A stretch of DNA of 64,000 bases from Metapseudomonas boanensis (GTDB lineage: Bacteria > Pseudomonadota > Gammaproteobacteria > Pseudomonadales > Pseudomonadaceae), in NCBI RefSeq assembly GCF_018704125.1, contig NZ_JAGTIS010000001.1, positions 248,001-312,000 of the forward strand, read 5' to 3'. The position numbers and the translations under genes were made by a program. The notes under the pieces are model-generated. The model worked only from the letters and a program-made list of their open reading frames with translations. It was not told the origin of the DNA and searched no databases. Shown in pieces: positions 1 to 64,000 of the stretch (position 1 is its first letter; each line of letters begins with the position of its first letter).

Positions 1-1
1 G

Positions 2-664
2 CTCGGCGCTGCTCGCGCCCTGTCACGGCAGAACGTGCCGGTACTTGGGGTCAACCGTGGCAGTCTCGGCTTTCTCACCGACATCCTCCCCGACGAGCTG
101 GAGGTGAAGGTTGCCGAGGTGCTCGACGGCCACTACAGCGTCGAAAGCCGCTTCCTGCTGGAGGCGGAGGTGCGCCGCCATGGCGAAGCGATCGGTCAGG
201 GCGATGCGCTCAACGATGTGGTGTTGCACCCGGGCAAGTCAACGAAGATGATCGAGTTCGAGTTGCACATCGACGGCCAATTCGTCTGCAGCCAAAAGGC
301 CGACGGTCTGATCATTGCCACGCCCACCGGCTCAACGGCCTACGCGTTGTCGGCGGGCGGGCCGATCATGCATCCCAAGCTGGATGCCATTGTCGTCGTG
401 CCGATGTACCCGCACACGCTGTCCAGCCGCCCGATCGTGGTCGACAGCAACAGTGAGCTGAAGATCGTGGTTTCGCCGAACTTGCAGATTTATCCGCTGG
501 TGTCCTGCGACGGCCAGAACCACTTCACCTGCGCCCCAGGCGATACCATTACAGTCGCCAAGAAACCCCAGAAGCTGCGCCTGATCCACCCGCTGGATCA
601 CAACTATTACCAGGTCTGCCGGACCAAGCTGGGGTGGGGCAGCCGGCTCGGCGGAGGCGACTGA
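2..664 (+). CDS. nadK: NAD kinase (5' end cut by window edge)
   Basis: NAD kinase phosphorylates NAD+ to NADP+ in the cytoplasm. The reading frame is open from base 2, so the true start and the N-terminal GGDGT motif lie outside the window. What remains shows the later family blocks: a [13 protein letters not shown] stretch, the NDVVLHPG segment, the [20 protein letters not shown] substrate loop, and SRPIVV followed by CDGQ. The GTG at 35 is an internal Val, not a start. The stop TGA overlaps the ATG of the next gene (ATGA at 661-666), so translation of the two is probably coupled. Identity is certain; only the missing 5' part is unknown. Confidence 0.95.
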
Positions 665-1638
665 TGAACCTCGATCCCAGTCGTGGCTACGACCTGATTG
701 GCGACGTTCACGGTTGCGCGCTTAGCCTGGAGCGGTTGCTCGACCTGCTTGGCTATTGCAAGCGGGGCGATGTCTGGCAGCACCCGCAGCGCATGGCACT
801 GTTCCTGGGTGACATCATCGATCGTGGTCCGCGGATTCGTGAGGCGTTGCATCTGGTGCACGCCATGGTCGAGGCGGGGCAGGCGCTGTGCATCATGGGT
901 AACCATGAATACAACGCACTGGGTTGGAGCACGCTGGCACCCCCTGGCAGCGGGCGCCAGTTCGTCCGTGAGCACACCCCGAGGCACGCCAGGCTGATCA
1001 AGGAAACACTCGACCAGTTCGAAGGCCATCCGGCGGACTGGCACGACTTCCTCCGTTGGTTCTACGAGCTGCCGCTGTTCATCGATACCGGCCACTTCCG
1101 CATGGTGCACGCCTGCTGGGACGCCGACACGGTCGAGGCGCTGCGAACCCGATATGGCGACGGCCGCATAGACGAGGCGTTCCTGCAGGCCGCCGCCGAT
1201 CCTCGGAGCTTCTCCAGCCAGGTGTTCGACCGGCTCCTGCGGGGCACCGATCTGCCTCTGCCGGGCGGTATGACCCTCACCGGCAGCGACGGCTTCACCC
1301 GCTCCGTGTTTCGCACCAAGTTCTGGGCTGACGATCCGCAGACCTATGGTGACGTGGTGTTCCAACCCGACGCCCTGCCTGAGCAGGTTGCCAGCCAGCC
1401 GTTGTCCCGGGCGCACAAGTCGCGGCTTCTCAGTTATGGCGCTGAAGAGCCCTTGCTCTTCATTGGCCACTACTGGCGACGGGGCCGCCCGGCGCCGATC
1501 CGGCCGAATCTGGCTTGCCTGGATTACAGCGCGGTGATGTACGGCAAGCTGGTCGCTTACCGGCTCGACCAGGAGCATCGCCTGGACCCGGATAAGTTCG
1601 TCTGGGTCGAAGTGGAGCGCCCCGAGGATCCCCAATGA
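664..1638 (+). CDS. Metallophosphoesterase (calcineurin-like phosphatase)
   Basis: A 324-aa cytoplasmic phosphoesterase of the PPP/ApaH-like fold. The N-terminus shows the three metal-binding blocks in order: DLIGDVHGC (about residues 9-17), FLGDIIDRGP (about 46-55) and IMGNHE (about 78-83), with further His residues (MVHACW, FIGHYW) downstream. The ATG at 664 overlaps the nadK stop, and a longer upstream start would run into nadK. Its own stop overlaps the ATG of the rhomboid gene (1635-1638), so nadK, this gene and the rhomboid protease form one coupled operon. The substrate cannot be told from sequence; phosphoprotein and dinucleotide phosphatases share these motifs. Confidence 0.9.
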   Translation: MNLDPSRGYDLIGDVHGCALSLERLLDLLGYCKRGDVWQHPQRMALFLGDIIDRGPRIREALHLVHAMVEAGQALCIMGNHEYNALGWSTLAPPGSGRQFVREHTPRHARLIKETLDQFEGHPADWHDFLRWFYELPLFIDTGHFRMVHACWDADTVEALRTRYGDGRIDEAFLQAAADPRSFSSQVFDRLLRGTDLPLPGGMTLTGSDGFTRSVFRTKFWADDPQTYGDVVFQPDALPEQVASQPLSRAHKSRLLSYGAEEPLLFIGHYWRRGRPAPIRPNLACLDYSAVMYGKLVAYRLDQEHRLDPDKFVWVEVERPEDPQ

Positions 1639-2501
1639 GTGCGATTGAAGTATTACGTTTGCCCCTCTCGGTGGACCTGAGCGGTTTCATCGAGTTATTG
1701 CGGCGCCTGGATGTGCCGTTTCGGGTTAGCGAGGAATCCGGCGAACAGGTGTTGTGGGTGCCGGGGCCGCAGCTGGCGGAGCAGGTTCGCGGGCTTTACC
1801 AGCGATTTCCCGAGGGCGACCCGCAGTTCCAATTGCCGGGGCAAGCACCGCATGAGGAGCCGCGTGCCGGCCTGCTCAGTCAGTTGAAGGCCAGCCGCTT
1901 GACCAGCTTGATGCTGCTCTTGACGCTGATCGTGGCCGGGGCGACCGGCCTGGGCGACAACTTCTCGATAATCCGCTGGCTGAGCTTTCAAGACTTCCAG
2001 ATCCACGGCGACTACGTCTACTTCGCCTCGCTGGCGGAAATGCTGGAGTCGGGGCAGTGGTGGCGCCTGGTGACGCCCATGCTGATCCACTTCGGCATCC
2101 TTCATCTTGCGATGAATGCGATGTGGTACTGGGAGCTGGGGCGACGCATCGAGTCTCGCCAGGGTGGTTTCATGTTGTTCGGTCTGACCATCGGTTTCAG
2201 CCTGGTGTCCAATTTTGCCCAGTACCTGACCAGCGGGCCATCGCTGTTCGGCGGCTTGTCCGGCGTACTTTACGGCCTGCTCGGCCATTGCTGGGTGTTC
2301 CAGCGCCTGGCTCCGTGCCCTGCTTACAGGCTCCCGCCAGGCGTCATGGTGATGATGCTGGTGTGGCTGCTGGTATGCCTGTCGGGTCTGATCACTGCGC
2401 TGGGGTTTGGCGCCATCGCCAACGCGGCGCATGTCGGCGGTTTGGTGGTGGGTTGTGCCACGGGGCTGCTAGGCGGTGCATTGGCGCGCGCTCGCCGTTA
2501 G
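1635..2501 (+). CDS. Rhomboid family intramembrane serine protease
   Basis: A 288-aa inner-membrane protein with a soluble N-terminal domain (about residues 1-90, like the cytoplasmic domain of GlpG) followed by six or so hydrophobic segments. Family hallmarks are visible: HFGILHLAMNAMW with conserved His and Asn residues, the catalytic serine in GGLSGVLYG (GxSG), and a late transmembrane AAHVGGLVVG carrying the catalytic His. Rhomboids cleave transmembrane segments of substrate proteins. It is coupled to the metallophosphatase upstream by a 4-bp overlap and followed at 38 bp by the DUF1315 gene. The physiological substrate is unknown. Confidence 0.9.
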   Translation: MSAIEVLRLPLSVDLSGFIELLRRLDVPFRVSEESGEQVLWVPGPQLAEQVRGLYQRFPEGDPQFQLPGQAPHEEPRAGLLSQLKASRLTSLMLLLTLIVAGATGLGDNFSIIRWLSFQDFQIHGDYVYFASLAEMLESGQWWRLVTPMLIHFGILHLAMNAMWYWELGRRIESRQGGFMLFGLTIGFSLVSNFAQYLTSGPSLFGGLSGVLYGLLGHCWVFQRLAPCPAYRLPPGVMVMMLVWLLVCLSGLITALGFGAIANAAHVGGLVVGCATGLLGGALARARR

Positions 2502-2539
2502 AATGCGCAGTCTGTCTCAAACGCCCCCGTGAGCTGCCC

Positions 2540-2800
2540 ATGTCGTCTTTCGCCCAACTGATCAGCAACATCACCCAGGATGTCTACGAGAGCCTCAAGC
2601 TCGCCGTGGAGATCGGCAAGTGGCCGGATGGCCGCAAGTTGACCCAGGAGCAGAAGGAGCTGTCTTTGCAGGCCGTCATCGCCTGGGAACTGAAGAACCT
2701 GCCCGAGGAAGAGCGCACCGGCTACATGGGGCCGCAGGAGTGCAGCTCCAAGTCCGAGCCGATTCCCAACCTCCTCTTCAAATCGAATACGGTCCACTGA
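2540..2800 (+). CDS. DUF1315 / YeaC-like small protein
   Basis: An 86-aa, mostly helical, charged soluble protein with the start MSSFAQLISNITQDVYESL and an internal GKWPDGRKLTQEQKE segment typical of the DUF1315 (YeaC) family. The function is not known. The ATG at 2540 is preferred because the longer open frame upstream lies entirely inside the rhomboid gene. The stop TGA shares its last base with the ATG of the next gene, so the two are translated together. Conserved in this position next to pepN in pseudomonads. Confidence 0.88.
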   Translation: MSSFAQLISNITQDVYESLKLAVEIGKWPDGRKLTQEQKELSLQAVIAWELKNLPEEERTGYMGPQECSSKSEPIPNLLFKSNTVH

Positions 2801-3627
2801 TGCAGGAACTCGGACGCGGCGCCCTGAGCAAGATGTCAGCGCGCCTTGAGGCTCCTGTGCAATACGGGTTTCGCCTGGATGACACGGAAATTGCTGCCAA
2901 TCCGCTGATAGGCCAGATGTTGCGCCTGGAATACCTTGGCGCCATCCATTGCTGCCACTGCGGGCGCAAGACCAAGAAAAGCTTCAGCCAGGGCTATTGC
3001 TACCCCTGCTTTACCAAACTGGCGCAATGCGACAGCTGCATCATGAGCCCGGAGAAGTGCCACTACGACCAGGGCACCTGCCGCGAGCCGGAGTGGGGCG
3101 AGCGCTTCTGCATGACCGAACACCTGGTCTATCTGGCCAACTCATCGGGCATCAAGGTTGGCATCACCCGCGGCAGCCAGGTTCCCGTTCGGTGGATCGA
3201 CCAAGGTGCCAGCCAGGCATTGCCCATCCTGCGCGTCGCCACCCGACAGCAGTCCGGGTTCGTCGAGGACCTGCTGCGCAGCCAGGTTGCCGACCGCACC
3301 AACTGGCGCGCGATGCTCAAGGGCGAGGCGCCGCCGCTGGACCTTGCCGCCACACGTGACCAGTTGTTCGACACTTGCGGCGAAGGCCTGCAGATGCTGC
3401 AGGAGCGCTTCGGCTTGCAGGCGATTCAACTCCTCACCGACAGCCAGCCGATCGAGATCAGCTATCCCGTGGATGCCTATCCGACCAAGGTCGTCAGCTT
3501 CGATCTGGACAAGACGCCGGTGGTCGAAGGTACCCTGCGGGGCATCAAGGGCCAGTACCTGATCCTCGACACGGGCGTGATCAACCTACGCAAATTCACG
3601 GCCTACCAGGTCGCCATCAGCACCTGA
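2800..3627 (+). CDS. DUF2797 protein, zinc-ribbon plus GIY-YIG-like fold
   Basis: A 275-aa protein of the DUF2797 family. Two cysteine clusters are visible: CCHCGRK with a later GYCYPCF (about residues 49-68), and CDSCIMSPEKC with TC, which suit bound zinc. After them comes HLVYLANSSGIKVGITR, which resembles the GIY-YIG nuclease core, though nuclease activity is not established for this family. The chosen ATG overlaps the DUF1315 stop; an upstream in-frame start at 2620 would lie inside that gene. A 111-bp gap separates it from pepN. Confidence 0.87.
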   Translation: MQELGRGALSKMSARLEAPVQYGFRLDDTEIAANPLIGQMLRLEYLGAIHCCHCGRKTKKSFSQGYCYPCFTKLAQCDSCIMSPEKCHYDQGTCREPEWGERFCMTEHLVYLANSSGIKVGITRGSQVPVRWIDQGASQALPILRVATRQQSGFVEDLLRSQVADRTNWRAMLKGEAPPLDLAATRDQLFDTCGEGLQMLQERFGLQAIQLLTDSQPIEISYPVDAYPTKVVSFDLDKTPVVEGTLRGIKGQYLILDTGVINLRKFTAYQVAIST

Positions 3628-3738
3628 CCCCCTGGCTTGTCATCCAGGTCGGCATGGATTCGTCCATACTCCGACCTTGGACCCAATCACCCCGCGCGGC
3701 CCAAGGTTCGGCGCCGCTGCTCAATCGAAGAGACGACC

Positions 3739-6411
3739 ATGCGCACCGAGCAACCGAAAGTCATTTACCTCAAGGACTATCAGGCGCCTGAGTACCTGAT
3801 CGACGAGACCAACCTGACCTTCGAGCTGTACGAGGATCACAGCCTGGTGCATGCCCAGCTGGTGATCCGCCGCAACCCCGAGCGTGCCGCCGGCGATTCG
3901 GGGGCGGGCTTGCCGCCGCTGGTGCTGGATGGGCAACAGTTGGAGCTACTGTCGCTGGCGATGGACGACCGCGTGCTGGGTGAAGGCGACTACCAACTGG
4001 ACGATAGCCACCTGACCCTGCAGCCTGTCTCCAGCCAGTTCACCCTCGACAGCACCGTGCGCATCCATCCAGAGAGCAATACCGCGCTGGAAGGCCTGTA
4101 CAAATCCGGCACCATGTTCTGCACCCAGTGCGAGGCCGAGGGCTTCCGCAAGATCACCTATTATCTCGACCGCCCGGATGTGATGAGCACCTTCACTACC
4201 ACCATCACCGCCGAGCAGCATCGTTATCCGGTCCTGCTGTCCAATGGCAACCCAATGGCCAGCGGGGCGGAGGAGGGCGGCCGACACTGGGCGACCTGGC
4301 AGGATCCGTTCAAGAAGCCAGCCTACCTGTTTGCCCTCGTGGCGGGCGACCTCTGGTGTGTGGAAGACACCTTCACCACCATGAACCAGCGCGAAGTGGC
4401 GCTGCGCATCTATGTCGAGCCGGAGAACATCGACAAGGTCCAGCACGCCATGGACAGCCTGAAGAAGTCCATGCGTTGGGATGAAGAGGTCTATGGTCGC
4501 GAGTACGACCTCGACATCTTCATGATCGTTGCCGTCAACGACTTCAACATGGGGGCCATGGAGAACAAGGGGCTCAATATCTTCAACTCCAGCTGCGTGC
4601 TGGCCAAGGCCGAGACCGCCACCGATGCCGCCCATCAGCGCGTCGAGGCGGTGGTGGCCCACGAGTATTTCCATAACTGGTCGGGTAACCGCGTCACCTG
4701 CCGCGACTGGTTCCAGCTTTCGCTCAAGGAAGGCTTTACCGTTTTCCGTGATGCAGAGTTCTCCGCGGACATGAACTCGCGGACGGTCAAGCGCATCGAG
4801 GACGTTGCCTTTCTGCGTACCAACCAGTTTGCCGAGGATGCCGGCCCGATGGCTCACCCGGTGCGCCCGGACTCCTTTATGGAAATATCCAACTTCTACA
4901 CCCTGACCGTGTACGAGAAGGGCGCGGAAGTGGTGCGCATGATTCACACCCTGCTGGGTGCCGAAGGTTTCCGCAAGGGGACGGACCTCTACTTCGAGCG
5001 CCATGATGGCCAGGCGGTGACCTGCGACGACTTCGTCAAGGCCATGGAGGATGCCAACGGCGTCGAGCTGACCCAGTTCAAGCGTTGGTATAGCCAGTCC
5101 GGTACGCCGCGCCTGCAGGTGGAGGAAAGCTACGATGCCCAGGCGAAGACCTACAGCCTGACCTTCCGCCAGAGTTGCCCGGCGACTCCTGGCCAGAAGG
5201 AAAAAGCGCCTTTCGTCATTCCGCTGGCCCTGGGCCTGCTGGACGGCAAGGGCAACGAGCTACCGCTGCGCCTGCAAGGCGAGGGAGCGGCTCAGGGTGT
5301 CGGCCGCGTGTTGGCGCTGACCGAGGCGGAGCAGTGCTTCACCTTTGTCGATATCCCCGAGCGACCATTGCCGTCCCTGCTGCGTGGGTTTTCCGCACCG
5401 GTGAAGCTGAGCTTCCCCTATAGTCGCGACCAGCTGATGTTTCTGATGCAACACGACAGCGATGGTTTCAACCGCTGGGAGGCTGGCCAGCAGCTCTCTG
5501 TCCAGGTCCTCCAGGAACTGATCGCCCAGCACCAGAAGGGTGAGCCGCTGGTGCTGGATTCTCGCCTGGTCAAGGCGTTCGACACCCTTTTGGGTGATGA
5601 GTCGCTGGATCAGGCGATGGTTGCCGAGATGCTATCGCTGCCGAGTGAGGCCTATCTCACCGAGATCAGCGAAGTCGCCGACGTAGAGGCGATCCATGCG
5701 GCCCGTGAGTTTGCCCGTGTGACCATCGGCGAGGCACTGTACCAGCCGCTGCTGGCTCGCTACCGCGCGAATCGAGCGCTTTCTCGCGAGACCGGCTATA
5801 TCGCGGAGGCGGCGCACATCGCTCGGCGCACATTGCAGAACATCGCCCTGTCCTACCTGATGCAGAGTGGGAAGGCCGAGGCGCTGGAGGCTTGCCTGGA
5901 GCAATTCAATGACTGCGACAACATGACCGAACGCCTGTCAGCGCTCGCAGTGCTGGTTAATTCCGCCTTTGAACAAGCCAAGGCCGACGCCCTCCAGCGC
6001 TTTGCCGAGTACTTCAAGGACGATCCGCTGGTGATGGACCAGTGGTTCAGCGTTCAGGCTGGCTGCGGCCTGCCAGGCGGGCTGGAGCGGGTGCAGGAAT
6101 TGATGAAACACCCGGCCTTCACCCTGAAGAACCCGAACAAGGTCCGCGCGCTGATTGGCGCATTTGCCAACCAGAACCTGGTCAACTTCCATCGCGCAGA
6201 TGGTGCGGGATATCGCTTCCTCGCCGATCACGTCATCGCACTGAACGCGCTCAACCCGCAGATCGCCTCCCGCCAGCTGACGCCGCTGACCCGTTGGCGC
6301 AAGTACGATACCAGCCGCCAGCAACTGATGAAGGCCGAACTGGAGCGCATCCTCGCCTCCGGTGAACTTTCCAGCGACGTTTATGAAATCGTGAGCAAAA
6401 GCCTGGCCTGA
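3739..6411 (+). CDS. pepN: Aminopeptidase N (M1 family zinc aminopeptidase)
   Basis: An 890-aa cytoplasmic aminopeptidase that removes N-terminal residues in peptide turnover. The substrate-binding GAMEN motif lies in FNMGAMENKGLNIF (about residue 274), and the zinc motif HEYFH is followed 18 residues later by the ligand Glu in LKEG (HEXXH-X18-E). The YEKGAEVVRM block with its transition-state Tyr is also present. Length and order match the bacterial PepN type (about 870-890 aa). ATG 3739 begins MRTEQPKVIYLKDYQ, the usual family start; the frame stays open upstream but that stretch is not protein-like. A strong terminator follows 60 bp after the stop. Confidence 0.97.
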   Translation: MRTEQPKVIYLKDYQAPEYLIDETNLTFELYEDHSLVHAQLVIRRNPERAAGDSGAGLPPLVLDGQQLELLSLAMDDRVLGEGDYQLDDSHLTLQPVSSQFTLDSTVRIHPESNTALEGLYKSGTMFCTQCEAEGFRKITYYLDRPDVMSTFTTTITAEQHRYPVLLSNGNPMASGAEEGGRHWATWQDPFKKPAYLFALVAGDLWCVEDTFTTMNQREVALRIYVEPENIDKVQHAMDSLKKSMRWDEEVYGREYDLDIFMIVAVNDFNMGAMENKGLNIFNSSCVLAKAETATDAAHQRVEAVVAHEYFHNWSGNRVTCRDWFQLSLKEGFTVFRDAEFSADMNSRTVKRIEDVAFLRTNQFAEDAGPMAHPVRPDSFMEISNFYTLTVYEKGAEVVRMIHTLLGAEGFRKGTDLYFERHDGQAVTCDDFVKAMEDANGVELTQFKRWYSQSGTPRLQVEESYDAQAKTYSLTFRQSCPATPGQKEKAPFVIPLALGLLDGKGNELPLRLQGEGAAQGVGRVLALTEAEQCFTFVDIPERPLPSLLRGFSAPVKLSFPYSRDQLMFLMQHDSDGFNRWEAGQQLSVQVLQELIAQHQKGEPLVLDSRLVKAFDTLLGDESLDQAMVAEMLSLPSEAYLTEISEVADVEAIHAAREFARVTIGEALYQPLLARYRANRALSRETGYIAEAAHIARRTLQNIALSYLMQSGKAEALEACLEQFNDCDNMTERLSALAVLVNSAFEQAKADALQRFAEYFKDDPLVMDQWFSVQAGCGLPGGLERVQELMKHPAFTLKNPNKVRALIGAFANQNLVNFHRADGAGYRFLADHVIALNALNPQIASRQLTPLTRWRKYDTSRQQLMKAELERILASGELSSDVYEIVSKSLA

Positions 6412-6469
6412 CCTGCCTCGACAGCCCACCTTCCAAGGTGGGTTGCCCCTCTTTAGGTCCCCCTCCTGT

Positions 6470-6503
6470 AAGTGTTACCGGTTAGCCCCGGTAACACTTT
6501 TTT
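6470..6503 (+). terminator. Rho-independent terminator of pepN
   Basis: A 12-bp perfect stem (AAGTGTTACCGG with CCGGTAACACTT), a 6-nt loop and a run of six T directly after. A second, weaker hairpin (CCCACCTT/AAGGTGGG) lies just upstream at 6425-6442. Confidence 0.85.
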
Positions 6504-6933
6504 GTTACCTGATGAAATAACTGCACTTCCCATCAGACGATTTTCGTCTGAAAAGCCCACAAAGCGCTTGACTAGAGCGTTTTTGGCATGGTCGTACAAG
6601 AACTTCAAGTGTGATCTTGAGTGACAAATCGAGCCAGATCGTCCGACAAGATCGGACACTTTTCTCGGGATTGATCAGTGGATGATCAGTCACTTGTTTG
6701 ACTTAATTCTGTCGCCAGACTCTCGAAGGTTTTCTGACGCCTTCTGTCGAGTTGGCACCATGGTTGCAATCACCGCCTACCGTTTGGCCCCATTTCAGTG
6801 CATTCGCAATGGGGCGCGCTCTGCGCTGGGGAGTTCCTGGTGCACCAAGAAAAAGGCCGTCAAAACGGCTCAATAGCGGACCTGCCTGACGGGCCGCCCA
6901 TAACAAAATGAATCGTCCACGGAGTAAGACTCG
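6504..6933. other. Intergenic region upstream of the DUF1302 gene
   Basis: About 430 bp with no convincing gene; it is less G+C-rich than its neighbours. It holds an inverted repeat GTCCGA-caaga-TCGGAC at 6641-6657 and two nearby GATCAGT repeats (6672-6692). These may be operator sequences for the DUF1302/DUF1329 operon, whose ribosome-binding GGAG lies just before 6934. No clear sigma-70 promoter could be assigned by eye. Confidence 0.5.
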
Positions 6934-8970
6934 ATGGAACTCAAGTCCCGCAAGCCCGTACTGCGTTTTGCGCCGGCCAAGGCAGGTTTTGCCTTTGCCG
7001 GCATCCTGCCGCTTCTGGTCGCTGCCCACGCCCAGGCGGTGGAATTCAGCTTCGCCAATAACGAGATCTCCGGTTCTCTCGACACCACCGTCTCCTATGG
7101 CCAGCTGTGGCGCGTGCAGGGGCAGGACAAGACCAACGACGACATCAACACCAACGACGGCAACCGCAACTTCGACACCGGGCTGGTCTCCGAGGTCTAC
7201 AAGATCACTTCCGACCTGGAGGCGACTTACAAGAACTACGGCATGTTCGTTCGTGGTACTGCGTTCTATGACACTCAGATCATGGATAAGCGCAATGACT
7301 ACCTGGACAACAACAATCCGATTCAGCCCAGCCAGAACTTCCCGAACGACGACAGCTTCACCTATCAGACCCGCCACAAGGCCGGCCGTGATGCGCAGAT
7401 TCTCGATGCGTACCTCTATGGCAACTGGGACGTGGCCGACATGCCGGTTACCGGCCGTATCGGCAAGCAGGTATTCAACTGGGGTGAAGGCATCTTCTAC
7501 CGTGGCGGCGTGAACACTACCAACCCGGTCGATGCCGCCAAGTTCCGCCTGCCGGGCTCGGAACTCAAAGAAGTGCTGGTGCCGGTCGAAGCCCTGAGCT
7601 TCAACCTCGGGCTGACCGAGAACCTGTCGATGGAGACTTTCTACCAGTGGAACTGGAAAGAGTCGGCCATTGACCCGGTTGGCACCTACTACTCCGAGAC
7701 CGATCTCTTTGCCGAAGGTGGCAATACCGCCTACTCGACCCAGCGTGCACTGCTGCCGGTCGCTGGCCTTTACTCGGGCCTGAGCCGCTTCGGCGTCGGT
7801 GGGCTGCAGGGCGGCCGCACCGTCGATGCCAGCGGCAACATCAAGGTCGCCTCCATCGGTCCGGACATCAATGCCAAGAACGACGGCCAGTTCGGTGTTG
7901 CCTTCCGCTACATTGCTGAAGAACTGAACTCCACCGAGTTTGGTTTCTACTTCGTCAACTATCACGCCAAAGAGCCGACCATTGCCGCCAACCTGGGCGA
8001 TTATGCAGGCTTGAACCTGGCCCAGATCGCTGGCCAGGCCGCAACCGCAATTGCGCCCCAGGTACAGCAAGCGGTGGCTGCTGGGGCGGGTATTTCCGTT
8101 GCCCAGCTGCAAGCGGTCCTTGCCAATCCGGCCTTGAACCCCGCCCTGGCACGTGCTTACTCCAATGCCCTGACAACGGCGGCCACCAGCGCTGCGGGCG
8201 GCGTGGCGACCATCGACGTGGCCAACCAGGTGAACGCCCAGCGCGAGTACGCCGAAGACATCCGCATGTACGGGCTGAGCTTCAACACCACTATCGGCGA
8301 AGCCTCAGTCTTCGGTGAGCTGGCCTACCGTCCCAACCTGCCGATCGGCATCGCCACCACCAACGACCTGCTGGGCGACCTGCTGCGTCAGGCTCCGCAG
8401 CTGGCCTCCAACCGTGTGGTCAATATTGGCGGGCAGCAAGTCCAGCTGGGTGACGAAATCCATAACTACGAGCGTGTCGAGGCCTTCAACACCTCGCTGG
8501 GCACTATCTACAACTTCGGCCCATCGCTGTCGTTCGACTCGCTGGTTGGCGTCGCTGAGCTGGCGTCCGAGCACCTGCGCGGCAGCGACCTCCAGTACAC
8601 CGATTTCACCGGCCAGAACCGCTACTACTCTGGCCGTGGCAACAACTCCTATGTTTCCGGTGGCGATCGTGATGACCAGGTCAACAAGAATGCCTACGGC
8701 TACACGCTGTTGATGTCCGGTACCTGGAACGACGTATACGCTGGCGTGAACATTTCGCCGTACGTGGTCTACAAGGACGACTTCGAGGGTAACTCCTACC
8801 AGACCGGCAACTTCATCGAGGGTCGCAAGGCTTACACCCTTGGTGTCAAGGCCAGCTACCTGAACAGCCTGGAAGCCGAGCTGCAATACACCGAGTTCTT
8901 CGGCGGTGGCCAGAACAACTCGGTTCGTGACCGCGACAACGTCGGGGTCAATGTCAAGTACTCCTTCTAA
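6934..8970 (+). CDS. DUF1302 outer-membrane beta-barrel-like protein
   Basis: A 678-aa exported protein. A long signal peptide with a hydrophobic stretch (FAFAGILPLLVAAHAQA, cleavage near residue 36) is followed by alternating polar and aromatic strands such as GSLDTTVSYG, and the C-terminus ends in YSF, the terminal aromatic signature of outer-membrane barrels. An Ala-rich insert around residues 365-430 (TAIAPQVQQAVAAG region) may form a helical plug or loop. It precedes the DUF1329 gene by 63 bp, the usual pairing of these families, so they are probably co-transcribed. The transported substrate is unknown; links to export or uptake of hydrophobic compounds have been proposed for such pairs. 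Confidence 0.9.
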   Translation: MELKSRKPVLRFAPAKAGFAFAGILPLLVAAHAQAVEFSFANNEISGSLDTTVSYGQLWRVQGQDKTNDDINTNDGNRNFDTGLVSEVYKITSDLEATYKNYGMFVRGTAFYDTQIMDKRNDYLDNNNPIQPSQNFPNDDSFTYQTRHKAGRDAQILDAYLYGNWDVADMPVTGRIGKQVFNWGEGIFYRGGVNTTNPVDAAKFRLPGSELKEVLVPVEALSFNLGLTENLSMETFYQWNWKESAIDPVGTYYSETDLFAEGGNTAYSTQRALLPVAGLYSGLSRFGVGGLQGGRTVDASGNIKVASIGPDINAKNDGQFGVAFRYIAEELNSTEFGFYFVNYHAKEPTIAANLGDYAGLNLAQIAGQAATAIAPQVQQAVAAGAGISVAQLQAVLANPALNPALARAYSNALTTAATSAAGGVATIDVANQVNAQREYAEDIRMYGLSFNTTIGEASVFGELAYRPNLPIGIATTNDLLGDLLRQAPQLASNRVVNIGGQQVQLGDEIHNYERVEAFNTSLGTIYNFGPSLSFDSLVGVAELASEHLRGSDLQYTDFTGQNRYYSGRGNNSYVSGGDRDDQVNKNAYGYTLLMSGTWNDVYAGVNISPYVVYKDDFEGNSYQTGNFIEGRKAYTLGVKASYLNSLEAELQYTEFFGGGQNNSVRDRDNVGVNVKYSF

Positions 8971-9033
8971 GCCATCACACAACAAGGCGGGCGTCCATGG
9001 GCGCCCGACACAGACCCATCACGGAGAACCCTC

Positions 9034-10401
9034 ATGCTGAAGAAGCTTTCGCTGATCGGCGCAGCCGTCGGCCTCGCGCTTTCCGCCAGTGGCTCGCTGG
9101 CGTCGGTTTCGGCTCTGGATGCCGCCAAGCTCGGCACCAGCCTTACCCCCTTCGGTGCTGAAAAGGCAGGCAACGCTGCCGGCACTATTCCGGCCTGGAC
9201 TGGCGGCATTACCCAGGCTCCGGCCGGCTACAAGTCAGGCCAGCATCACCTGGACCCGTTCCCGCAGGACAAGCCGCTGTTCACTATCACCAAGGCGAAT
9301 CTGGATCAGTACAAGGCGAACCTGACCCCGGGTCAGATCGCCATGTTCAATGCCTATCCGGACAGCTTCCAGATGCCGGTCTACACGACTCGTCGCTCGG
9401 GCTCGGCGCCGCAGTGGGTGTATGACAACAGCATCAAGAACGCCAGTACTGCCAAGTTGCTCGATGGTGGCAACGGCTTCGCCGATGCTTATGGCGGTAT
9501 CCCGTTCCCAATTCCGCAGAGCGGGGTCGAGGCGCTGTGGAACCATATCGTTCGCTACCGTGGTTCCAACATCGTGCGTCGTGCCTCGGAAGTGGCAGTG
9601 CAGCGCAACGGCGACTATGCACTGGTGACTTCGCAGCAGGAAGCGCTGTTCAAGTACTACAACCCGAAAGGTAGCTATGCGGACCTGAACAACGTCCTGT
9701 TCTACTACCTGTCCTTCACCAAGAGCCCGGCACGCTTGGCGGGCGGTGCGACCCTGGTCCACGAGACCATGGATCAGGTCAAGGACCCGCGTCAGGCCTG
9801 GGCCTACAACGCCGGTCAGCGTCGCGTACGTCGTGCGCCGAACCTGGCGTACGACACTCCAATCGCTGCCGCCGACGGCCTGCGCACAGCCGACGACACT
9901 GACATGTTCAACGGCGCGCCGGATCGCTACGACTGGAAGCTGGTAGGTAAGAAGGAGATTTACATCCCCTACAACAACTACAAGGTTTCCAGCCCCGAGG
10001 TTAAGTACAAGGACTTGCTGCAGCCGGGTCACTTGAACCCTGCGGTTACCCGTAACGAACTGCATCGCGTGTGGGTCGTAGAGGGCAAGCTGAAGCCGGG
10101 TGCCCGCCACATCTATTCCAAGCGCACCCTGTTCCTCGACGAGGACAGCTGGCAAGCCGCTGTGGTTGACCAGTACGACGGCCGTGGCGAGCTGTGGCGT
10201 GTGTCCGTCGCCTACCTCAAGAACTACTACGACCTACCGACCACTTGGTCTGCGCTGGACGTGTTCCACGATCTGCAGGCCCGCCGCTACCACGTTCAGA
10301 ACCTGGACAACGAAGAGCCGAACACCATCGACTTCACCCAGGCGATTCCGGATGACGGCTACTTCAAGCCTTCCGCCTTGCGCCGCCGCGGTACTCGTTG
10401 A
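9034..10401 (+). CDS. DUF1329 periplasmic/outer-membrane associated protein
   Basis: A 455-aa protein with a clear signal peptide (residues 1-23, MLKKLSLIGAAVGLALSASG then SLA). The mature start carries LGTSLTPFGAEKAGNAAGTIPAWTGG, the hallmark opening of DUF1329 proteins, whose fold is thought to resemble LolB-type lipoprotein carriers. No lipobox cysteine is seen. Start ATG 9034 has a GGAG 9 nt upstream. It forms an operon with the DUF1302 barrel and ends at a strong hairpin terminator. The pair probably acts together across the outer membrane, but the substrate is not known. Confidence 0.9.
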   Translation: MLKKLSLIGAAVGLALSASGSLASVSALDAAKLGTSLTPFGAEKAGNAAGTIPAWTGGITQAPAGYKSGQHHLDPFPQDKPLFTITKANLDQYKANLTPGQIAMFNAYPDSFQMPVYTTRRSGSAPQWVYDNSIKNASTAKLLDGGNGFADAYGGIPFPIPQSGVEALWNHIVRYRGSNIVRRASEVAVQRNGDYALVTSQQEALFKYYNPKGSYADLNNVLFYYLSFTKSPARLAGGATLVHETMDQVKDPRQAWAYNAGQRRVRRAPNLAYDTPIAAADGLRTADDTDMFNGAPDRYDWKLVGKKEIYIPYNNYKVSSPEVKYKDLLQPGHLNPAVTRNELHRVWVVEGKLKPGARHIYSKRTLFLDEDSWQAAVVDQYDGRGELWRVSVAYLKNYYDLPTTWSALDVFHDLQARRYHVQNLDNEEPNTIDFTQAIPDDGYFKPSALRRRGTR

Positions 10402-10460
10402 TCACGTGGTCTGGCCTGTCCTGATGCAGGATTACCCCGATCAGTCCTGATTCCAGGACT

Positions 10461-10628
10461 TCATAACGCCCGATGCAGTGCATCGGGCGTTTTGTATTTC
10501 GGGGTTTGGTTCGGGCGCTTCTGGCTTTGGATCTCAATAGCCTTGCGCACCATGCGACGGGCCTCCGCCAGGTTCTGGGGGCGCGGGGTCAGCAGAATGC
10601 TGGCCCCTCCTGAACAAGGGTCTTGCAT
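10461..10628 (-). CDS. Possible small protein downstream of queD
   Basis: A 55-aa minus-strand frame starting 24 bp after the queD stop. The product is basic and contains the helix-like stretch LAEARRMVRKAIEIQSQ. No strong ribosome-binding site is seen, and the 3' end runs through the DUF1329 terminator hairpin, which argues against coding. It was noted because the frame is clean and follows queD on the same strand. I do not recognise it. Confidence 0.25.
   Translation of the reverse strand: MQDPCSGGASILLTPRPQNLAEARRMVRKAIEIQSQKRPNQTPKYKTPDALHRAL
10465..10494. terminator. Hairpin terminator after the DUF1329 gene
   Basis: A stem AACGCCCGATG(CA) with (TG)CATCGGGCGTT directly followed by TTTT. 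The A-rich left edge means it could also work for the minus strand, where queD and a short ORF are read towards it. Confidence 0.8.
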
Positions 10629-10652
10629 ACCAGGACTGGGCAGTAGCGAAAA

Positions 10653-11009
10653 TCAGTCGCCTCGATATTCGCAACCGCTGGTGCAAGTCTCATGGATGCG
10701 GACTCTGGATAGCTCGGGCAACAGGGGCTTGAGTTGCTGCCAGATCCACTTGGCCAGGACCTCGCTGGTCGGATTTTCCAGGCCAGGGATCTCGTTCAGG
10801 TAGTTGTGGTCCAGCTGCTCGTAGAACGGCTTGAAGATTGCCTTGATCTCTGAGAAGTCTCTGATCCAGCCGGTGTAGGGATCAACTTCGCCTTCTATGT
10901 AGATGGCGACTCGAAAGGAGTGACCATGCAACCGACCACACTTGTGCCCTGCAGGCACGTGGGGGAGTCGATGGGCAGCTTCGAACATGAATTCTTTGAA
11001 CAGTTCCAC
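10653..11009 (-). CDS. queD: 6-carboxytetrahydropterin synthase QueD
   Basis: A 118-aa cytoplasmic enzyme that turns 7,8-dihydroneopterin triphosphate into 6-carboxy-tetrahydropterin, the first committed step to preQ0 and queuosine. Zinc-binding histidines are visible in FEAAHRLP and in LHGHSF; the catalytic Cys is in GHKCGRLHG, and the C-terminal HETCTSG block contains the conserved Glu. Length fits the family (about 118-120 aa). queF, for the preQ0 reductase of the same pathway, lies 9 kb away at 20258. Upstream is a divergently spaced but same-strand hypothetical gene. Confidence 0.93.
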
Positions 11010-11063
11010 TCTATTGCGCTCTGAGGATGACGGCCAGGGTGCTGGCCAAAGCAGGCTTAGAGT

Positions 11064-11342
11064 TTACCAGCTATCCCCTGTCTTGACTCGAAGGACAAGC
11101 TCCTGGGGGGCGCTACTCTGGCTCGTCTCTGGAGCTGGTGTGCAATGTTGCAGCAGCTCACCTAGCTGCTTTGCCAGGTAAGTTTGAAAGCGACCATCAC
11201 GCCAGTATTCGAGGTGGCTGAGAGGCGTATGCCGCTTGTACCAGAGGCCCACGGGCATGGGGACGTCTTCTCGAACGATGTCGGCGTAACCCCGGGCGGG
11301 CCGCAATGGATAGCCATGGAGGATCGCGGTGGCGAGTTGCAT
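11064..11342 (-). CDS. Conserved-looking hypothetical protein, 92 aa
   Basis: A small soluble protein with no recognised domain. It starts MQLATAILHGYPLRPARGY and contains MPVGLWYKRHTPLSHLEYW, which is rich in aromatic and basic residues. The ATG at 11342 is chosen over an upstream start because AAGGAGG sits 7 nt before it. It lies between the patatin-like gene and queD, all on the minus strand, with 55-60 bp spacing on each side, so it may share their transcript. Function unknown. Confidence 0.72.
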   Translation of the reverse strand: MQLATAILHGYPLRPARGYADIVREDVPMPVGLWYKRHTPLSHLEYWRDGRFQTYLAKQLGELLQHCTPAPETSQSSAPQELVLRVKTGDSW

Positions 11343-11401
11343 CCAAATCCTCCTTGATTTCCAGCGCTGCAATCTGCTGCACTGAATGACGGCTCTTCAG
11401 T

Positions 11402-12481
11402 TCACAGAGGTTGCAAGTACTTGCTGAGTTGGCCGCTATCCGCCAGCTCGAGAAACTCATCGCCCATTCGCTGGCTCTCGTTCATTGCTTTGCGCCAGTA
11501 ACGCTCCCGTGCGTCGTCGTCCCCCAGGTAGCGCTTGAAGTCGTTCCGATCGGGTAGTTTTCCGTGGGGGAGGGTAGCCAGGTATTGGCGGGAGGGGGCT
11601 AGTAGCAACACGTCCTGCAGACGGTCTGCGTCGCCTTTTCGCCAGGGCAAGCTCTTATCGAACCAGCCTGGGATTACCTTGTCGGTAAAGTGCGGATAAA
11701 GAACGATATCGTTGCCGCGATAGGGCAGGTCCAGATGATAGTCGAGCAGGCCACCGTCTCGATATGTACCCGGTCCAACACCAGGTATGTCACGCACGCC
11801 TTGCATCACCATCGGAATGGAGCCGGAGGCAAGCAAGGCATGGCGCAGATTGTCGACCCCCAGCAGGTGGTAATGGGAGGGGAGGTCATCGAGGGCATGC
11901 AGGGGTGGTTGCTGTCGTGGGTCATGAAGAATGACCCGCTCGAAATGCCGGCTCAACCTGACTCGGCCAAGCAGGTTGTTGCCGATCACTGACGAAAGTC
12001 CAAGCCCCAGGGCTCCTTTGTGATCCTGAGCAAGCAGGCCATGGCTTTTGACCACCATCACATTGAGGCGGTAGAGCGAGTTTTCGAGTATTTGCGCATC
12101 CTGACCTTGCAAGAGGTCTTCCAGCATCAGGCCACATAGTCGGCTGACTTCCGCCATTGAAACGCCCTTGGGAAAGCGCTGCGCGGTATACAGGTCGCCA
12201 AGGCGGCGAAGACCGGCAACCGGGTCCGGCAGGCAGGCACTTGCAAAGCGCCAGGAACCGATGGATGCACCTATCAGGGCACGCTCGCGCGGAGCGCGTG
12301 GTAGCCAGTCCCCGAACAGCGCCAGGTCCAGGCCCTGAATGCCAAGGGCCTTGGGGCCGCCAGCCGCGCCCGGCAGTACGCCAACGTCAGCTGGCTTCAG
12401 GCCTTCTTCACGTATGCGTGAGAGCGCGCGCTTTCCTGCACGTAGGGTGAGGGATGGGAACTTGATCTGAACGGCGCTCAT
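11402..12481 (-). CDS. Patatin-like phospholipase family protein
   Basis: A 359-aa protein with the patatin Ser-Asp dyad. The glycine-rich oxyanion stretch AAGGPKALG (about residues 40-48) precedes the nucleophile elbow GASIGSWR (GxSxG, about 70-77), and the catalytic Asp lies in YRDGGLLDYH (about residues 238-247). Such enzymes hydrolyse acyl chains of phospholipids or other lipids. No signal peptide or type V secretion barrel is visible, so it should be cytoplasmic or peripheral. It is transcribed divergently from the PepSY/BqsRS cluster with 190 bp between the starts. Confidence 0.9.
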   Translation of the reverse strand: MSAVQIKFPSLTLRAGKRALSRIREEGLKPADVGVLPGAAGGPKALGIQGLDLALFGDWLPRAPRERALIGASIGSWRFASACLPDPVAGLRRLGDLYTAQRFPKGVSMAEVSRLCGLMLEDLLQGQDAQILENSLYRLNVMVVKSHGLLAQDHKGALGLGLSSVIGNNLLGRVRLSRHFERVILHDPRQQPPLHALDDLPSHYHLLGVDNLRHALLASGSIPMVMQGVRDIPGVGPGTYRDGGLLDYHLDLPYRGNDIVLYPHFTDKVIPGWFDKSLPWRKGDADRLQDVLLLAPSRQYLATLPHGKLPDRNDFKRYLGDDDARERYWRKAMNESQRMGDEFLELADSGQLSKYLQPL

Positions 12482-12591
12482 GCAGGCCTCCGAGATACGA
12501 GATGGCGATTATAGTGCCGCACGTATCGACACCAAGTCGCTTCACCGGCTGAATGATGCTTTCCGCGTTTGCTATGGTTTATCGATTGCGT

Positions 12592-12616
12592 TTAAGCAAA
12601 TTCAGCTTCAATTAAG
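12592..12616 (+). promoter_or_regulatory. Candidate BqsR-type binding repeat
   Basis: TTCAG at 12601 and TTAAG at 12612 are separated by exactly 6 nt, one mismatch from the TTAAG-N6-TTAAG tandem reported for BqsR; another TTAAG sits at 12592. The site lies 56-80 bp before the first PepSY gene, which fits autoregulation of the PepSY-PepSY-RR-HK operon. Confidence 0.5.
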
Positions 12617-12671
12617 TGGCTCCAGGTAACTTGGCTCCATCGAAATCTGACAGTCCACTAGGAGCTGAGCC

Positions 12672-12980
12672 ATGAAGAAACTCGCTACTCTGTTCGCCGC
12701 CACCGCTGTTCTTGCCGCTGCCGGTATGGCTCAAGCTCGTGATCTTGGCCCGGACGAGGCCCTCAAGCTGCGTGATGCAGGGACCATTCAATCCTTTGAG
12801 AAACTGAATGCGGCAGCGCTTGCCAAGCACCCTGGCGGAGCCATCAATGAGACCGAGCTTGAAGAGGAATACGGGCGCTACATCTACCAGGTGGAGTTGC
12901 GCGATGCCCAAAGCGTGCAATGGGATCTTGAGCTTGACGCTACCAGTGGCCAGATCCTCAAGGATCACCAGGACGACTGA
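12672..12980 (+). CDS. Exported PepSY domain protein 1
   Basis: A 102-aa protein with a Sec signal peptide ending at AQA (about residue 22) and a single PepSY domain. The C-terminal block RYIYQVELRDAQSVQWDLELD with ATSGQILKD is the typical PepSY strand pair. The mature part is strongly acidic. It is the first gene of a four-gene operon with a second PepSY protein and a two-component system; such proteins are probably periplasmic modulators of the sensor kinase or metal-handling factors. The start has GGAGCTG 8-14 nt upstream. Confidence 0.87.
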   Translation: MKKLATLFAATAVLAAAGMAQARDLGPDEALKLRDAGTIQSFEKLNAAALAKHPGGAINETELEEEYGRYIYQVELRDAQSVQWDLELDATSGQILKDHQDD

Positions 12981-13294
12981 TGCGCTGGGTTTTGCGCTAC
13001 AGCGGAATCATCGCCCTGATCCTGGCCTGCTTCGCTCTTGAGGCGATCGCGCGGGACCTGGATCAGGACGAAGCGCTGAAACTCCGCGAAGAGGGTGTCA
13101 TTCTTCCCCTTGACCAGCTCATGCGCAGCGCCCTGGGGCAATACCCGGGGGCGCGCCTCCTTGAGGCCGAGCTGGAAGAGGAGGATGACGTCTACATTTA
13201 CGAGGTGGAATTGCTGACCGCCGACGGTACAGTGCGCGAACTGGAACTGGATGCTCGGGACGGGCGCATCCTGAAGGATGAGGAAGACGACTGA
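12980..13294 (+). CDS. Exported PepSY domain protein 2
   Basis: A 104-aa paralogue of the preceding protein (both share DEALKLR and the YIYEVEL / DGRILKDE pattern), suggesting tandem duplication. The N-terminus ([22 protein letters not shown]) is a signal peptide or anchor. The mature part is acidic, ending in EEDD, which would suit cation binding. ATG shares a base with the stop of PepSY 1, and its stop overlaps the ATG of the response regulator, so all are translationally coupled. Confidence 0.87.
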
Positions 13295-13962
13295 TGCGCT
13301 TGTTGTTGGTGGAAGACCATGTGCCACTGGCGGATGAGCTGACCAGTAATCTGGGACGGCAGGGATATGCCGTGGACTGGCTCACGGATGGCCGTGACGC
13401 GTCGCATCAGGGAGCCAGTGAACCTTATGACTTGATCATCCTTGACCTTGGGTTGCCGGGAAAGCCGGGGCTGGATGTGCTGCGAGAGTGGCGCGCAGGT
13501 GGTGTCACGACTCCGGTGCTGGTGTTGACGGCCCGCGGCTCATGGGCTGAGCGAATCGAGGGGCTCAAGGCAGGGGCCGACGACTACCTGACCAAACCAT
13601 TCCACCCCGAAGAGCTGGCCTTGCGCATCCAGGCCTTGCTCCGCCGCGCTCATGGGCTGGCCAACCAGGCACAGCTGGAGGCTGCTGGCTTGCAGTTGGA
13701 TGAAAGCCGCCAATGCGTGAGTCGACATGGTGAGGAAGTTCAGCTCACCGCGGCTGAGTTTCGCTTGCTACGTTACTTCATGCTTCATTCTGGTCAATTG
13801 CTCTCCAAGAGCCACCTGGCCGAGCACCTTTACGATGGTGAAACGGAGCGTGACTCCAATGTCATCGAGGTCCATGTGAACCACCTGCGGCGCAAGCTGG
13901 GGCGGGAGGTCATCGAGACGCGAAGGGGGCAAGGCTACCGTTTCACCGGTGGGAACCAATGA
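13294..13962 (+). CDS. bqsR: OmpR-family response regulator, BqsR/CarR-like
   Basis: A 222-aa DNA-binding regulator. The receiver domain has the acidic pocket VEDH, the phospho-acceptor Asp in [10 protein letters not shown] (about residue 51), VLTARG and the Lys in LTKPF (about 100-104). The C-terminal winged helix ends in [12 protein letters not shown]. Position after two PepSY genes and before a histidine kinase matches the BqsRS (CarRS) locus of pseudomonads, which responds to ferrous iron or calcium. Assignment to BqsR rests on gene order and on a matching DNA repeat upstream; PhoP/QseB-type regulators are similar in sequence. Confidence 0.88.
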
Positions 13963-15293
13963 GTTCGATCCAGCGTCGGCTGAGTCTTGGCCTGATCGGC
14001 ACCTTGCTGCTTGTCGGGCTGGTGCTGGCGCAGACGAGTCTCTGGTTGTTCGACCTGGGCTTGCGGCGTTACCTCGCCAAGGGACTGCAGAGCGAAGCTG
14101 AATTGCTGCTGGGATCGCTCGTCCGGGGGGCCAGCGGTCTCCAACTGGACGAGCAGCGTCTCAATCCTGCTCACCAGCAGCCGTATTCCGGTCGCTATTT
14201 CATTATTCAGTTGGACGATCATCCGTGGCGTTCCCGCTCACTCTGGGACAGCGAGCTGGCGATGCCTGCCCAGGTAGGCCTTGCTTCAGGGTTGCTGAAA
14301 GGGCCAGGGGGGCAGGAGCTACTTGCTTGGCGTGGTGATTATCGCCGCTTTGGTCGTCAGGTCCGGATTGCCGTGGCGCAGGACTACACCCCGGTGCTGG
14401 AAAGCTTCCGCAGGATCCAGTGGACGGGCATGGCGCTTGGGGTCGCAGGGTTGGCGCTCATTCTCGCCTTGCAGCGCATTACTGTGCGCCGGGCCTTGCG
14501 ACCCCTGGAGGACGTGCGTCACCAGATCGCCCAGTTGCAGCAGGGGCAACGCAGCGAGCTCGACCAGCGGGTGCCGCTTGAGCTGGAACCGCTGGTGGCC
14601 CAGATCAACCACCTATTGGCGCATACGGAAGGTACATTGATGCGCTCGCGCAATGCCCTCGGCAACCTGGGGCATGCACTGAAAACCCCCTTGGCGGTGT
14701 TGATGAGCCTGACTGAGCGCGACGAGATTCGAGCTATGCCAGAGCTACGTGCGAGGCTGCGTGACCAGTTGGAGCAAATCGAGCAGCGCTTAGGGCGTGA
14801 GCTGGGGCGCGCGAGGATGGCCGGTGAGGCGCTGCCGGGCGCGCATTTCGATTGTGCAGCAGAGTTGCCGAGCTTGCTTGCAACCTTGACCATGGTTCAT
14901 GGCTCCGGTCTTGATCTGGTCTGGCAAGCGCCAGAGGGGCTGCGCTTGCCGTGGGACCGCGAGGATCTTCTGGAACTGCTAGGCAATCTCCTGGACAACG
15001 CCTGCAAGTGGGCCGACAGCAAGGTGAGCCTGACCATCTCAGCGGAGAAGGAGGGATACAGCTTGTGTGTAGACGACGATGGCCCCGGCATTGCAGAGGG
15101 GAAGCGTGAAGAGGTGCTCAGTCGTGGAACCCGTCTGGATGAGCAGGTGGCTGGGCATGGGCTCGGCCTTGGCATCGTGCGTGACATTGTCGATGCCTGG
15201 GGCGGGCGCATGAGTCTTCTCGACAGCCCCTTGGGCGGTTTGCGCGTTCGCGTTGATTTGCCCCCGCGAAGCCCGGCAGGCAAGCCCGCTTGA
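13959..15293 (+). CDS. bqsS: Sensor histidine kinase, BqsS/CarS-like
   Basis: A 444-aa inner-membrane kinase. Two transmembrane helices (about residues 8-30 and 150-168) enclose a roughly 120-residue periplasmic sensor. HAMP-like residues follow, then an H-box in [10 protein letters not shown]-box in [13 protein letters not shown] and G boxes DDDGPGI and [10 protein letters not shown] do not see a strict RExxE iron-sensing motif in the periplasmic part, although that motif has been linked to Fe(II) sensing in BqsS; the signal here could therefore differ. It is coupled to the regulator by a 4-bp overlap. Confidence 0.88.
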
Positions 15294-15361
15294 CCTGCCT
15301 CAGCGCAGGAATCGCGGGCGCTGATACGCTTCAATCAATCGATATTGAACAGGAAGGCAAT

Positions 15362-15829
15362 ATGCATCCCTTCGACTCGCCGCAGCCGCCACGCCTGGCA
15401 GTGCTTCTAGGTTATGCGGGGCTCTTGCCCTTCGCAAGCGGTGCCTTGGGCATCTGGTTCACCCCTGTAGGTTGGCGGCCGTTGGTGTTGGCGGCTCTGC
15501 TGGACTACGCAGCGGTGATCCTGGGATTCATGGGGGCTATTCATTGGGGATTGGCGATGCGGGCCCATGAGGAGAGCGAGGCCGCCCGTTTGCAGTTGGG
15601 GCTTTCAGTGATACCGGCATTGCTCGGTTGGTTCGCTGTAGCGGCGGTGTTGCCGGTATTGTTGGCTATAGGGTTGTTGCTGGTGGCCTATATCGGCCTT
15701 TACCTGGCCGATCTGCATGCGGTGCGCCTTGGATTGGCGCCGGCATGGTACGGACCGTTGCGTCGTCCACTGACGTTTGCGGTGGTCGTTTGCCTACTGG
15801 TTACCTGGTGCGGGTTACTGCTTGCCTAA
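15362..15829 (+). CDS. DUF3429 membrane protein
   Basis: A 155-aa integral membrane protein with about five hydrophobic helices and the motif FMGAIHWGLAM typical of DUF3429. Function unknown. AGGAAGG precedes the ATG. The stop overlaps the end of the convergent NadR-like gene by 15 bp (15815-15829). It follows the BqsS gene by 68 bp on the same strand and may be the last gene of that operon. Confidence 0.87.
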   Translation: MHPFDSPQPPRLAVLLGYAGLLPFASGALGIWFTPVGWRPLVLAALLDYAAVILGFMGAIHWGLAMRAHEESEAARLQLGLSVIPALLGWFAVAAVLPVLLAIGLLLVAYIGLYLADLHAVRLGLAPAWYGPLRRPLTFAVVVCLLVTWCGLLLA

Positions 15830-16342
15830 CCAGCGTTCCAACCAGTCGAGGGCTTGATGGCGTCGCTCCTTCCAGGAGCCTTCGAGTACGAGGTACGGTC
15901 GCTGATGTTGGTCCAGCCAGTCTCGGCAGTCATTGAAGAACGCTTTGCGGTCAGCCAGTTGTGGCTGGCACCGCTGGCCGTCGTCGATCCACTCCATTTG
16001 CTCGGGGTTCAGCAGGAAATGAAAGTCGTATCGCCGGGCCAGCAGTTCGGACTCCAGCCAGCCGGGGCAGGTCCCAAACAGCCTTTGGCTCCAGAGCAGG
16101 TTGCTCAGCAGATGGGTGTCGAGGATCAGCAGGGGCGGACGTTCGGCGCGCGCGGCATCCTCCCAGGCAAGCTGGCCACGGGCGATGGTGGGAATGTCGG
16201 TATAGCAGGTGTCACGCTGTTCCTGATCGATGAAGTGGCGGACGTACTCCCCGACGATGAGCCCGCCAGCCGCTGCCTGGATCTCGTTGGCCAAGGCGCT
16301 CTTGCCGCTGGATTCCGGCCCCGTCAGAGCCAATATCTTCAT
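15815..16342 (-). CDS. NadR-like nucleotide kinase (nicotinamide riboside kinase type)
   Basis: A 175-aa P-loop protein with the Walker A motif GPESSGKS at residues 8-15 and an otherwise ATPase-like layout (LILDTHLLSN, FLLNPEQMEW). It corresponds to the ribosylnicotinamide kinase half of NadR. The start ATG overlaps the stop of pnuC by 4 bp, so the transporter and the kinase are made together: uptake of nicotinamide riboside followed by trapping through phosphorylation to NMN. A much longer frame extends upstream through pnuC but is not protein-like. Confidence 0.85.
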   Translation of the reverse strand: MKILALTGPESSGKSALANEIQAAAGGLIVGEYVRHFIDQEQRDTCYTDIPTIARGQLAWEDAARAERPPLLILDTHLLSNLLWSQRLFGTCPGWLESELLARRYDFHFLLNPEQMEWIDDGQRCQPQLADRKAFFNDCRDWLDQHQRPYLVLEGSWKERRHQALDWLERWLGKQ

Positions 16343-16905
16343 GTCGCCGCTAGGACCGGGTCGCGACGCCATGCATTCCAGCCTTGCACGGCGAGCAAAG
16401 TGAAAAGCGCATAAAGGGCTGCTGTGAGGTACAGGCCCTTGTCGAGGAACAGCACGACAAAAAGCACGTCCAAGGCAATCCAGAGTAGCCAGCACTCCAC
16501 GCGCTTCTGAGCCATCCACCACTGGGCTACCAAGCTGAATGCAGTCAGGGCTGCGTCCATCCAGGGGGCTGCTGCATCGGTCCAGTTCGCCATGGCATAG
16601 CCAAGGGCCACGCTGCCCGCAGTGCCGGCCAGCATGCCGATACCCAGCTGTGCAGAGGTCAATCGGCTTACCTGGCGGCCACCTTGAGCAGCGCTGCTGC
16701 GGGTCCATTGTCGCCAGCCATAAAGTTGCAGGGCGGCATAGACCAGTTGCAGGAGCATGTCCGAATAGAGCTTCACTTCGAAGAATATCCAGCTGTACAT
16801 CAGCACCATGACGAGGCCGATCGGCCAGCACCAGGGATTTTGTCGGGTGGTGAGCCAAACGGCCAGGACCCCAAGGGCAGCGGCGGAGAGTTCAAGCGGC
16901 GACAC
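16339..16905 (-). CDS. pnuC: Nicotinamide riboside transporter PnuC
   Basis: A 188-aa inner-membrane transporter with about seven transmembrane helices and the Trp-rich motifs of the PnuC family (NPWCWPIGLV near residue 23, ALQLYGWRQW near residue 58, a late VECWLLWIALDV). It takes up nicotinamide riboside for NAD salvage. The downstream coupled kinase supports this over the related thiamine transporter PnuT, as does the lack of a visible TPP riboswitch in the 260 bp before it. Transcribed divergently from uppP. Confidence 0.9.
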   Translation of the reverse strand: MSPLELSAAALGVLAVWLTTRQNPWCWPIGLVMVLMYSWIFFEVKLYSDMLLQLVYAALQLYGWRQWTRSSAAQGGRQVSRLTSAQLGIGMLAGTAGSVALGYAMANWTDAAAPWMDAALTAFSLVAQWWMAQKRVECWLLWIALDVLFVVLFLDKGLYLTAALYALFTLLAVQGWNAWRRDPVLAAT

Positions 16906-17165
16906 GAGAAGGCCTCAAAGCGTGGACGGGCAATTGTACCGACTTGCTCGTCCAGGTGCCGCGAAACGCATGGGCTTTCGGCCTCACTTTGGCTCGTCAT
17001 CTCTGTTAGGATTTCGCCCGCCGTGGATGGGCATGCGTGACAGCCCGTCGTTTCGGAACCAGTGCCAATGGCTCTCGGTCTATCACGGCCAGCCTCACTG
17101 GGCTTACAGCTATCCGCACACTCAGCATGGGCCACCTTTAAGGCGAGCCTCGGGGGAATGTTTTG

Positions 17166-17996
17166 ATGGATTTCATGACGGCCATGCAGGCCATCATTCT
17201 AGGGATTGTCGAGGGACTGACAGAGTTCCTTCCGATATCCAGTACTGGGCACCAGATCGTTGTTGCCGACTTGCTGGGCTTTACTGGTGAGCGTGCCATT
17301 GCCTTCAACATCATCATCCAGCTTGCGGCCATCCTGGCCGTGGTCTGGGAGTATCGGAACAAGATCATCGAAGTGGTAGTTGGGCTGCCAACCCAGCAAA
17401 AGGCGCAGCGTTTCACTGTTAACCTGCTGGTCGCCTTCCTGCCCGCCGTTGTGCTGGGCGTCTCGTTTGCCGACCTTATCCACCACTACTTGTTCAACCC
17501 GATCACTGTGGCGAGCGCACTGGTGGTCGGAGGTGTCGTGATGCTTTGGGCCGAGCAGCGCACTCACCGAATCCAGGCGGAAACAGTCGATGACATGTCC
17601 TGGAAGCATGCCTTGAAGGTCGGTTGTGCTCAGTGCCTGGCACTGATCCCGGGTACGTCCCGATCCGGCGCAACGATCATCGGCGGCCTTCTGTTCGGTC
17701 TTTCCCGCAAGGCGGCTACAGAGTTTTCCTTCTTCCTCGCAATGCCCACCATGGTCGGCGCTGCGGTTTACTCCGGATACAAGTACCGCGACCTGTTCCA
17801 GCCAGGCGACCTGCCGGTCTTCGCGCTGGGCTTCGTGGTGTCGTTCATCTTCGCAATGATCGCCGTGCGCGGGCTGCTGAAGTTCATTGGCAGCCACAGC
17901 TATGCCGCCTTTGCCTGGTACCGTATCGGCTTCGGTCTGTTGATCCTGGCGACCTGGCAATTCGGCATGATCGACTGGTCGACTGCCCAAGGCTGA
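17166..17996 (+). CDS. uppP: Undecaprenyl-diphosphatase UppP (BacA)
   Basis: A 276-aa inner-membrane enzyme that dephosphorylates undecaprenyl pyrophosphate to recycle the lipid carrier for peptidoglycan and O-antigen; it can give bacitracin tolerance. The two family signatures are present: [17 protein letters not shown] (about residues 13-29) and [10 protein letters not shown] (about 170-179), the latter containing the catalytic Ser and Arg. GGGGG stands about 10 nt before ATG 17166; the TTG at 17163 is a less likely start. Confidence 0.95.
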
Positions 17997-18015
17997 GGCC
18001 TGTTCCAGAATCGTG

Positions 18016-18046
18016 GATCAAGGCGTGCTCCGGGCACGCCTTGATC
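18016..18046. terminator. Terminator hairpin between convergent uppP and copS-like genes
   Basis: A 13-bp perfect stem GATCAAGGCGTGC / GCACGCCTTGATC with a 5-nt loop, located between two convergent genes. Only GTTT follows on the plus strand, so termination strength is uncertain. Confidence 0.6.
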
Positions 18047-18060
18047 GTTTCCGGGGGGGG

Positions 18061-19422
18061 CTAAAACCCAGTCGGAAACTGAATGATGAAGCGCGTCCAG
18101 CCGTCCGCTGATTCGCAGCGGATCTCGCCGCCATGGGCCTGTATGATAGAGCGAGTAATGGCCAGCCCCAGGCCAGCGTGCTCTCCGCCTTCCCGCCGAG
18201 CCGGATCAGCACGGACGAATCGGTCAAAAAGCCTTGGAATAAGCTCGGCAGCGATGACCGGCCCTGTGTTGGCAACGGTCAGGCGCAGGCCACGCGCATC
18301 GTGTTCCAGTTTCAGGTCGATGGCGCCTCCAGCAGGCGTGAAGCGCAGGGCGTTATCCAGCAGGTTGGAAAGCGCACGTTGAAGCATGCTTTGGTCAGCA
18401 CTGACGCGCGCTTCGCCGGTGCGGCTGATCTGCACCTCGCTTTCTTCGGTCAGCGGGCTATAGAACTCGATCAGGGCATCCAGTTCTGCTGCCAGGTCGA
18501 GTGGCTCACGGCGAGCGGTGATCAGGCCGTGCTCCGCCTTGGCCAGAAACAGCATGTCGCTCACCATCTGCGCCAGCCGCTGCAGCTCTTCCAGATTCGA
18601 ATGCAGCGTTTCGCGGTAATCATCTGCGCGCCGGGGATGGCTTAGGGTGACTTGGGTCTGTGTTAGCAGGTTCGACAGTGGTGTGCGAAGCTCGTGGGCG
18701 ATGTCTGCCGAGAATGCGGACAGCCGTTGGAAACCGTCGTCCAGGCGTGCGAGCATGGCATTGAAGGCCCCCGTCAGCTCCACCAGTTCCTGCGGCACGC
18801 CATCCTCGGTGAGGCGGGTGGTGAGCGAACTGGCGGACACTCCGGCGGCAACGTTGGCCATCTGATGCAGGGGCCGCAGGCCCTGGCGTGCGACCCAAGC
18901 ACCGAGAAGTGCCGTCGCCAGCGCGGAAAGCCCGACTGTAAGCCAGATCAGTGCCTGCATCCGTTCGAGAAAGTGCTGGTGATGGGTAATGTCCAGCAGC
19001 AGCGTGATGTCTGCGGAGCTCGGCCCGTCAAGCCGTAAAGGCGCGCGGAGCACCCGGTAGTCGATGCCGCCTTCGCGCCAGCGTTGCAGGCCTGGCTGGG
19101 GCGGGGGAGAGGTGCTCTGCCCCGTCAGCGTATTGAACCAGATTCGCCCATCGTTGCCGTCGAGGCGTAGGTCAAGGTCTGGGTGTTGGGTCAGCACTTG
19201 CCGCAAGGCGGGTAAGCTCCCGGGAAGTGCCGCCGCTGTGTCGACCTGCCTTAACGCGCTTCGGAACAGCTCAAGACGGCCTTCGAGCAGCTGCTGGTCG
19301 AGCTCAATGAAGTGCGCTTCGCTGGCTCGACTGAAGAGAGCGCCCGCGACCAGCGACACCGTTGCCGTGCAGGCGGCGAAGAGCAGGCTCATTCGGGCGG
19401 TGAGGGAAAGCCTGCGCATCAT
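18061..19422 (-). CDS. copS: Heavy-metal sensor histidine kinase (CopS/CusS/CzcS family)
   Basis: A 453-aa inner-membrane kinase of the heavy-metal-sensor type. It has an N-terminal transmembrane helix (residues 9-30), a roughly 130-residue periplasmic sensor, a second helix (about 160-180), a HAMP domain, and the kinase core with H-box [16 protein letters not shown]-box [13 protein letters not shown] and a G-box in [12 protein letters not shown]. It is coupled by a 4-bp overlap to the response regulator upstream. The symbol is given from family and from the location next to queF, where CopRS lies in P. aeruginosa; zinc or cadmium sensing (CzcS) cannot be excluded. Confidence 0.88.
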
Positions 19423-20099
19423 GGTTCGCGGCCCTCAAGGACATAGCCGATGCCGCGTATGGTGTGGATCAGCTTGGGTTGGAAGGCGTCATCCACCTTC
19501 GCGCGCAAGCGGCGGATAGCGACTTCGATGACATTGGTTTCGCTGTCGAAGTTGATGCCCCAGACCCGTGAAGCGATCAGTGCTTTTGGCAGCACTTCAC
19601 CCTGGCTGCGGAGCAGGAGCTCCAGTAGGGCGAACTCCTTGGACGTCAGGTCAATTCGCTGGCCGTTGCGCTCCACGCGACGACTGAGCAAGTCCAGGCG
19701 CAGGTTGGCGGCTTCGAGGCTGGTGTCCTGCGGCATGGGACTGCCGCGGCGCAGCAGGGTACGAACTCGCGCAAGCAACTCGGCAAAGGCGAAGGGCTTC
19801 ACCAAGTAATCGTCGGCCCCTAGCTCAAGCCCTTGCACCCGGTCCTCGATGGCGTCTCGGGCCGTCAGGAACAAAACTGGTTGTTGCAGGCCTGCCTCAC
19901 GCATGGCTGCCAATACCTGCCAACCGTCGCGGCCTGGGAGCATCACGTCCAGGATCACCAGGTCGTGCTCACCGCTCACGGCGCGCGTTTGGCCGCTGAG
20001 CCCATCGGTGGCGAGTTCGACGAGAAATCCAGCCTCGGTCAGGCCCTGTCGCAGGGACTGGCCAGTCTTGGGTTCGTCTTCAACAATCAATAATTTCAT
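19419..20099 (-). CDS. copR: Heavy-metal response regulator (CopR/CzcR family)
   Basis: A 226-aa OmpR-family regulator. The receiver carries VEDEPK, the phospho-acceptor Asp in [10 protein letters not shown] (about residue 51) and LVKPFAF; the winged helix ends [11 protein letters not shown]. It should activate metal-resistance genes when phosphorylated by the coupled kinase. A candidate operator lies 61 bp upstream of its start. The copper-transport cargo at 46-54 kb has no regulator of its own, so control by this pair is possible but unproven. Confidence 0.9.
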
Positions 20100-20159
20100 G
20101 GCGTACTCATGCTGAATCTCGCTGCCTTATACCGTTACTACCGGGGAAGAGGCGCAAAC

Positions 20160-20174
20160 TGACAAAGATGTAAC
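20160..20174. promoter_or_regulatory. Possible CopR/CusR-type palindrome
   Basis: TGACAAAGATGTAAC resembles the TGACA-N4-TGTAA-like palindromes bound by heavy-metal response regulators. It sits in the 158-bp gap between the divergent copR-like gene and queF, a sensible place for autoregulation. Confidence 0.35.
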
Positions 20175-20257
20175 ACTTGAGGTCTGGCTTGCATTCGATT
20201 TTTCAGCAGTCGCCAGGATGTATACAATTGGCCAGATTCAATCCTCAGGTCCGCCCT

Positions 20258-21088
20258 ATGCAACACCCTGCCGAACAATCGCCGCTGGGCAAGTCCAGCG
20301 AATATGTCAGCACCTACAGCCCTTCACTGCTGTTCCCCATCTCCAGGGCCACCAAGTGGAACGAGTTGGGGTTGACTGCCAGTAATCTGCCTTATGTGGG
20401 CGTGGATTACTGGAATTGCTATGAGCTGTCCTGGCTGACCGCATCAGGTAAACCCGTCGTGGCTATTGGTGAGTTCGCCATCCCTGCGGACTCGCCGAAC
20501 ATCATTGAGTCAAAATCCTTCAAGCTCTACCTGAACTCCTTGAATCAATCCGTGTTCAGCAGTGCGACTGAGTTGGAACGCGTTCTGGAGCAGGACCTCT
20601 CTGCGACCGCAGGTGCTCCGGTAAAGGTGCGCGTACGAACCCTGGTTGAGGTAGAGGCCGAGGGTGTGGCCAAGCTACCCGGAACCTGCATTGATGATCT
20701 CGATGTGAACATCAGCAATTATGAGCAGCCGCAGCCCGGTTTGCTGCGTGCCGATGCTGGCCACTTGGTCGAGGAAAGCCTGCACAGCCATCTGCTCAAG
20801 TCCAATTGCCCTGTCACCGGGCAGCCGGACTGGGGCACCTTGGTGGTGCAGTACAAGGGTTTGAAGCTCGATCATGCGAGTTTCCTCGCTTACCTGGTGA
20901 GCTTCCGCCAGCATGCGGATTTCCACGAGCAGTGTGTCGAGCGGATCTTCCTCGATCTACAGAAGCTGCTGCAGCCGGAGCTGCTGACGGTCTATGCCCG
21001 CTACGTGCGTCGTGGTGGCCTGGATATCAACCCATACCGCAGCACCCACGAGCAGGCTGTCGACAACTGTCGCCTCGTACGTCAGTGA
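20258..21088 (+). CDS. queF: NADPH-dependent 7-cyano-7-deazaguanine reductase QueF
   Basis: A 276-aa cytoplasmic enzyme of the long two-domain QueF type that reduces preQ0 to preQ1 in queuosine synthesis. The QueF motif [11 protein letters not shown] (about residues 89-99) binds NADPH; the catalytic Cys lies in [12 protein letters not shown] (about 183-194) with the conserved Asp just after. ATG 20258 begins [16 protein letters not shown], the usual family start, and the 276-aa length agrees. A bidirectional terminator follows 4 bp after the stop. Confidence 0.96.
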
Positions 21089-21091
21089 ATG

Positions 21092-21120
21092 AAAACCCCT
21101 GCACCTGAGGCCGGGGTTTT
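21092..21120. terminator. Bidirectional terminator after queF
   Basis: AAAACCCC and GGGGTTTT form an 8-bp stem with A and T tracts on both sides, between convergent queF and the DUF4404 gene. Confidence 0.75.
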
Positions 21121-21136
21121 GCATCTGTGTGCTGGG

Positions 21137-21400
21137 TCAGATGCCCATGTTCGCCAAGCTTTGCAGGATGTTGCGCAGGGTGACGGTGAGAGTTGGATGG
21201 CGTGTTTCAAAACGCTCTACGGCCAGATTGACGCCATCTACCAGCGACGCGTCCGGAGCACTGGCGGCATCACGCGCCAGGCGCAACTCGATCTCTTGCA
21301 TCAGTTCGATGAGTGATGCGCGCTCATCGTCATCCAGCGGCGGGTCCTCGGCCAGTTGATCGCGTAGGTCTTGCAGTTGCTGCTGCAGGCGTTCAGGCAT
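21137..21400 (-). CDS. DUF4404 family small protein
   Basis: An 87-aa acidic helical protein beginning MPERLQQQLQDLRDQL and ending TLRNILQSLANMGI, the conserved ends of DUF4404. It looks like a coiled-coil, soluble protein; function unknown. ATG 21400 is chosen because GAGGAAG precedes it; an upstream in-frame ATG at 21451 adds a basic tail that does not look conserved. Confidence 0.84.
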   Translation of the reverse strand: MPERLQQQLQDLRDQLAEDPPLDDDERASLIELMQEIELRLARDAASAPDASLVDGVNLAVERFETRHPTLTVTLRNILQSLANMGI

Positions 21401-21536
21401 GTTGTGCTTCCTCTTCCAATGACACTGGAGTGGACCTTCGCTCATTACCAAAGGTCCCGCATGCCTACAGATTAATCCAGCCAGGGCTGGCCTGCCTGAT
21501 ACGGGTCAAATGGGACACGTTGTCCAGATGTTGGCT

Positions 21537-22277
21537 TTACGGTTTTTCGCCCTTTTGCCGACGGACTGCAAGATCGACGAGGCATGGCCCGAGCTCACCG
21601 AGGTGGTCAATCACTGAATGTGCGCCCAGTCGGTAGAGCTCCAGGGTCGCCACTGCGCGAAGGCGATCGCGCTCTGTACTGTCGAGCGCGTGCCAGTCGG
21701 ACGGAGCCTTGCCGCAGAGCACCCCGCTCGTGGCCAGTCCGATGGTCCAGAGCCCCGCATTCAGGCCTGCCTGCAGCAGGCGGGGGGATGCGCTGACCAC
21801 GACACAGCCGGCCAGCCTGTCAACACCCAGGCTGCTCAATGCTTGCCAGCATTGGTCGGGCGCCGGCCAGGGGCGGCCAGCGACGGGGCTGCTGCCAGGC
21901 AGCCAGGCGGGTAGGGGGGTAGCGAGGTTCGCGCAGGTCTTCGGCGGCAGCTCGTCGAGCCAAGCGCAAGGGACCCCCTGAAACGCCTTGGGTTCGGCTA
22001 ACTGCTCCAGATCTGTAACGGTTTCGGAGTGTTCAAGCGCAGCCTGTTGCAGGTGCTGCTCGAAGAGCTCTCGCTGCGCAGTGGTGGCTGGCGCAGCCAG
22101 GGCGTGAGCAAGCGCTGCGTCCGCTGGAAGAGCGCAAGCTTCCGCCAGCCTTCCTGCTGGACAGTTGGGCAGCAGTCGGCCGAGTGCCACGGGCAGGGTT
22201 CGGGCGCCGAAGTCGACCAGGCAGCCAGAGAGACCAAAGAGGATTGCGTTGAAGCGAGGCAGTGGGTTGCGTGGCAT
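21537..22277 (-). CDS. HAD-fold phosphonatase-like protein, nucleophile missing
   Basis: A 246-aa protein whose start (FNAILFGLSGCLVDFG) aligns by eye with motif I of phosphonoacetaldehyde hydrolases and other HAD enzymes, where a DxxGT-like motif normally follows the hydrophobic strand. Here the expected nucleophile Asp is Gly (FGLSG). The rest keeps the HAD layout, including VVVSASPRLLQAGLNAGLW, like the motif II strand, and a late SVIDHLGEL in place of the acidic motif IV. It is therefore likely a pseudoenzyme with a binding or regulatory job. It lies next to DUF4404 and the thioesterase gene, as in P. aeruginosa. The dead-enzyme reading is inference. Confidence 0.75.
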   Translation of the reverse strand: MPRNPLPRFNAILFGLSGCLVDFGARTLPVALGRLLPNCPAGRLAEACALPADAALAHALAAPATTAQRELFEQHLQQAALEHSETVTDLEQLAEPKAFQGVPCAWLDELPPKTCANLATPLPAWLPGSSPVAGRPWPAPDQCWQALSSLGVDRLAGCVVVSASPRLLQAGLNAGLWTIGLATSGVLCGKAPSDWHALDSTERDRLRAVATLELYRLGAHSVIDHLGELGPCLVDLAVRRQKGEKP

Positions 22278-22345
22278 GGGACGTCATCCTGACGATATCG
22301 CCACAGGTTAATTGCCAGAAGTGACGCTTATGTGACGTCTTGAAG

Positions 22346-22759
22346 TCAGCGGCTTTGCGTCAATAGACGGCGAAGGGTATCTGGCACGGGAATTGGTCTG
22401 TTGCTGTCGTGATCGATCCAGACCAGTTTGCAATGCCCTTCGCCATAGGGTGTGTCGGGGGTCTCGAGTGTGCCGAGGCGATGCTCGACGACCAGGCTGC
22501 TTCTCCCCAAGGCACCGGCGTATAGCTGGATCACTACCGTTGCCGGGTGTACCACTGGCCTGAGGTATGTGTGCAGCGTCTGCAGCACCACTGGCCCATG
22601 GGGTACGTTGTTCATGGCGATGCCGAGGCTCTCGAACCACGCAACGCGAGCTTCTTCCAGATACTGGATGTAGAGCGTGTTGTTGACGTGGCCGTAGCTA
22701 TCCATATCGCCCCAGCGAACTGGGATATGGGCAGTATGAAGTAACGTTTTTTCCTGCAT
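22346..22759 (-). CDS. Acyl-CoA thioesterase, hotdog fold (YbgC/4HBT family)
   Basis: A 137-aa thioesterase. The N-terminal RWGDMDSYGHVNNTLYIQYLEEAR contains the 4HBT-type catalytic Asp and the GHVNN motif in the hotdog helix. It hydrolyses acyl-CoA or 4-hydroxybenzoyl-CoA-like thioesters in the cytoplasm; the chain length is not predictable. It is transcribed away from mlaA, with 104 bp between the two starts. Confidence 0.9.
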   Translation of the reverse strand: MQEKTLLHTAHIPVRWGDMDSYGHVNNTLYIQYLEEARVAWFESLGIAMNNVPHGPVVLQTLHTYLRPVVHPATVVIQLYAGALGRSSLVVEHRLGTLETPDTPYGEGHCKLVWIDHDSNRPIPVPDTLRRLLTQSR

Positions 22760-22863
22760 CGACGCTGTCCGCTATGCTGGCTGGGCGGGGGAATGCCTTA
22801 TACTGCGCGCCCTGCACAGGCGGTTGCGCGCCGCCACACTACGTTTCTCAAGGAGAGTCTGCA

Positions 22864-23565
22864 ATGTATTTGAACGGTGCTCGGTGGGTCGATCGCCTTG
22901 GTCGCCTGGTTGCCTGCCTTGGCCTGACACTGCTCCCCGTGTTCGTCAGCGCGTCCGAAGATGATCCGTGGGAAGGCGTCAACCGGGCGATCTTTCGATT
23001 CAATGACACCCTCGACATCTACGCGCTCAAGCCGGTTGCCAAGGGATACCAGGCCGTCACTCCGCAGTTTCTGGAGGACGGTGTTCACAACATCTTCGGC
23101 AACATTGGCGATGTGCGTAACCTGGCCAACGACCTGTTTCAGGCCAAATTCCACGCTGCGGGAGTCGACACGAGTCGGCTGATCTTCAACACCAGCTTCG
23201 GTCTGCTGGGTTTCTTCGATGTTGCGACCAAGATGGGCCTGCAGCGCAATGATGAGGATTTCGGTCAGACCCTCGGTTACTGGGGCGTTTCCAGCGGCCC
23301 CTACGTCGTGTTGCCGCTCCTCGGTCCAAGCACCGTACGGGATGCGGGTGGCAAGATCCCCGATACGTTCGCTTCGCCGTACAGATACATTGATCACGTA
23401 CCGACCCGTAACGTGACCCGTGCCGTGGACGTCGTAGATACGCGCGCCAACCTGCTTTCTGCAGAGAAGATGATCACGGGTGACAAGTACATCTTCATTC
23501 GTAACGCCTTCCTGCAGAACCGCGAATTCAAGGTCAAGGATGGCGAGGTGGTGGACGACTTCTAA
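22864..23565 (+). CDS. mlaA: MlaA/VacJ family outer-membrane phospholipid protein
   Basis: A 233-aa exported protein. MlaA removes mislocalised phospholipids from the outer leaflet and feeds them to the MlaFEDB pathway. The family blocks are DPWEGVNRAIFRFND (after the signal peptide), a GNIGDVRNLANDL segment and SSGPYVVLPLLGPSTVRD. The signal peptide seems to end at VSA before SEDD, with no lipobox cysteine at the cleavage site, so it may not be lipidated, unlike E. coli MlaA. AAGGAG precedes ATG 22864. Followed by a very long imperfect hairpin. Confidence 0.94.
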   Translation: MYLNGARWVDRLGRLVACLGLTLLPVFVSASEDDPWEGVNRAIFRFNDTLDIYALKPVAKGYQAVTPQFLEDGVHNIFGNIGDVRNLANDLFQAKFHAAGVDTSRLIFNTSFGLLGFFDVATKMGLQRNDEDFGQTLGYWGVSSGPYVVLPLLGPSTVRDAGGKIPDTFASPYRYIDHVPTRNVTRAVDVVDTRANLLSAEKMITGDKYIFIRNAFLQNREFKVKDGEVVDDF

Positions 23566-23582
23566 GTCATAACCAATGCACG

Positions 23583-23697
23583 AAAGGCGGCCACTTGGCC
23601 TAATGCCAGTCAGCTAAGCATTTAGCCCAGCCCAGTAAACGGGAGAAGGGACCGAAAGCCTTGTCTGATTGGCATTGGCTACTTGGCCGCCTTTTTG
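23583..23697 (+). terminator. Long imperfect hairpin after mlaA, possible terminator or small RNA
   Basis: AAGGCGGCCA at 23584 pairs with TGGCCGCCTT at 23684-23693, and inside them AATGCCAGTCA pairs imperfectly with TGATTGGCATT. The right arm runs into TTTTT. The two arms are about 30 nt each with a roughly 55-nt loop, longer than a normal terminator. Confidence 0.5.
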
Positions 23698-23883
23698 TTT
23701 CCATTCTTTGCCGGGGATCAGCAGATCTGAATGACGGCGAAGCAGCGCCGCGCGGTCGTTGTTGGAGAGGTCTGGGCATGAGGTGGGGTATTGCCTGCCT
23801 CGATGCTCAATAACGGCCTTGTTGAGCGACTGCATCCTGATGAAACGGAGCGTCTCGCTCTCGTGGCGGTCATCCAGCTCCAC
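23614..23883 (-). CDS. Doubtful small hypothetical protein, 89 aa
   Basis: A minus-strand frame in the 535-bp gap between mlaA and the RssB gene. The best start is a GTG at 23883 with AAGAGA upstream; the open frame reaches further but its beginning is Arg-rich and unlikely. Contains VELDDRHESETLRFI and NNDRAALLRRHSDLL, with high G+C at third positions. Its 3' part overlaps one arm of the long hairpin after mlaA, which counts against it. The remaining gap (23884-24100) shows nothing else. Confidence 0.25.
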   Translation of the reverse strand: MELDDRHESETLRFIRMQSLNKAVIEHRGRQYPTSCPDLSNNDRAALLRRHSDLLIPGKEWKQKGGQVANANQTRLSVPSPVYWAGLNA

Positions 23884-24100
23884 GCTTATTCTCTTTTCTG
23901 ATCGCTGAATCTCAATGAGCCTCTTATAACTTCCGGCGATTTCTGATGTAAAGGCGGGGCCTGGCCAGCTTGACTGGCTTGAATCGCCCAGCGGATGGGA
24001 GTACCGTCTGCGCCTTGAAGCGAACCCCCGTAATCGTACTCGGGCCTTAGGTCGGGTGCTTAGGTCAACCCATCCCTGGCGCCGTTTGCCTGGATACTCC

Positions 24101-25285
24101 ATGCACAATCCCAGTGCCAAGCTGCTGATTATTGATGATGACGAGGTAGTGCGCGCGAGTCTCGCCGCCTACTTGGAAGACAGTGGGTTCAGCGTTCGAC
24201 AGGCCAGCAACGGCCTGCAGGGGCTGCAGGACTTCGAGCGGGAGCGCCCGGACGTAGTGATCTGCGACCTGCGCATGCCCCAAGTCGATGGCCTGGAACT
24301 GATCCGCCGTATCTCGGAGTTGGAAGCTGAAACCCCGGTAATCGTGGTATCCGGCGCCGGCGTCATGAGTGATGCCGTCGAGGCCTTGCGCCTGGGCGCT
24401 GCGGACTACCTGATCAAACCCCTGGAAGATCTGGCTGTGCTCGAGCACTCGGTGCGTCGCGCGCTTGACCGTGCCGCATTACGGCTGGAGAACCGTCGCT
24501 ATCGCGAGAAGCTGGAGACCGCCAATCGCGAGCTTCAGGCCAGCCTACATCTGCTGCAGGAAGACCAGAACGCGGGGCGTCAGGTGCAGATGAACATGCT
24601 GCCGGTGACGCCTTGGGAGGTCGATGGCCTCAAGTTCGCGCACCAGATCATTCCGTCGCTCTATCTCTCCGGGGATTTCGTCGACTATTTTCGCGTCGAC
24701 GAGCGCCGCGTTGCGTTCTACCTGGCCGACGTTTCCGGCCATGGAGCTTCTTCGGCATTCGTTACGGTGTTGCTCAAGTTCATGACCACTCGCCTGCTCT
24801 ATGAGTCCCGGCGCAACGGTACGCTGCCCGAGTTCAAGCCTTCCGAGGTGCTTGGGCATATCAACCGTGGCCTGATCAACTGCAAGTTGGGCAAGCATGT
24901 GACGATGTTGGGCGGCGTAATCGACGAAGATAGTGGAAAACTGACCTACAGCATTGGTGGGCATCTGCCTCTACCCGTGATGTTCAGTGAAGGTAAGGCC
25001 AGTTATCTGCCTGGCAAGGGCTTGCCGGTGGGGCTGTTCGAGGAGGCGAGCTATGATGATCAAGTCATCGATCTGCCGTCGTCCTTCAGTCTGACCTTGC
25101 TTTCTGACGGTATTCTGGACCTTTTGCCCGGCGATACCCTCAAAGAGAAAGAAGCAGCGTTGCCGGACATGGTATGTGCTGCTGGTGGCAGTCTGGATGG
25201 CTTGCGAAAAGTATTTGGGCTGGCCAGCCTGGGCGAGATGCCGGATGATATTGCCTTGCTGGTGTTGAGCAGGAACGTTGCATGA
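24101..25285 (+). CDS. rssB: Response regulator with PP2C phosphatase output (RssB)
   Basis: A 394-aa protein with an N-terminal receiver (acid pocket IDDDE, phospho-Asp in VVICDLRMPQ, Lys in LIKPLE), a helical linker with coiled-coil character (about residues 130-165) and a C-terminal SpoIIE/PP2C-type phosphatase. Metal-binding acidic residues lie in LADVSGHGASS and LLSDGILDL, with SIGGHLPLPV between. It probably controls the phosphorylation of the STAS protein encoded right after it (4-bp overlap), a partner-switching module linked in Pseudomonas to sigma-S and biofilm control. ATG 24101 gives the conserved MHNPSAKLLIIDDD start. Confidence 0.92.
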   Translation: MHNPSAKLLIIDDDEVVRASLAAYLEDSGFSVRQASNGLQGLQDFERERPDVVICDLRMPQVDGLELIRRISELEAETPVIVVSGAGVMSDAVEALRLGAADYLIKPLEDLAVLEHSVRRALDRAALRLENRRYREKLETANRELQASLHLLQEDQNAGRQVQMNMLPVTPWEVDGLKFAHQIIPSLYLSGDFVDYFRVDERRVAFYLADVSGHGASSAFVTVLLKFMTTRLLYESRRNGTLPEFKPSEVLGHINRGLINCKLGKHVTMLGGVIDEDSGKLTYSIGGHLPLPVMFSEGKASYLPGKGLPVGLFEEASYDDQVIDLPSSFSLTLLSDGILDLLPGDTLKEKEAALPDMVCAAGGSLDGLRKVFGLASLGEMPDDIALLVLSRNVA

Positions 25286-25764
25286 GTACCGGTAAAATTC
25301 AGTTCGCCGAAATGGACGGTACCTTCGTCCTCAAGTTTGTCGGAGAAATCCGACTGACCTTGTGTTCGGCCCTGGATTCCACCATCGAAAAGATCTTCAC
25401 GGCGCTGAACTTCTCGGCGATCGTCATCGACCTCACGGAGACCCGGAGCATTGACAGCACTACGCTGGGCCTGTTGGCCAAGCTGTCCATCCTTTCGCGG
25501 CAGAAAGTAGGGTTGTTGCCGACTGTGGTGACCACTCACCCCGATATCACTCGGCTGCTCCAGTCCATGGGCTTCGACCAGGTATTCAATATCGTCGGTA
25601 ATCCGGTGCCATGTCCGGAGTGCCTGGAAGACTTGCCGCCGCAGGACCAGACCGAAGAGATCGTCCGTACCAAGGTGCTCGAAGCGCACCGCATCCTGAT
25701 GGGGCTCAACGAGTCCAACCGCGAAGCCTTCCACGACCTTGTCAGCGCGCTCGAGCGTAGCTGA
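25282..25764 (+). CDS. rssC: STAS domain anti-sigma factor antagonist (RssC-like)
   Basis: A 160-aa protein with a STAS domain; the phosphorylatable Ser lies in TRSIDSTTLGLLAKL (about residues 53-67), the normal position in anti-sigma antagonists. A Cys pair (CPEC, about 111-114) and an acidic C-terminal extension follow. It is translated from an ATG that overlaps the phosphatase gene's stop, so it is the likely substrate of that phosphatase. Partner kinase not in the window. Confidence 0.9.
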   Translation: MSTGKIQFAEMDGTFVLKFVGEIRLTLCSALDSTIEKIFTALNFSAIVIDLTETRSIDSTTLGLLAKLSILSRQKVGLLPTVVTTHPDITRLLQSMGFDQVFNIVGNPVPCPECLEDLPPQDQTEEIVRTKVLEAHRILMGLNESNREAFHDLVSALERS

Positions 25765-25791
25765 TTCCGGATTTACCAAACGTTGATTGAA

Positions 25792-25815
25792 GCGCACAGC
25801 CACACGGCTGTGCGC
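25792..25815. terminator. Hairpin between convergent rssC and tal
   Basis: A perfect 10-bp stem GCGCACAGCC / GGCTGTGCGC with a 4-nt loop, without a good T tract on either strand. Confidence 0.5.
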
Positions 25816-25824
25816 GGTTGGTGA

Positions 25825-26751
25825 TTAGCGTCGGGCGGCCAGCAGGGCCTCCAGCTTCTCCTGGTCCCGGGCGAACAGGCGGATACCCTCTGCCAGCTTC
25901 TCGGTTGCCATAGCGTCGTCGTTCAACTGCCAGCGGAAATGCGCTTCGTCGAGCACTAGGCGCTCTTCACCTTGTGCGCCAGGGCTGAGCTTGCGATCCA
26001 ACGGGGCTTGGTCGTCCGCCAATTGCTGAAGGAGTTCCGGGCTGATGGTCAGGCGGTCACAACCGGCCAAGGCCTCGATCTGCCCCAGATTTCGGAAGCT
26101 GGCGCCCATCACTACGGTCTTGTAACCATTGGCCTTGTAGTAACGATAAATGCGTGAAACCGATTGCACGCCAGGGTCGTCTGCACCGCAGAAATCGCGA
26201 CCCTCAGCCTTCTTGTACCAGTCGTAGATGCGACCGACGAACGGGGAAATGAGGAATACTCCTGCATCGGCGCAGGCTGCCGCCTGAGCGAAATTGAAGA
26301 GCAGGGTCAGGTTGGTCTGAACGCCGGCGCGCTCCAGTTGTTCAGCTGCGCGGATGCCTTCCCAGGTGGACGCGATCTTGATGAGCACTCGCTCGCGCCC
26401 AATGCCCGCCTGCTCATAGAGGCCGATCAGGCGCTCGGCGCGACGCAACGTAGCGTTGGTGTCAAATGACAGACGTGCATCGACTTCCGTGGAGATTCGC
26501 CCTGGGATCACCTTCAGTATTTCTTGGCCAACCGCAACGCCGAAGCGGTCGCACGCCAGCCCAAGATCGCCCTGGCTGCCTGCGACGGCGCCGTCCAGCA
26601 GCTCCGCGTAACGTGGCATGGCGGCGGCCTTGAGGAGCAGGGAAGGGTTGGTCGTGGCATCCACCGGCTTGAGACGGACGATGGCGTCCAGATCACCGGT
26701 ATCGGCGACCACGGTGGTGTACTGCTTGAGTTGGTCCAGCTTGGAGGTCAT
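25825..26751 (-). CDS. tal: Transaldolase
   Basis: A 308-aa cytoplasmic enzyme of the pentose phosphate pathway, exchanging dihydroxyacetone units between sedoheptulose-7-P and glyceraldehyde-3-P. Family signatures: [14 protein letters not shown] (about residues 30-43) and the Schiff-base Lys in [13 protein letters not shown] (about residues 120-132). Length fits the TalB type (about 310-317). Encoded on the minus strand 220 bp downstream of dusA in the direction of transcription. Confidence 0.96.
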
Positions 26752-26942
26752 GGCAAAACCTTGTCGTGGTGGATGGGGTGACCTTACCCGAGCCGCTATG
26801 GCGGCTCAACGGGGGCGTAAGGCCTTTTTACAGGCTTCACGAGCTGACCCGCAGACCGTGCGACGAAGTTCCCTTGAAAGGACGAAGCGCATCGTTTGGC
26901 CACGACAAGCCTGCGATCAAACAGAAGGTGGGGATGCCGAAA

Positions 26943-26957
26943 GGCGGGCTGCCCGCC
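26943..26957 (-). terminator. Terminator hairpin after dusA
   Basis: On the minus strand, GGCGGG-CAG-CCCGCC is followed by TTT, 16 bp after the dusA stop. The T tract is short. The rest of the dusA-tal gap shows no gene. Confidence 0.5.
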
Positions 26958-26972
26958 CGCAGGCCGAACCAG

Positions 26973-27998
26973 TCAGTGTCCGCGCAGTAGCTCCGCTGCT
27001 TGATCGAGCAGCGCCAGGGGGGCGTTCGTTTTGTGCACGTCCACCGACAGCAGTTGACGGAAACGCCGGGCGCCAGGGAAACCCTGGGCCAGGCCCAGGA
27101 CATGGCGGGTGATGTGGTGCATTACCCCGCCTTCCTGCAGGTGGCGCTCGATGTACGGGCGCATGGCCGCCAGCGCCTCGGCACGGCTGGGCTGGGCGAT
27201 GGTGCTGCCGAACAGCGCAGCATCGACTTCTGCCAGCAGGTACGGGTTGTGGTACGCCTCCCGCCCCAGCATCACGCCATCGAAGGTCTGCAGGTGCTCC
27301 AGGCATTCGGCCACGGTCTTGATCCCGCCATTGAGGATGACCTCCAGGTCCGGGAAATCCCGTTTTAGCTGGGCCGCGACGTCATAGCGCAGGGGGGGGA
27401 TTTCGCGGTTTTCCTTGGGCGAAAGCCCTTCGAGAATGGCGATGCGCGCATGCACGGTGAAACTCCGGCAACCGGTCTCGCGTACCTGGCCCACAAAATC
27501 GCAGAGCTCTGCGTAGCTGTCACGGCCGTTGATGCCGATTCGATGCTTGACCGTTACCGGAATCTCCACGGCATCCAGCATGGCTTTCACGCAATCGGCC
27601 ACCAGCCTCGGGTGGCCCATCAGGCAGGCGCCGATCATGTTGTTCTGCACCCGGTCGCTGGGGCAGCCGACGTTCAGGTTGACTTCATCGTAGCCAGCTT
27701 CCTGGGCCATCCGTGCGCACGCCGCCAAGTCTGCTGGCACGCTGCCGCCCAACTGCAGGGCAAGCGGGTGCTCGCTTTCGTCATGCCGCAGAAAGCGCGC
27801 CCGATCGCCATGCAGCAGCGCACCGGTCGTGACCATCTCGGTATAAAGCAGCGCGTGACTGGAGAGCTGGCGCAGGAAAAATCGACAGTGGCGGTCAGTC
27901 CAATCCATCATGGGTGCAACAGAAAACCTCCTGTTTACCGCTGGCCTTGATGTTTCGGGCCTTGTGGCTTGATTTATGAGGGTTTCTGCTGTGTTCAT
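26973..27998 (-). CDS. dusA: tRNA-dihydrouridine synthase A
   Basis: A 341-aa flavoenzyme that reduces uridines in the D-loop of tRNA. Visible are the FMN-binding SVAPMMDWTDRH near the N-terminus, the catalytic Cys in NLNVGCPSDRV, the KHRIG segment, FTVHARI and NGGI. The first 22 or so residues (MNTAETLINQ onwards) before RRFSVAPMMDW probably come from the integrated island, because the integrase gene begins 86 bp upstream in the opposite direction and such islands rebuild the dusA start. The ATG at 27998 has only a weak GGAAG upstream; other starts are possible. Confidence 0.93.
   Translation of the reverse strand: MNTAETLINQATRPETSRPAVNRRFSVAPMMDWTDRHCRFFLRQLSSHALLYTEMVTTGALLHGDRARFLRHDESEHPLALQLGGSVPADLAACARMAQEAGYDEVNLNVGCPSDRVQNNMIGACLMGHPRLVADCVKAMLDAVEIPVTVKHRIGINGRDSYAELCDFVGQVRETGCRSFTVHARIAILEGLSPKENREIPPLRYDVAAQLKRDFPDLEVILNGGIKTVAECLEHLQTFDGVMLGREAYHNPYLLAEVDAALFGSTIAQPSRAEALAAMRPYIERHLQEGGVMHHITRHVLGLAQGFPGARRFRQLLSVDVHKTNAPLALLDQAAELLRGH
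27901..27934. other. Probable island attachment site in the 5' end of dusA
   Basis: This stretch encodes the conserved RRFSVAPMMDW region of DusA and is where the dusA-associated integrase family is known to recombine. The integrase gene next to it supports this. No second copy of the sequence was found in the window, so the other end of the island must lie outside or has diverged. The exact crossover point is not visible. Confidence 0.45.
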
Positions 27999-28041
27999 TT
28001 GCTTCCGTTTACGCTCGTTTTCGCTTGTTTTTGACCATGGG

Positions 28042-28082
28042 TTGCTACAATGTAGCAAATCGAATCGGGCGTGTAGCAAATC
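28042..28082. promoter_or_regulatory. Triple TGTAGCAA motif before the integrase start
   Basis: TTGCTACA (28042-28049) and TGTAGCAA (28051-28058) form a near-perfect palindrome with one central base, and TGTAGCAAATC is repeated at 28051 and 28072, ending 1 bp before the integrase ATG. The layout suggests an operator or recombinase-binding array that replaces a ribosome-binding site. It would cover the starts of both integrase and dusA transcripts. Confidence 0.5.
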
Positions 28083-28083
28083 C

Positions 28084-29205
28084 ATGGGAACTATCACTCT
28101 CCGCAAGCGCAAGGACGGCTCTGCACGGTATACCGCGCAGATCAGGATCATGCGTCAGGGCGCTACAGTTTATCAGGAAAGCCAGACGTTCGATCGGAAG
28201 GCCACTGCGCAGGCCTGGATCAAGCGGCGAGAAACGGAGTTGGCTGAGCCCGGTGCTATTGCAAAGGCCAATCGTAAGGGCGTGACGGTCAAAGAAATGA
28301 TCGAGCGCTACCTTGATGAGTACGAAAAGATCAGGCCGCTGGGTAAGACCAAGCGTGCAACGCTCAAGGCGATTAGTGAAACATGGCTTGGCGAGCTTGA
28401 AGACACGCAAATCACTAGCCAGCAGCTGGTCGAGTACGGCAATCGACGAATGCAGGAGGACGGCATTCAGGCGCAAACGCTCGGGAATGACCTGGCCCAT
28501 TTAGGGGCCGTATTGTCCGTCGTAAGACCGGCATGGGGGTTCGACATTGACCCGATGGCCATGCCTGATGCGCGTCGTGTGCTGCGCAACATGGGGGCTG
28601 TGACTAAGAGTAGAGAGAGGAGCCGCCGGCCAACGCTTGCCGAGTTGGACAGGTTACTGACCTACTTTTCCGAAATGCGCGAACGCCGCAAGCAGCAGAT
28701 TGATATGGTGCGGGTGATTTTGTTTGCGCTGTTTTCGACGCGCCGCCAAGAGGAGATAACACGTATTCGCTGGGATGCCGTGGATGAGGTAGGGCAGCGC
28801 GTGTTGATCACCGACATGAAGAATCCGGGCCAGAAGTACGGGAATGATGTGTGGTGCCTGGTTCCAGATGAAGCGTGGCGACTGATCCAGTCAATGCCCC
28901 GCATTGCCGCGGAGGTGTTCCCCTATAACTGTCGGTCCGTGTCGGCATCGTTTACGCGTGCCTGCAGCTTCCTGGAGATAGGCGACCTGCATTTTCACGA
29001 TTTGCGCCATGAGGGTGTTAGTCGGCTATTTGAGATGGGGTGGGATATTCCCAAGGTGGCCAGCGTGTCGGGACATCGGGATTGGAACTCGATGCGGCGC
29101 TATACGCACCTGCGGGGGAATGGTGATCCCTGTGATCCTTACAAGGATTGGCCATGGCTGGAAAGGGCAGTAAGCGGCCCAGTAGTAGGGGCTATGTCGG
29201 GTTAG
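28084..29205 (+). CDS. int: Tyrosine recombinase, dusA-site integrase
   Basis: A 373-aa phage-type integrase. An N-terminal basic arm-binding part (TITLRKRKDGSARYTAQIR) and a SAM-like core domain (about residues 65-150) precede the catalytic domain. Catalytic residues are visible: Arg in FSTRRQEEITRI, HDLRH with its His-x-x-Arg, the second His in SGHRDW, and the nucleophile Tyr in RRYTHL. Position and orientation at the start of dusA identify its class. There is no Shine-Dalgarno sequence; the repeat array sits there instead, so leaderless or low-level translation is likely. Its stop overlaps the convergent PrtN-like gene by 4 bp. Confidence 0.93.
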   Translation: MGTITLRKRKDGSARYTAQIRIMRQGATVYQESQTFDRKATAQAWIKRRETELAEPGAIAKANRKGVTVKEMIERYLDEYEKIRPLGKTKRATLKAISETWLGELEDTQITSQQLVEYGNRRMQEDGIQAQTLGNDLAHLGAVLSVVRPAWGFDIDPMAMPDARRVLRNMGAVTKSRERSRRPTLAELDRLLTYFSEMRERRKQQIDMVRVILFALFSTRRQEEITRIRWDAVDEVGQRVLITDMKNPGQKYGNDVWCLVPDEAWRLIQSMPRIAAEVFPYNCRSVSASFTRACSFLEIGDLHFHDLRHEGVSRLFEMGWDIPKVASVSGHRDWNSMRRYTHLRGNGDPCDPYKDWPWLERAVSGPVVGAMSG

Positions 29206-29483
29206 GAGGCGCGGCTTACGCCGCGCCCCATCAACTTATTGTGTTCGGCTTTAGCTTTGCTGTGCTGGGCGTCGAGGTACGCAGCCAGGTCGTTAAGATG
29301 GACCCCCCGCGCCGATTTCTGGCTGCTCTCGATCGGCACCAGAGTGAGGTCAATCTGGCCTGAGGCGATCTTGAGCTTCATCTTCTCCGGCGTCAGGTGG
29401 CTGAAATAGTCGGCGCAGACCTTCTCAAGTGGGATGATTGCCAGCCCGTTGTACTGGGCCATCAGCAGAAAAATGGTATTCAT
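29202..29483 (-). CDS. Pyocin activator PrtN family protein
   Basis: A 93-aa protein resembling PrtN, the activator of pyocin genes: MNTIFLLMAQYNGLAIIPLEKV at the start, then FSHLTPEKMKLKIASGQIDLTLV, a putative DNA-binding helix pair. Its ATG overlaps the stop of the PrimPol gene (ATGA at 29480-29483), so it is translated from that transcript. Here it more likely regulates the island (excision or replication) than pyocins; that is inference. An upstream in-frame start at 29498 would lie inside the PrimPol gene. Confidence 0.8.
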   Translation of the reverse strand: MNTIFLLMAQYNGLAIIPLEKVCADYFSHLTPEKMKLKIASGQIDLTLVPIESSQKSARGVHLNDLAAYLDAQHSKAKAEHNKLMGRGVSRAS

Positions 29484-32287
29484 ACAGCGCTCCCGCAACC
29501 CAGCTTGTCGATGTCCACGTCCTTTTCCTTCAGTTCCTTCAGCGACAGGAAGAGCATTGGTCGTCCGTCGGCCATGCCGGCATATGGCTCGTACTTAACA
29601 AAGTAGGGTTCCTCCTGGATCAATTTGACGAACTGCGTGTCGCTGTCGATCACCGGTACGCAGCGCTGCTCGGCGTTGCAGAAGTGGATGTATTTGGCGT
29701 GCGCCAATACTGGGTCGAGGATCAAATACTCGGAAGTCACCGCGTAGTGCAGACCGGCGTGCAGGTAAACTTGGCCCACCGTGGCTGCCTCGCTGCTACG
29801 CGAAACAGCGATGATCACCATGAGCTTTTGCAAGACCAGATCAGTCTCACTTTGTACGGAGCTGTCGCGGTCATTGGCAAAACACTCGGTCACCGCCTTG
29901 ATCACCGGCTTGAGGGCCTCTAGCGTCTTTTCCAGGTGCAACTGAAAACAGATTTCCTGGAGCTTCCACAAGCCGACCAGGCAGACCTGCAGTGAGTGGC
30001 GCGGGCGGTCATCCATCAGCTCGGTGACCATTTCCGACGCTTTGTCCATCAGCTGCTCAATCTCGTCGATCGAGGTGGTCAAGGCGCGGACCATAAGCGC
30101 CTTGCCCAGGCGGCGCAGCTGCATGCGGTGCTTCTTCGCGTCATTGAACTCGTCGCGATATGGGCCGCGCTTCTTCTTGGTAAGGTGGACACGGACGGCG
30201 CGTTCCTGGATCGCGGGAATCTCGATTTCCTGCTCGGAGATCACGATGCATGGGGCCGACGCTGGGATTGCTACCGCCTCGGCGCCGAAGCGGTTTAGGC
30301 TGCGCGCGTTCGGTCGTCCCTTCAGCGTAGCCTCGCCGTTCCAGGTCGCCTTGATCCGCTCGCCCACCTCGGCGTACTTGGCGGCGGTCATCTTCGACTT
30401 GTTGTATTCCTCGACGATGCGCGGCACGGTCGTGGTGCCGGCGAGGTACTCGAGCATGCCGTAGTGTGAGGTAGACGGCGCGCTGACCCCGTGGTCCTGC
30501 TGCATGTAGTCGGTGCCGTTCAGCCAGGTGATCAGGCCGGCGGTCATGCTCTTCCCGGAGCCGGCGCTGCCCCACAGCGAGAGCACCGGGAACTGGCTGA
30601 AGAGGTGCATCAGATGGGTGCGGAAGTGCGCTGCGACACACCAGCCGATCATCAACCCGACCTCGTACTTGCTGTTGATCCGTAGGAGGTTGGCCATGGC
30701 GTGATCCACCTCCAGGTCACCCTTCTCGGCCATGGTGCAGTGCGCGAAGTACGGACGGGCCTGCAGGGTGCCGAAGAACTGGTGGGTGCCGCGCACCTTG
30801 ACGCTGTTCACGCTCATGTCCGGCTCGACGTAGGTGAACAGCGGGATGTCGTCTACGAAATCGAGGTGTATCCCGCAGGTGTGCACTCGGTAAACCTCGC
30901 CCACGACCTGATCCTCCTGGTTAAAAATAGCGGTCATGATTCGCTGTACGTCTAAGTCGGTGCCTTGGAAGGTCACGTCCATGCCGCTGAATTCACGGCT
31001 AAAGGCGTTGCGGCTGAGGAAGGAGTCTTCCTTGAACAATATCGTGCCCAGCTCGACGCCGCCCTTTATTACCGCCATGCGGGTGGCCACGCGGCGCGGA
31101 CTGGAGCCGTCCTGTGGCACGTCGATAAACACGTCCTGCGGCTGCAGCAGGAAGTTGGTCAGGCGCCGCTTGGCCTCACCCGACCGTATGTAGTAGCCGT
31201 CGGCCAGCGCCTCGGCCTTCAAGTCGAGGTCGTTGTCGTCCGCGTTGCTGCTCCCTTTGGCGATGGGGCAGCCTTCACAGGGGCGCTTGCTCAGCAGGGC
31301 GCGGATCGCGTTGCAGCCGAAGCTGAAGCTCGGGGTGTGCTCGACGTAGCGCGCCTGCGCCTCGATGTGGTCGCGGCGCGCCTTGGGCGTGGTGAACTTG
31401 CTCGACTTGCCGTTGCTCGCCAGCCGTGAGGCCAAGCTGTCGGCGACGGTCTGCGGCACGCCGGCGCGGACGATGTAGGTGGCGAGCTGGGTGGCCTGCT
31501 GGTTGAAGCTGGCGTCGCCCTTCACGTCCTTGTTGTCGCAGAACGCCTGGATGCAGGCCGGCACCGGCTCGCGGATTTTCTCCATGTCCGACGAGCTGGC
31601 GATGATCACCACCTTGGGCTTGGCGTTGACGCGCTTCTTGGCCTCTTCAAACATGGCCTTCAGCTCGTGGACCACGAGGCCTTGCGGGTCATCGAACTCG
31701 GCGGCGCGCGGGCCTTTCACCCATTCGCGGTAGGTCGCCTCGTCCAGCCCCTCCAGCTCGTCGACGGTCACCGGCACGCGGTAATTGCCGTCGGCGCGCT
31801 GCAGGTTGGCGATGCGGAAACTGTTGCCCCGGCCGCCGCTGTAGACGGCGAAGTCGAGGCCGAGGACGAACAGCTCGCGGGCCATCTCCTTGTAGATTTC
31901 CGGCAGGCGCAGCATGAACCGGCGACTGGTGAACAGGCTTTCCGGGACCAGCACGTGCAGGCCCTTGGAGCCGGACAGGAAGACCTGGATCACGTACTTC
32001 GGCACACCCATCCTGACCAGCTTGCCGACCAGTTCCTTGCCGCTGGCGATGGCCAGCGGCAGGTTGTCCTTGCAGTCGATGTCGAAGTACAGCGGCCCCC
32101 GGTAGGCCAGCTTGTCGCGGTTACGCGGCACCTCGGGATCGGTGCCGTCGGAGACTATCTGGTCCACTGCCAGGATCGTGAGTTTCTTTGCGCCACTGGC
32201 CTTTGCCATTTCCACTGGGTTATCCCCGGATTTGAACGACAGAACAGTCCACGCATCTTTCTCAGAGCGCTGAATGTAGTGATACAT
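29480..32287 (-). CDS. Archaeo-eukaryotic primase (PrimPol) fused to an ATPase domain
   Basis: A 935-aa replication protein. The N-terminal third carries AEP primase motifs: YFDIDCK (DxD, residues 67-73), FLSGSKGLHVLV (the sxH motif, 103-114), then LDFAVYSGGRGNSFRIAN. A Cys-rich stretch (CNAIRALLSKRPCEGCP, about 325-345) may bind zinc. About residue 570 there is a Walker A motif GSAGSGKS in a helicase-like ATPase domain, followed by a long helical C-terminus. AAGGGG precedes the ATG. Such primase-ATPase fusions drive replication of plasmids and integrated islands, so this island may replicate after excision. Encoded with the PrtN-like gene. Confidence 0.85.
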   Translation of the reverse strand: MYHYIQRSEKDAWTVLSFKSGDNPVEMAKASGAKKLTILAVDQIVSDGTDPEVPRNRDKLAYRGPLYFDIDCKDNLPLAIASGKELVGKLVRMGVPKYVIQVFLSGSKGLHVLVPESLFTSRRFMLRLPEIYKEMARELFVLGLDFAVYSGGRGNSFRIANLQRADGNYRVPVTVDELEGLDEATYREWVKGPRAAEFDDPQGLVVHELKAMFEEAKKRVNAKPKVVIIASSSDMEKIREPVPACIQAFCDNKDVKGDASFNQQATQLATYIVRAGVPQTVADSLASRLASNGKSSKFTTPKARRDHIEAQARYVEHTPSFSFGCNAIRALLSKRPCEGCPIAKGSSNADDNDLDLKAEALADGYYIRSGEAKRRLTNFLLQPQDVFIDVPQDGSSPRRVATRMAVIKGGVELGTILFKEDSFLSRNAFSREFSGMDVTFQGTDLDVQRIMTAIFNQEDQVVGEVYRVHTCGIHLDFVDDIPLFTYVEPDMSVNSVKVRGTHQFFGTLQARPYFAHCTMAEKGDLEVDHAMANLLRINSKYEVGLMIGWCVAAHFRTHLMHLFSQFPVLSLWGSAGSGKSMTAGLITWLNGTDYMQQDHGVSAPSTSHYGMLEYLAGTTTVPRIVEEYNKSKMTAAKYAEVGERIKATWNGEATLKGRPNARSLNRFGAEAVAIPASAPCIVISEQEIEIPAIQERAVRVHLTKKKRGPYRDEFNDAKKHRMQLRRLGKALMVRALTTSIDEIEQLMDKASEMVTELMDDRPRHSLQVCLVGLWKLQEICFQLHLEKTLEALKPVIKAVTECFANDRDSSVQSETDLVLQKLMVIIAVSRSSEAATVGQVYLHAGLHYAVTSEYLILDPVLAHAKYIHFCNAEQRCVPVIDSDTQFVKLIQEEPYFVKYEPYAGMADGRPMLFLSLKELKEKDVDIDKLGCGSAV

Positions 32288-32724
32288 ATTATCCCCTTGT
32301 CGACTTTATGACTTCGGTGTGTCTCGTAAATAACTCCAGAGGAAGGCGTTCTCTTGCCCGGTTGATTCCTTTCGGTCGAAAACCGAGGAGTAATTGACGA
32401 GCCGGTCGAATACGGCGTTGTCTATGTGGTCAGCGAAATTGGTGAGGTACAATTAGGTCGCGAAGAAGTTTCTGGCATGCGGAGCGTATATGCCTGGCGT
32501 CCCTTGGTGGCGTTTGGAGTGCATGTTTGGAGTTGTTGTTATTTATATTTATCGAGCGCGCAGAAAATCCCTGTGATTTGAAGTTTGTGTAGTTGAGAGG
32601 GTTGGGGCTGAAGCCCCCGATGAGCTGAGGTGGAACTCGAGTTGCGGGGCTTTATTTCTTGTATTCAGCCTTCGCTTCGTAGGTTAATGAGTTTCTGGAT
32701 TTTTTCCCAGGACTGCTAAGCAGG
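32288..32724. other. Intergenic region upstream of the PrimPol gene
   Basis: About 437 bp without a supported gene; only a 28-aa frame (32491-32577, ending in basic residues) that I do not trust. It includes a hairpin GGGGC-TGAA-GCCCC at 32604-32617, which could end the transcript of the 160-aa protein upstream on the minus strand. Confidence 0.4.
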
Positions 32725-33207
32725 CTAAGGGCTTACTGGGTTTTCAGGTTGTGCAAAGTTGTAAGTGGTACCGCGTTGCTCGGCCTCCTTAGCCACATGT
32801 TCAGCAAGAGCAGTGAATGGCTGAACAGTGCGCATTTGTTTGGCCGTAATCCGTTGCAAGACCAGGGGGCGCTTGTTCCGGGGGTAGCGACGGCCATGCT
32901 CGTCGAACGTAGGGCGAAACAAGCGGTAGTCTTCTTCCTGGAGACCGCGAGTCTCGATGGTCTTGCGGAGATTGCTGGCGGTCGGGCGATTTGGCAGCGA
33001 TACCACCAGCAGACTCCCCGGCGTCATCTGGCTGTACGCCAAGGCCAAGGAGTCGTAGATAACGGTGGATTGGCTGAACTGCTGGCCTCGGCCGCTAGCC
33101 TCGCTCGTCATGCGGGCGTAGCCGGGGGTGTCGGTCTCGATGACCTTGTATGCGATTTCGTCAGTAGTCCAGGCCGGTTTTGCAGAGGTGCCGTCCTTGA
33201 TCCCCAT
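32725..33207 (-). CDS. Unrecognised island protein, 160 aa
   Basis: A soluble protein of mixed composition with no recognised domain. Notable stretches are TVIYDSLALAYSQMTPGSLLVVSLPN and a basic segment RRYPRNKRPLVLQRITAKQMR that could contact nucleic acid. AAAGGAG lies 8 nt before the ATG, which supports it as a real gene. It is upstream of, and in line with, the PrimPol gene on the minus strand, so it may belong to the same replication unit. Confidence 0.65.
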   Translation of the reverse strand: MGIKDGTSAKPAWTTDEIAYKVIETDTPGYARMTSEASGRGQQFSQSTVIYDSLALAYSQMTPGSLLVVSLPNRPTASNLRKTIETRGLQEEDYRLFRPTFDEHGRRYPRNKRPLVLQRITAKQMRTVQPFTALAEHVAKEAEQRGTTYNFAQPENPVSP

Positions 33208-34561
33208 GTACTTAACTCCTTTCGGTTATGGCTACGTGCGTCTACTGCCTGCTTCGAGTATGAACACACATCTGCAGATCTGCCGACAGAAGGCCTGGAT
33301 TCATCGCGCTTTCCCGGGGAATGTTGCTCGGAATTCCAAGCAAGAGTGGTCGGAGCCCCATAACCCGTAAGCCCTGTGCTTGATCGCTTTGATGCGGTTA
33401 TCCACAGCCGTCAGGGGGGGATGGCTAAAATTTTTAGATTTTTTTTTTCGCGCATTTCCGGAGAAATAGGCTATGGGTAGCTCTCCTTGATGCGCTTGCT
33501 CACGCCCTCCAAGACCCTGTTATGCACGGGAACTCACCACCACCAGCCGCTGATCTCAAAGGCTCTGACTGTCGCGACCAGGCGACGCTTGTCGAGCGTC
33601 TTAGAAGGAGTGCCAGTGCAGATTGGTCAGGCGCCTGACATGGCAGATGGGGTGCGGTTGGAGTAAGCCTTCAAGCTGGATTCGCAGGCGCTGGATCCGG
33701 CGGGGTAACAGCTCCAGGCAGTCGATCCATTCGGTCACTCTCCCACCACGCAGTCAGCCGACGTGGCGTAGCGGCAGACGGAGCGGAGCACGCTGGTCGA
33801 ACAGGTTGGCCGCGATCGCGCGGGCGAGGTGCGCCCGAATCCTGTTGAATCCCAGGTTTTTCCCATTTGACGCCCTGAGAGGTGGCGGGAAAACCGCGCT
33901 GACTCGCCCAACAGTTCGGCGGTTGCTTCAAACAACTGCATAGCTCAACAACCGACTAAGAGGCTTAGGACGCGTTCGGCCATTCTCTTGGGCGTAGTTT
34001 CTCGCAGGAAAATTATTTTGGGAGGTTGAGTTTTAGAAAGCGTAGGTGACCTAAGGCAATGTGATTGTTAGGTAGATTTGATTATTCAGAAATATATCGC
34101 TCGGGGAGAGGTGAGTTGTGTGTTGGTTATGTAGATGCCTCAGGATGGATTGGTCCTTCCCAGTGATTTTGTACTGAGTACCGACGGTTTTTATTGAGTG
34201 GGAAATATGGCGAGGAGCTCTGGCTTGAGTTGTGTGGGAGTGTGTTTTTAAAAAAGGTGTGGGCGGGGTGGATTAATTTTTTGTAGGAATTTTATTGGGG
34301 CATCGCTGCGGATATTCAAAAATAATCTTGCTGATTTAGTGATTGGTTTGGTGTGTTGTTATATATCTGTATACGGATTTATATGTCTGTATTTGTCTTT
34401 GGGTTTTCAGTAATCCAGGTTGGGAGGTTTTAGGTGGTCTCCCAATAGGGCTGGCTCATGTGAATGCAGGAAAGTCCCGGCCTAAACCTCCCATATAAGT
34501 AGGTTTTGCTTTTTGAGAGGTGGGCTGTCACAGCATCTAGAACGTATATGGGAGAAGAACG
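33208..34561. other. Gene-poor AT-rich stretch of the island
   Basis: About 1350 bp. The first part has one DnaA box and a poly-T/AT block (see separate entry). At 33623-33943 both strands have open frames, including a minus-strand LELLPRRIQRLRIQLEGLL-like stretch, but frames switch and no start is supported, so a decayed gene is likely. From 33960 to 34560 the DNA is AT-rich with no frame of note, unlike the G+C-rich core. Confidence 0.5.
33398..33455. other. Possible replication origin element: DnaA box and AT block
   Basis: TTATCCACA at 33398-33406 is a perfect DnaA box. About 20 bp later comes an A/T run with nine or more consecutive T (33424-33452). The spacing to the PrimPol operon makes an island origin conceivable. 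Only one box was seen, and no iterons. Confidence 0.3.
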
Positions 34562-35131
34562 ATGGATATTGGTTATGCCCGCACCTCAACCATTGAGCAA
34601 GAGGCTGGTTTTGAGGCCCAGCTGCGTGAACTGGAACTATGCGGTTGTGAAAAAATATTCAAGGAGCAGGTGTCATCCGTTGCTCATCGTGCCCAGTTAG
34701 ATGCGGCGATTGAGTTTTCCCGCGAGGGGGACACCTTCGTTGTCACCAAGCTTGACCGGTTGGCCCGTTCGATCGGGGACTTGCTCCAGATACTGCGCCG
34801 ACTGGAGCTGAAGTTGGTTGAGGTGCGGATCCTCAATCTGGGCCTGGATACCAGCACACCCACCGGCAAGCTGATTTTGACCGTATTGGGCGGTGTGGCC
34901 GAGTGGGAGCGAACCATGATGCTCGAGCGGCAGCGCGAGGGGATTGCCAAAGCGAAGAAGGCTGGCAAGTACAAGGGGCGCAAGCCCATCCATGAGGACA
35001 AGCGGGCCGCCATTGTCAGCTTAGCGCGCGAAGGTGTGCCCAAAGCCAGGATTGCCCAGCAGGTAGGTGTTGGCCAGGCCACTGTTTACCGTGCGTTGGC
35101 GGCCAGTCGGGCGGCCGGCGCCAGCGATTAG
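34562..35131 (+). CDS. Serine recombinase (resolvase/invertase family)
   Basis: A 189-aa site-specific recombinase. The catalytic Ser is in IGYARTSTIEQ (residues 3-13), and the VTKLDRLARS and GGVAEWERTMMLERQREGI blocks complete the resolvase core. A C-terminal helix-turn-helix (RIAQQVGVGQATVYRAL, about 160-176) binds DNA. Size and layout fit Tn3-type resolvases and DNA invertases. No neighbouring transposase or inverted segment was found, so its target site is unknown; a 600-bp AT-rich stretch lies upstream. Confidence 0.92.
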   Translation: MDIGYARTSTIEQEAGFEAQLRELELCGCEKIFKEQVSSVAHRAQLDAAIEFSREGDTFVVTKLDRLARSIGDLLQILRRLELKLVEVRILNLGLDTSTPTGKLILTVLGGVAEWERTMMLERQREGIAKAKKAGKYKGRKPIHEDKRAAIVSLAREGVPKARIAQQVGVGQATVYRALAASRAAGASD

Positions 35132-36858
35132 CCGGGGCACGCATGACGCAGCGGGGCGTTGCGTGGGCTTCAAGGGATCAAGAGGGAAAAGGCTGCAGGT
35201 AAATGAAAAGGCCGTCCCTTAGACGCGGACCTGCACGCCCGGATCAAGCTGTGCTTGGAAGTAGGCATGTCGATCAGAAGTGCAAACCATTGTTTGCCAG
35301 TGCGCCAATTCCTCGGGACAGAAGAGGGTACAGGCACTCCTTGTCCTTGAGTGTGAACTATGAACGGGACAAATCCCTCTTCGAAAACTAGGCCTGAATT
35401 CGTCCCAAATTTCCCGCCAGGCAGCCCAGCCCCTTCGAGATAGTGGCCCTCACAGCAGGTGACGAAGCTAGAGCTTCATGTTCTGCTTTGTTAGTGGATT
35501 CTGCTTGGGGATTCATAGGATTACCCACCCTGTGCCAGCCGGCATAGGTCAGCGAGCCCTCTGCGATTGGTAGGGCGGCAGCATCCCCAACGCGCAGCAT
35601 GCTTAGCGCAGGTTAGGAAGCGCACCTTCATATAGCTGAACTGGCGCCTGCTCAGTGTCACGGCGCGATGCGATCTGCCTGATCACTCATGCCCTGCCCG
35701 CTGGATGCGCTTTTCGCCCACAGGTAACCCGCATCGGTATTGACCACGTTCCCTCGCCGTGCGGCAGCCAGTCGTGCTGCCTGACATCAGCTCCGTTGGC
35801 TAGCGTGCAGACGACGCTGTGCCCCTGGGGTGCTTAACGTCCTGGTATTTGCTGAACCCGACGCATGAAGTCTTGTGCAGGGGGGGGCGGCCGTAAGGAG
35901 CCGGCAGGAAGGGGGCGGGGCTCCCGCAGGGTGGAGTATTGTCCTTCTACCTTTCCTTATTCTTATGTATATATATTTTATATTTAATAAATATTTATAT
36001 TATTAGATGAGGAGGTCTGAAAAGAAAGGCAAGGTGCCGCGGTGAAAATTACCTAATCGGACAACCCTCAGAAATTAAGTCGCTAAGTCATCATGCTTGA
36101 CACAGGGACTTGTTGGCTGTGTAGCCTGCTTGGGTTGGTGTTTTGCTTGTTTTTTGTTTTTTACAATAAAATCAATATGTTGTGATTTTCATCTGGATAC
36201 TGTGTTTTGAGCGAAAAATCGTCATTAGCGCTACGCGCTCTACTGATTCTGGTGAAAATTGAAATTGCAAGAAAATAATCGTTAAAGTATCTGGGAAATG
36301 GTGAGTACGAAAGCGTAGAACTCAGAAACTCAATTTATGGTCAAAAAGTCGCTACGCGAAGATTGTTGCTTCATTTTCCGTGCAACTGCCACCGTTTCGC
36401 CTGCACATCGGTTCGGTGAACACAATCGCCGCCCCGCGTGAACTGGACATCACGATGCCCGCTGCCCGCTGCCCGCTGCCCGCTGCCCGCTGCCCGCTGC
36501 CCGGGTCGAGGGTCTACGCGAGACCGGACACCTGATCACGGCGCAGCGCCTCACCCAGCAGGACGAAAGCGGCCGAGCCCATCACGACGTGGCGCTGTAC
36601 TGCCTGGGACGCCCCTGTCCGATCTAGAGGGCGCAGCCACCGAGTCGAGGATCACGAGCCGTTCATCCTCGCCACTCTGCTGCCACAGATCCTCGGCTAG
36701 GCCAGCCGCACTGGCCATCCAGCAGAGGTGGTCGCGCTGGTAGTGTGCACGGTCCTCGCGACCATTCTGCAGCCTCTGGGACTGGGCCGTGAAGCACTGA
36801 TCCAGTAAATCTACGCCGCGCATCTGCACACCCACGAAGCTCCGGCAGGGTAGCGCTG
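35132..36858. other. Long non-coding or decayed stretch
   Basis: About 1.7 kb without a gene I can support. Features inside: a G-run/GC-rich patch near 35880-35930, an extremely AT-rich palindromic block at 35957-36006, moderately AT-rich DNA to 36400, and a heptamer tandem repeat at 36457. From 36550 to 36840 there are G+C-rich open frames on both strands that are broken by stops, perhaps an old gene remnant. Confidence 0.5.
36457..36503 (+). repeat. Tandem heptamer repeat GCCCGCT, 6.7 copies
   Basis: Six perfect copies of GCCCGCT followed by a partial GCCCG. Because 7 is not a multiple of 3, copy-number change would shift any frame read through it. Confidence 0.95.
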
Positions 36859-37557
36859 ATGGCCCTTGCGCTCCCCTCCCGCTGGAGCTATGGTTCGCCT
36901 GTCACGGTCAATCCCGTGACCGGGTTTGGCGACTCGAATATCAAGTTGGCGCTCAGGCGCCCCAAGACCATTGCTGGCGCTTTTTTTGTGCCTGCAATGC
37001 AGTGTCATGGTGGCTGTGCGTGGGAGACCGAAAGGTCTGCCGGGTGCCAACTTGCCCGGTTCGCCAACCCGCGCACAGCTGCCTCCCCTAATCGTTTGGC
37101 GACGATTCGTGGCAGCTCCATTTTTCAAGTTGGAGCGTCACCCATGACCACTGGCAATCCGTCTGCACACGCCTCCGCCTGGAGGGCTCGTGCCCTCGCT
37201 ATCCTGCGCGGCATCTCCTCCCTGTCCGTCCGCCTGGCCCGCTACAACGCCGCTATGGCCCATGCCCGCGCCCCAGGAGCCGCCTTTTCAGCAAGCTGCA
37301 GGGGGCGTGCAATGAACGCGCCTCGCCCGGCGACCTCCAGCGCCAATGATGTCCTCGAGCTGGTCCGCGCCAGCCCTGAGCAGGTCGCCATGCTCGCTGC
37401 GCTACTGAAGGCCATTCGGATGGAGGTCATTGCGGACACACCCGCTCACCGCTTGGCCGCCCGCAGCTGGCAATCTGCTAATGATTGGGCGGAAGGCCTG
37501 GACGGTATGACCAAGGATCTCCAGCGGCAGTTGGACGCTATAGGAGGTGAGCAATGA
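36859..37557 (+). CDS. Ash/Icd-like phage P4-type protein
   Basis: An open frame of 232 codons containing the block AGAFFVPAMQCHGGCAWETE followed by GCQLARFANPRTA, which is the hallmark of Ash/Icd-like (host cell division inhibitor) proteins of P4-like elements. It continues into a helical C-terminal part (NDVLELVRASPEQVAMLAALLKAI). The true start is unclear: ATG 36859, ATG 37144 and ATG 37312 are options. Hairpins inside the first 150 bp hint that this stretch also works as RNA, as in P4 immunity regions. Its stop overlaps the ATG of the next gene. Confidence 0.5.
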   Translation: MALALPSRWSYGSPVTVNPVTGFGDSNIKLALRRPKTIAGAFFVPAMQCHGGCAWETERSAGCQLARFANPRTAASPNRLATIRGSSIFQVGASPMTTGNPSAHASAWRARALAILRGISSLSVRLARYNAAMAHARAPGAAFSASCRGRAMNAPRPATSSANDVLELVRASPEQVAMLAALLKAIRMEVIADTPAHRLAARSWQSANDWAEGLDGMTKDLQRQLDAIGGEQ

Positions 37558-37778
37558 GTAAGCTTGCCCGTATTGCCGGTCAGCACGGCAATCGCATGGT
37601 TGTCGCCGGCTGTGCCCTCAACACCATCGCCGACCTGCTCGGTTGTGATGGGGTGGAACACCACCTGAGCGCCCAGCAAGTCAACGGCCTGCACCATGCC
37701 GTCAAGGCGCTCGCCGGCTTGATACAGATCGCCGGCTTTGAGCTGTGCGAACACGCCGAACAGGAGGGGAAGCACTGA
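37554..37778 (+). CDS. Small phage-like hypothetical protein, 74 aa
   Basis: A short protein starting MSKLARIAGQHGNRMVVAG with an even mix of hydrophobic and charged residues, probably all-helical. Translationally coupled to the Ash/Icd-like gene (ATGA at 37554-37557) with AGGAGG just upstream. Phage-satellite accessory genes often have this size and arrangement. No function can be given. Confidence 0.65.
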   Translation: MSKLARIAGQHGNRMVVAGCALNTIADLLGCDGVEHHLSAQQVNGLHHAVKALAGLIQIAGFELCEHAEQEGKH

Positions 37779-38064
37779 TCAAGGCCAACTGGAACGATCT
37801 CCTCCCCACCACCGAGCAGATCCAGGCGTTGCCGCTGGATCTGCTGGCGCAGCCGGCCGTGCCTGCTCGGAGTGCCGCGTTACCCCAGGCTATGGTTATG
37901 GCGTTACCTCCATCGGGTATCTGCTCGTCGGCACAGTAGCCAGCGACGCCGGTTTGAGCCGCGTGGCGGCTGTAAAGCGCTGCTGGCGGCTGGAGGCCCT
38001 GGGCGAGTTGTCCGCCCGCTTGGTTGATCCCGGACTGGAAATCGCCGACCGGAGCGCGACCTGA
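37779..38064 (+). pseudogene. Probable frameshifted small gene
   Basis: The frame after 37778 reads IKANWNDLLPTTEQIQALPLDLL and then loses sense; a second frame takes up as GYGYGVTSIGYLLVGTVASDAGLSR with KRCWRLEALGELSA and ends at 38064. The two halves look like one helix-turn-helix-like protein broken by an indel around 37860-37900. A sequencing error is possible. Confidence 0.35.
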
Positions 38065-38078
38065 GAGGGACTGACCGT

Positions 38079-38086
38079 GACGAACG
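38079..38086 (+). repeat. Left 8-bp target duplication of the IS66 element
   Basis: GACGAACG, identical to the copy right of the element. It lies directly at a GTG start codon (38077) preceded by AGAGGGA, so the insertion seems to have cut a gene after its first codons. Confidence 0.93.
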
Positions 38087-38186
38087 GTAAGCGTCCAGCC
38101 AAGTCACCTTCCGAACTCCAGCATTAAGGGCGATGGTGTCCGCGTATTTTTAAGCGGACGCGATAGCCCTTATCGCCGGGATTGCC

Positions 38187-38504
38187 ATGCGCCAACGAAG
38201 CTCTTACCCCAAATCGTTCAAGGCCCAGGTTGTTCAGGAGTGCCTGCAACCCGGTGCGACTGTCTCCAGCGTTGCCATCAGCCACGGCATCTACGCCAAC
38301 GTCATTCGCAAGTGGCTACCGCTTTACCGAGATCAGCCACCAGCGGTGTTGCCAGCGTTCGTTCCATTGAGGGCCACGCCTAAACGGCCGGTTGAAGCAT
38401 CGGCAATTATTGAGCTGCCGCTTGGCGAGCAATCGATCACGGTGAAATGGCCCGCCTCCGATCCTGAAGGCTGCGCCCGCTTTGTCCGTGGGCTCGCCCA
38501 GTGA
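38187..38504 (+). CDS. tnpA: IS66 accessory protein TnpA
   Basis: A 105-aa protein with an N-terminal helix-turn-helix (YPKSFKAQVVQECLQPGATVSSVA) like the transposase-8/IS911 OrfA type, as in the first gene of IS66 elements. Needed for IS66 movement in some elements, with a DNA-binding role assumed. The stop overlaps the next start by 4 bp. Confidence 0.9.
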   Translation: MRQRSSYPKSFKAQVVQECLQPGATVSSVAISHGIYANVIRKWLPLYRDQPPAVLPAFVPLRATPKRPVEASAIIELPLGEQSITVKWPASDPEGCARFVRGLAQ

Positions 38505-38836
38505 TCCGCATCGATACCATCTGGCTCGCTATCGAGCCGATGGACATGCGTGCCGGCACTGAAACCGCGCTGGCCCGCGTGATCGCGGTGTTCGGCGCGG
38601 CGAAGCCGCACTGCGCCTATCTCTTCGCCAATCGCCGCGCCAACCGCATGAAAGTCCTGGTGCATGACGGCGTGGGTATCTGGCTGGCCGAGCGGCGATT
38701 GAACCAGGGCAAGTTTCACTGGCCAGGCATCCGGCACGGCTCGGAAGTCGAACTCGACACCGAGCAACTTCAGGCTTTGGTACTGGGGTTGCCCTGGCAG
38801 CGGGTCGGTGCAGCCGGCGCGATCACAGTGCTGTAG
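38501..38836 (+). CDS. tnpB: IS66 accessory protein TnpB (IS66 Orf2 family)
   Basis: A 111-aa protein matching the IS66 Orf2 family: IDTIWLAIEPMDMRAGTETAL, the LFANRRANRMKVLVHDGVGIWL core and a C-terminal LVLGLPW. Its exact role in transposition is not known. Coupled to tnpA by ATGA. Confidence 0.93.
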   Translation: MIRIDTIWLAIEPMDMRAGTETALARVIAVFGAAKPHCAYLFANRRANRMKVLVHDGVGIWLAERRLNQGKFHWPGIRHGSEVELDTEQLQALVLGLPWQRVGAAGAITVL

Positions 38837-38897
38837 CACCTGCCATTAGCCCATCGGTTTATCTCCGCTGACCGCCTGCTCTGGCACAATCAGCGGC

Positions 38898-40433
38898 ATG
38901 ACTTCCCCGCCCAATCTCGACCAACTGACACCTGACCAGCTGCGCGCTCTGGCCGCGCAGTTGCTGTCGCAAGTCGACACGATGGGCAAGAAGATCCAGC
39001 GCATCGAAACGGTCAACGAACAACTCGCCCACGAAATCGCGTTGCTCAAACGGCACAAGTTCGCCAAGCGCAGCGAGCAACTGAGCCCTGACCAGGGCAG
39101 ACTGCTTGATGACCTGCTCGACACCGACATCGCCGCCATCGAGGCGGAGTTGAAAGCCGTCAATCCCCCGGTTGCCCCAGCCGAACCACGCCAACAGCCC
39201 AAGCGCACACCGCTGCCACCGCAGTTTCCGCGCACCGTGATCCGTCACGAGCCGGAGAACACCCAGTGCGCCTGCGGCTGCCAGCTGCAACGCATCGGCG
39301 AAGACGTCAGCGAAAAGTTTGATTACACGCCGGGCGTGTTCACTGTCGAACAGCACGTGTGTGGGAAATGGGCCTGCCGCCAGTGCGAAACACTGATCCA
39401 GGCACCAGTGCCGGCCCAGGTGATCGATAAGGGCATCCCCACCGCCGGCCTCCTGGCTCACGTGATGGTGACCAAATTCGCCGACCACCTGCCGCTGTAC
39501 CGACAAGAGAAAAACTTTGGCCGTGCCGGCCTGGCCATCGCCCGCTCGACGTTGGCGCAGTGGGTCGGGCAAACCGGCGTGCAGCTCCAGCCGCTGGTCG
39601 ATGCCCTGCGCGAAGCCGTGTTGGCCCAACGCGTGATCCACGCCGATGAAACCCCGGTGCAAATGCTCGCGCCGGGCGAGAAGAAAACCCATCGGGCTTA
39701 CGTCTGGGCCTACAGCACCACGCCGTTTTCGGTACTCAAGGCCGTGGTGTACGACTTCAGCCCCAGCCGTGCCGGCGAGCATGCGCGCAACTTTCTTGGT
39801 CAGTGGAATGGCAAGCTTGTCTGCGACGACTTCGCTGGCTGCAAGGCCAGCTTCGAGCAAGGCATCACCGAAATTGGCTGCATGGCCCACGCCCGGCGCA
39901 AGTTCTTTGATCTTCACGCGGCGAACAAAAGCCAACTGGCTGAACAAGCGCTGCACTCTATCGCTGGGCTGTACGAAGTCGAACGCCAAGTGCGCGACAT
40001 GAGCGATGAAGAACGCTGGCGAATACGGCAGGAAAAGGCTTCACCGATCCTCGACGCGCTGCATGACTGGATGCTGGCCCAGCGTGATCTGGTGCCCAAC
40101 GGATCAGCCACGGCGAAAGCCTTGGATTACAGCCTCAAACGCTGGCTGCCACTGACTCGCTATGTCGAGGATGGTGCGGTACCCATCGACAATAACCAGG
40201 TCGAGAACCAGATCTGGCCATGGGCCCTTGGTCGCTCGAACTGGTTGTTCGCCGGGTCACTGCGCAGCGGCAAACGGGCAGCGGCGATCATGAGCTTGAT
40301 CCAGTCGGCCCGCATGAACGGACATGATCCGTATGCCTATCTCAAAGATGTGCTGACGCGCCAACCGACGCAGAAGGCCAGCGCTCTGGCCGAGCTGCTG
40401 CCGCACAACTGGGTATCCGCCGGCAAGGTGTGA
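38898..40433 (+). CDS. tnpC: IS66 family transposase TnpC
   Basis: A 511-aa DDE transposase. An N-terminal coiled coil (about residues 8-55, with LKRHKFAKRSEQLSP) is followed by a zinc-finger-like region (QCACGCQL, CGKWACRQCE). Catalytic acids are visible: Asp in IHADETPVQM, Asp in LVCDDFAGC, and Glu in DNNQVENQIWPWALGR. Length is normal for the family. Intact, so the element may be active. Confidence 0.94.
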   Translation: MTSPPNLDQLTPDQLRALAAQLLSQVDTMGKKIQRIETVNEQLAHEIALLKRHKFAKRSEQLSPDQGRLLDDLLDTDIAAIEAELKAVNPPVAPAEPRQQPKRTPLPPQFPRTVIRHEPENTQCACGCQLQRIGEDVSEKFDYTPGVFTVEQHVCGKWACRQCETLIQAPVPAQVIDKGIPTAGLLAHVMVTKFADHLPLYRQEKNFGRAGLAIARSTLAQWVGQTGVQLQPLVDALREAVLAQRVIHADETPVQMLAPGEKKTHRAYVWAYSTTPFSVLKAVVYDFSPSRAGEHARNFLGQWNGKLVCDDFAGCKASFEQGITEIGCMAHARRKFFDLHAANKSQLAEQALHSIAGLYEVERQVRDMSDEERWRIRQEKASPILDALHDWMLAQRDLVPNGSATAKALDYSLKRWLPLTRYVEDGAVPIDNNQVENQIWPWALGRSNWLFAGSLRSGKRAAAIMSLIQSARMNGHDPYAYLKDVLTRQPTQKASALAELLPHNWVSAGKV

Positions 40434-40448
40434 TGCCCGTTCGCTTAC

Positions 40449-40456
40449 GACGAACG
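40449..40456 (+). repeat. Right 8-bp target duplication of the IS66 element
   Basis: GACGAACG, the second copy. Joining the flanks restores a short frame GTG-ACG-AAC-GTT-CAA that ends after about 20 codons. Confidence 0.93.
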
Positions 40457-40918
40457 TTCAACGCTGCCTGATGGTGGCGACGGGATCGGCTTGCGCGGAG
40501 AAAGGCTGAATCTTTGCTGGCGCTGGGAACCGTGGAGGAGGTGCCGCAAGCGCTCCGTTAGCGTCTCGATCAGCTATTACGTCAGCGTATTGAGGCAGCC
40601 CGAGCGCAAGCACGAACCAAGGTGCATTGGCTAAGGACATCGACTTGCTCTTGTCCGGCTTGGTGTTGCTGTCACCACCGGCGCCGATCGATGAGCTGGC
40701 GCTTGTCAGCAACATGCCGCTGGTCCAGGTCGAAAGCTTCGCGGCCTCTGCTGGAGCGCACGCTCCACGGCTTGATGTTCCGTGACGAGCCGACGTAAGA
40801 CGTAATCCGTCGTATCCATGCCACCGACGGGGCCGCCCGCGCCGCGATAGTCGAAGCACTCTTCGCCTGTCAAGACGCCACGAACTATGCAGTCCGCGCT
40901 CCCATCTCTGCTGGGCCG
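40457..40918. other. Decayed sequence right of the IS66 element
   Basis: About 460 bp of G+C-rich DNA with frames on both strands (minus-strand frame 40458-40859, 133 codons) but no good start or recognised motif. A short minus-strand stretch YVLRRLVTEHQAVERAL looks protein-like but soon ends. Most likely a relic of the gene cut by the IS or of an older element. Confidence 0.4.
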
Positions 40919-41278
40919 CTAGGCTTTCGGCGTGTCTTCCTGGGGGAAGGCACGCCCCTTGGTGAGCGGCGCCCCGAAAACCTCCATGTCGCGTCGACCA
41001 TGATCGAGCGTGGCATCCGCCTGGCTGGCAACGTCGGGTGACGCTCGGTGCCGTCTATAAAAGCGCTCGCCATCCCGACTGATGGCTGCTAGCTCCGCCG
41101 CTTGACGGATTTTCTCGCGCTGCTCTGTCCATACGATTTTGAGTTGATGGCGGTCGCCCTCCCGGACGATGTGTTCCCATAGGTCACGATGCTCCACCCG
41201 CTTTTTATCTTTCCTTCTCCAGCCTCGGAGTATCCACTTGGCAAGGTGGGTGCTGAAGCCCGGCAATGTATTGGACAT
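40919..41278 (-). pseudogene. RNase HI-like gene fragment
   Basis: The frame contains KWILRGWRRKDKKRVEHRDLW, which resembles the middle of RNase HI (W-x-x-GWRxxDKKPVKNVDLW). The upstream catalytic part (DGSC.. and TDS) is missing, and the downstream part does not continue as RNase H. I read it as a fragment fused by rearrangement to the AAA-ATPase remnant. The match is by eye over about 25 residues only. Confidence 0.35.
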
Positions 41279-41853
41279 CGATGTGCCTTCCGCGTCGATC
41301 TAGTGTTGGCACAGGTCACGTCGTACACCGAGACGGCGCTCAAATGCGGGTGTGCCGGTCCGCTCCGGGCCCAACGCGCCGTTTCCGGCGTGCCATCCAC
41401 CAGGATGGCGAAGTCCGCGGAAGGCGGCCGGGGCGGAGCTGCTGCCTCAAAGGCGTTGGGCAGGTCCTCCACGCGATGCCGGGCCTTGCAGGCATTCTTG
41501 AGGACACGGGCATAGCCGGATTTACCTGCACCATTGTGGCCGAAAAGGATGGTCATGCCCTCCGGCACCAGGTCAAAGGCGCGACCGGACGGGAAACCGT
41601 TGACCTGATCCAGCCCGGATACTCCAGCCAGTCTGGCCGTGGCGCCACTGCCGGCGCCCGGGACGTCATCGATGCTGACCGGTCTGCTGGCGGTAGCGGC
41701 CGTGCCATCGTCTTCCTGCTCGCGGATCATCTGCAGGATGGCGTCGAGGTCGGCCTGAGAAATCTCGGGCCGCGCAAAGATGCGACGAAGTGCCTCTTGC
41801 TGCCAGGCTCTCAGTCCACCGGTCCACGCGATGATCTCGCCCAACAATGACAT
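41089..41853 (-). pseudogene. Truncated AAA ATPase, N-terminal remnant
   Basis: The start is intact: AAAGGAG, then ATG, then SLLGEIIAWTGGLRAWQQEALRR and a Walker A motif in LFGHNGAGKSGYARVLK (about residues 104-120), as in large RecN/AAA_13-like ATPases that are common in defence islands. After about residue 190 (SVYDVTCANT) the sequence becomes out of character and ends; the full proteins run to 700 aa or more with a Walker B and signature motif, which are missing here. So it is a non-functional remnant. Confidence 0.6.
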
Positions 41854-42056
41854 AGCAATCTCCTTTGCCGGGGCAGTCGATTAAAGGCGGTGGAGATGGG
41901 GATGGCAAGTGGCGAAGCGGGATGAGCTGGTGTCCTTCTGAGGGTACACCACGGGGCTATAGTCCTCTGTATAGCCGGCTCGCTTCCCGGGAAAGCCTAT
42001 TGCCTTTAACCAGCGCCAGTCAGCTGGTTCACAGCGACAACAGCTGGAGGTGTGCG

Positions 42057-42674
42057 ATGACCTGCTCCATGTACAGCACCAAGGCCTGGGCCGGGAGGTA
42101 CTTTGACCGCTCGGGATGTAGCCGAGCCTTCTGGTTGGTGCTGTGCCTTGTCCTGATTCCTGCCGGGCCGTTGGTCCGGGGGGCCGAAGAATCATCCGAG
42201 ACGAGCACACAAGCTGGACTGCTCATCTGGCTCGAACCCCGACCGGTGGAGGACGTCCGTTTCGTCGATGGTGAGGGGAAGCCGCGCAGCCTGGCTGACT
42301 TCCGGGGCAAGGTGGTCCTGCTCAACCTCTGGGCGACCTGGTGCGTCCCCTGCCGTCAGGAAATGCCGACCTTGGATCGCCTCCAGGCAAAGCTGGGGGG
42401 CAACGACTTCCAGGTGGTAGCGCTCTCGCTTGATCAAGGCGGGCTGCAGGTGGTACAGGACTTCTACCGGGAGATCGGCATCCAGCACCTCCAGATCTAC
42501 CTCGATGAGCAGATGCAAACCATCCAAAGCCTCGGTGCCTTCGGCTTGCCGGTCACCCTGCTGCTGGACCGCGAGGGCCGAGAACTCGGCCGTAAAGCCG
42601 GTGCGGCCGAGTGGGACAGCCCGGAGGTCATTGAGTTTGTGCAGGAAGTGATGGCCTCCACAGCAAGGAAATAG
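42057..42674 (+). CDS. TlpA-like periplasmic thiol-disulfide oxidoreductase
   Basis: A 205-aa thioredoxin-fold protein with an N-terminal membrane anchor or signal (FWLVLCLVLIPAGPLV, about residues 24-40). The redox motif WATWCVPC (CxxC, about residues 96-103) and cis-Pro in GLPVTLLLD are present. GGAGG lies 6 nt before ATG 42057; an upstream frame to 41865 is not protein-like. It is followed after 6 bp by ccdA, which supplies electrons from the cytoplasm, so the pair should keep periplasmic thiols reduced, for example for haem or copper handling. Confidence 0.9.
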   Translation: MTCSMYSTKAWAGRYFDRSGCSRAFWLVLCLVLIPAGPLVRGAEESSETSTQAGLLIWLEPRPVEDVRFVDGEGKPRSLADFRGKVVLLNLWATWCVPCRQEMPTLDRLQAKLGGNDFQVVALSLDQGGLQVVQDFYREIGIQHLQIYLDEQMQTIQSLGAFGLPVTLLLDREGRELGRKAGAAEWDSPEVIEFVQEVMASTARK

Positions 42675-42680
42675 TCTGCG

Positions 42681-43424
42681 ATGAGCCTTAGCGACATCGG
42701 CATTCTCAGCGCATTTGCCGCGGGCATGATCTCGTTCCTGTCGCCCTGTGTGCTGCCCTTGGTACCTGGCTATGTGTCCTTCATCGCCGGCCGCTCGGTG
42801 GACGAACTGCAGGTCCTAGAAAGCCGTCGGGAGCGGATTGCAGTGATCGGCATGAGCTTGAGCTTCGTGCTGGGCTTTTCCACCATCTTCATTGCGCTGG
42901 GGGCCAGCGCCACTGCCATCAGCCGGCTGCTGATCGCCTATCGGCAGGAAACCAACCTGGTTGGCGGCATCATCGTGATTGCCTTCGGCCTGTTCATCAC
43001 CGGTCTAATCAACCCGCGTTGGCTGAATATGGACGTGCGCTTCGTCCACCAACTCAAGTCCAGCGGAGGACCGCTGGCGGCCTATGTATTGGGAATCGCT
43101 TTCGCCTTTGGCTGGACGCCCTGTATCGGCCCCATCCTGGGCAGCATTCTGACGCTGAGCGCTGCCACCGGCCGCACGGGCGCCAGTGGCGTTGCATTGC
43201 TGTCGATCTACTCGCTTGGCCTGGGGCTCCCATTCCTGCTGACGGCTTGGTTCACCAATCATTTTCTCGCCCACATGAAGCGTCTTCGCCGTTGGAGTCG
43301 GGCCATCCATATAGGGGCTGGTGTCATTTTGGTAGGCATGGGTGGGGCCATGGTGACAGGCCAATTGACCGACTTTGCCTGGTGGTTGCTGGAGGTGCTT
43401 CCTGTCCTGGGCAGGATTGGTTAG
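42681..43424 (+). CDS. ccdA: CcdA/DsbD-type transmembrane thiol electron carrier
   Basis: A 247-aa inner-membrane protein with six helices. The two redox cysteines are in FLSPCVLPLVPGY (helix 1) and FGWTPCIGPILG (helix 4), the CcdA signature. It passes reducing power from thioredoxin to periplasmic partners, here probably the TlpA-like protein encoded just before it. It is cut off from the downstream metal genes by the composite IS3/IS110 insertion that begins 46 bp after its stop. Confidence 0.92.
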   Translation: MSLSDIGILSAFAAGMISFLSPCVLPLVPGYVSFIAGRSVDELQVLESRRERIAVIGMSLSFVLGFSTIFIALGASATAISRLLIAYRQETNLVGGIIVIAFGLFITGLINPRWLNMDVRFVHQLKSSGGPLAAYVLGIAFAFGWTPCIGPILGSILTLSAATGRTGASGVALLSIYSLGLGLPFLLTAWFTNHFLAHMKRLRRWSRAIHIGAGVILVGMGGAMVTGQLTDFAWWLLEVLPVLGRIG

Positions 43425-43504
43425 CGCGATACACCCCACGAGAAATGGTGCGTTAGGCTACCCAGAATTGTGTGGTGGTTCAATTTCCTCGGACACCTCG
43501 ATAG

Positions 43505-44019
<515 letters not shown>

Positions 44020-45369
44020 ATGAAGACGTCCAGTTCGCAGCGTCATGGCCTGCCGGTCATTCACGACCGGGCAGCCGGCATCGACATCGGTTCGCGCTTC
44101 CATGTGGTGGCAGTACCCGTCGATCTCGCCGAAGAGTCGGTGCAAATGTTCAAGGCGTTTACCGCCGACCTGGAGCGCATGGCCAATTGGCTGGTCGATC
44201 TCGGGATCACCACGGTGGCGATGGAGTCGACCGGGGTGTATTGGATTCCGGTCTACGAGATTCTCGAGAGCCATGGCCTGCAGGTCGTGCTGGCCAATGC
44301 GCGGGATGCTCGTGCGGTGCCTGGGCGCAAGACCGACGTCAACGACGCCCAATGGATCCAGCGCTTGTATGCCTGTGGTTTGCTACGGGCGAGCTTCCAT
44401 CCCGAGCGCGAGATCGCGGCGTTACGCAGTTATCTGCGCTTGCGCGAGCGCCACCTCGATTACGCCGCCGCGCATATCCAGCACATGCAGAAGGCGCTCA
44501 CCCACATGAACCTGCAATTGCAGCATGTGGTCACCGACATTACCGGGGCCACGGGTATGCGCATCCTTCGGGCCATTGTTGCCGGCGAGCGCGATGCACT
44601 AGCCTTGGCCAGGATGCGTGACACCCGCTGCAAGTCGAGTCTTGAGATCATCCGAAGTGCCTTGGTCGGCAACTATCAACCGGAGCATATCTTCGCCCTG
44701 GCGCAGGCGCTGGCCATGTACGACGCCTACCAGATACAGCTTGAGCGGTGCGACTAGCAGATTGCCCAGAGTCTGCAGCGACTCGCCCGGCAACGGCCTC
44801 GCCCCAGTGAGCCACTTCCCAAACCGCGGCACCGTACGCGACAGCCGAATGCGCTCAACTTCGATGTGCGCGCCATGCTCTATCAACTGGTCGGCGTCGA
44901 TCTGACCCAGATCCACGGCATCGGCCCCTACTTGGCACTGCGGCTAATCGCCGAGTGCGGCACCGATCTGAGCCGCTGGCGTACCGCGCAGCACTTCACC
45001 GCCTGGCTGACCCTGGCGCCGGGGTGCCGGATCAGTGGCGGCAAAGTGCTGTCCGCCCACGCGCGCAAGACCAAGAATCGGGTCACCGCGCATCTGCGCC
45101 TGGCTGCGGTGACCATTGGCAGAACGAACACGGCGTTGGGCGCTTTTTATCGACGCTTGTCGGCGCGCATTGGCAAGGCCAAGGCGGTGACCGTCACGGC
45201 ACGCAAGATCGCCATCCTGTTCTACAACGCGATGCGCTTCGGCATGGCCTATCAGGATCCCGGTGCCGACCACTACGAGCAAAAATATCGCGAGCGCGTG
45301 GTCAAAGGCTTGCACCGGCGGGCTGCTGAGTTTGGCTTCACCCTGCAGGCTGTAGAAGGTGTTTCTTAG
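44020..45369 (+). pseudogene. IS110 family transposase with internal amber codon
   Basis: An otherwise complete 449-codon transposase. The N-terminal DEDD domain shows Asp in AAGIDIGSRFH, Glu in AMESTGVYW, and KTDVNDAQW; the C-terminal transposase-20 domain carries IHGIGPYLALRLIAE. A TAG at 44755-44757 interrupts the frame after LERCD, and the same frame continues QIAQSLQRLAR to the stop at 45369. Most likely a GAG or CAG mutation, so the enzyme is split or inactive unless the stop is suppressed. Confidence 0.9.
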
Positions 45370-45402
45370 GAAGGCATCGGCCTTCTTTGCCCGGGAGCTG
45401 AA

Positions 45403-46278
45403 GTGATTTACCGGTTGATCGCTCAGGAGCAGGGAAAGAAGGCCTCTATCGCACGACTCTGCCGGCTATTCGGGGCAAGTCGTTCGGGGTTCTACGCCTC
45501 CCTGTGTCGTGACCCTGGCTCGGCAATGCATTGCCCGGTTATAGCCCCCCTGAAGGCTTCATTCCTGGCCAGCGGACGCGCCTACGGAAGTCGCCGCCTG
45601 CAAGCCACTCTGAATGCCCAGGGCGTGGCTGTGGGGCGCCACCGCATTCGCAGGCTGATGAAGGAGCACCGGCTTCGACCAGTGTGGCGACGCAAGTTCG
45701 TCCACACCACCGACAGCAAACATGACCTGCCAGTGGCCGCGAATGTCCTGGAACGCCAGTTCGATCCTGCCGCAGCAAACCGGGCCTGGGCTGCGGATAT
45801 CACCTACATCCGCACGCGCAGCGGCTGGTTGTACCTGGCCGCGGTGATGGACCTGTACTCACGCAAGATCTGGGCTGGGTCATGGCGCCGAACATGCCGG
45901 CAGAGCTGGTCTGCTCGGCGCTGCAAATGGCCATTGCCCAACGCCAGCCGCAACCTGGGCTGGTGGTGCATTCGGATCGGGGCAGCCAGTGAGGCTCATC
46001 GCAACCTGCTCGCCCGACACGGCCTAGTCATGAGCATGAGCCGCAAGGGCAACTGCTGGGACAACGCGGTGATGGAACGTTTCTTCCTGAACCTGAAGAT
46101 GGAGCGGGTCTGGCACCGTGACTATGCCAATCATGCCGAGGCGATGACCGACATCGCCGACTACATCGTGGGTTTCTACAACGCTGTGCGCCTGCACTCC
46201 AGGCTCGGCTACCTGTCTCCCAACCGCTATGAGCGACAAGCAGCAACACACCCTATCGAAGTGTCCGAAATCATTTGA
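45403..46278 (+). pseudogene. IS3 OrfB transposase with two compensating indels
   Basis: The frame is open for 291 codons, but between SRKI (about residue 157) and LLARHGLVMS (about 205) the protein is nonsense (Trp/Arg/Cys-rich). In a shifted frame the same bases read GWVMAPNMPAELVCSALQMA and LVVHSDRGSQ, the proper rve-domain sequence with the second catalytic Asp. So a 1-bp loss near 45870 and a compensating loss near 45990 (about 8 bp) restore the frame but destroy the active site. The first Asp (AADITYI) and last Glu (NAVMERFF) remain. Confidence 0.88.
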
Positions 46279-46402
46279 CCACTACATTGTGCCCGGCCGT
46301 GATCGTTGACGGCGATCAAGAGTTCCTTCGCGTTTGACGCTTAGCTTCAGCATAGGTCCAGGCGTTTCTGGTTCAAATACCATGCCCCTCGTTGGAGAAA
46401 AC

Positions 46403-47425
46403 ATGATGAAAGCTAAGCGGTTTACTTCCTTGGCCTTGGGGCTATCCCTGCTGACCCACCTGGGCCTGGCCATGGCAAACCCGACTGGCAGCGTCTACAC
46501 GGCCAACGAGCGAGCGGCGTCCATAAGCCAGGTAGATCTCGATACAGGCGTGATAAGCACGGTCGCCTTGCCCATCTCCCCGCATAATGTCCAGGTTTCG
46601 CCCGACGGCAGGATGCTTTTGGTTGTCGGTATGTCCGGACATACCGGTCATTCGAGTGGCGAAAAAGCCGGCGGGCAGTTGCTGGTTTTCAGCACCACTG
46701 CGTTGGACAGCCCTCTGTTCAGCCTTCCGGCAGGCAATCACCCGGCTCATGTGGTCACCGACTCTACTGGGCTGCGCGCCTTTGTTACCGATTCTGCCGC
46801 CAACCGGGTGCGTGTCTTCGACCTCAAGCAGCGCGTCGAGCTATCGAGTATTCCGACCGGGCTCTACCCGCATGGCTTGCGCTTAAGTCCGGATGGCCAA
46901 ACGCTCTACGTCGCCAATATGCGAAGCGACAGCGTCTCGCTCATTGACGTTGCCACGCTCAAGGAGACGGTCCAAGTACCCGTGGGTAAAGGGCCTGTCC
47001 AGGTCGGTTTTGCTCCCGACGGACGCCTGGCGTTCGTGTCGCTCAGTGCCGCGAACCAGCTTGGCATCATCGACACAGCCGCGCGCAAGGTAATCGGCAA
47101 GGTTGGTGTGGGCCGTACCCCGATCCAAATGATGGCCACCGTTGACGGTCGTCAGGTCTACGTCGCAAACCAGGGCAGTGCTCGGAACCCGGATGATCGA
47201 GTCACCATCGTCGATCCCCAAACGCGCAGCAGCATTGGCACCGTGACCACCGGTAAGGGCGCCCATGGCGTGGCCATCAGCACAGATGGCGCATACGTGT
47301 TTGTCAGCAACATTGAAGCAGGGACCGTATCCGTCATTGATACGACCAGCCGCAAAGTGGTTGGTACACACAAGGTCGGCGCCGGGCCAAACGGGATCAG
47401 CTACAAGCCACCGAGAGCCAATTAG
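46403..47425 (+). CDS. Secreted YVTN beta-propeller protein
   Basis: A 340-aa exported protein: signal peptide (SLALGLSLLTHLGLAMA, cut near residue 25), then repeats of about 42-45 residues with the pattern SPDGxxLYVAN..SVSLIDVAT, e.g. LRLSPDGQTLYVANMRSDSV and IEAGTVSVIDTTSRKVVG. That makes a seven-blade YncE/nitrite-reductase-D1-like propeller. A Met/His stretch GMSGHTGHSS (about residues 72-81) inserted in blade 1 might bind metal. GGAG precedes ATG 46403. Function unknown; the neighbours suggest metal handling. Confidence 0.88.
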   Translation: MMKAKRFTSLALGLSLLTHLGLAMANPTGSVYTANERAASISQVDLDTGVISTVALPISPHNVQVSPDGRMLLVVGMSGHTGHSSGEKAGGQLLVFSTTALDSPLFSLPAGNHPAHVVTDSTGLRAFVTDSAANRVRVFDLKQRVELSSIPTGLYPHGLRLSPDGQTLYVANMRSDSVSLIDVATLKETVQVPVGKGPVQVGFAPDGRLAFVSLSAANQLGIIDTAARKVIGKVGVGRTPIQMMATVDGRQVYVANQGSARNPDDRVTIVDPQTRSSIGTVTTGKGAHGVAISTDGAYVFVSNIEAGTVSVIDTTSRKVVGTHKVGAGPNGISYKPPRAN

Positions 47426-47580
47426 TCTCTCAACTCGCTGGTGGTCATATGTCGAGGATCAGCAAAGCTGTGAGAGCTGACGGTTGGGCCAGTGCTGGAA
47501 TCTGCGCCTTCACACCACTGGTCCTGTGATCACAGCACTGCGATTCCCGACGGGCGTACTGAGTTCAGAGTATAAAATCG

Positions 47581-47604
47581 AAAAGGCGCTGGTGAGCGCC
47601 TTTT
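47581..47604. terminator. Bidirectional terminator
   Basis: AAAAGGCGCT-ggtg-AGCGCCTTTT, a perfect 10-bp stem with A and T tracts, between the convergent propeller gene and the Met-rich protein gene. Confidence 0.8.
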
Positions 47605-47622
47605 CGGCGGCTGTGGAGTTGG

Positions 47623-48108
47623 TTAGCGCGGCTGCCTATTCATTTGGTATTGGTGCTGCATCAGTTGGTCGATCATCATCTGCTGCATACCCATGTATCT
47701 ATCCATCATGTATTGGTGCTGCTTCATCTGCTCCGGGGTCATCGTTGAGTACCGATCCCTCATATCCTTCCAGCCCATCATCCCGCTTTTCATCATTTGA
47801 CGCCCCGTCATCCCTCTGCCCCACAAGTCACCCATCATGCCCATGCCGCGTTGCATCAATGCCTGATGCTCCTGCAAGAGATTTTGACGTTCCTTGGGGT
47901 CTTTGGTTTGCTGGATTTCGGTCATAAGCCCCGCCATCTTCTTCAGGTGCTCTTGAGCCTGCGCTATGTGCTTATCGAATTCTTCGACGTTAACGGCGGG
48001 TTGAAGGGCCTGGGGGGCAGGGCTTCCTTCCGCTCCTTGGGCGGCCAATGCCCAGGCTGGGGTGAGTGATACGGCAATCAGAAACGTGGCTAGCTTTATC
48101 GATTTCAT
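47623..48108 (-). CDS. Met-rich periplasmic protein
   Basis: A 161-aa exported protein: signal peptide ending ALA (about residue 22), a helical acidic region, and a C-terminal half very rich in Met, Gln and His (MQRGMGMMGDLWGRGM; MGMQQMMIDQLMQHQYQM). Met clusters of this kind bind Cu(I) or Ag(I) in periplasmic proteins, and the Cu-ATPase nearby fits that. The overall helical layout also recalls CpxP/Spy-type periplasmic proteins. ATG 48108 gives the signal peptide directly; a longer frame adds a nonsense N-terminus. Confidence 0.75.
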   Translation of the reverse strand: MKSIKLATFLIAVSLTPAWALAAQGAEGSPAPQALQPAVNVEEFDKHIAQAQEHLKKMAGLMTEIQQTKDPKERQNLLQEHQALMQRGMGMMGDLWGRGMTGRQMMKSGMMGWKDMRDRYSTMTPEQMKQHQYMMDRYMGMQQMMIDQLMQHQYQMNRQPR

Positions 48109-48508
48109 ATCATGTATCCGTTCATTGGGAAGGCGCAATTTGACCGCTCTGCGCAAGGGAGCAACACAATCCAAAATATAGCTCCGGATCGCCTATTTGG
48201 TTGATCTTGATCAAGAAGTCTGAATGCCTCTGATTTGAAGATGGCAATTAGGTTTCGGTGGTCTGGTCAAGGACTCTTAGAGGCCCTTATTTAGGTCTGA
48301 AAATAACTTTTCTGTAAGCTAAACGTAAGAGTTTACTTTAAGCGCTTTTTTGCTATACCCAAACATCCGTATGTACTACGGGGTTGAGATAAAATGCGAG
48401 GGGTTCTAAACGGCGCTAAAATGTCGGGCTATGCTTCATGCATGCATCGATGATTTGTAAAATATTCGAAATGCTATAGGGCTTTAACCATATTTTGAGG
48501 AGTGGATT
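48109..48508. promoter_or_regulatory. AT-rich divergent promoter region
   Basis: 400 bp between the divergent Met-rich and ICMT-family genes, clearly more AT-rich than its surroundings. It must hold both promoters. A palindromic TGCATGCA lies at 48439-48446 and a CGTAAGAGTTTACTTTAAGCG stretch near 48324, but no known metal operator (MerR- or CopR-type) could be assigned. Confidence 0.4.
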
Positions 48509-49165
48509 ATGCAGCACGAAGGGTCCGCTTATGGCTTGTGGGGATTGGTGATCATCAACTCACTGGTGTTCATAATTTTTGCATTCAGCTTTTTCAAACC
48601 TAAATCAGCTCGAGACTGGCGCAGTTTCGGTGCTTTTAGTGCGTTCCTGGTTGCTCTCTTTACTGAAATGTACGGATTTCCGCTAACTATTTACCTGTTG
48701 TCAGGTTGGCTCAGTAGCCGATTTCCAGGTGTCGATTTTCTTTCGCACGATGCTGGACATTTGCTAGAGGTCTTATTCGGCTGGAAATCGAACCCTCATT
48801 TCGGACCATTCCATATTGCTAGCGGCATTGTCCTGGTTTCCGGCTTCTGGTTGTTGGCGGCCGCTTGGCGGGTTCTATACAACGCACAGCGTGCTGGAGA
48901 GGTCGCGACTACGGGGCCTTATGCAAAAATTCGCCATCCCCAATACATCGGATTCGTGCTGATCATGTTCAGTTTCCTATTGCAGTGGCCGACACTTATT
49001 ACGCTCGCTATGTTTCCGATCTTGGTATTCATGTATGCGCGATTGGCAAAAGCCGAAGAACGCGACTCACTCGTGCAGTTTGGTGACGCTTACCGAAATT
49101 ACATGAATGACGTTCCTGCTTTTATACCTCGTTTCGGAGAGCAAAAGCCGGCCGTAAAATCCTAA
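48509..49165 (+). CDS. Isoprenylcysteine carboxyl methyltransferase (ICMT/PEMT) family membrane protein
   Basis: A 218-aa protein with about five transmembrane helices and the family motif TTGPYAKIRHPQYIGFVL (about residues 130-148), followed by the conserved EERDSLVQFGDAYRNYMNDVPAFIP end. In bacteria such proteins are often found beside copper-resistance and metal ATPase genes; the substrate is unknown, and lipid or thiol methylation are the family options. TGAGGAG precedes the ATG. It starts the plus-strand metal gene run. Confidence 0.86.
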   Translation: MQHEGSAYGLWGLVIINSLVFIIFAFSFFKPKSARDWRSFGAFSAFLVALFTEMYGFPLTIYLLSGWLSSRFPGVDFLSHDAGHLLEVLFGWKSNPHFGPFHIASGIVLVSGFWLLAAAWRVLYNAQRAGEVATTGPYAKIRHPQYIGFVLIMFSFLLQWPTLITLAMFPILVFMYARLAKAEERDSLVQFGDAYRNYMNDVPAFIPRFGEQKPAVKS

Positions 49166-49221
49166 GATTTCGTCGGCGCGAGATGCGAGATGGTTTGAGA
49201 GAGGAGAGAGTAATTATTTTT

Positions 49222-49332
49222 ATGACTATAAAATGGCAGTTGAGCGAGATCGGAGCCACACTCTTGTGCTCCTTTTTACTGGTGTGTGGCGGGGCGATAT
49301 ATGTAAAAAATGCGTATGGTAAGCGGAAGTAA
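49222..49332 (+). CDS. Possible 36-aa membrane peptide
   Basis: A short frame MTIKWQLSEIGATLLCSFLL... with one transmembrane segment and a basic C-terminus (YGKRK), with a GAGAGGAGAGAG tract 12-23 nt upstream. It sits in the gap between the ICMT-family gene and the coupled Cu-ATPase operon. Too short for certainty; the hydrophobic core and ribosome-site-like sequence are the only support. Confidence 0.35.
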   Translation: MTIKWQLSEIGATLLCSFLLVCGGAIYVKNAYGKRK

Positions 49333-49453
49333 TTATGTCGGATATTGGTCAGTCGGGTCGTTGCGAAGAGGTAAGGATTAACTTTATGTTGAACGATTAA
49401 AATTCCTGCTAGTGATGGGTGATGGGTAGGAGCATAGGCAGAGAGAGGCAAGC

Positions 49454-49693
49454 ATGGGCATTCTGTTTATTTTTTCGGTGCGCAATTTCCTGGCTGGGTT
49501 CGTGATTTTGCTCTTACTGCAAGTCTATCGTCGTAGCCGCGGTGTGGCCGTCCTGCTGAGTGGCGAGTCGGCATTGCTGCTTAATGTGACTGAAGGTTTC
49601 ACCGATTGCGTGAACTGTGGACAGCGGCTTCGTCGCGAGTCGTCGCAGATACAGTTTGTCGGTAGCCGCGGCCGGCTCAGGGAGGGGCTATGA
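49454..49693 (+). CDS. Small membrane protein coupled to the Cu-ATPase
   Basis: A 79-aa protein with one N-terminal transmembrane helix ([15 protein letters not shown]), a short basic link (RRSRG) and a soluble tail with a CVNC pair ([13 protein letters not shown]) that could bind metal or zinc. The stop overlaps the ATG of the ATPase gene (49690-49693), making coupling likely. GAGAGAGGCAAGC lies just upstream of the ATG. Not a family I recognise; possibly an ATPase accessory subunit. Confidence 0.55.
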
Positions 49694-52074
49694 AAACTGA
49701 TATTGATCCTGTCTGCGGCATGACTGTGGAGCTCGCAAAAACGACGGCCAACCAAGAGTATCAGGGGCGCCGCTTCTGGTTCTGTTCGAGTAGTTGTCAG
49801 GACAGATTCACCCAGGCACCTGAGCGCTACATCTCCAGCGCGGTGCAGGAAAATGTTCGCCATGAGCACCGGCATCAAGGGACTTCAGAGGGCAGCTCGG
49901 AAACGGCGCTGCGTGCAGCTTCCGGGGAAAAAAACATCTCGCACGAAAAAGCTAAAGATCCCATCTGCGGAATGATGGTGGATAAGGCTACGGCACTTAA
50001 AAGCGAGCGCGGCGGACGCACTTATTATTTCTGCAGCGAGACCTGCCAGCGCACTTTCGAGTCACCTGAAACCGAACTAAAACGGATGAAAACCAGAGTG
50101 ACCATTGCGCTGACCGGCGTAGTTGCGCTTGCCATCCTGCGTGCCGGCGCCTTCCTAGGTCTAGCTACCGGCGCCACCATCCTGACCTGGGTGCCTTTCG
50201 ATGCACTGCCCTTTTTCACTTGGGGAGTATGGCTGTTCCTGTTGGTTACTCCCGTGCAATTCGTCGGCGGATGGGGTTTCTACAAGGGGGCATGGAACGC
50301 TATCCGCACCCGCAGCATAAACATGGATTTCCTGATCGCACTTGGCACCACGGTCGCTTACTTCTACAGCGTTGCGGTGCTGTTCTTTCCAGACGTCCTA
50401 CCAGTCAAGGTCGAAGAGCGTGATGTCTATTTTGAGGTGTCGGCAGTAATTATCGCCTTTGTGCTGCTGGGTAAGTACATGGAGGAAATAATCAAGAAAA
50501 AATCCTCGGCTGCCGTCCGGCGGCTATTGGATCTGAAACCAGCCACGGCTCATGTGTTGCGGGACGGCAAGGAGGAGGAGATTCCAGCCGAAAGCATCAT
50601 GGTCGGCGAAATAGTGGTCGTGAAGCCGGGTGAGAAAATTCCTACTGATGGTCAAGTTATCGACGGCGAAACAAGCATCGATGAGTCGATGCTGACTGGT
50701 GAGTCGATGCCGGTAGAGAAGAAGGTGGGAGCTGATGTGATCGGCGGCACACTCAACCGTTCTGGACTGTTCCGCTTCAAGGCCACAAAGATTGGCGCTG
50801 AGACCGCTTTGGCACAAATCATCAAGATGGTGGAGGACGCACAGGCAAGCACGGCGCAGATTCAGCGCCTGGCGGACAAGGTAACCGGCTATTTCGTTCC
50901 GGCGGTGGTGCTGGTCGCTACGCTCGCTTTCTTTGGCTGGTGGGCGTTTGGGAATTTTCCTCAGGGACTGCTTGCATTCATCGCCGTGCTGATCATTTCC
51001 TGCCCTTGCGCGCTCGGTGTTGCTACCCCGGCGGCATTGATGGTCGGAGTCGGCAAAGGGGCCGATATGGGCATTTTGATCCGCGGCGGTGAGATTCTGG
51101 AGCGGGCGGAAAAACTTACTACGGTGGTATTCGATAAGACCGGCACCATCACACGTGGCGAGCCGAATGTCACCGATGTAATTCCGCTGAAGGACTTGAG
51201 TGAGGCAGGAGTTCTAGCTCTGGCTGCTGCAGTCGAAATTGGCTCCGAGCATCCGCTCGGAGAGGCCATGGTACGGGCGGCTCAGCACCGCGGCTTAGCC
51301 CTCGAGGCAGCTCGCAATATTAAGGGCATTGCAGGTCATGGAATCCGCGGCGAGTTGAACGACGCCACAGTTTGGCTCGGGAACCGCCGTTTGTTTCAGA
51401 AGCAGGGCATTGTCATAACTCAAGCCGAGCAGGCCATGACGCAGTTGGAGGCGGAAGGGAAAACCGCAATGCTGGTCGGTCAAGGCAGTGATTTGTTAGG
51501 CATTATCGCGGTTGCCGACACGCTCAAGCCGGAGGCCGCCGAAGCCATCGTTTCACTCAAAGCACGTGGTATCCAGGTCGCGCTCTTGACTGGAGACAAT
51601 CAGCGTACAGCCGATGCCATTGCCCGGCAGGTCGGCATTGAGCGCGTCATCGCAGAAGTGCTGCCTGAAGATAAGGTCGCGGTGATCCAGAAGCTTCAGC
51701 AAGAAGGTCAGGTAGTCGCCATGGTTGGCGATGGCGTTAACGATGCCCCGGCACTTGCCACCGCTGATATTGGGATCGCCATCGGCTCTGGCTCCGATGT
51801 GGCCAAGGAAACCGGCGGCATCATCCTCATCAAGAACGATGTGCGCGATGTCGTTGCCGCAATCCAGCTTTCGCGCGCGACCATGCTCAAGATCAAACAG
51901 AACCTATTCTGGGCTTTCATTTACAACACGATCGGCATCCCTATCGCCGCGTTCGGGCTGCTAAACCCCATCATTGCCGCCGCCGCCATGGCACTCAGTT
52001 CCCTGTCGGTGATCGTCAACTCCGCGCTACTCAAGCGATCTCGCATTGGAGTAAGTCAGGAGCCTATGTCATGA
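49690..52074 (+). CDS. copA: Copper-type P1B ATPase with two N-terminal YHS domains
   Basis: A 794-aa heavy-metal ATPase. Instead of CXXC HMA domains, the N-terminus has two YHS domains (DPVCGMTV at residue 6; DPICGMMV at about 90; each followed by a FCS..C pair). Then come eight transmembrane helices with [11 protein letters not shown] (CPC at about 438-440), TGES (about 337-340), the phosphorylated Asp in DKTGT (about 482), and GDGVNDAP (about 680). C-terminal NTIGIPIAA and [12 protein letters not shown] match Cu+/Ag+ exporters. It should export Cu(I) from the cytoplasm. Coupled on both sides by 4-bp overlaps. Confidence 0.94.
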
Positions 52075-52289
52075 AACGCAGTGTTTTGACCGTCTGCATT
52101 TTAATAAGTACGGTCGGAATCGGTACGGTCTTTTACATGTTTGGGATGACATTTAAATCGCTAGTCGTCGCCGTGATCTTCGTGCTGTGTCCTGCTCTGG
52201 TTCTAGTGCAGACCATTCGGGGAATGCGCCAGTTCGATAGCGACATGACAGAGGCCCTTAAGCAACTGCAAAGGAAGAATCGGTTATGA
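52071..52289 (+). CDS. Small two-helix membrane protein, 72 aa
   Basis: A 72-aa protein with two hydrophobic helices (about residues 5-25 and 29-50) and a charged amphipathic end ([17 protein letters not shown]). It is locked between the ATPase and the next gene by 4-bp overlaps at both ends, so it is made in step with them. No family recognised; an accessory or stabilising role for the ATPase is a guess. Confidence 0.65.
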
Positions 52290-52798
52290 AATTTTATGCG
52301 CTTTGTCACCCAGGTTCTCTGGCGCTATGGACACCTAAACTACTGCCTTGGCTCGCCGTGCTGTCGCTTCTGCTTGCGTTCTCGGCTGCCTACGCGGATC
52401 TCCCAGAACAACCGCTACGCAAGGATGGACTCGTTATCTACTACGGAGTGTTGCCGGCGAAACTGATGGCGCCGGGTGACCTGGCCGTAGGGGATACGCA
52501 TATGTCGCCGAGCGGTACGCGCGGCGTCGCTACTCACCATGTCGTGATCGCCCTTTTTGATGAAGCGACCGGCAAACGTCTGCCTGATGCGACTGTGCGG
52601 GCAAGCGTCCAGCCCTTGGGCGGAGCAACCGAGGAAAAGACCTTGGAGCCCATGGAGATTGCCGGCACCGTGACCTTCGGCAACTTCTTCCGCATGGACG
52701 CCGATATGCCCTATGCCATCCATTTGCGTATCCGCCGCTCCGGTGGTGCCTCTTCGGAAGTGGAGGTGACCTTGCCATACCACCATCCGTCCCGTTAA
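52286..52798 (+). CDS. Exported Ig-like/FixH-YtkA-like domain protein
   Basis: A 170-aa protein with a signal peptide or anchor (LLPWLAVLSLLLAFSAAYA, cut near residue 37) and a mature beta-rich domain: YYGVLPAKLMAP, HHVVIALFDEATGKRLPDATVRASV, and a YAIHLRIRRSG strand. The pattern resembles the YtkA/FixH fold, or secreted Ig-like copper-binding domains, but the match is only by layout. The Met and His residues around DTHMSPSGTRGVATHH could bind metal. Coupled to the small protein upstream. Confidence 0.68.
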   Translation: MKFYALCHPGSLALWTPKLLPWLAVLSLLLAFSAAYADLPEQPLRKDGLVIYYGVLPAKLMAPGDLAVGDTHMSPSGTRGVATHHVVIALFDEATGKRLPDATVRASVQPLGGATEEKTLEPMEIAGTVTFGNFFRMDADMPYAIHLRIRRSGGASSEVEVTLPYHHPSR

Positions 52799-52816
52799 CC
52801 ACCAAGGAGCACCGCC

Positions 52817-53155
52817 ATGAGAACCCATGAGAACCCTCAGCGCAGCGCCGGACGTGTCAACTGGTTCTTCCTCGGCTTCATTGCCATTGCCGGCTACTTC
52901 CTGTTGACCGAGCACCGGGCCCACGTCGTTCCCTACCTGCCATTTCTGCTATTGCTGGCGTGTCCCCTCATGCATCTGTTTATGCATCATGGACACGGGG
53001 GGCATGGTGGACATGAACAGGCTAATCGCGGTGAACATGATGCGCATGGTGGGGGCTGCTGTGGCCATCAGGACAGCGACGAACACGCTGGCCATGCGTC
53101 CAAACCTAACGGGCAGCTGGGCGACACCACGCAGCGCCCAGACCGTCCAGCATGA
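52817..53155 (+). CDS. DUF2933 protein with His-rich tail
   Basis: A 112-aa membrane protein: an RVNWFFLGFIAIAGYFLLTEHRAH segment, then YLPFLLLLACPLMHLFMHHGHGG, which is the core of DUF2933, followed by a long His/Gly-rich tail (HGGHGGHEQANRGEHDAHGGG and CCGHQ). The tail would bind Cu, Ni or Zn. DUF2933 genes are common in heavy-metal islands; the job is not established. AAGGAG stands before the ATG. Confidence 0.82.
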   Translation: MRTHENPQRSAGRVNWFFLGFIAIAGYFLLTEHRAHVVPYLPFLLLLACPLMHLFMHHGHGGHGGHEQANRGEHDAHGGGCCGHQDSDEHAGHASKPNGQLGDTTQRPDRPA

Positions 53156-53212
53156 GGGCCGTTCCATTTGCTGCATGCGACCCTGGCCGCATGCAGTGAT
53201 GAGGAAACCAGC

Positions 53213-54178
53213 ATGGCGAGCAAGTCCTGGATTGCGGCACTGGCGGTTCTGACAGCCGCCGCCGTCGGTTCTTACCTTGGCTTCCGCGCCTTGCAGCCGG
53301 CGCCGTTGCCGGAAGGCTTCGTATACGGCAACGGACATATCGAAGGCACCGAGATTCGCGTGTCCGCGGAACTTCCGGGACGCGTTATTGAAAATCGTAT
53401 GGAAGAAGGCCAATTGGTACGCAAGGGCGATGCCCTCATAACCTTGGATGCTTTACCGACCTCAGAATCCCTTCGAATGATGAAAGCCGAGCGGCAGGTG
53501 CTGGCTGCGGAACTGGCTGCGCTGCAGCCTCAGCTGGTGAGCTGGCGACATCATCTGGAGAACGCGTCTCGTGAGTTTCAGCGTCTACAGGAGCTAAAAG
53601 GGCGAGGGTTCTCTACTCCGCAGCAACTGGATGTGGCAACCAACGCGCTGACTGAGGCCAAGAGCCATGTCAGCCACCTCAGCGCTAGCATGGCCAGTCT
53701 GCGGGCCAAGCAAGCGGTTGCGGAGGCGGCAGTGGTACTGGCGGAGGATCGAAACCAAAAGGTTACGGTGCGGGCTCCTCAGGATGGCACGTTGTTGGTC
53801 AAGGCTGTCGAGGTTGGGGAGCAGCTGCAAATCGGCCAGACAGTGGCGATGCTAGTGGATATCAATCGACTGGAGCTCAAGGTCTACGTCAGCGAACACG
53901 ATCTCGGCCGTCTCGCGCTCGGCAACTCTGCGCGCGTTCGCGTCGATGCCTTTCCGGACACCTACCTCGAAGCTCGCCTGATGCGCATCGATGCCCATGC
54001 CCAATTCACCCCGCGGGACATCCATCTACCAGACGAACGCGCACGCATGGTGTATGGCGTGACTTTGGCGCTCGACAACCCGCAAGGTCGGCTCAAGCTG
54101 GGCATGCCCGCCGATGCCTGGTTGCGTTGGCAGGATGGCGCGGCCTGGCCCGCGACACTGCCAGTGCCGGCGGAGTAG
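53213..54178 (+). CDS. HlyD-family periplasmic adaptor subunit
   Basis: A 321-aa membrane-fusion protein: N-terminal helix (WIAALAVLTAAAVGSYLGF), a lipoyl half (GHIEGTEIRVSAELPGRV with EEGQLVRKGDAL), a helical hairpin with coiled coil (about residues 85-170), the second lipoyl half (VRAPQDGTLLVKAVEVGE), and beta-barrel DINRLELKVYV. It should link the ABC exporter encoded just after it to an outer-membrane channel. ATG 53213 has GAGGAAA upstream; a longer frame starts inside the preceding spacer. Confidence 0.9.
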   Translation: MASKSWIAALAVLTAAAVGSYLGFRALQPAPLPEGFVYGNGHIEGTEIRVSAELPGRVIENRMEEGQLVRKGDALITLDALPTSESLRMMKAERQVLAAELAALQPQLVSWRHHLENASREFQRLQELKGRGFSTPQQLDVATNALTEAKSHVSHLSASMASLRAKQAVAEAAVVLAEDRNQKVTVRAPQDGTLLVKAVEVGEQLQIGQTVAMLVDINRLELKVYVSEHDLGRLALGNSARVRVDAFPDTYLEARLMRIDAHAQFTPRDIHLPDERARMVYGVTLALDNPQGRLKLGMPADAWLRWQDGAAWPATLPVPAE

Positions 54179-54181
54179 GCC

Positions 54182-55852
54182 ATGGACACGCCGGTGATCG
54201 CCGTAAAGGGCATAGGCCGGCTCTTCGGAAGTTTCCGGCCACTCGCCGATGTTGCGCTCTCGGTCGCGCCGGGGCAGCTGCTGGCTGTAGTTGGGCCAGA
54301 CGGTGCCGGCAAGACCACGCTCCTGCAGATTCTTGCCGGGATCCTGCCGCTGAGTGAGGGCGAAGGACAGGTCCTGGGCTGGAACCTGCGCACCCAGCCA
54401 GAGCGCGTCGCTGCCCATGTTGGGTACATGTCCCAGGGATTCACCCTGTACGACCGCTTGACCGTGGCTGAGAACATCGCATTCGCTGCCGGAATCCGCA
54501 GTGTGCCGACCACCGTCTGGCAAGCGCGGGCACTGCGGCTCTTGGACATGGCGGGCTTGCAGCACTTCACAACCCGCCGCGCTGGCGCGCTGTCCGGCGG
54601 CATGCGCAAGAAACTGTCGCTGGTCTGCAACTTGATCCATGAGCCGAGCCTGTTGTTGCTTGACGAGCCCGGGCTCGGTGTCGATCCACTATCGCGGCGC
54701 GAACTCTGGCGTATTTTGCTGGAGTTCCGCGCGCAAGGCACAGCAGTAGTCGTTGCGACCTCGTATATGGACGAGGCCGAACGCAGCGACCGTATCCTGC
54801 TGTTGCATGAAGGTCGGCCAGTAGCGCTCGACAGCCCGGACGCGCTGAAGGCGAGCTGTGCTGGACGGGTCTACGAGTGGCCGTCGACGAGCGAGACGTC
54901 ACTCGAGCGGCTTCCGATACGCAGCCAAAAGCAGCTGGCCGACCGGGTGCACGTGGTGCTGGAAAAGGCTGCGGTCGTGGGTTTGCCGGGCGATGCCCGT
55001 CCGGTGACGCCGAGCTTGGAGGATGTGTTCGTCGATCGCACCTCGACTGGAGTTGCGACAGTCGCTGTGCCCCTCTCCGTGAACGCGGAATCAAGGCCCT
55101 CGGAGGAAGCGATCGACACCCAGGGGCTGACCATCCAATTTGGAGATTTCGTCGCCGTAGATCACGTGAGCGTTCGTGTCGGCGCCGGCGAAGTTGTTGC
55201 GTTCCTGGGACCGAACGGCGCAGGTAAGACCACTCTGATTCGCAGTCTGTGTGGTTTGCTGAAGCCGAGTGCGGGCTCCGCCCATGTTGCCGGAGCTGAC
55301 GTTGCCACTGAACGGCGACGGGTGCGCGGCCGTATCGGTTACATGTCCCAGCACTTTTCGCTCTATCCGGATCTGACCGGGGGCGAGAATCTAGCGTTCT
55401 TTGCCAGCGTTTACGGCTTGGACCGCAAAACGGCTGCCTCCGCGATCGTATGGGCCTCTGCCGTGGCCGGGCTCGTCGCCGATAACCGTTGGGTGTATGA
55501 ATTATCTGGAGCTACGCGCCAGCGTCTCGCCTTGGCATGCAGCCTGTTGCACCGGCCACACATCCTCTTTCTGGACGAGCCCACCTCGGGCGTTGACCCT
55601 GCCTCTCGCTATCGTTTTTGGACCGTGATCCAGCAGTTGGCAGCAACTGGGATCGCGGTTGTCGTCAGCACCCACTATCTGGCCGAAGCCGAGTACTGCC
55701 ATCGACTCTGCCTGATGCACAACGGCCGATTGTTTGCCCAGGGCAGCCTCGCCAGCTTGCGCACCCACTATGGTTTGGCGCCGGATAGCTCAGTCGAGGA
55801 TGTTTTTATCGCCGGGATCGCAGCCCAGAACGCGTTAGGGGGGGAAGCATGA
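54182..55852 (+). CDS. ABC exporter ATPase, two fused nucleotide-binding domains (YbhF-like)
   Basis: A 556-aa cytoplasmic ATPase with two domains. NBD1: Walker A GPDGAGKT (about 39-46), signature LSGGMRKKL, Walker B LLLLDEPG, but the switch His is replaced (VVATSYMDEAE). NBD2: Walker A GPNGAGKT (about 343-350), signature changed to LSGATRQRL, Walker B ILFLDEP, and switch His present in STHYLAEAE. So each half lacks one canonical element. It powers export through the two permeases encoded after it, with a 4-bp overlap to the first. Confidence 0.93.
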   Translation: MDTPVIAVKGIGRLFGSFRPLADVALSVAPGQLLAVVGPDGAGKTTLLQILAGILPLSEGEGQVLGWNLRTQPERVAAHVGYMSQGFTLYDRLTVAENIAFAAGIRSVPTTVWQARALRLLDMAGLQHFTTRRAGALSGGMRKKLSLVCNLIHEPSLLLLDEPGLGVDPLSRRELWRILLEFRAQGTAVVVATSYMDEAERSDRILLLHEGRPVALDSPDALKASCAGRVYEWPSTSETSLERLPIRSQKQLADRVHVVLEKAAVVGLPGDARPVTPSLEDVFVDRTSTGVATVAVPLSVNAESRPSEEAIDTQGLTIQFGDFVAVDHVSVRVGAGEVVAFLGPNGAGKTTLIRSLCGLLKPSAGSAHVAGADVATERRRVRGRIGYMSQHFSLYPDLTGGENLAFFASVYGLDRKTAASAIVWASAVAGLVADNRWVYELSGATRQRLALACSLLHRPHILFLDEPTSGVDPASRYRFWTVIQQLAATGIAVVVSTHYLAEAEYCHRLCLMHNGRLFAQGSLASLRTHYGLAPDSSVEDVFIAGIAAQNALGGEA

Positions 55853-56943
55853 AACTCCTGCGCGTCATGGCAGTAGTTCTGAAAGAGAGTCGGGAGCTGA
55901 TCCGCGATCCGATAACGATCTGGCTGTGCTTCTTGATGCCGCTGGTGATGCTGTTCCTGTTCGGTTACGCGGTCACGCTCGACGTGGAGAATATTCGCCT
56001 GGGCGTGCTCGACGAGGACCAGTCGCCGGTTAGCCGCGAGTTGGTGGAACGCTTTACCGCTAGCCATTACTTCCTGCAGGTGCGCAATTTTCCGCATCAG
56101 CACGCCATAACGGATAGCCTACAGCGTGGCGAAGTTAGCCTGGTGTTGGTCATCCCCCACGGTACCCAGCGCCAACTGTCGCGCGGTGCCGCGACTCCGG
56201 TTCAACTGATCGTCGACGGCAGTTACGCTGCCACCTCGCTGCTCGCCGCAGGCTACGCCGAAGCCATCGTCGACCAGTTCGTACCTCCTCCTCGTCCGGT
56301 GCTCGAGCCTGCCATCCGAGTCTGGTACAACCCTTCGCTCAGGAGCGTGAATTACATCGTGCCGGGGCTGTTTGGTGTGATTTTGATGGCGTTTCCACCC
56401 ATGCTCACGGCGCTCGCCATCGTTCGCGAAAAAGAGAGTGGCACGATCCAGCAGATCTACGCTTCGCCCTTGACCGCACGCGAGTTCATGCTCGGCAAGT
56501 TACTGCCCTATGGGATCGTCGCGTTTCTGCAAATGGTGATGATCGTCGGACTCGGTTACGCCTGGTTCGACGTACCCTTCGCCGGCAGCGCGACCCAGTT
56601 GTTTGCCGTGTCTTTCCTTTATGTCCTGATCACGGTTGGGATCGGGCTCTTGGTCTCCACTATTGCGCGCACCCAAGTTATAGCCATGCTGATCGCGCTG
56701 ATCATTGCGCTGATGCCGTCTTTCCTGTTTTCCGGTTTTCTTTTCCCAGTGTTCAGCATGCCGATGATGATGCAGGTCTACGCGCGTGCCTTTCCGACGA
56801 GTTATTTCATCGACTTCGCCCGTGGGGTCGTGCTCAAGGGCGTCGGCATCGAGGTGCTGTGGTTTAACGTATTGTGGTTACTCGCCTATACCGTTGGCGT
56901 TTTCCTGCTGGCCACGTGGCTACTCAAGAAGCGGGTGGCATGA
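55849..56943 (+). CDS. ABC-2 type permease 1 (YbhS/YbhR-like)
   Basis: A 364-aa inner-membrane permease. One N-terminal helix (IWLCFLMPLVMLFLFGYAVTL) is followed by a large extracytoplasmic domain (about residues 50-165) and five C-terminal helices with the ABC-2 motif IVREKESGTIQQIYASPL. Forms an exporter with the adjacent permease, double ATPase and HlyD adaptor; the exported compound is unknown (drugs, lipids or metal complexes). Coupled to both neighbours by 4-bp overlaps. Confidence 0.92.
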   Translation: MKLLRVMAVVLKESRELIRDPITIWLCFLMPLVMLFLFGYAVTLDVENIRLGVLDEDQSPVSRELVERFTASHYFLQVRNFPHQHAITDSLQRGEVSLVLVIPHGTQRQLSRGAATPVQLIVDGSYAATSLLAAGYAEAIVDQFVPPPRPVLEPAIRVWYNPSLRSVNYIVPGLFGVILMAFPPMLTALAIVREKESGTIQQIYASPLTAREFMLGKLLPYGIVAFLQMVMIVGLGYAWFDVPFAGSATQLFAVSFLYVLITVGIGLLVSTIARTQVIAMLIALIIALMPSFLFSGFLFPVFSMPMMMQVYARAFPTSYFIDFARGVVLKGVGIEVLWFNVLWLLAYTVGVFLLATWLLKKRVA

Positions 56944-58055
56944 TGAACACGCGAGTCTTGAGCGGCCTGCTACGCAAGGAGTTTGCCCAGTTTTTCCGTG
57001 ACAAGGTCATGATGTTCATCGTGCTTTGGCTGTACACGGTAGAGATCGTCATCTGCCCGCTGGCGCTGACCTTCGACGTGAAAAACTCGCCGCTGGCTAT
57101 TGTCGATCATGATCGGACGCCCGCATCCCGTGAGCTCGTGCAACGATTCACAGCTACAGAAGCCTTTGATTTCGTCGCCGCGTTGGATCAGGAGTCTTCC
57201 GCCGAAGACTGGCTCGATCGGGGCGAAGCGAGCCTCGTGCTTGTCCTGCCGTCCGGCTTACAAAGGGCCTTGGTACGCGGTGAACGGGCGAGCTACCAAG
57301 TCTTGATCGACGGGAGCAATTCCAACGTTGCCGCCAACGTCAAAGCCTACGTTCATGCGATCAATGCCCTATATCTGCGCGACCGTTTTGCTAAGGAACC
57401 CGCTGCCATAAACGGGCTGCAAGCGGTCACCCGTGTTTGGTACAACCCGGAGCAGTCGAGCACGCTGTTCATGGCCCTGTCCATGATCGCGCTGGCCGGC
57501 ATGATGGTGGGCACGGCCCTACCAGCAGCTTCCCTTGTGCGCGAGAAAGAGCAAGGCACCATCGAGCAGCTGTTGGTGACACCAATCCGTACCTGGCAGC
57601 TGTTTCTCGCGAAGACCCTGCCGCCGCTCATCATGTGCTTGCTCGCGATCTTTCCCGGCGTGTTGCTCGCGACCTGGTTGTTCGACGTGCCGATGCGCGG
57701 CAACTTCGGCTTCTTCCTGTTGCAAAGTGCGATTTTTCTCGAAAGTGCCATCGCCCTCGGGGTCTTCATCGGCGTTTACAGCCAGACCTTGCAGCAGGCG
57801 CTATTGCTGTCTTTCTTCGGGTTGTTTCCCATCCTGTTCCTGTCCGGCACGGTGACGCCCATCGACTCCATGCCTCCCGTTCTGCAAGCCCTCTCACTGT
57901 TCAGTCCGCTGCGTTACTACATGGACATTCTGCTCGGGGTGTTTCTCAAGGGCGCCGGTTGGCGCGAGTTGTGGCCCCAGACCCTGGCACTCGCGCTGAT
58001 CGCCATGGCGCTGTTTGGTAGCGCGCTTTTCACCTTCAAGCGCCGGTACATCTAG
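56940..58055 (+). CDS. ABC-2 type permease 2 (YbhR-like)
   Basis: A 371-aa permease with the same design as its neighbour: N-terminal helix, extracytoplasmic domain (PLAIVDHDRTPASRELVQRF near residue 50) and C-terminal helices with SLVREKEQGTIEQLLVTPIR. The start ATG (56940) overlaps the previous stop; a second in-frame ATG at 56943 is an alternative. The frame open upstream of 56940 is inside permease 1. Confidence 0.92.
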   Translation: MMNTRVLSGLLRKEFAQFFRDKVMMFIVLWLYTVEIVICPLALTFDVKNSPLAIVDHDRTPASRELVQRFTATEAFDFVAALDQESSAEDWLDRGEASLVLVLPSGLQRALVRGERASYQVLIDGSNSNVAANVKAYVHAINALYLRDRFAKEPAAINGLQAVTRVWYNPEQSSTLFMALSMIALAGMMVGTALPAASLVREKEQGTIEQLLVTPIRTWQLFLAKTLPPLIMCLLAIFPGVLLATWLFDVPMRGNFGFFLLQSAIFLESAIALGVFIGVYSQTLQQALLLSFFGLFPILFLSGTVTPIDSMPPVLQALSLFSPLRYYMDILLGVFLKGAGWRELWPQTLALALIAMALFGSALFTFKRRYI

Positions 58056-58129
58056 TGGTAGGAGCCGCCTCACCAAGCGCATGCCGACGCGACCATTTGC
58101 ACGGTGAACATACAACGAGGAGAAGCATC

Positions 58130-58201
58130 ATGTTGGATCCGAAAGACGGTGCCTTCATCAGCGAACCGACCTGCTGCGAGATGCCGCCGAGAGGAGCGTG
58201 A
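58130..58201 (+). CDS. Possible 23-aa leader-like peptide
   Basis: A tiny frame MLDPKDGAFISEPTCCEMPPRGA preceded by the good ribosome site ACGAGGAG and ending 2 bp before the AMP-phosphorylase ATG. Its stop region carries GAGAGGAGCGTG, which serves as that gene's ribosome site. It could be a coupling leader or the remains of a gene; CC pairs recall metal-binding peptides. Confidence 0.3.
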   Translation: MLDPKDGAFISEPTCCEMPPRGA

Positions 58202-58203
58202 TC

Positions 58204-59721
58204 ATGCCGATGCACAGTGTTCTTGAATTACGCGTCCGCCGGCTCGGCATCGATACCCACCAGCAGGCGGTGGCGTTCATGCCGCGGGATTGTCATGTCT
58301 GCCGCTCGGAAGGATTTTCCGCCTTGTCACGCATCGAACTGGTCAAAGGCACGCATCGCGTGATTGCGACGCTGATGGTGGTGGATGGGCGGTGGGTAGC
58401 CGGCGGCGAGGTGGGGCTATCGGAGTCGGCCTGGCTGTTACTCGGTGCGCAGGAGGGCGAAAGCGTTGCCGTGCATCATCCGGCGCCGGTGGAGTCGATG
58501 AGCGCCGTGCGCGGCAAGATCTATGGAAGTGCGCTGTCGCGGGAGGCGCTGGCCGCCATCGTGAACGACATCGATGCAGGCCGTTTCAGCGACGTAGAGC
58601 TGGCGGCTTTTCTAACCGGCTGCGCCGGCAACCAACTGTCGCTCACCGAGATCGGCTATCTGACCGAGGCCATGGTGGCGGTCGGCGAGCGCCTGCGCTG
58701 GGACCGACCGCTGGTTCTGGACAAGCACTGCGTCGGCGGCCTGCCGGGGAATCGGACCACGCCCATCGTGGTGGCCATCGTTGCGGCCAACGGCTTGTGC
58801 ATGCCCAAGACCTCCTCGCGCGCCATTACCTCGCCGGCGGGCACGGCCGACGCCATGGAGACCCTGGCCCCGGTCGCTCTCGATTTGCCGGCAATGCGTA
58901 GCGTGGTAGAGCAAGAAGGCGGTTGCGTCGTCTGGGGCGGGGCCGTGAAGCTGAGCCCGACCGATGATGTCCTGATCCAGGTCGAACGGGCCCTGGACTT
59001 GGACAGCGAAGGCCAGTTAGTGGCCTCGGTGTTGTCGAAGAAACTGGCGGCCGGTGCCAGTCATGTGTTGATCGACATCCCGGTCGGCGCTACCGCGAAG
59101 GTGCGCGATCTGCCGGCGGCGATGCAACTGCAAAGGTTGTTGGTCGAAGTCGGCAGCCGGCTTGGCCTCAACGTCCTGGTGCATGTCTCGAACGGCGATG
59201 GCCCCGTGGGGCGGGGCATCGGGCCGGCGCTGGAAGCGCGCGATGTGCTGGCGGTGCTGCGTGGCAAAGCGCAAGCACCGCAGGATTTGCGTGAGCGCGC
59301 CCTCGACCTCGCGGGCCTGTTACTGGAAATGGCCGGCAAGGCGCCGACCGGTCGTGGCTATGCGCTCGCCGACGCAACCTTGGCGAGCGGCAGCGCCTGG
59401 CGGAAATTCCAGGCCATCGCGAACGCCCAAGGCGGGCTGCGCGACCCGCCGGAGGCGCGCTATCGGCACCCGGTCCTGGCCCGACATGGCGGCCGTGTTC
59501 GCCGCATCGACAATCGCGTGCTGTCGCGCATCGGGAAATTGGCCGGGGCGCCGGCGGCCCCCGCAGCCGGGCTCGTACTCGGTACCTCGCTAGGACTACG
59601 GGTCGAGGCCGATCAGCCGCTCTATACCGTGCATGCCGAAACCCCGGGCGAACTGGCCTATGCGCTGGAGTATGCGCAGCAGCACCCGGAACTCTTCCTC
59701 ATAGAGGAGTACGCACCATGA
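58204..59721 (+). CDS. AMP phosphorylase / thymidine phosphorylase family enzyme
   Basis: A 505-aa enzyme of the TIGR02645/TIGR03327-type phosphorylases. An extra N-terminal domain (about residues 1-85) precedes the nucleoside phosphorylase core with KHCVGGLPGNRTTP (about 178-191) and MPKTSSRAITSPAGTADAME (about 200-219). The NRTTP form is that of archaeal AMP phosphorylases, not DeoA thymidine phosphorylases (GVGD). It should turn nucleoside 5'-monophosphates plus phosphate into base plus ribose-1,5-bisphosphate. Its stop overlaps the prs-like start. Confidence 0.92.
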   Translation: MPMHSVLELRVRRLGIDTHQQAVAFMPRDCHVCRSEGFSALSRIELVKGTHRVIATLMVVDGRWVAGGEVGLSESAWLLLGAQEGESVAVHHPAPVESMSAVRGKIYGSALSREALAAIVNDIDAGRFSDVELAAFLTGCAGNQLSLTEIGYLTEAMVAVGERLRWDRPLVLDKHCVGGLPGNRTTPIVVAIVAANGLCMPKTSSRAITSPAGTADAMETLAPVALDLPAMRSVVEQEGGCVVWGGAVKLSPTDDVLIQVERALDLDSEGQLVASVLSKKLAAGASHVLIDIPVGATAKVRDLPAAMQLQRLLVEVGSRLGLNVLVHVSNGDGPVGRGIGPALEARDVLAVLRGKAQAPQDLRERALDLAGLLLEMAGKAPTGRGYALADATLASGSAWRKFQAIANAQGGLRDPPEARYRHPVLARHGGRVRRIDNRVLSRIGKLAGAPAAPAAGLVLGTSLGLRVEADQPLYTVHAETPGELAYALEYAQQHPELFLIEEYAP

Positions 59722-60602
59722 AACCACTGCTGTTCTGTCTCGATGGCAACCTGGCCTTGCAGGCCGGGCTCGCGGCCCGTGCGCGGCTGCAACCCGCCGC
59801 CTGCCAACTGCGGCAGTTTCCCGACGAGGAAAGCTACGTGCGCGTGTTGAGCGACGTGCAGGGTCGCGACTCGGTGGTCCTGTGCAGCCTGCACCGTCCG
59901 AACAGCCTGTTCATACCGCTGTGCTTCCTCATGGAAAACCTGCGCGAACTGGGTAGCCGCTCCGTGGGCCTGGTCGCTCCCTATTTGGCCTATATGCGCC
60001 AGGACCAGCGCTTTCATCCGGGAGAAGTCATCAGCGCGCGCCTGTTCGCCGCCCTGTTGGCTCCGCACATCGACTGGTTGGTGACGGTGGATCCACACCT
60101 GCACCGTATCCATGATCTAGGCACCCTCTACCCGCTACCGCAGCGAGTGGTACATGCCGCGCCGGCACTGGCAACCTGGATCGCCAGCGAGATCGCCCGG
60201 CCGTTGTTGATCGGTCCCGACAGCGAAAGCGAGCAATGGGTCTCGGAGGTCGCCCGGCTGGCAAAAGCGCCATTCGTCGTGCTGCAGAAAGTGCGACTCG
60301 GTGATCGGCAGGTTGCGGTCTCCGTGCCCGATATCGAGCGTTGGCGTGAACACACCCCGGTGCTGATCGACGACATTATTTCGACGGGGCATACCCTGCT
60401 CAAAACCGCAGAGCACCTGCAGCAATCAGGCATGCGCCCACCTGTGGCGTTGGCGGTGCACGGCGTGTTTGCAGAACATGCCCAACGCGAACTGCAAGCG
60501 GCCGGCATTCAGGCCATCACCAGCAACAGCATCTCGCACGCCAGCAACGCCATCGACCTGTCGGAACTGCTTGCACACGCCATCGAGGAGCTTGCCCCAT
60601 GA
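59718..60602 (+). CDS. prs: Ribose-phosphate pyrophosphokinase-like protein
   Basis: A 294-aa PRPP synthetase-like protein, shorter than the housekeeping type (about 315 aa). Visible are the APYLAYMRQDQRF ATP-binding block (about 87-99), VTVDPHLHRIHDL with the metal-binding His, the flexible loop KVRLGDRQ with Lys and Arg, and the PRPP loop VLIDDIISTGHTL (about 215-227). A second copy next to nucleotide phosphorolysis suggests it works on ribose phosphates from that reaction rather than in routine PRPP supply. Coupled at both ends by 4-bp overlaps. Confidence 0.9.
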   Translation: MKPLLFCLDGNLALQAGLAARARLQPAACQLRQFPDEESYVRVLSDVQGRDSVVLCSLHRPNSLFIPLCFLMENLRELGSRSVGLVAPYLAYMRQDQRFHPGEVISARLFAALLAPHIDWLVTVDPHLHRIHDLGTLYPLPQRVVHAAPALATWIASEIARPLLIGPDSESEQWVSEVARLAKAPFVVLQKVRLGDRQVAVSVPDIERWREHTPVLIDDIISTGHTLLKTAEHLQQSGMRPPVALAVHGVFAEHAQRELQAAGIQAITSNSISHASNAIDLSELLAHAIEELAP

Positions 60603-63043
60603 CTTCCGCACTCGCTCATCACGAGCAGCACCATCTCGCCGCCCGTGCCGAAAGCTACCGCCACCACGATGTGCAGTTCGCCCAGTGGGCGGCAGGCTTC
60701 GGCGTGATCCGCCACCGCGACGACACCCAGGTGCGCGTCTTCGACATGGCGGTGGAGCTGGAACAGCGCGGGCTGGTCGCGAGCCGCGCCGCCGTGTACG
60801 AGATGCTGAGCGGACTCGATCGGATAAGCGCCATGGGCCTATGGCTGGTCGTGCATATGACTTATGCGCAGCGGGTCTACCGTGACGGCCGCGCATTGAA
60901 CCCCGAGGATTTCAAACCGGATCCCCAGGGCCACACCGGTGGCGCCCTCAACATGGTACCTGCCTACGCGGGCTATCTCGCGATTAACGCGCTGACTGAC
61001 ATCACTCGCGGCTGGGTGATGGGACAGGGCCACTGCGTCGCGGCCATCGACGCCCTGAACTTGCTGCTCGGCAATCTGTCGCCGGCCCATGCCGAGCGCT
61101 ACGCCCTGGACGACGCTGGTCTCTCGCGCTTCGTGCAAGACTTCTACAGCTATGCCATCACGTCGGAGGGGCGTCCGGCCTCGCCGCTCGGCAGTCATGT
61201 GAACGTGCACACCGCAGGTGGGATCAGTGAGGGTGGTTACCTGGGGTTTGCCGAGCTGCAGTATGTGCACATGCCGCTGCCGGGCGAGCGCCTGGTCGCC
61301 TTCCTCAGCGACGGCGCCTTCGAAGAGCAGCGCGGCAGCGACTGGGCGCCGCGTTGGTGGCGCGCCGAGGACAGCGGAATGGTGGCGCCGATCATGATCG
61401 CCAACGGACGACGCATCGAACAGCGTTCGACGCTAGAGCAGCAGGGCGGGGCTGACTGGCTGCAGAAGCATTTGCGCTTGAACGGCTTCGATCCCCTGCT
61501 CATCGATGGTACCGATCCGGCGGCTTTCGCCTGGGCCATCTGGGAGATGGAAGAGCGCTTGTCGGCTTGTACCCGGGCCGTGCTCGAAGGCCATGCCCAG
61601 TATCCCGTACCCCTGCACTATGCGATTGCCGAGGCCCCCAAGGGCTATGGCTTTCCTGGCGCTGGCACCAACCGGGCGCACAATCTGCCGCTCGAGGGCA
61701 ATCCGGTGCGGGACGAAGTCGCCCGGGGCCAGTTCAACGATGCAGTGCGCTCACTGTTCGTGCCGGCCGACGAACTGACCCTCAGCCTAAGCCGGCTCAA
61801 TAACCACGCCGAGCGGCGGCGAGTGCGGGAGCGCGATCATGCCATGACGCGCCAGACCGTGCCCGCCATCAACCGTGTTGTCCCGGCCTGGCGACCGACT
61901 GGCGACCGAGAGTCGCCGATGGCGGCCTTGGACACGCTGTTTTGCGAGATCGCTGAGTGCAATCCAGAGCACCGGGTGCGCGTCGGCAATCCCGATGAGC
62001 TGGCCAGCAACCGCATGAGCGCGACGCTGGCGCGCTGCCGGCATCGCGTATTCGTAACGGAAGCGGGGCTGCAGGAGGCGGTAGACGGCCAAGTCATCAC
62101 GGCGTTGAACGAGGAAGCGATCGCCGGTGCGGCCTTGGGCAACAAGGGCGGGCTGAACCTCATCGTCAGCTACGAGGCGTTCGCGATGAAGATGCTCGGC
62201 ACGCTGCGCCAGGAGCTCCTGTTCGCCCGCCATCAGAAGGAGGCGGGGCGACCGGCGCAATGGCTTGGCGTGCCGCTGCTGCTCAGCTCCCACACCTGGG
62301 AGAACGGCAAGAACGAACAATCGCACCAGGACCCGAGCTTTGCTGAATCCCTGCTCGGAGAAATGTCCGATGTCGCCGTGGTGCGTTTTCCCGCCGATGC
62401 CAACAGCGCCATGGCCTGTTTGGTCGATGCCTACCAACGGCGTGGCGAACTGCATGCCTTGGTGGTGCCGAAGAGCGAGCTGCCGGTGGTCTTATCGGCT
62501 GAGCAATCCGAGCGATTGGTCACCGACGGCGTGCTTTGCATCGCCGGTTCGGCTGGGGCGCCAGTCCAACTCATTGCCGTCGGTGCCTTCCAGTTGCAGG
62601 AATGTTTGAAGGCTTGGCGGCGCCTCAATGTCCGTGGAGTGGATGCATCGGTCTGTTACCTGCTCGAACCCGGCCGCTTCCGCCAGGGGCGTGACACCCT
62701 CGAATCGACCTACCTGTCGCTGGCAACCCAAACGCTGTTCGCCAATCCGGAGGCCGTCCGGGTCGTCGTCAGCCATACCCGGCCGGAGCCCATGCTCGGC
62801 GTGCTGCGCCCGCTCGACACGGGCCGCAAAACCCGTGGGCTCGGCTACTGCAACCGCGGCGGTACGTTGAACCTGGCGGGCATGCTCTTCGCCAACCGTT
62901 GCACTTGGTTGCACATCCTGAGCGCGGTGGCGGAACTCGTCGCGACAATGCCTGGGGAGTGGCTAAACCCATCGGAGTTGACCGCCATGGCCGGAGCGGG
63001 CGATGTCTTGTCGATTGTCACGTCCGGCCCGTGTGAAATCTGA
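60599..63043 (+). CDS. xfp: Phosphoketolase (xylulose-5-P/fructose-6-P)
   Basis: An 814-aa thiamine-diphosphate enzyme that splits xylulose-5-P (or fructose-6-P) with phosphate to acetyl phosphate and glyceraldehyde-3-P (or erythrose-4-P). Signatures: GHTGGALNMVPAY (about 112-124), WVMGQGH, the SDGAFEEQRGSDWAPRWW cofactor region (about 237-254), LSSHTWENGKNEQSHQDPS (about 561-579) and VVSHTRPEPM near the end. Length is typical. No acetate kinase or phosphotransacetylase gene is visible in the window. Confidence 0.95.
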   Translation: MTSALAHHEQHHLAARAESYRHHDVQFAQWAAGFGVIRHRDDTQVRVFDMAVELEQRGLVASRAAVYEMLSGLDRISAMGLWLVVHMTYAQRVYRDGRALNPEDFKPDPQGHTGGALNMVPAYAGYLAINALTDITRGWVMGQGHCVAAIDALNLLLGNLSPAHAERYALDDAGLSRFVQDFYSYAITSEGRPASPLGSHVNVHTAGGISEGGYLGFAELQYVHMPLPGERLVAFLSDGAFEEQRGSDWAPRWWRAEDSGMVAPIMIANGRRIEQRSTLEQQGGADWLQKHLRLNGFDPLLIDGTDPAAFAWAIWEMEERLSACTRAVLEGHAQYPVPLHYAIAEAPKGYGFPGAGTNRAHNLPLEGNPVRDEVARGQFNDAVRSLFVPADELTLSLSRLNNHAERRRVRERDHAMTRQTVPAINRVVPAWRPTGDRESPMAALDTLFCEIAECNPEHRVRVGNPDELASNRMSATLARCRHRVFVTEAGLQEAVDGQVITALNEEAIAGAALGNKGGLNLIVSYEAFAMKMLGTLRQELLFARHQKEAGRPAQWLGVPLLLSSHTWENGKNEQSHQDPSFAESLLGEMSDVAVVRFPADANSAMACLVDAYQRRGELHALVVPKSELPVVLSAEQSERLVTDGVLCIAGSAGAPVQLIAVGAFQLQECLKAWRRLNVRGVDASVCYLLEPGRFRQGRDTLESTYLSLATQTLFANPEAVRVVVSHTRPEPMLGVLRPLDTGRKTRGLGYCNRGGTLNLAGMLFANRCTWLHILSAVAELVATMPGEWLNPSELTAMAGAGDVLSIVTSGPCEI

Positions 63044-63110
63044 CCAACTCGGTTCCCGAACTGCCGGTGCATGCCCTGTACTGACTCGTATAAACCCAGG
63101 AGAAAGAATC

Positions 63111-64000
63111 ATGAAACTACAGTTTCTAGGCGCCACCGGTACGGTGACCGGCTCCCGTTACCTCGTCACCGAAGGGAAGACGCGTATCCTGGTCGATTGC
63201 GGGCTGTTCCAGGGCGTAAAGGCCTTGCGCCTGCGCAATTGGAAGTCCTTTCCGATCGAGCCCGCCGACATCGACGCGGTCGTGCTGACCCACGCCCATC
63301 TCGACCACAGCGGCTATCTGCCGCGGTTGATCCGCGACGGCTTCGTCGGCCCGGTGTACTGCACGCCCGCCACCCGCGCCTTGGCCGAGATCCTGTTGCC
63401 TGACAGCGGCAAGCTGCAGGAGGAGGACGCGGAGCGCGCCAACCGCTACGGCTACAGCAAGCACCACCCGGCCGATCCCCTGTATACGGAGCTGCAAGCC
63501 GAACGCGCCCTCAAGGCGTTCGAAACGCGCGATTTCCACGACGTTTTCGAGATCGGCAACCTGCGCGTTCACTTCACCCCGGCCGGGCACATCCTCGGCG
63601 CCGCGTGTGTGCATGTTGAGAACCTCGAGCGTAAGTTGAGTTTCAGCGGCGATCTCGGCCGCCCGAACGATCCGGTGATGCAGCCGCCGATGCCGGTCGG
63701 CCGCGCCGACTATCTGGTGCTTGAGTCCACTTATGGCGACCGCCGCCACCCGGTGGTCGATGTCGCCGAGCAGCTGGCGACTATCGTCAACACCACCGTC
63801 GGCCGCGGTGGCACGGTCATGTTGCCGGCTTTTGCCGTCGGGCGGGCGCAGGCACTGCTACACCTGCTGATCCAGTTGCGCGCCACGGGGCGCATCCCGG
63901 CTGTGCCGTTCTACCTGGACAGTCCCATGGCCATCGACGTGACGGAGGTGTTTTGCCGATTCCGTGCCGAGCATCGGCTCACCGAAGCCGAGTGCCACGC
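63111..64000 (+). CDS. Beta-CASP metallo-beta-lactamase RNase-like protein (3' end cut)
   Basis: At least 296 residues, cut by the window edge. MKLQFLGATGTVTGSRYLV starts the fold; LTHAHLDHSGYLPRL (about residues 62-76) is the metal-binding HxHxDH, FTPAGHILGAA the second His, SGDLGRPNDP the bridging Asp, and TVMLPAFAVGRAQ with YLDSPMAIDVTE begins the beta-CASP insert. These make it an RNA- or nucleic-acid-processing CPSF/YSH1-type hydrolase. AGGAG precedes the ATG. It lies 67 bp after the phosphoketolase, same strand, probably one operon. Confidence 0.93.
   Translation, partial: MKLQFLGATGTVTGSRYLVTEGKTRILVDCGLFQGVKALRLRNWKSFPIEPADIDAVVLTHAHLDHSGYLPRLIRDGFVGPVYCTPATRALAEILLPDSGKLQEEDAERANRYGYSKHHPADPLYTELQAERALKAFETRDFHDVFEIGNLRVHFTPAGHILGAACVHVENLERKLSFSGDLGRPNDPVMQPPMPVGRADYLVLESTYGDRRHPVVDVAEQLATIVNTTVGRGGTVMLPAFAVGRAQALLHLLIQLRATGRIPAVPFYLDSPMAIDVTEVFCRFRAEHRLTEAECH

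Follow-up and report, generated by a model that had tools for sequence, protein, structure and literature searches.

We analysed a window of 64,000 nucleotides of the Metapseudomonas boanensis genome, at the end of which lie four genes of an operon that belongs to a longer gene string. The features relevant here are the following:

48201..48214, + strand: perfect FNR/FixK-like box, TTGATCTTGATCAA, preceding the same-strand gene string
53168..58055, + strand: HlyD-ABC-permease-permease export set just upstream of the operon; such a set also adjoins the module at loci L066 and L067
58204..59721, + strand: PHOS, NMP/AMP-phosphorylase-like (NF003338 663 bits, cut-off 434; nearest solved structure 4ga5/4ga6)
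59718..60602, + strand: PRS*, Prs-like, with PDSES instead of the PDxGG loop (NF005537 383 bits, cut-off 322; E170 and W174 in 32/32 rows)
60599..63043, + strand: XFPdiv, divergent phosphoketolase (Pfam XFP and XFP_N; loop W-E-N-x-K-N in 29/29)
63111..64000, + strand: beta-CASP RNase-like (PF10996, PF07521; nearest solved structure TTHA0252); the gene continues to 64466 (L002:11111-12466)

As the original prediction had it, all four genes are on the + strand, and the 4-bp overlaps it described were found at two junctions, where intergenic distances of -4 and -4 bp join PHOS, PRS* and XFPdiv; the beta-CASP gene starts 67 bp (+67) after XFPdiv and ends outside the window. An alternative GTG start of PHOS is present at 58198. 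The same-strand string can be traced from ~48.5 kb through an ICMT-like gene, a P-type ATPase gene and the HlyD-ABC-permease set to the operon, and past position 64000 it goes on, after the end of the beta-CASP gene, with CMAS/CFA-like, UbiB-like and AdoMet synthetase genes, making the string longer than had been claimed.

Among 398 Pseudomonadota genomes, both PHOS and PRS* were found in 40, PHOS only in two, PRS* only in one and neither in 355, and 39 of 42 PHOS-PRS* pairs are spaced by <200 bp. The 41 genomes counted for PRS* derive from 44 at 1e-26, from which G097, G148 and G270 (94-100 bits) were left out because their scores are near those of other Prs homologues. The genome with PRS* only (G462) has no PHOS match within the 18 kb read, and in G337 the PHOS match spans residues 53-347 only. 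At the level of loci, PRS* is missing at 11 of the 80 named loci, in all of which the + strand ORFs around PHOS were inspected: L133 retains a PRS*-like remnant, L168 has none and its sequence stops at PHOS, and the other nine share no replacement partner among these ORFs. PHOS and PRS* are thus associated beyond chance (40/43 genomes with either gene carry both) and form a conserved core, and the concern that these genes might be found mostly apart in other genomes did not hold for this pair. PHOS was also found in loci titled Bacteroidota, Verrucomicrobia, Acidobacteria and Gemmatimonadetes. The link to mobile elements and metal resistance, which had been called unusual, turned out to be common, with PHOS on 116 of 72,556 plasmid records.

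PHOS exceeds the cut-offs of both NF003338 and TIGR02645 (576 bits, cut-off 434.6), while its score against the AMP phosphorylase model TIGR03327 (473 bits) does not reach the cut-off of 535; another bacterial PHOS scores 533 bits against this model. The motif PKTSSRAITS is common to PHOS and the NMP phosphorylase of T. kodakarensis, and S204, S205, R206, I208, T209 and S210 are invariant across 29 PHOS rows. Thymidine-phosphorylase-like proteins carry the motif SGRGLGHTGGTLDK, and 12/12 of them differ from the PKTSSRAIT-type motif of PHOS. In a single genome without PRS* (G388), PHOS is fused to a PhnN domain, which has guanylate-kinase-like matches and belongs to another fold family than PRS*. 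PhnN of E. coli is described, in the available part of PMC9700705, as a ribose-1,5-bisphosphate (R15P) kinase. Judging from the nearest enzyme that has been studied, from the motif in common with it and from this one fusion, PHOS probably splits NMP with Pi into base and R15P. The thymidine phosphorylase family annotation that PHOS bears elsewhere would, if this is right, be misleading.

The original prediction that RuBisCO is absent here was borne out, with no large-chain match in the whole M. boanensis genome; as a general trait this absence failed, since 19 of the 53 PHOS genomes do encode RuBisCO, nine of these 19 belonging to one family (f69). No R15P isomerase exceeded the TIGR00511 cut-off (314 bits) in any of the 53 genomes. 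Matches below this cut-off (119-189 bits) occur in 27 of them and are presumably related isomerases, e.g., MtnA. With no RuBisCO and a TIGR00511 score of 176 of 314 bits, we reject the archaeal route to RuBisCO for M. boanensis. PhnN was found over its cut-off in 13/53 PHOS genomes, M. boanensis included (217 bits, cut-off 156), where it could convert R15P to PRPP. As a general partner of PHOS it was rejected, given this count and the finding that the PhnN domain of G388 matches no PhnN in the other loci searched; the fusion is kept as a clue to the PHOS product.

The loop of Prs proteins holds diphosphate. In PRS* this loop is remodelled: a glutamate at position 170 replaces glycine in 32/32 rows and the second glycine is mostly serine (31/32), giving PDSES in M. 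boanensis, from which the glycine loop PD-x-G is absent, while PD[VM]GG is found in 8/8 other Prs homologues. This argues against diphosphate holding. F34, D36, R94, H129, D168, D218, D219 and T226 are invariant in PRS* and correspond to ribose 5-phosphate (R5P) and adenine nucleotide residues of the E. coli enzyme, as given in the accessible part of PMC9232217. All 20 PHOS genomes checked carry an additional Prs homologue. By sequence, then, PRS* is not the ordinary PRPP synthetase that would have undone the original prediction. We tentatively suggest, as a possibility rather than a firm assignment, that PRS* is a new enzyme derived from PRPP synthetase, an R15P:AMP phosphotransferase catalysing R15P + AMP -> R5P + ADP. 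Our literature search found no description of such an activity, which may be mentioned elsewhere; the word 'phosphorylase' is absent from the portion available to us of a preprint on PRPS classes (PMC13252144). If true, PHOS and PRS* together would yield adenine, R5P and ADP from 2 AMP + Pi with no ATP spent, giving bacteria a means of regaining ADP as well as pentose phosphate out of AMP and RNA, with phosphoketolase draining the pentose phosphate to acetyl phosphate.

Two other roles for PRS* deserve consideration. It may, in a PhnN-like or other manner, yield PRPP, so that one NMP is converted through R15P and PRPP to another NMP; the module would then serve base exchange or salvage, not energy, and phosphoketolase would be an unrelated neighbour. 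The fusion of PhnN to PHOS in a genome where PRS* is missing suggests that the two may be exchangeable, and PRS* does retain the R5P and nucleotide residues of Prs. We nevertheless consider this somewhat unlikely, given the remodelled loop, the coexistence of PHOS with PhnN over its cut-off in the same genomes, including that of M. boanensis, and the recurrence of phosphoketolase and acetate kinase in the same blocks. Alternatively, PRS* could be a PRPP synthetase with altered regulation that supplies PRPP for the re-use of bases freed by PHOS, as its score against NF005537, a ribose-phosphate diphosphokinase model, and its retained substrate residues would allow; with both loop glycines replaced and another Prs homologue in every PHOS genome checked, this seems distinctly unlikely.

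XFPdiv matches Pfam XFP (136) and XFP_N (49), both above cut-off, and scores 141 bits against the best NCBIfam phosphoketolase model, short of the cut-off of 777. H112, H145, H200, H361, E467, H576 and K625, which we take to be active-site residues with a catalytic role, are kept in 29/29 divergent and 6/6 canonical phosphoketolases. The canonical loop W-R-(Q/N)-D-H-N is absent from XFPdiv and is W-E-N-x-K-N in all 29 divergent sequences, so the substrate may differ. The annotation as xylulose 5-phosphate 3-epimerase found elsewhere would be misleading if our reading is right. Among 70 dereplicated named PHOS loci (flanks up to 10 kb), phosphoketolase is present at 18 and acetate kinase at nine, leaving 52 without phosphoketolase. 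At 13 loci phosphoketolase shares one unbroken block with the module; the gene order varies among these loci, and two phosphoketolase subfamilies are represented. Acetate kinase is also joined to the module in several gene orders. Hence, of the four-gene unit originally proposed, the PHOS and PRS* core stands, while phosphoketolase is an add-on to it, here of a divergent class, and not a fixed part. In support of the original prediction, genes for acetate kinase and for type II GAPDH turn up repeatedly near the module; in M. boanensis acetate kinase is encoded on another contig. The beta-CASP protein exceeds the cut-offs of PF00753, PF10996 and PF07521 (metallo-beta-lactamase, beta-CASP and RMMBL) and of no NCBIfam equivalog (best 388 of 800 bits). 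At four of the five inspected divergent phosphoketolase loci without PHOS, genes for a beta-CASP protein and a LOG-family protein are found in its stead.

Control by low oxygen, which the original prediction did not propose, is already in print for Bradyrhizobium: bll3117-3116-3115 of Bradyrhizobium diazoefficiens, annotated as thymidine phosphorylase family, ribose-phosphate pyrophosphokinase and MBL fold, and the separate operon bll2518-2517 (phosphoketolase and acetate kinase) are listed as FixK2-dependent at 0.5% O2 in the accessible parts of PMC9104804 and PMC6515984. The literature we found on these genes is Bradyrhizobium proteomics; our search found no paper on the pathway and none uniting AMP phosphorylase, phosphoketolase and bacteria. 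FNR-like boxes number 35 against 4.7 expected at the 70 dereplicated loci (38 vs. 6.8 at the 80 loci before dereplication), and a strict box lies upstream of the block at 4/77 named loci vs. 1.1 expected. In M. boanensis, the 148-bp gap directly upstream of PHOS contains no FNR-like box; the box at 48201 could possibly be tied to the operon 10 kb on, across intervening gaps of 524, 211 and 148 bp.

Taken together, we somewhat favour a bacterial salvage of NMP to pentose phosphate for energy at low oxygen, drained by phosphoketolase where present. The beta-CASP enzyme would free nucleotides from RNA, PHOS would convert NMP + Pi to base and R15P, and PRS*, which keeps the R5P and adenine nucleotide residues with the loop between them remodelled, would convert R15P to R5P, most likely with AMP as acceptor. 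Housekeeping isomerase and epimerase would then give xylulose 5-phosphate, which phosphoketolase, where present, would split irreversibly into acetyl phosphate and glyceraldehyde 3-phosphate, thereby pulling the uphill steps, and acetate kinase, encoded elsewhere in the M. boanensis genome, would make ATP. We count for this reading the pairing of PHOS with PRS*, the PKTSSRAITS motif, the G388 fusion, the PRS* loop, the lack of an R15P isomerase over the cut-off (0/53), the joining of the module with phosphoketolase or acetate kinase in several orders, the genome's own acetate kinase, the FixK2 operons and the excess of FNR-like boxes. We count against it the TIGR03327 score, the restriction of the fusion to one genome, the 52/70 loci without phosphoketolase, the XFPdiv loop, RuBisCO in 19/53 genomes, the genome's own PhnN, the lack of a box upstream of PHOS, the small number of loci with a strict box upstream of the block (4/77) and the location of acetate kinase on another contig. 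The original prediction is therefore partly supported: the core pair and the unusual Prs stand, and phosphoketolase as core, general RuBisCO absence and the 'unusual' mobile link do not. That these genes are general low-oxygen or stress-island cargo, gathered because they are regulated and transferred jointly, and form no pathway together apart from the PHOS-PRS* pair, fits neighbours such as P-type ATPases, ICMT-like, UbiB, LemA/TPM and universal stress proteins and the separate Bradyrhizobium operon within the same regulon (from the same partly available sources), but is highly unlikely given the overlapping genes in M. boanensis, the 13/70 uninterrupted blocks and the beta-CASP and LOG-family genes at four of five PHOS-less loci.

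If salvage for energy is right, many bacteria have the NMP-phosphorolysis route studied in archaea, as both genes occur in 40/398 sampled Pseudomonadota, with a Prs-derived protein in the position of the archaeal R15P isomerase, and this route feeds steps that yield ATP once respiration fails. The same reading would suggest what the published low-oxygen targets of FixK2 do.

Several known systems resemble this operon in part. In P. aeruginosa, PA3613 (phosphoketolase) and PA3614 (MBL protein) are listed as raised at low oxygen in the available part of PMC8575079, and their pairing there resembles the divergent phosphoketolase and beta-CASP of locus L078, which probably corresponds to them; unlike the M. 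boanensis operon, L078 has a LOG-family gene and is without PHOS or PRS*. E. coli PhnN handles R15P, as the part of PMC9700705 at hand describes, but is of another fold family than PRS*. The bll3117-3115 and bll2518-2517 genes of B. diazoefficiens have, in the same partial sources, the same annotated functions in two operons where M. boanensis has one, and by annotation they are probably orthologues. The archaeal NMP shunt, or pentose bisphosphate pathway (NMP phosphorylase, R15P isomerase and RuBisCO of T. kodakarensis), shares the family and motif of its first enzyme, and R15P is the likely node in both (PMC9700705, in part). Unlike in the archaeal shunt, the 53 PHOS genomes have no R15P isomerase over the cut-off and M. 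boanensis has no RuBisCO; PRS* stands in place of isomerase and RuBisCO, and at some of the loci phosphoketolase serves as the outlet.

The four genes of the original prediction were found in the positions it gave them, downstream of an integrase gene:

58204-59721 (alternative GTG start 58198), + strand: NMP/AMP-phosphorylase-like protein (PHOS)
59718-60602, + strand: Prs-like protein with an altered loop (PRS*)
60599-63043, + strand: divergent phosphoketolase (XFPdiv)
start 67 bp after XFPdiv, end 466 bp beyond the window, + strand: beta-CASP RNase-like gene
27976-29202, upstream of the operon: phage-type integrase gene

The 4-bp overlaps claimed for this operon are two in number and join the PHOS, PRS* and XFPdiv genes, but the beta-CASP gene stands 67 bp apart. 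A 23-codon ORF (MLDPKDGAFISEPTCCEMPPRGA; 58130-58201, + strand), which carries a GAGGAG site of its own, stops directly upstream of PHOS and is a possible leader peptide. The window covers positions 248001-312000 of contig 1 in a 5.7 Mb genome. The true PHOS family is absent from all 17 congeners searched, 14 of which gave no match at 1e-20 and three only thymidine-phosphorylase-like (deoA-like) matches (1e-31 to 1e-26). GC content is 65.2% in the core operon vs 53.4-61.0% in the other stretches measured, IS66, IS110 and IS3-type transposase genes follow the integrase upstream of the operon (stretch 27976-46275), and no tRNA gene was found in the window. We take the operon region to be acquired DNA. 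An Rfam C4 antisense RNA with c4-a1b1 targets (36888-37089, + strand), a P4-type satellite or phage control element, is located downstream of the integrase gene and ahead of the operon. In the window locus read past its end (L002), the operon's gene string includes, after CMAS-like and UbiB-like genes, an AdoMet synthetase (L002:15553-16731, +; PF01941, the archaeal-type family), and a similar one is present in the related locus L133.

PHOS matches at E <= 1e-90 were obtained in 42 of the 398 Pseudomonadota genomes searched, representing 30 of 213 genera, and a PRS* search of the same set gave 44 genomes at E <= 1e-26, or 41 once three at 94-100 bits were dropped. Both are present in 40 genomes, with PHOS alone in two (G388 and G337) and PRS* alone in one (G462; Fisher p = 2e-51, uncorrected for relatedness). 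In 39 of 42 pairs the two genes lie at most 200 bp apart; in two others, phosphoketolase and beta-CASP genes separate them by 3.8 and 4.4 kb, and one pair is split over two contigs of a genome that is 70% complete. Since island neighbours (P-type ATPases, stress proteins) also reside near the module, co-location alone is weak evidence, and the weight of the argument rests on this co-occurrence together with residue changes in the proteins.

Neighbourhoods (flanks up to 10 kb) were read for the best 80 of at least 584 loci, that is, for the nearest relatives, and the merging of near-identical copies left 70. Of the 80 loci, 69 carry PRS*, 53 beta-CASP, 25 phosphoketolase (21 divergent, 4 canonical) and 10 acetate kinase. 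Among the 70 merged loci the counts are 59 for PRS*, 45 for beta-CASP, 18 for phosphoketolase (13 in the same uninterrupted block), 9 for acetate kinase (8 of these with phosphoketolase) and 4 for type II glyceraldehyde-3-phosphate dehydrogenase, and no phosphoketolase was seen near PHOS within these flanks in 52. The gene orders differ (PHOS-PRS*-XFP, XFP-PHOS-PRS*, PHOS-ACK-XFP-PRS*, PRS*-XFP-BCASP-PHOS and PHOS-ACK-canonical XFP, where ACK is acetate kinase), so phosphoketolase seems to have joined the module more than once. The dehydrogenase genes recur near the module (L048, L049, L081, L061, L093, L151 and others), which would fit phosphoketolase's other product. A protein with ATP-cone and Mrr-type nuclease domains is encoded near PHOS in L086, L146, L147, L151, L162 and L167, mostly Bacteroidota-titled, directly before beta-CASP in L086 and most others. 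On a Legionella anisa plasmid (L085:78-8377), an alternate F1F0 ATPase gene set directly follows PHOS-PRS*.

The divergent phosphoketolases are 50-66% identical to the window protein and ~25-30% identical to canonical phosphoketolases, with which they share the active-site His, Glu and Lys; their loop is W-E-N-x-K-N (29 of 29) vs W-R-(Q/N)-D-H-N (6 of 6 canonical), so their exact substrate may differ. The protein is named 'xylulose 5-phosphate 3-epimerase' in 14 of 15 plasmid records of this class and phosphoketolase in one. Fourteen of these plasmids are also among the 40 PHOS matches listed; the fifteenth, from Alteromonas, is absent among them, and its acetate kinase gene overlaps the phosphoketolase gene by one base. 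Any phosphoketolase is found in 14 of 42 genomes with PHOS vs 47 of 356 without (p = 0.002), at most 25 kb from PHOS in 7 of those 14. The divergent class is present in 13 of the 398, 4 with PHOS and 9 without. LOG proteins are NMP phosphoribohydrolases, and beta-CASP and LOG-family genes adjoin the divergent phosphoketolase in four of the five PHOS-less loci read (L078, L215, L216 and L217, all from the window organism's family; TIGR00730 in L078, 97.6 vs 96.35 bits); neither was seen in L079, from another family. A set of RNase, NMP-splitting enzyme and phosphoketolase may thus recur with another splitting enzyme. The phosphoketolase at L217:8043-10360 and the beta-CASP gene at L216:11516-12831 match in two pieces, suggesting a frameshift or sequencing error.

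The route originally proposed, from RNA and nucleotides to acetyl phosphate, is partly supported but has to be redrawn: the PHOS-PRS* pair would form the pathway core, PRS* would be an enzyme of unassigned reaction within it, and phosphoketolase would be an optional drain. Its setting is likely low oxygen. According to passages of PMC9104804, bll3117-3116-3115 and bll2518-2517 are predicted operons with FixK2 boxes, and deletion of fixK2 at 0.5% O2 lowered bll3117 6.6-fold, bll3115 30.6-fold, bll2518 10-fold and bll2517 10.2-fold. A table of differential protein/gene expression in microoxia includes bll3115, bll3116, bll3117 and bll2518 (excerpt of PMC6515984), and PA3613 and PA3614 are raised at low oxygen (excerpt of PMC8575079). 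In the 70 merged loci (best 80 of at least 584), 35 strict FNR-like boxes, spread over 20 loci, were observed vs 4.7 expected (first-order model, 10 runs, maximum 8). The excess directly upstream of the block is weak (4 of 77 vs 1.1 in random windows, same best 80), and the perfect box nearest to PHOS in the window, at 48201, precedes it by ten kb.

The closest solved structure to PHOS is that of the T. kodakarensis enzyme (4ga5/4ga6, 337 bits), which, as excerpted from PMC9700705, phosphorolyses AMP, CMP and UMP to ribose-1,5-bisphosphate (R15P). Both share the stretch PKTSSRAITS, of which S204, S205, R206, I208, T209 and S210 are invariant in 29 bacterial rows, and PMISGRGLGHTGGTLDK stands at this position in 12 of 12 deoA-like proteins. 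PHOS scores below the curated AMP-phosphorylase cut-off (473 vs 535 bits), and a second bacterial PHOS reaches 533. G388, whose only Prs match is a canonical Prs, encodes PhnN (164 vs 156 bits) ahead of PHOS (553 vs 434) in a single ORF (L170:7658-9976, minus strand). As PhnN phosphorylates R15P (same excerpt of PMC9700705), R15P would be the natural product of the fused PHOS in this one genome, and it is the likely node of the redrawn route. PhnN is also above cut-off in the window's own genome, which counts against the redrawn route, as do the 52 merged loci that show no phosphoketolase near PHOS. A further point against it is that 19 of the 53 PHOS genomes searched encode RuBisCO, which R15P might feed there, but R15P isomerase is over cut-off in none of the 53.

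All 32 PRS* rows carry Glu at position 170 and Trp at 174, and 31 of them have Ser at 171; further invariant residues are F34, D36, E38, R94, Q95, D96, H129, D168, K191, R193, D218, D219 and T226. The nucleotide contacts of E. coli PRPS are F35, D37, R99 and H131, and its ribose 5-phosphate contacts are D170, D220, D221, T225 and T228 (passages of PMC9232217). Another Prs homologue is encoded in all 20 PHOS genomes checked, 19 of them, all except G388, with PRS*. Eight such homologues have PD[VM]GG directly after the D170 equivalent and three solved archaeal Prs have PDKGA, PDRGA and PDDGG, while PRS* has PDxES. Since the contact residues are kept and the loop is altered, the nucleotide and ribose-phosphate sites of PRS* appear to be retained and the part between them changed. 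In Prs, the beta-phosphate of ATP is attacked and AMP leaves, and the PDxGG-type loop holds the diphosphate; lacking a place for the gamma-phosphate, we infer, PRS* would have ADP/AMP and R15P/ribose 5-phosphate as its natural pairs.
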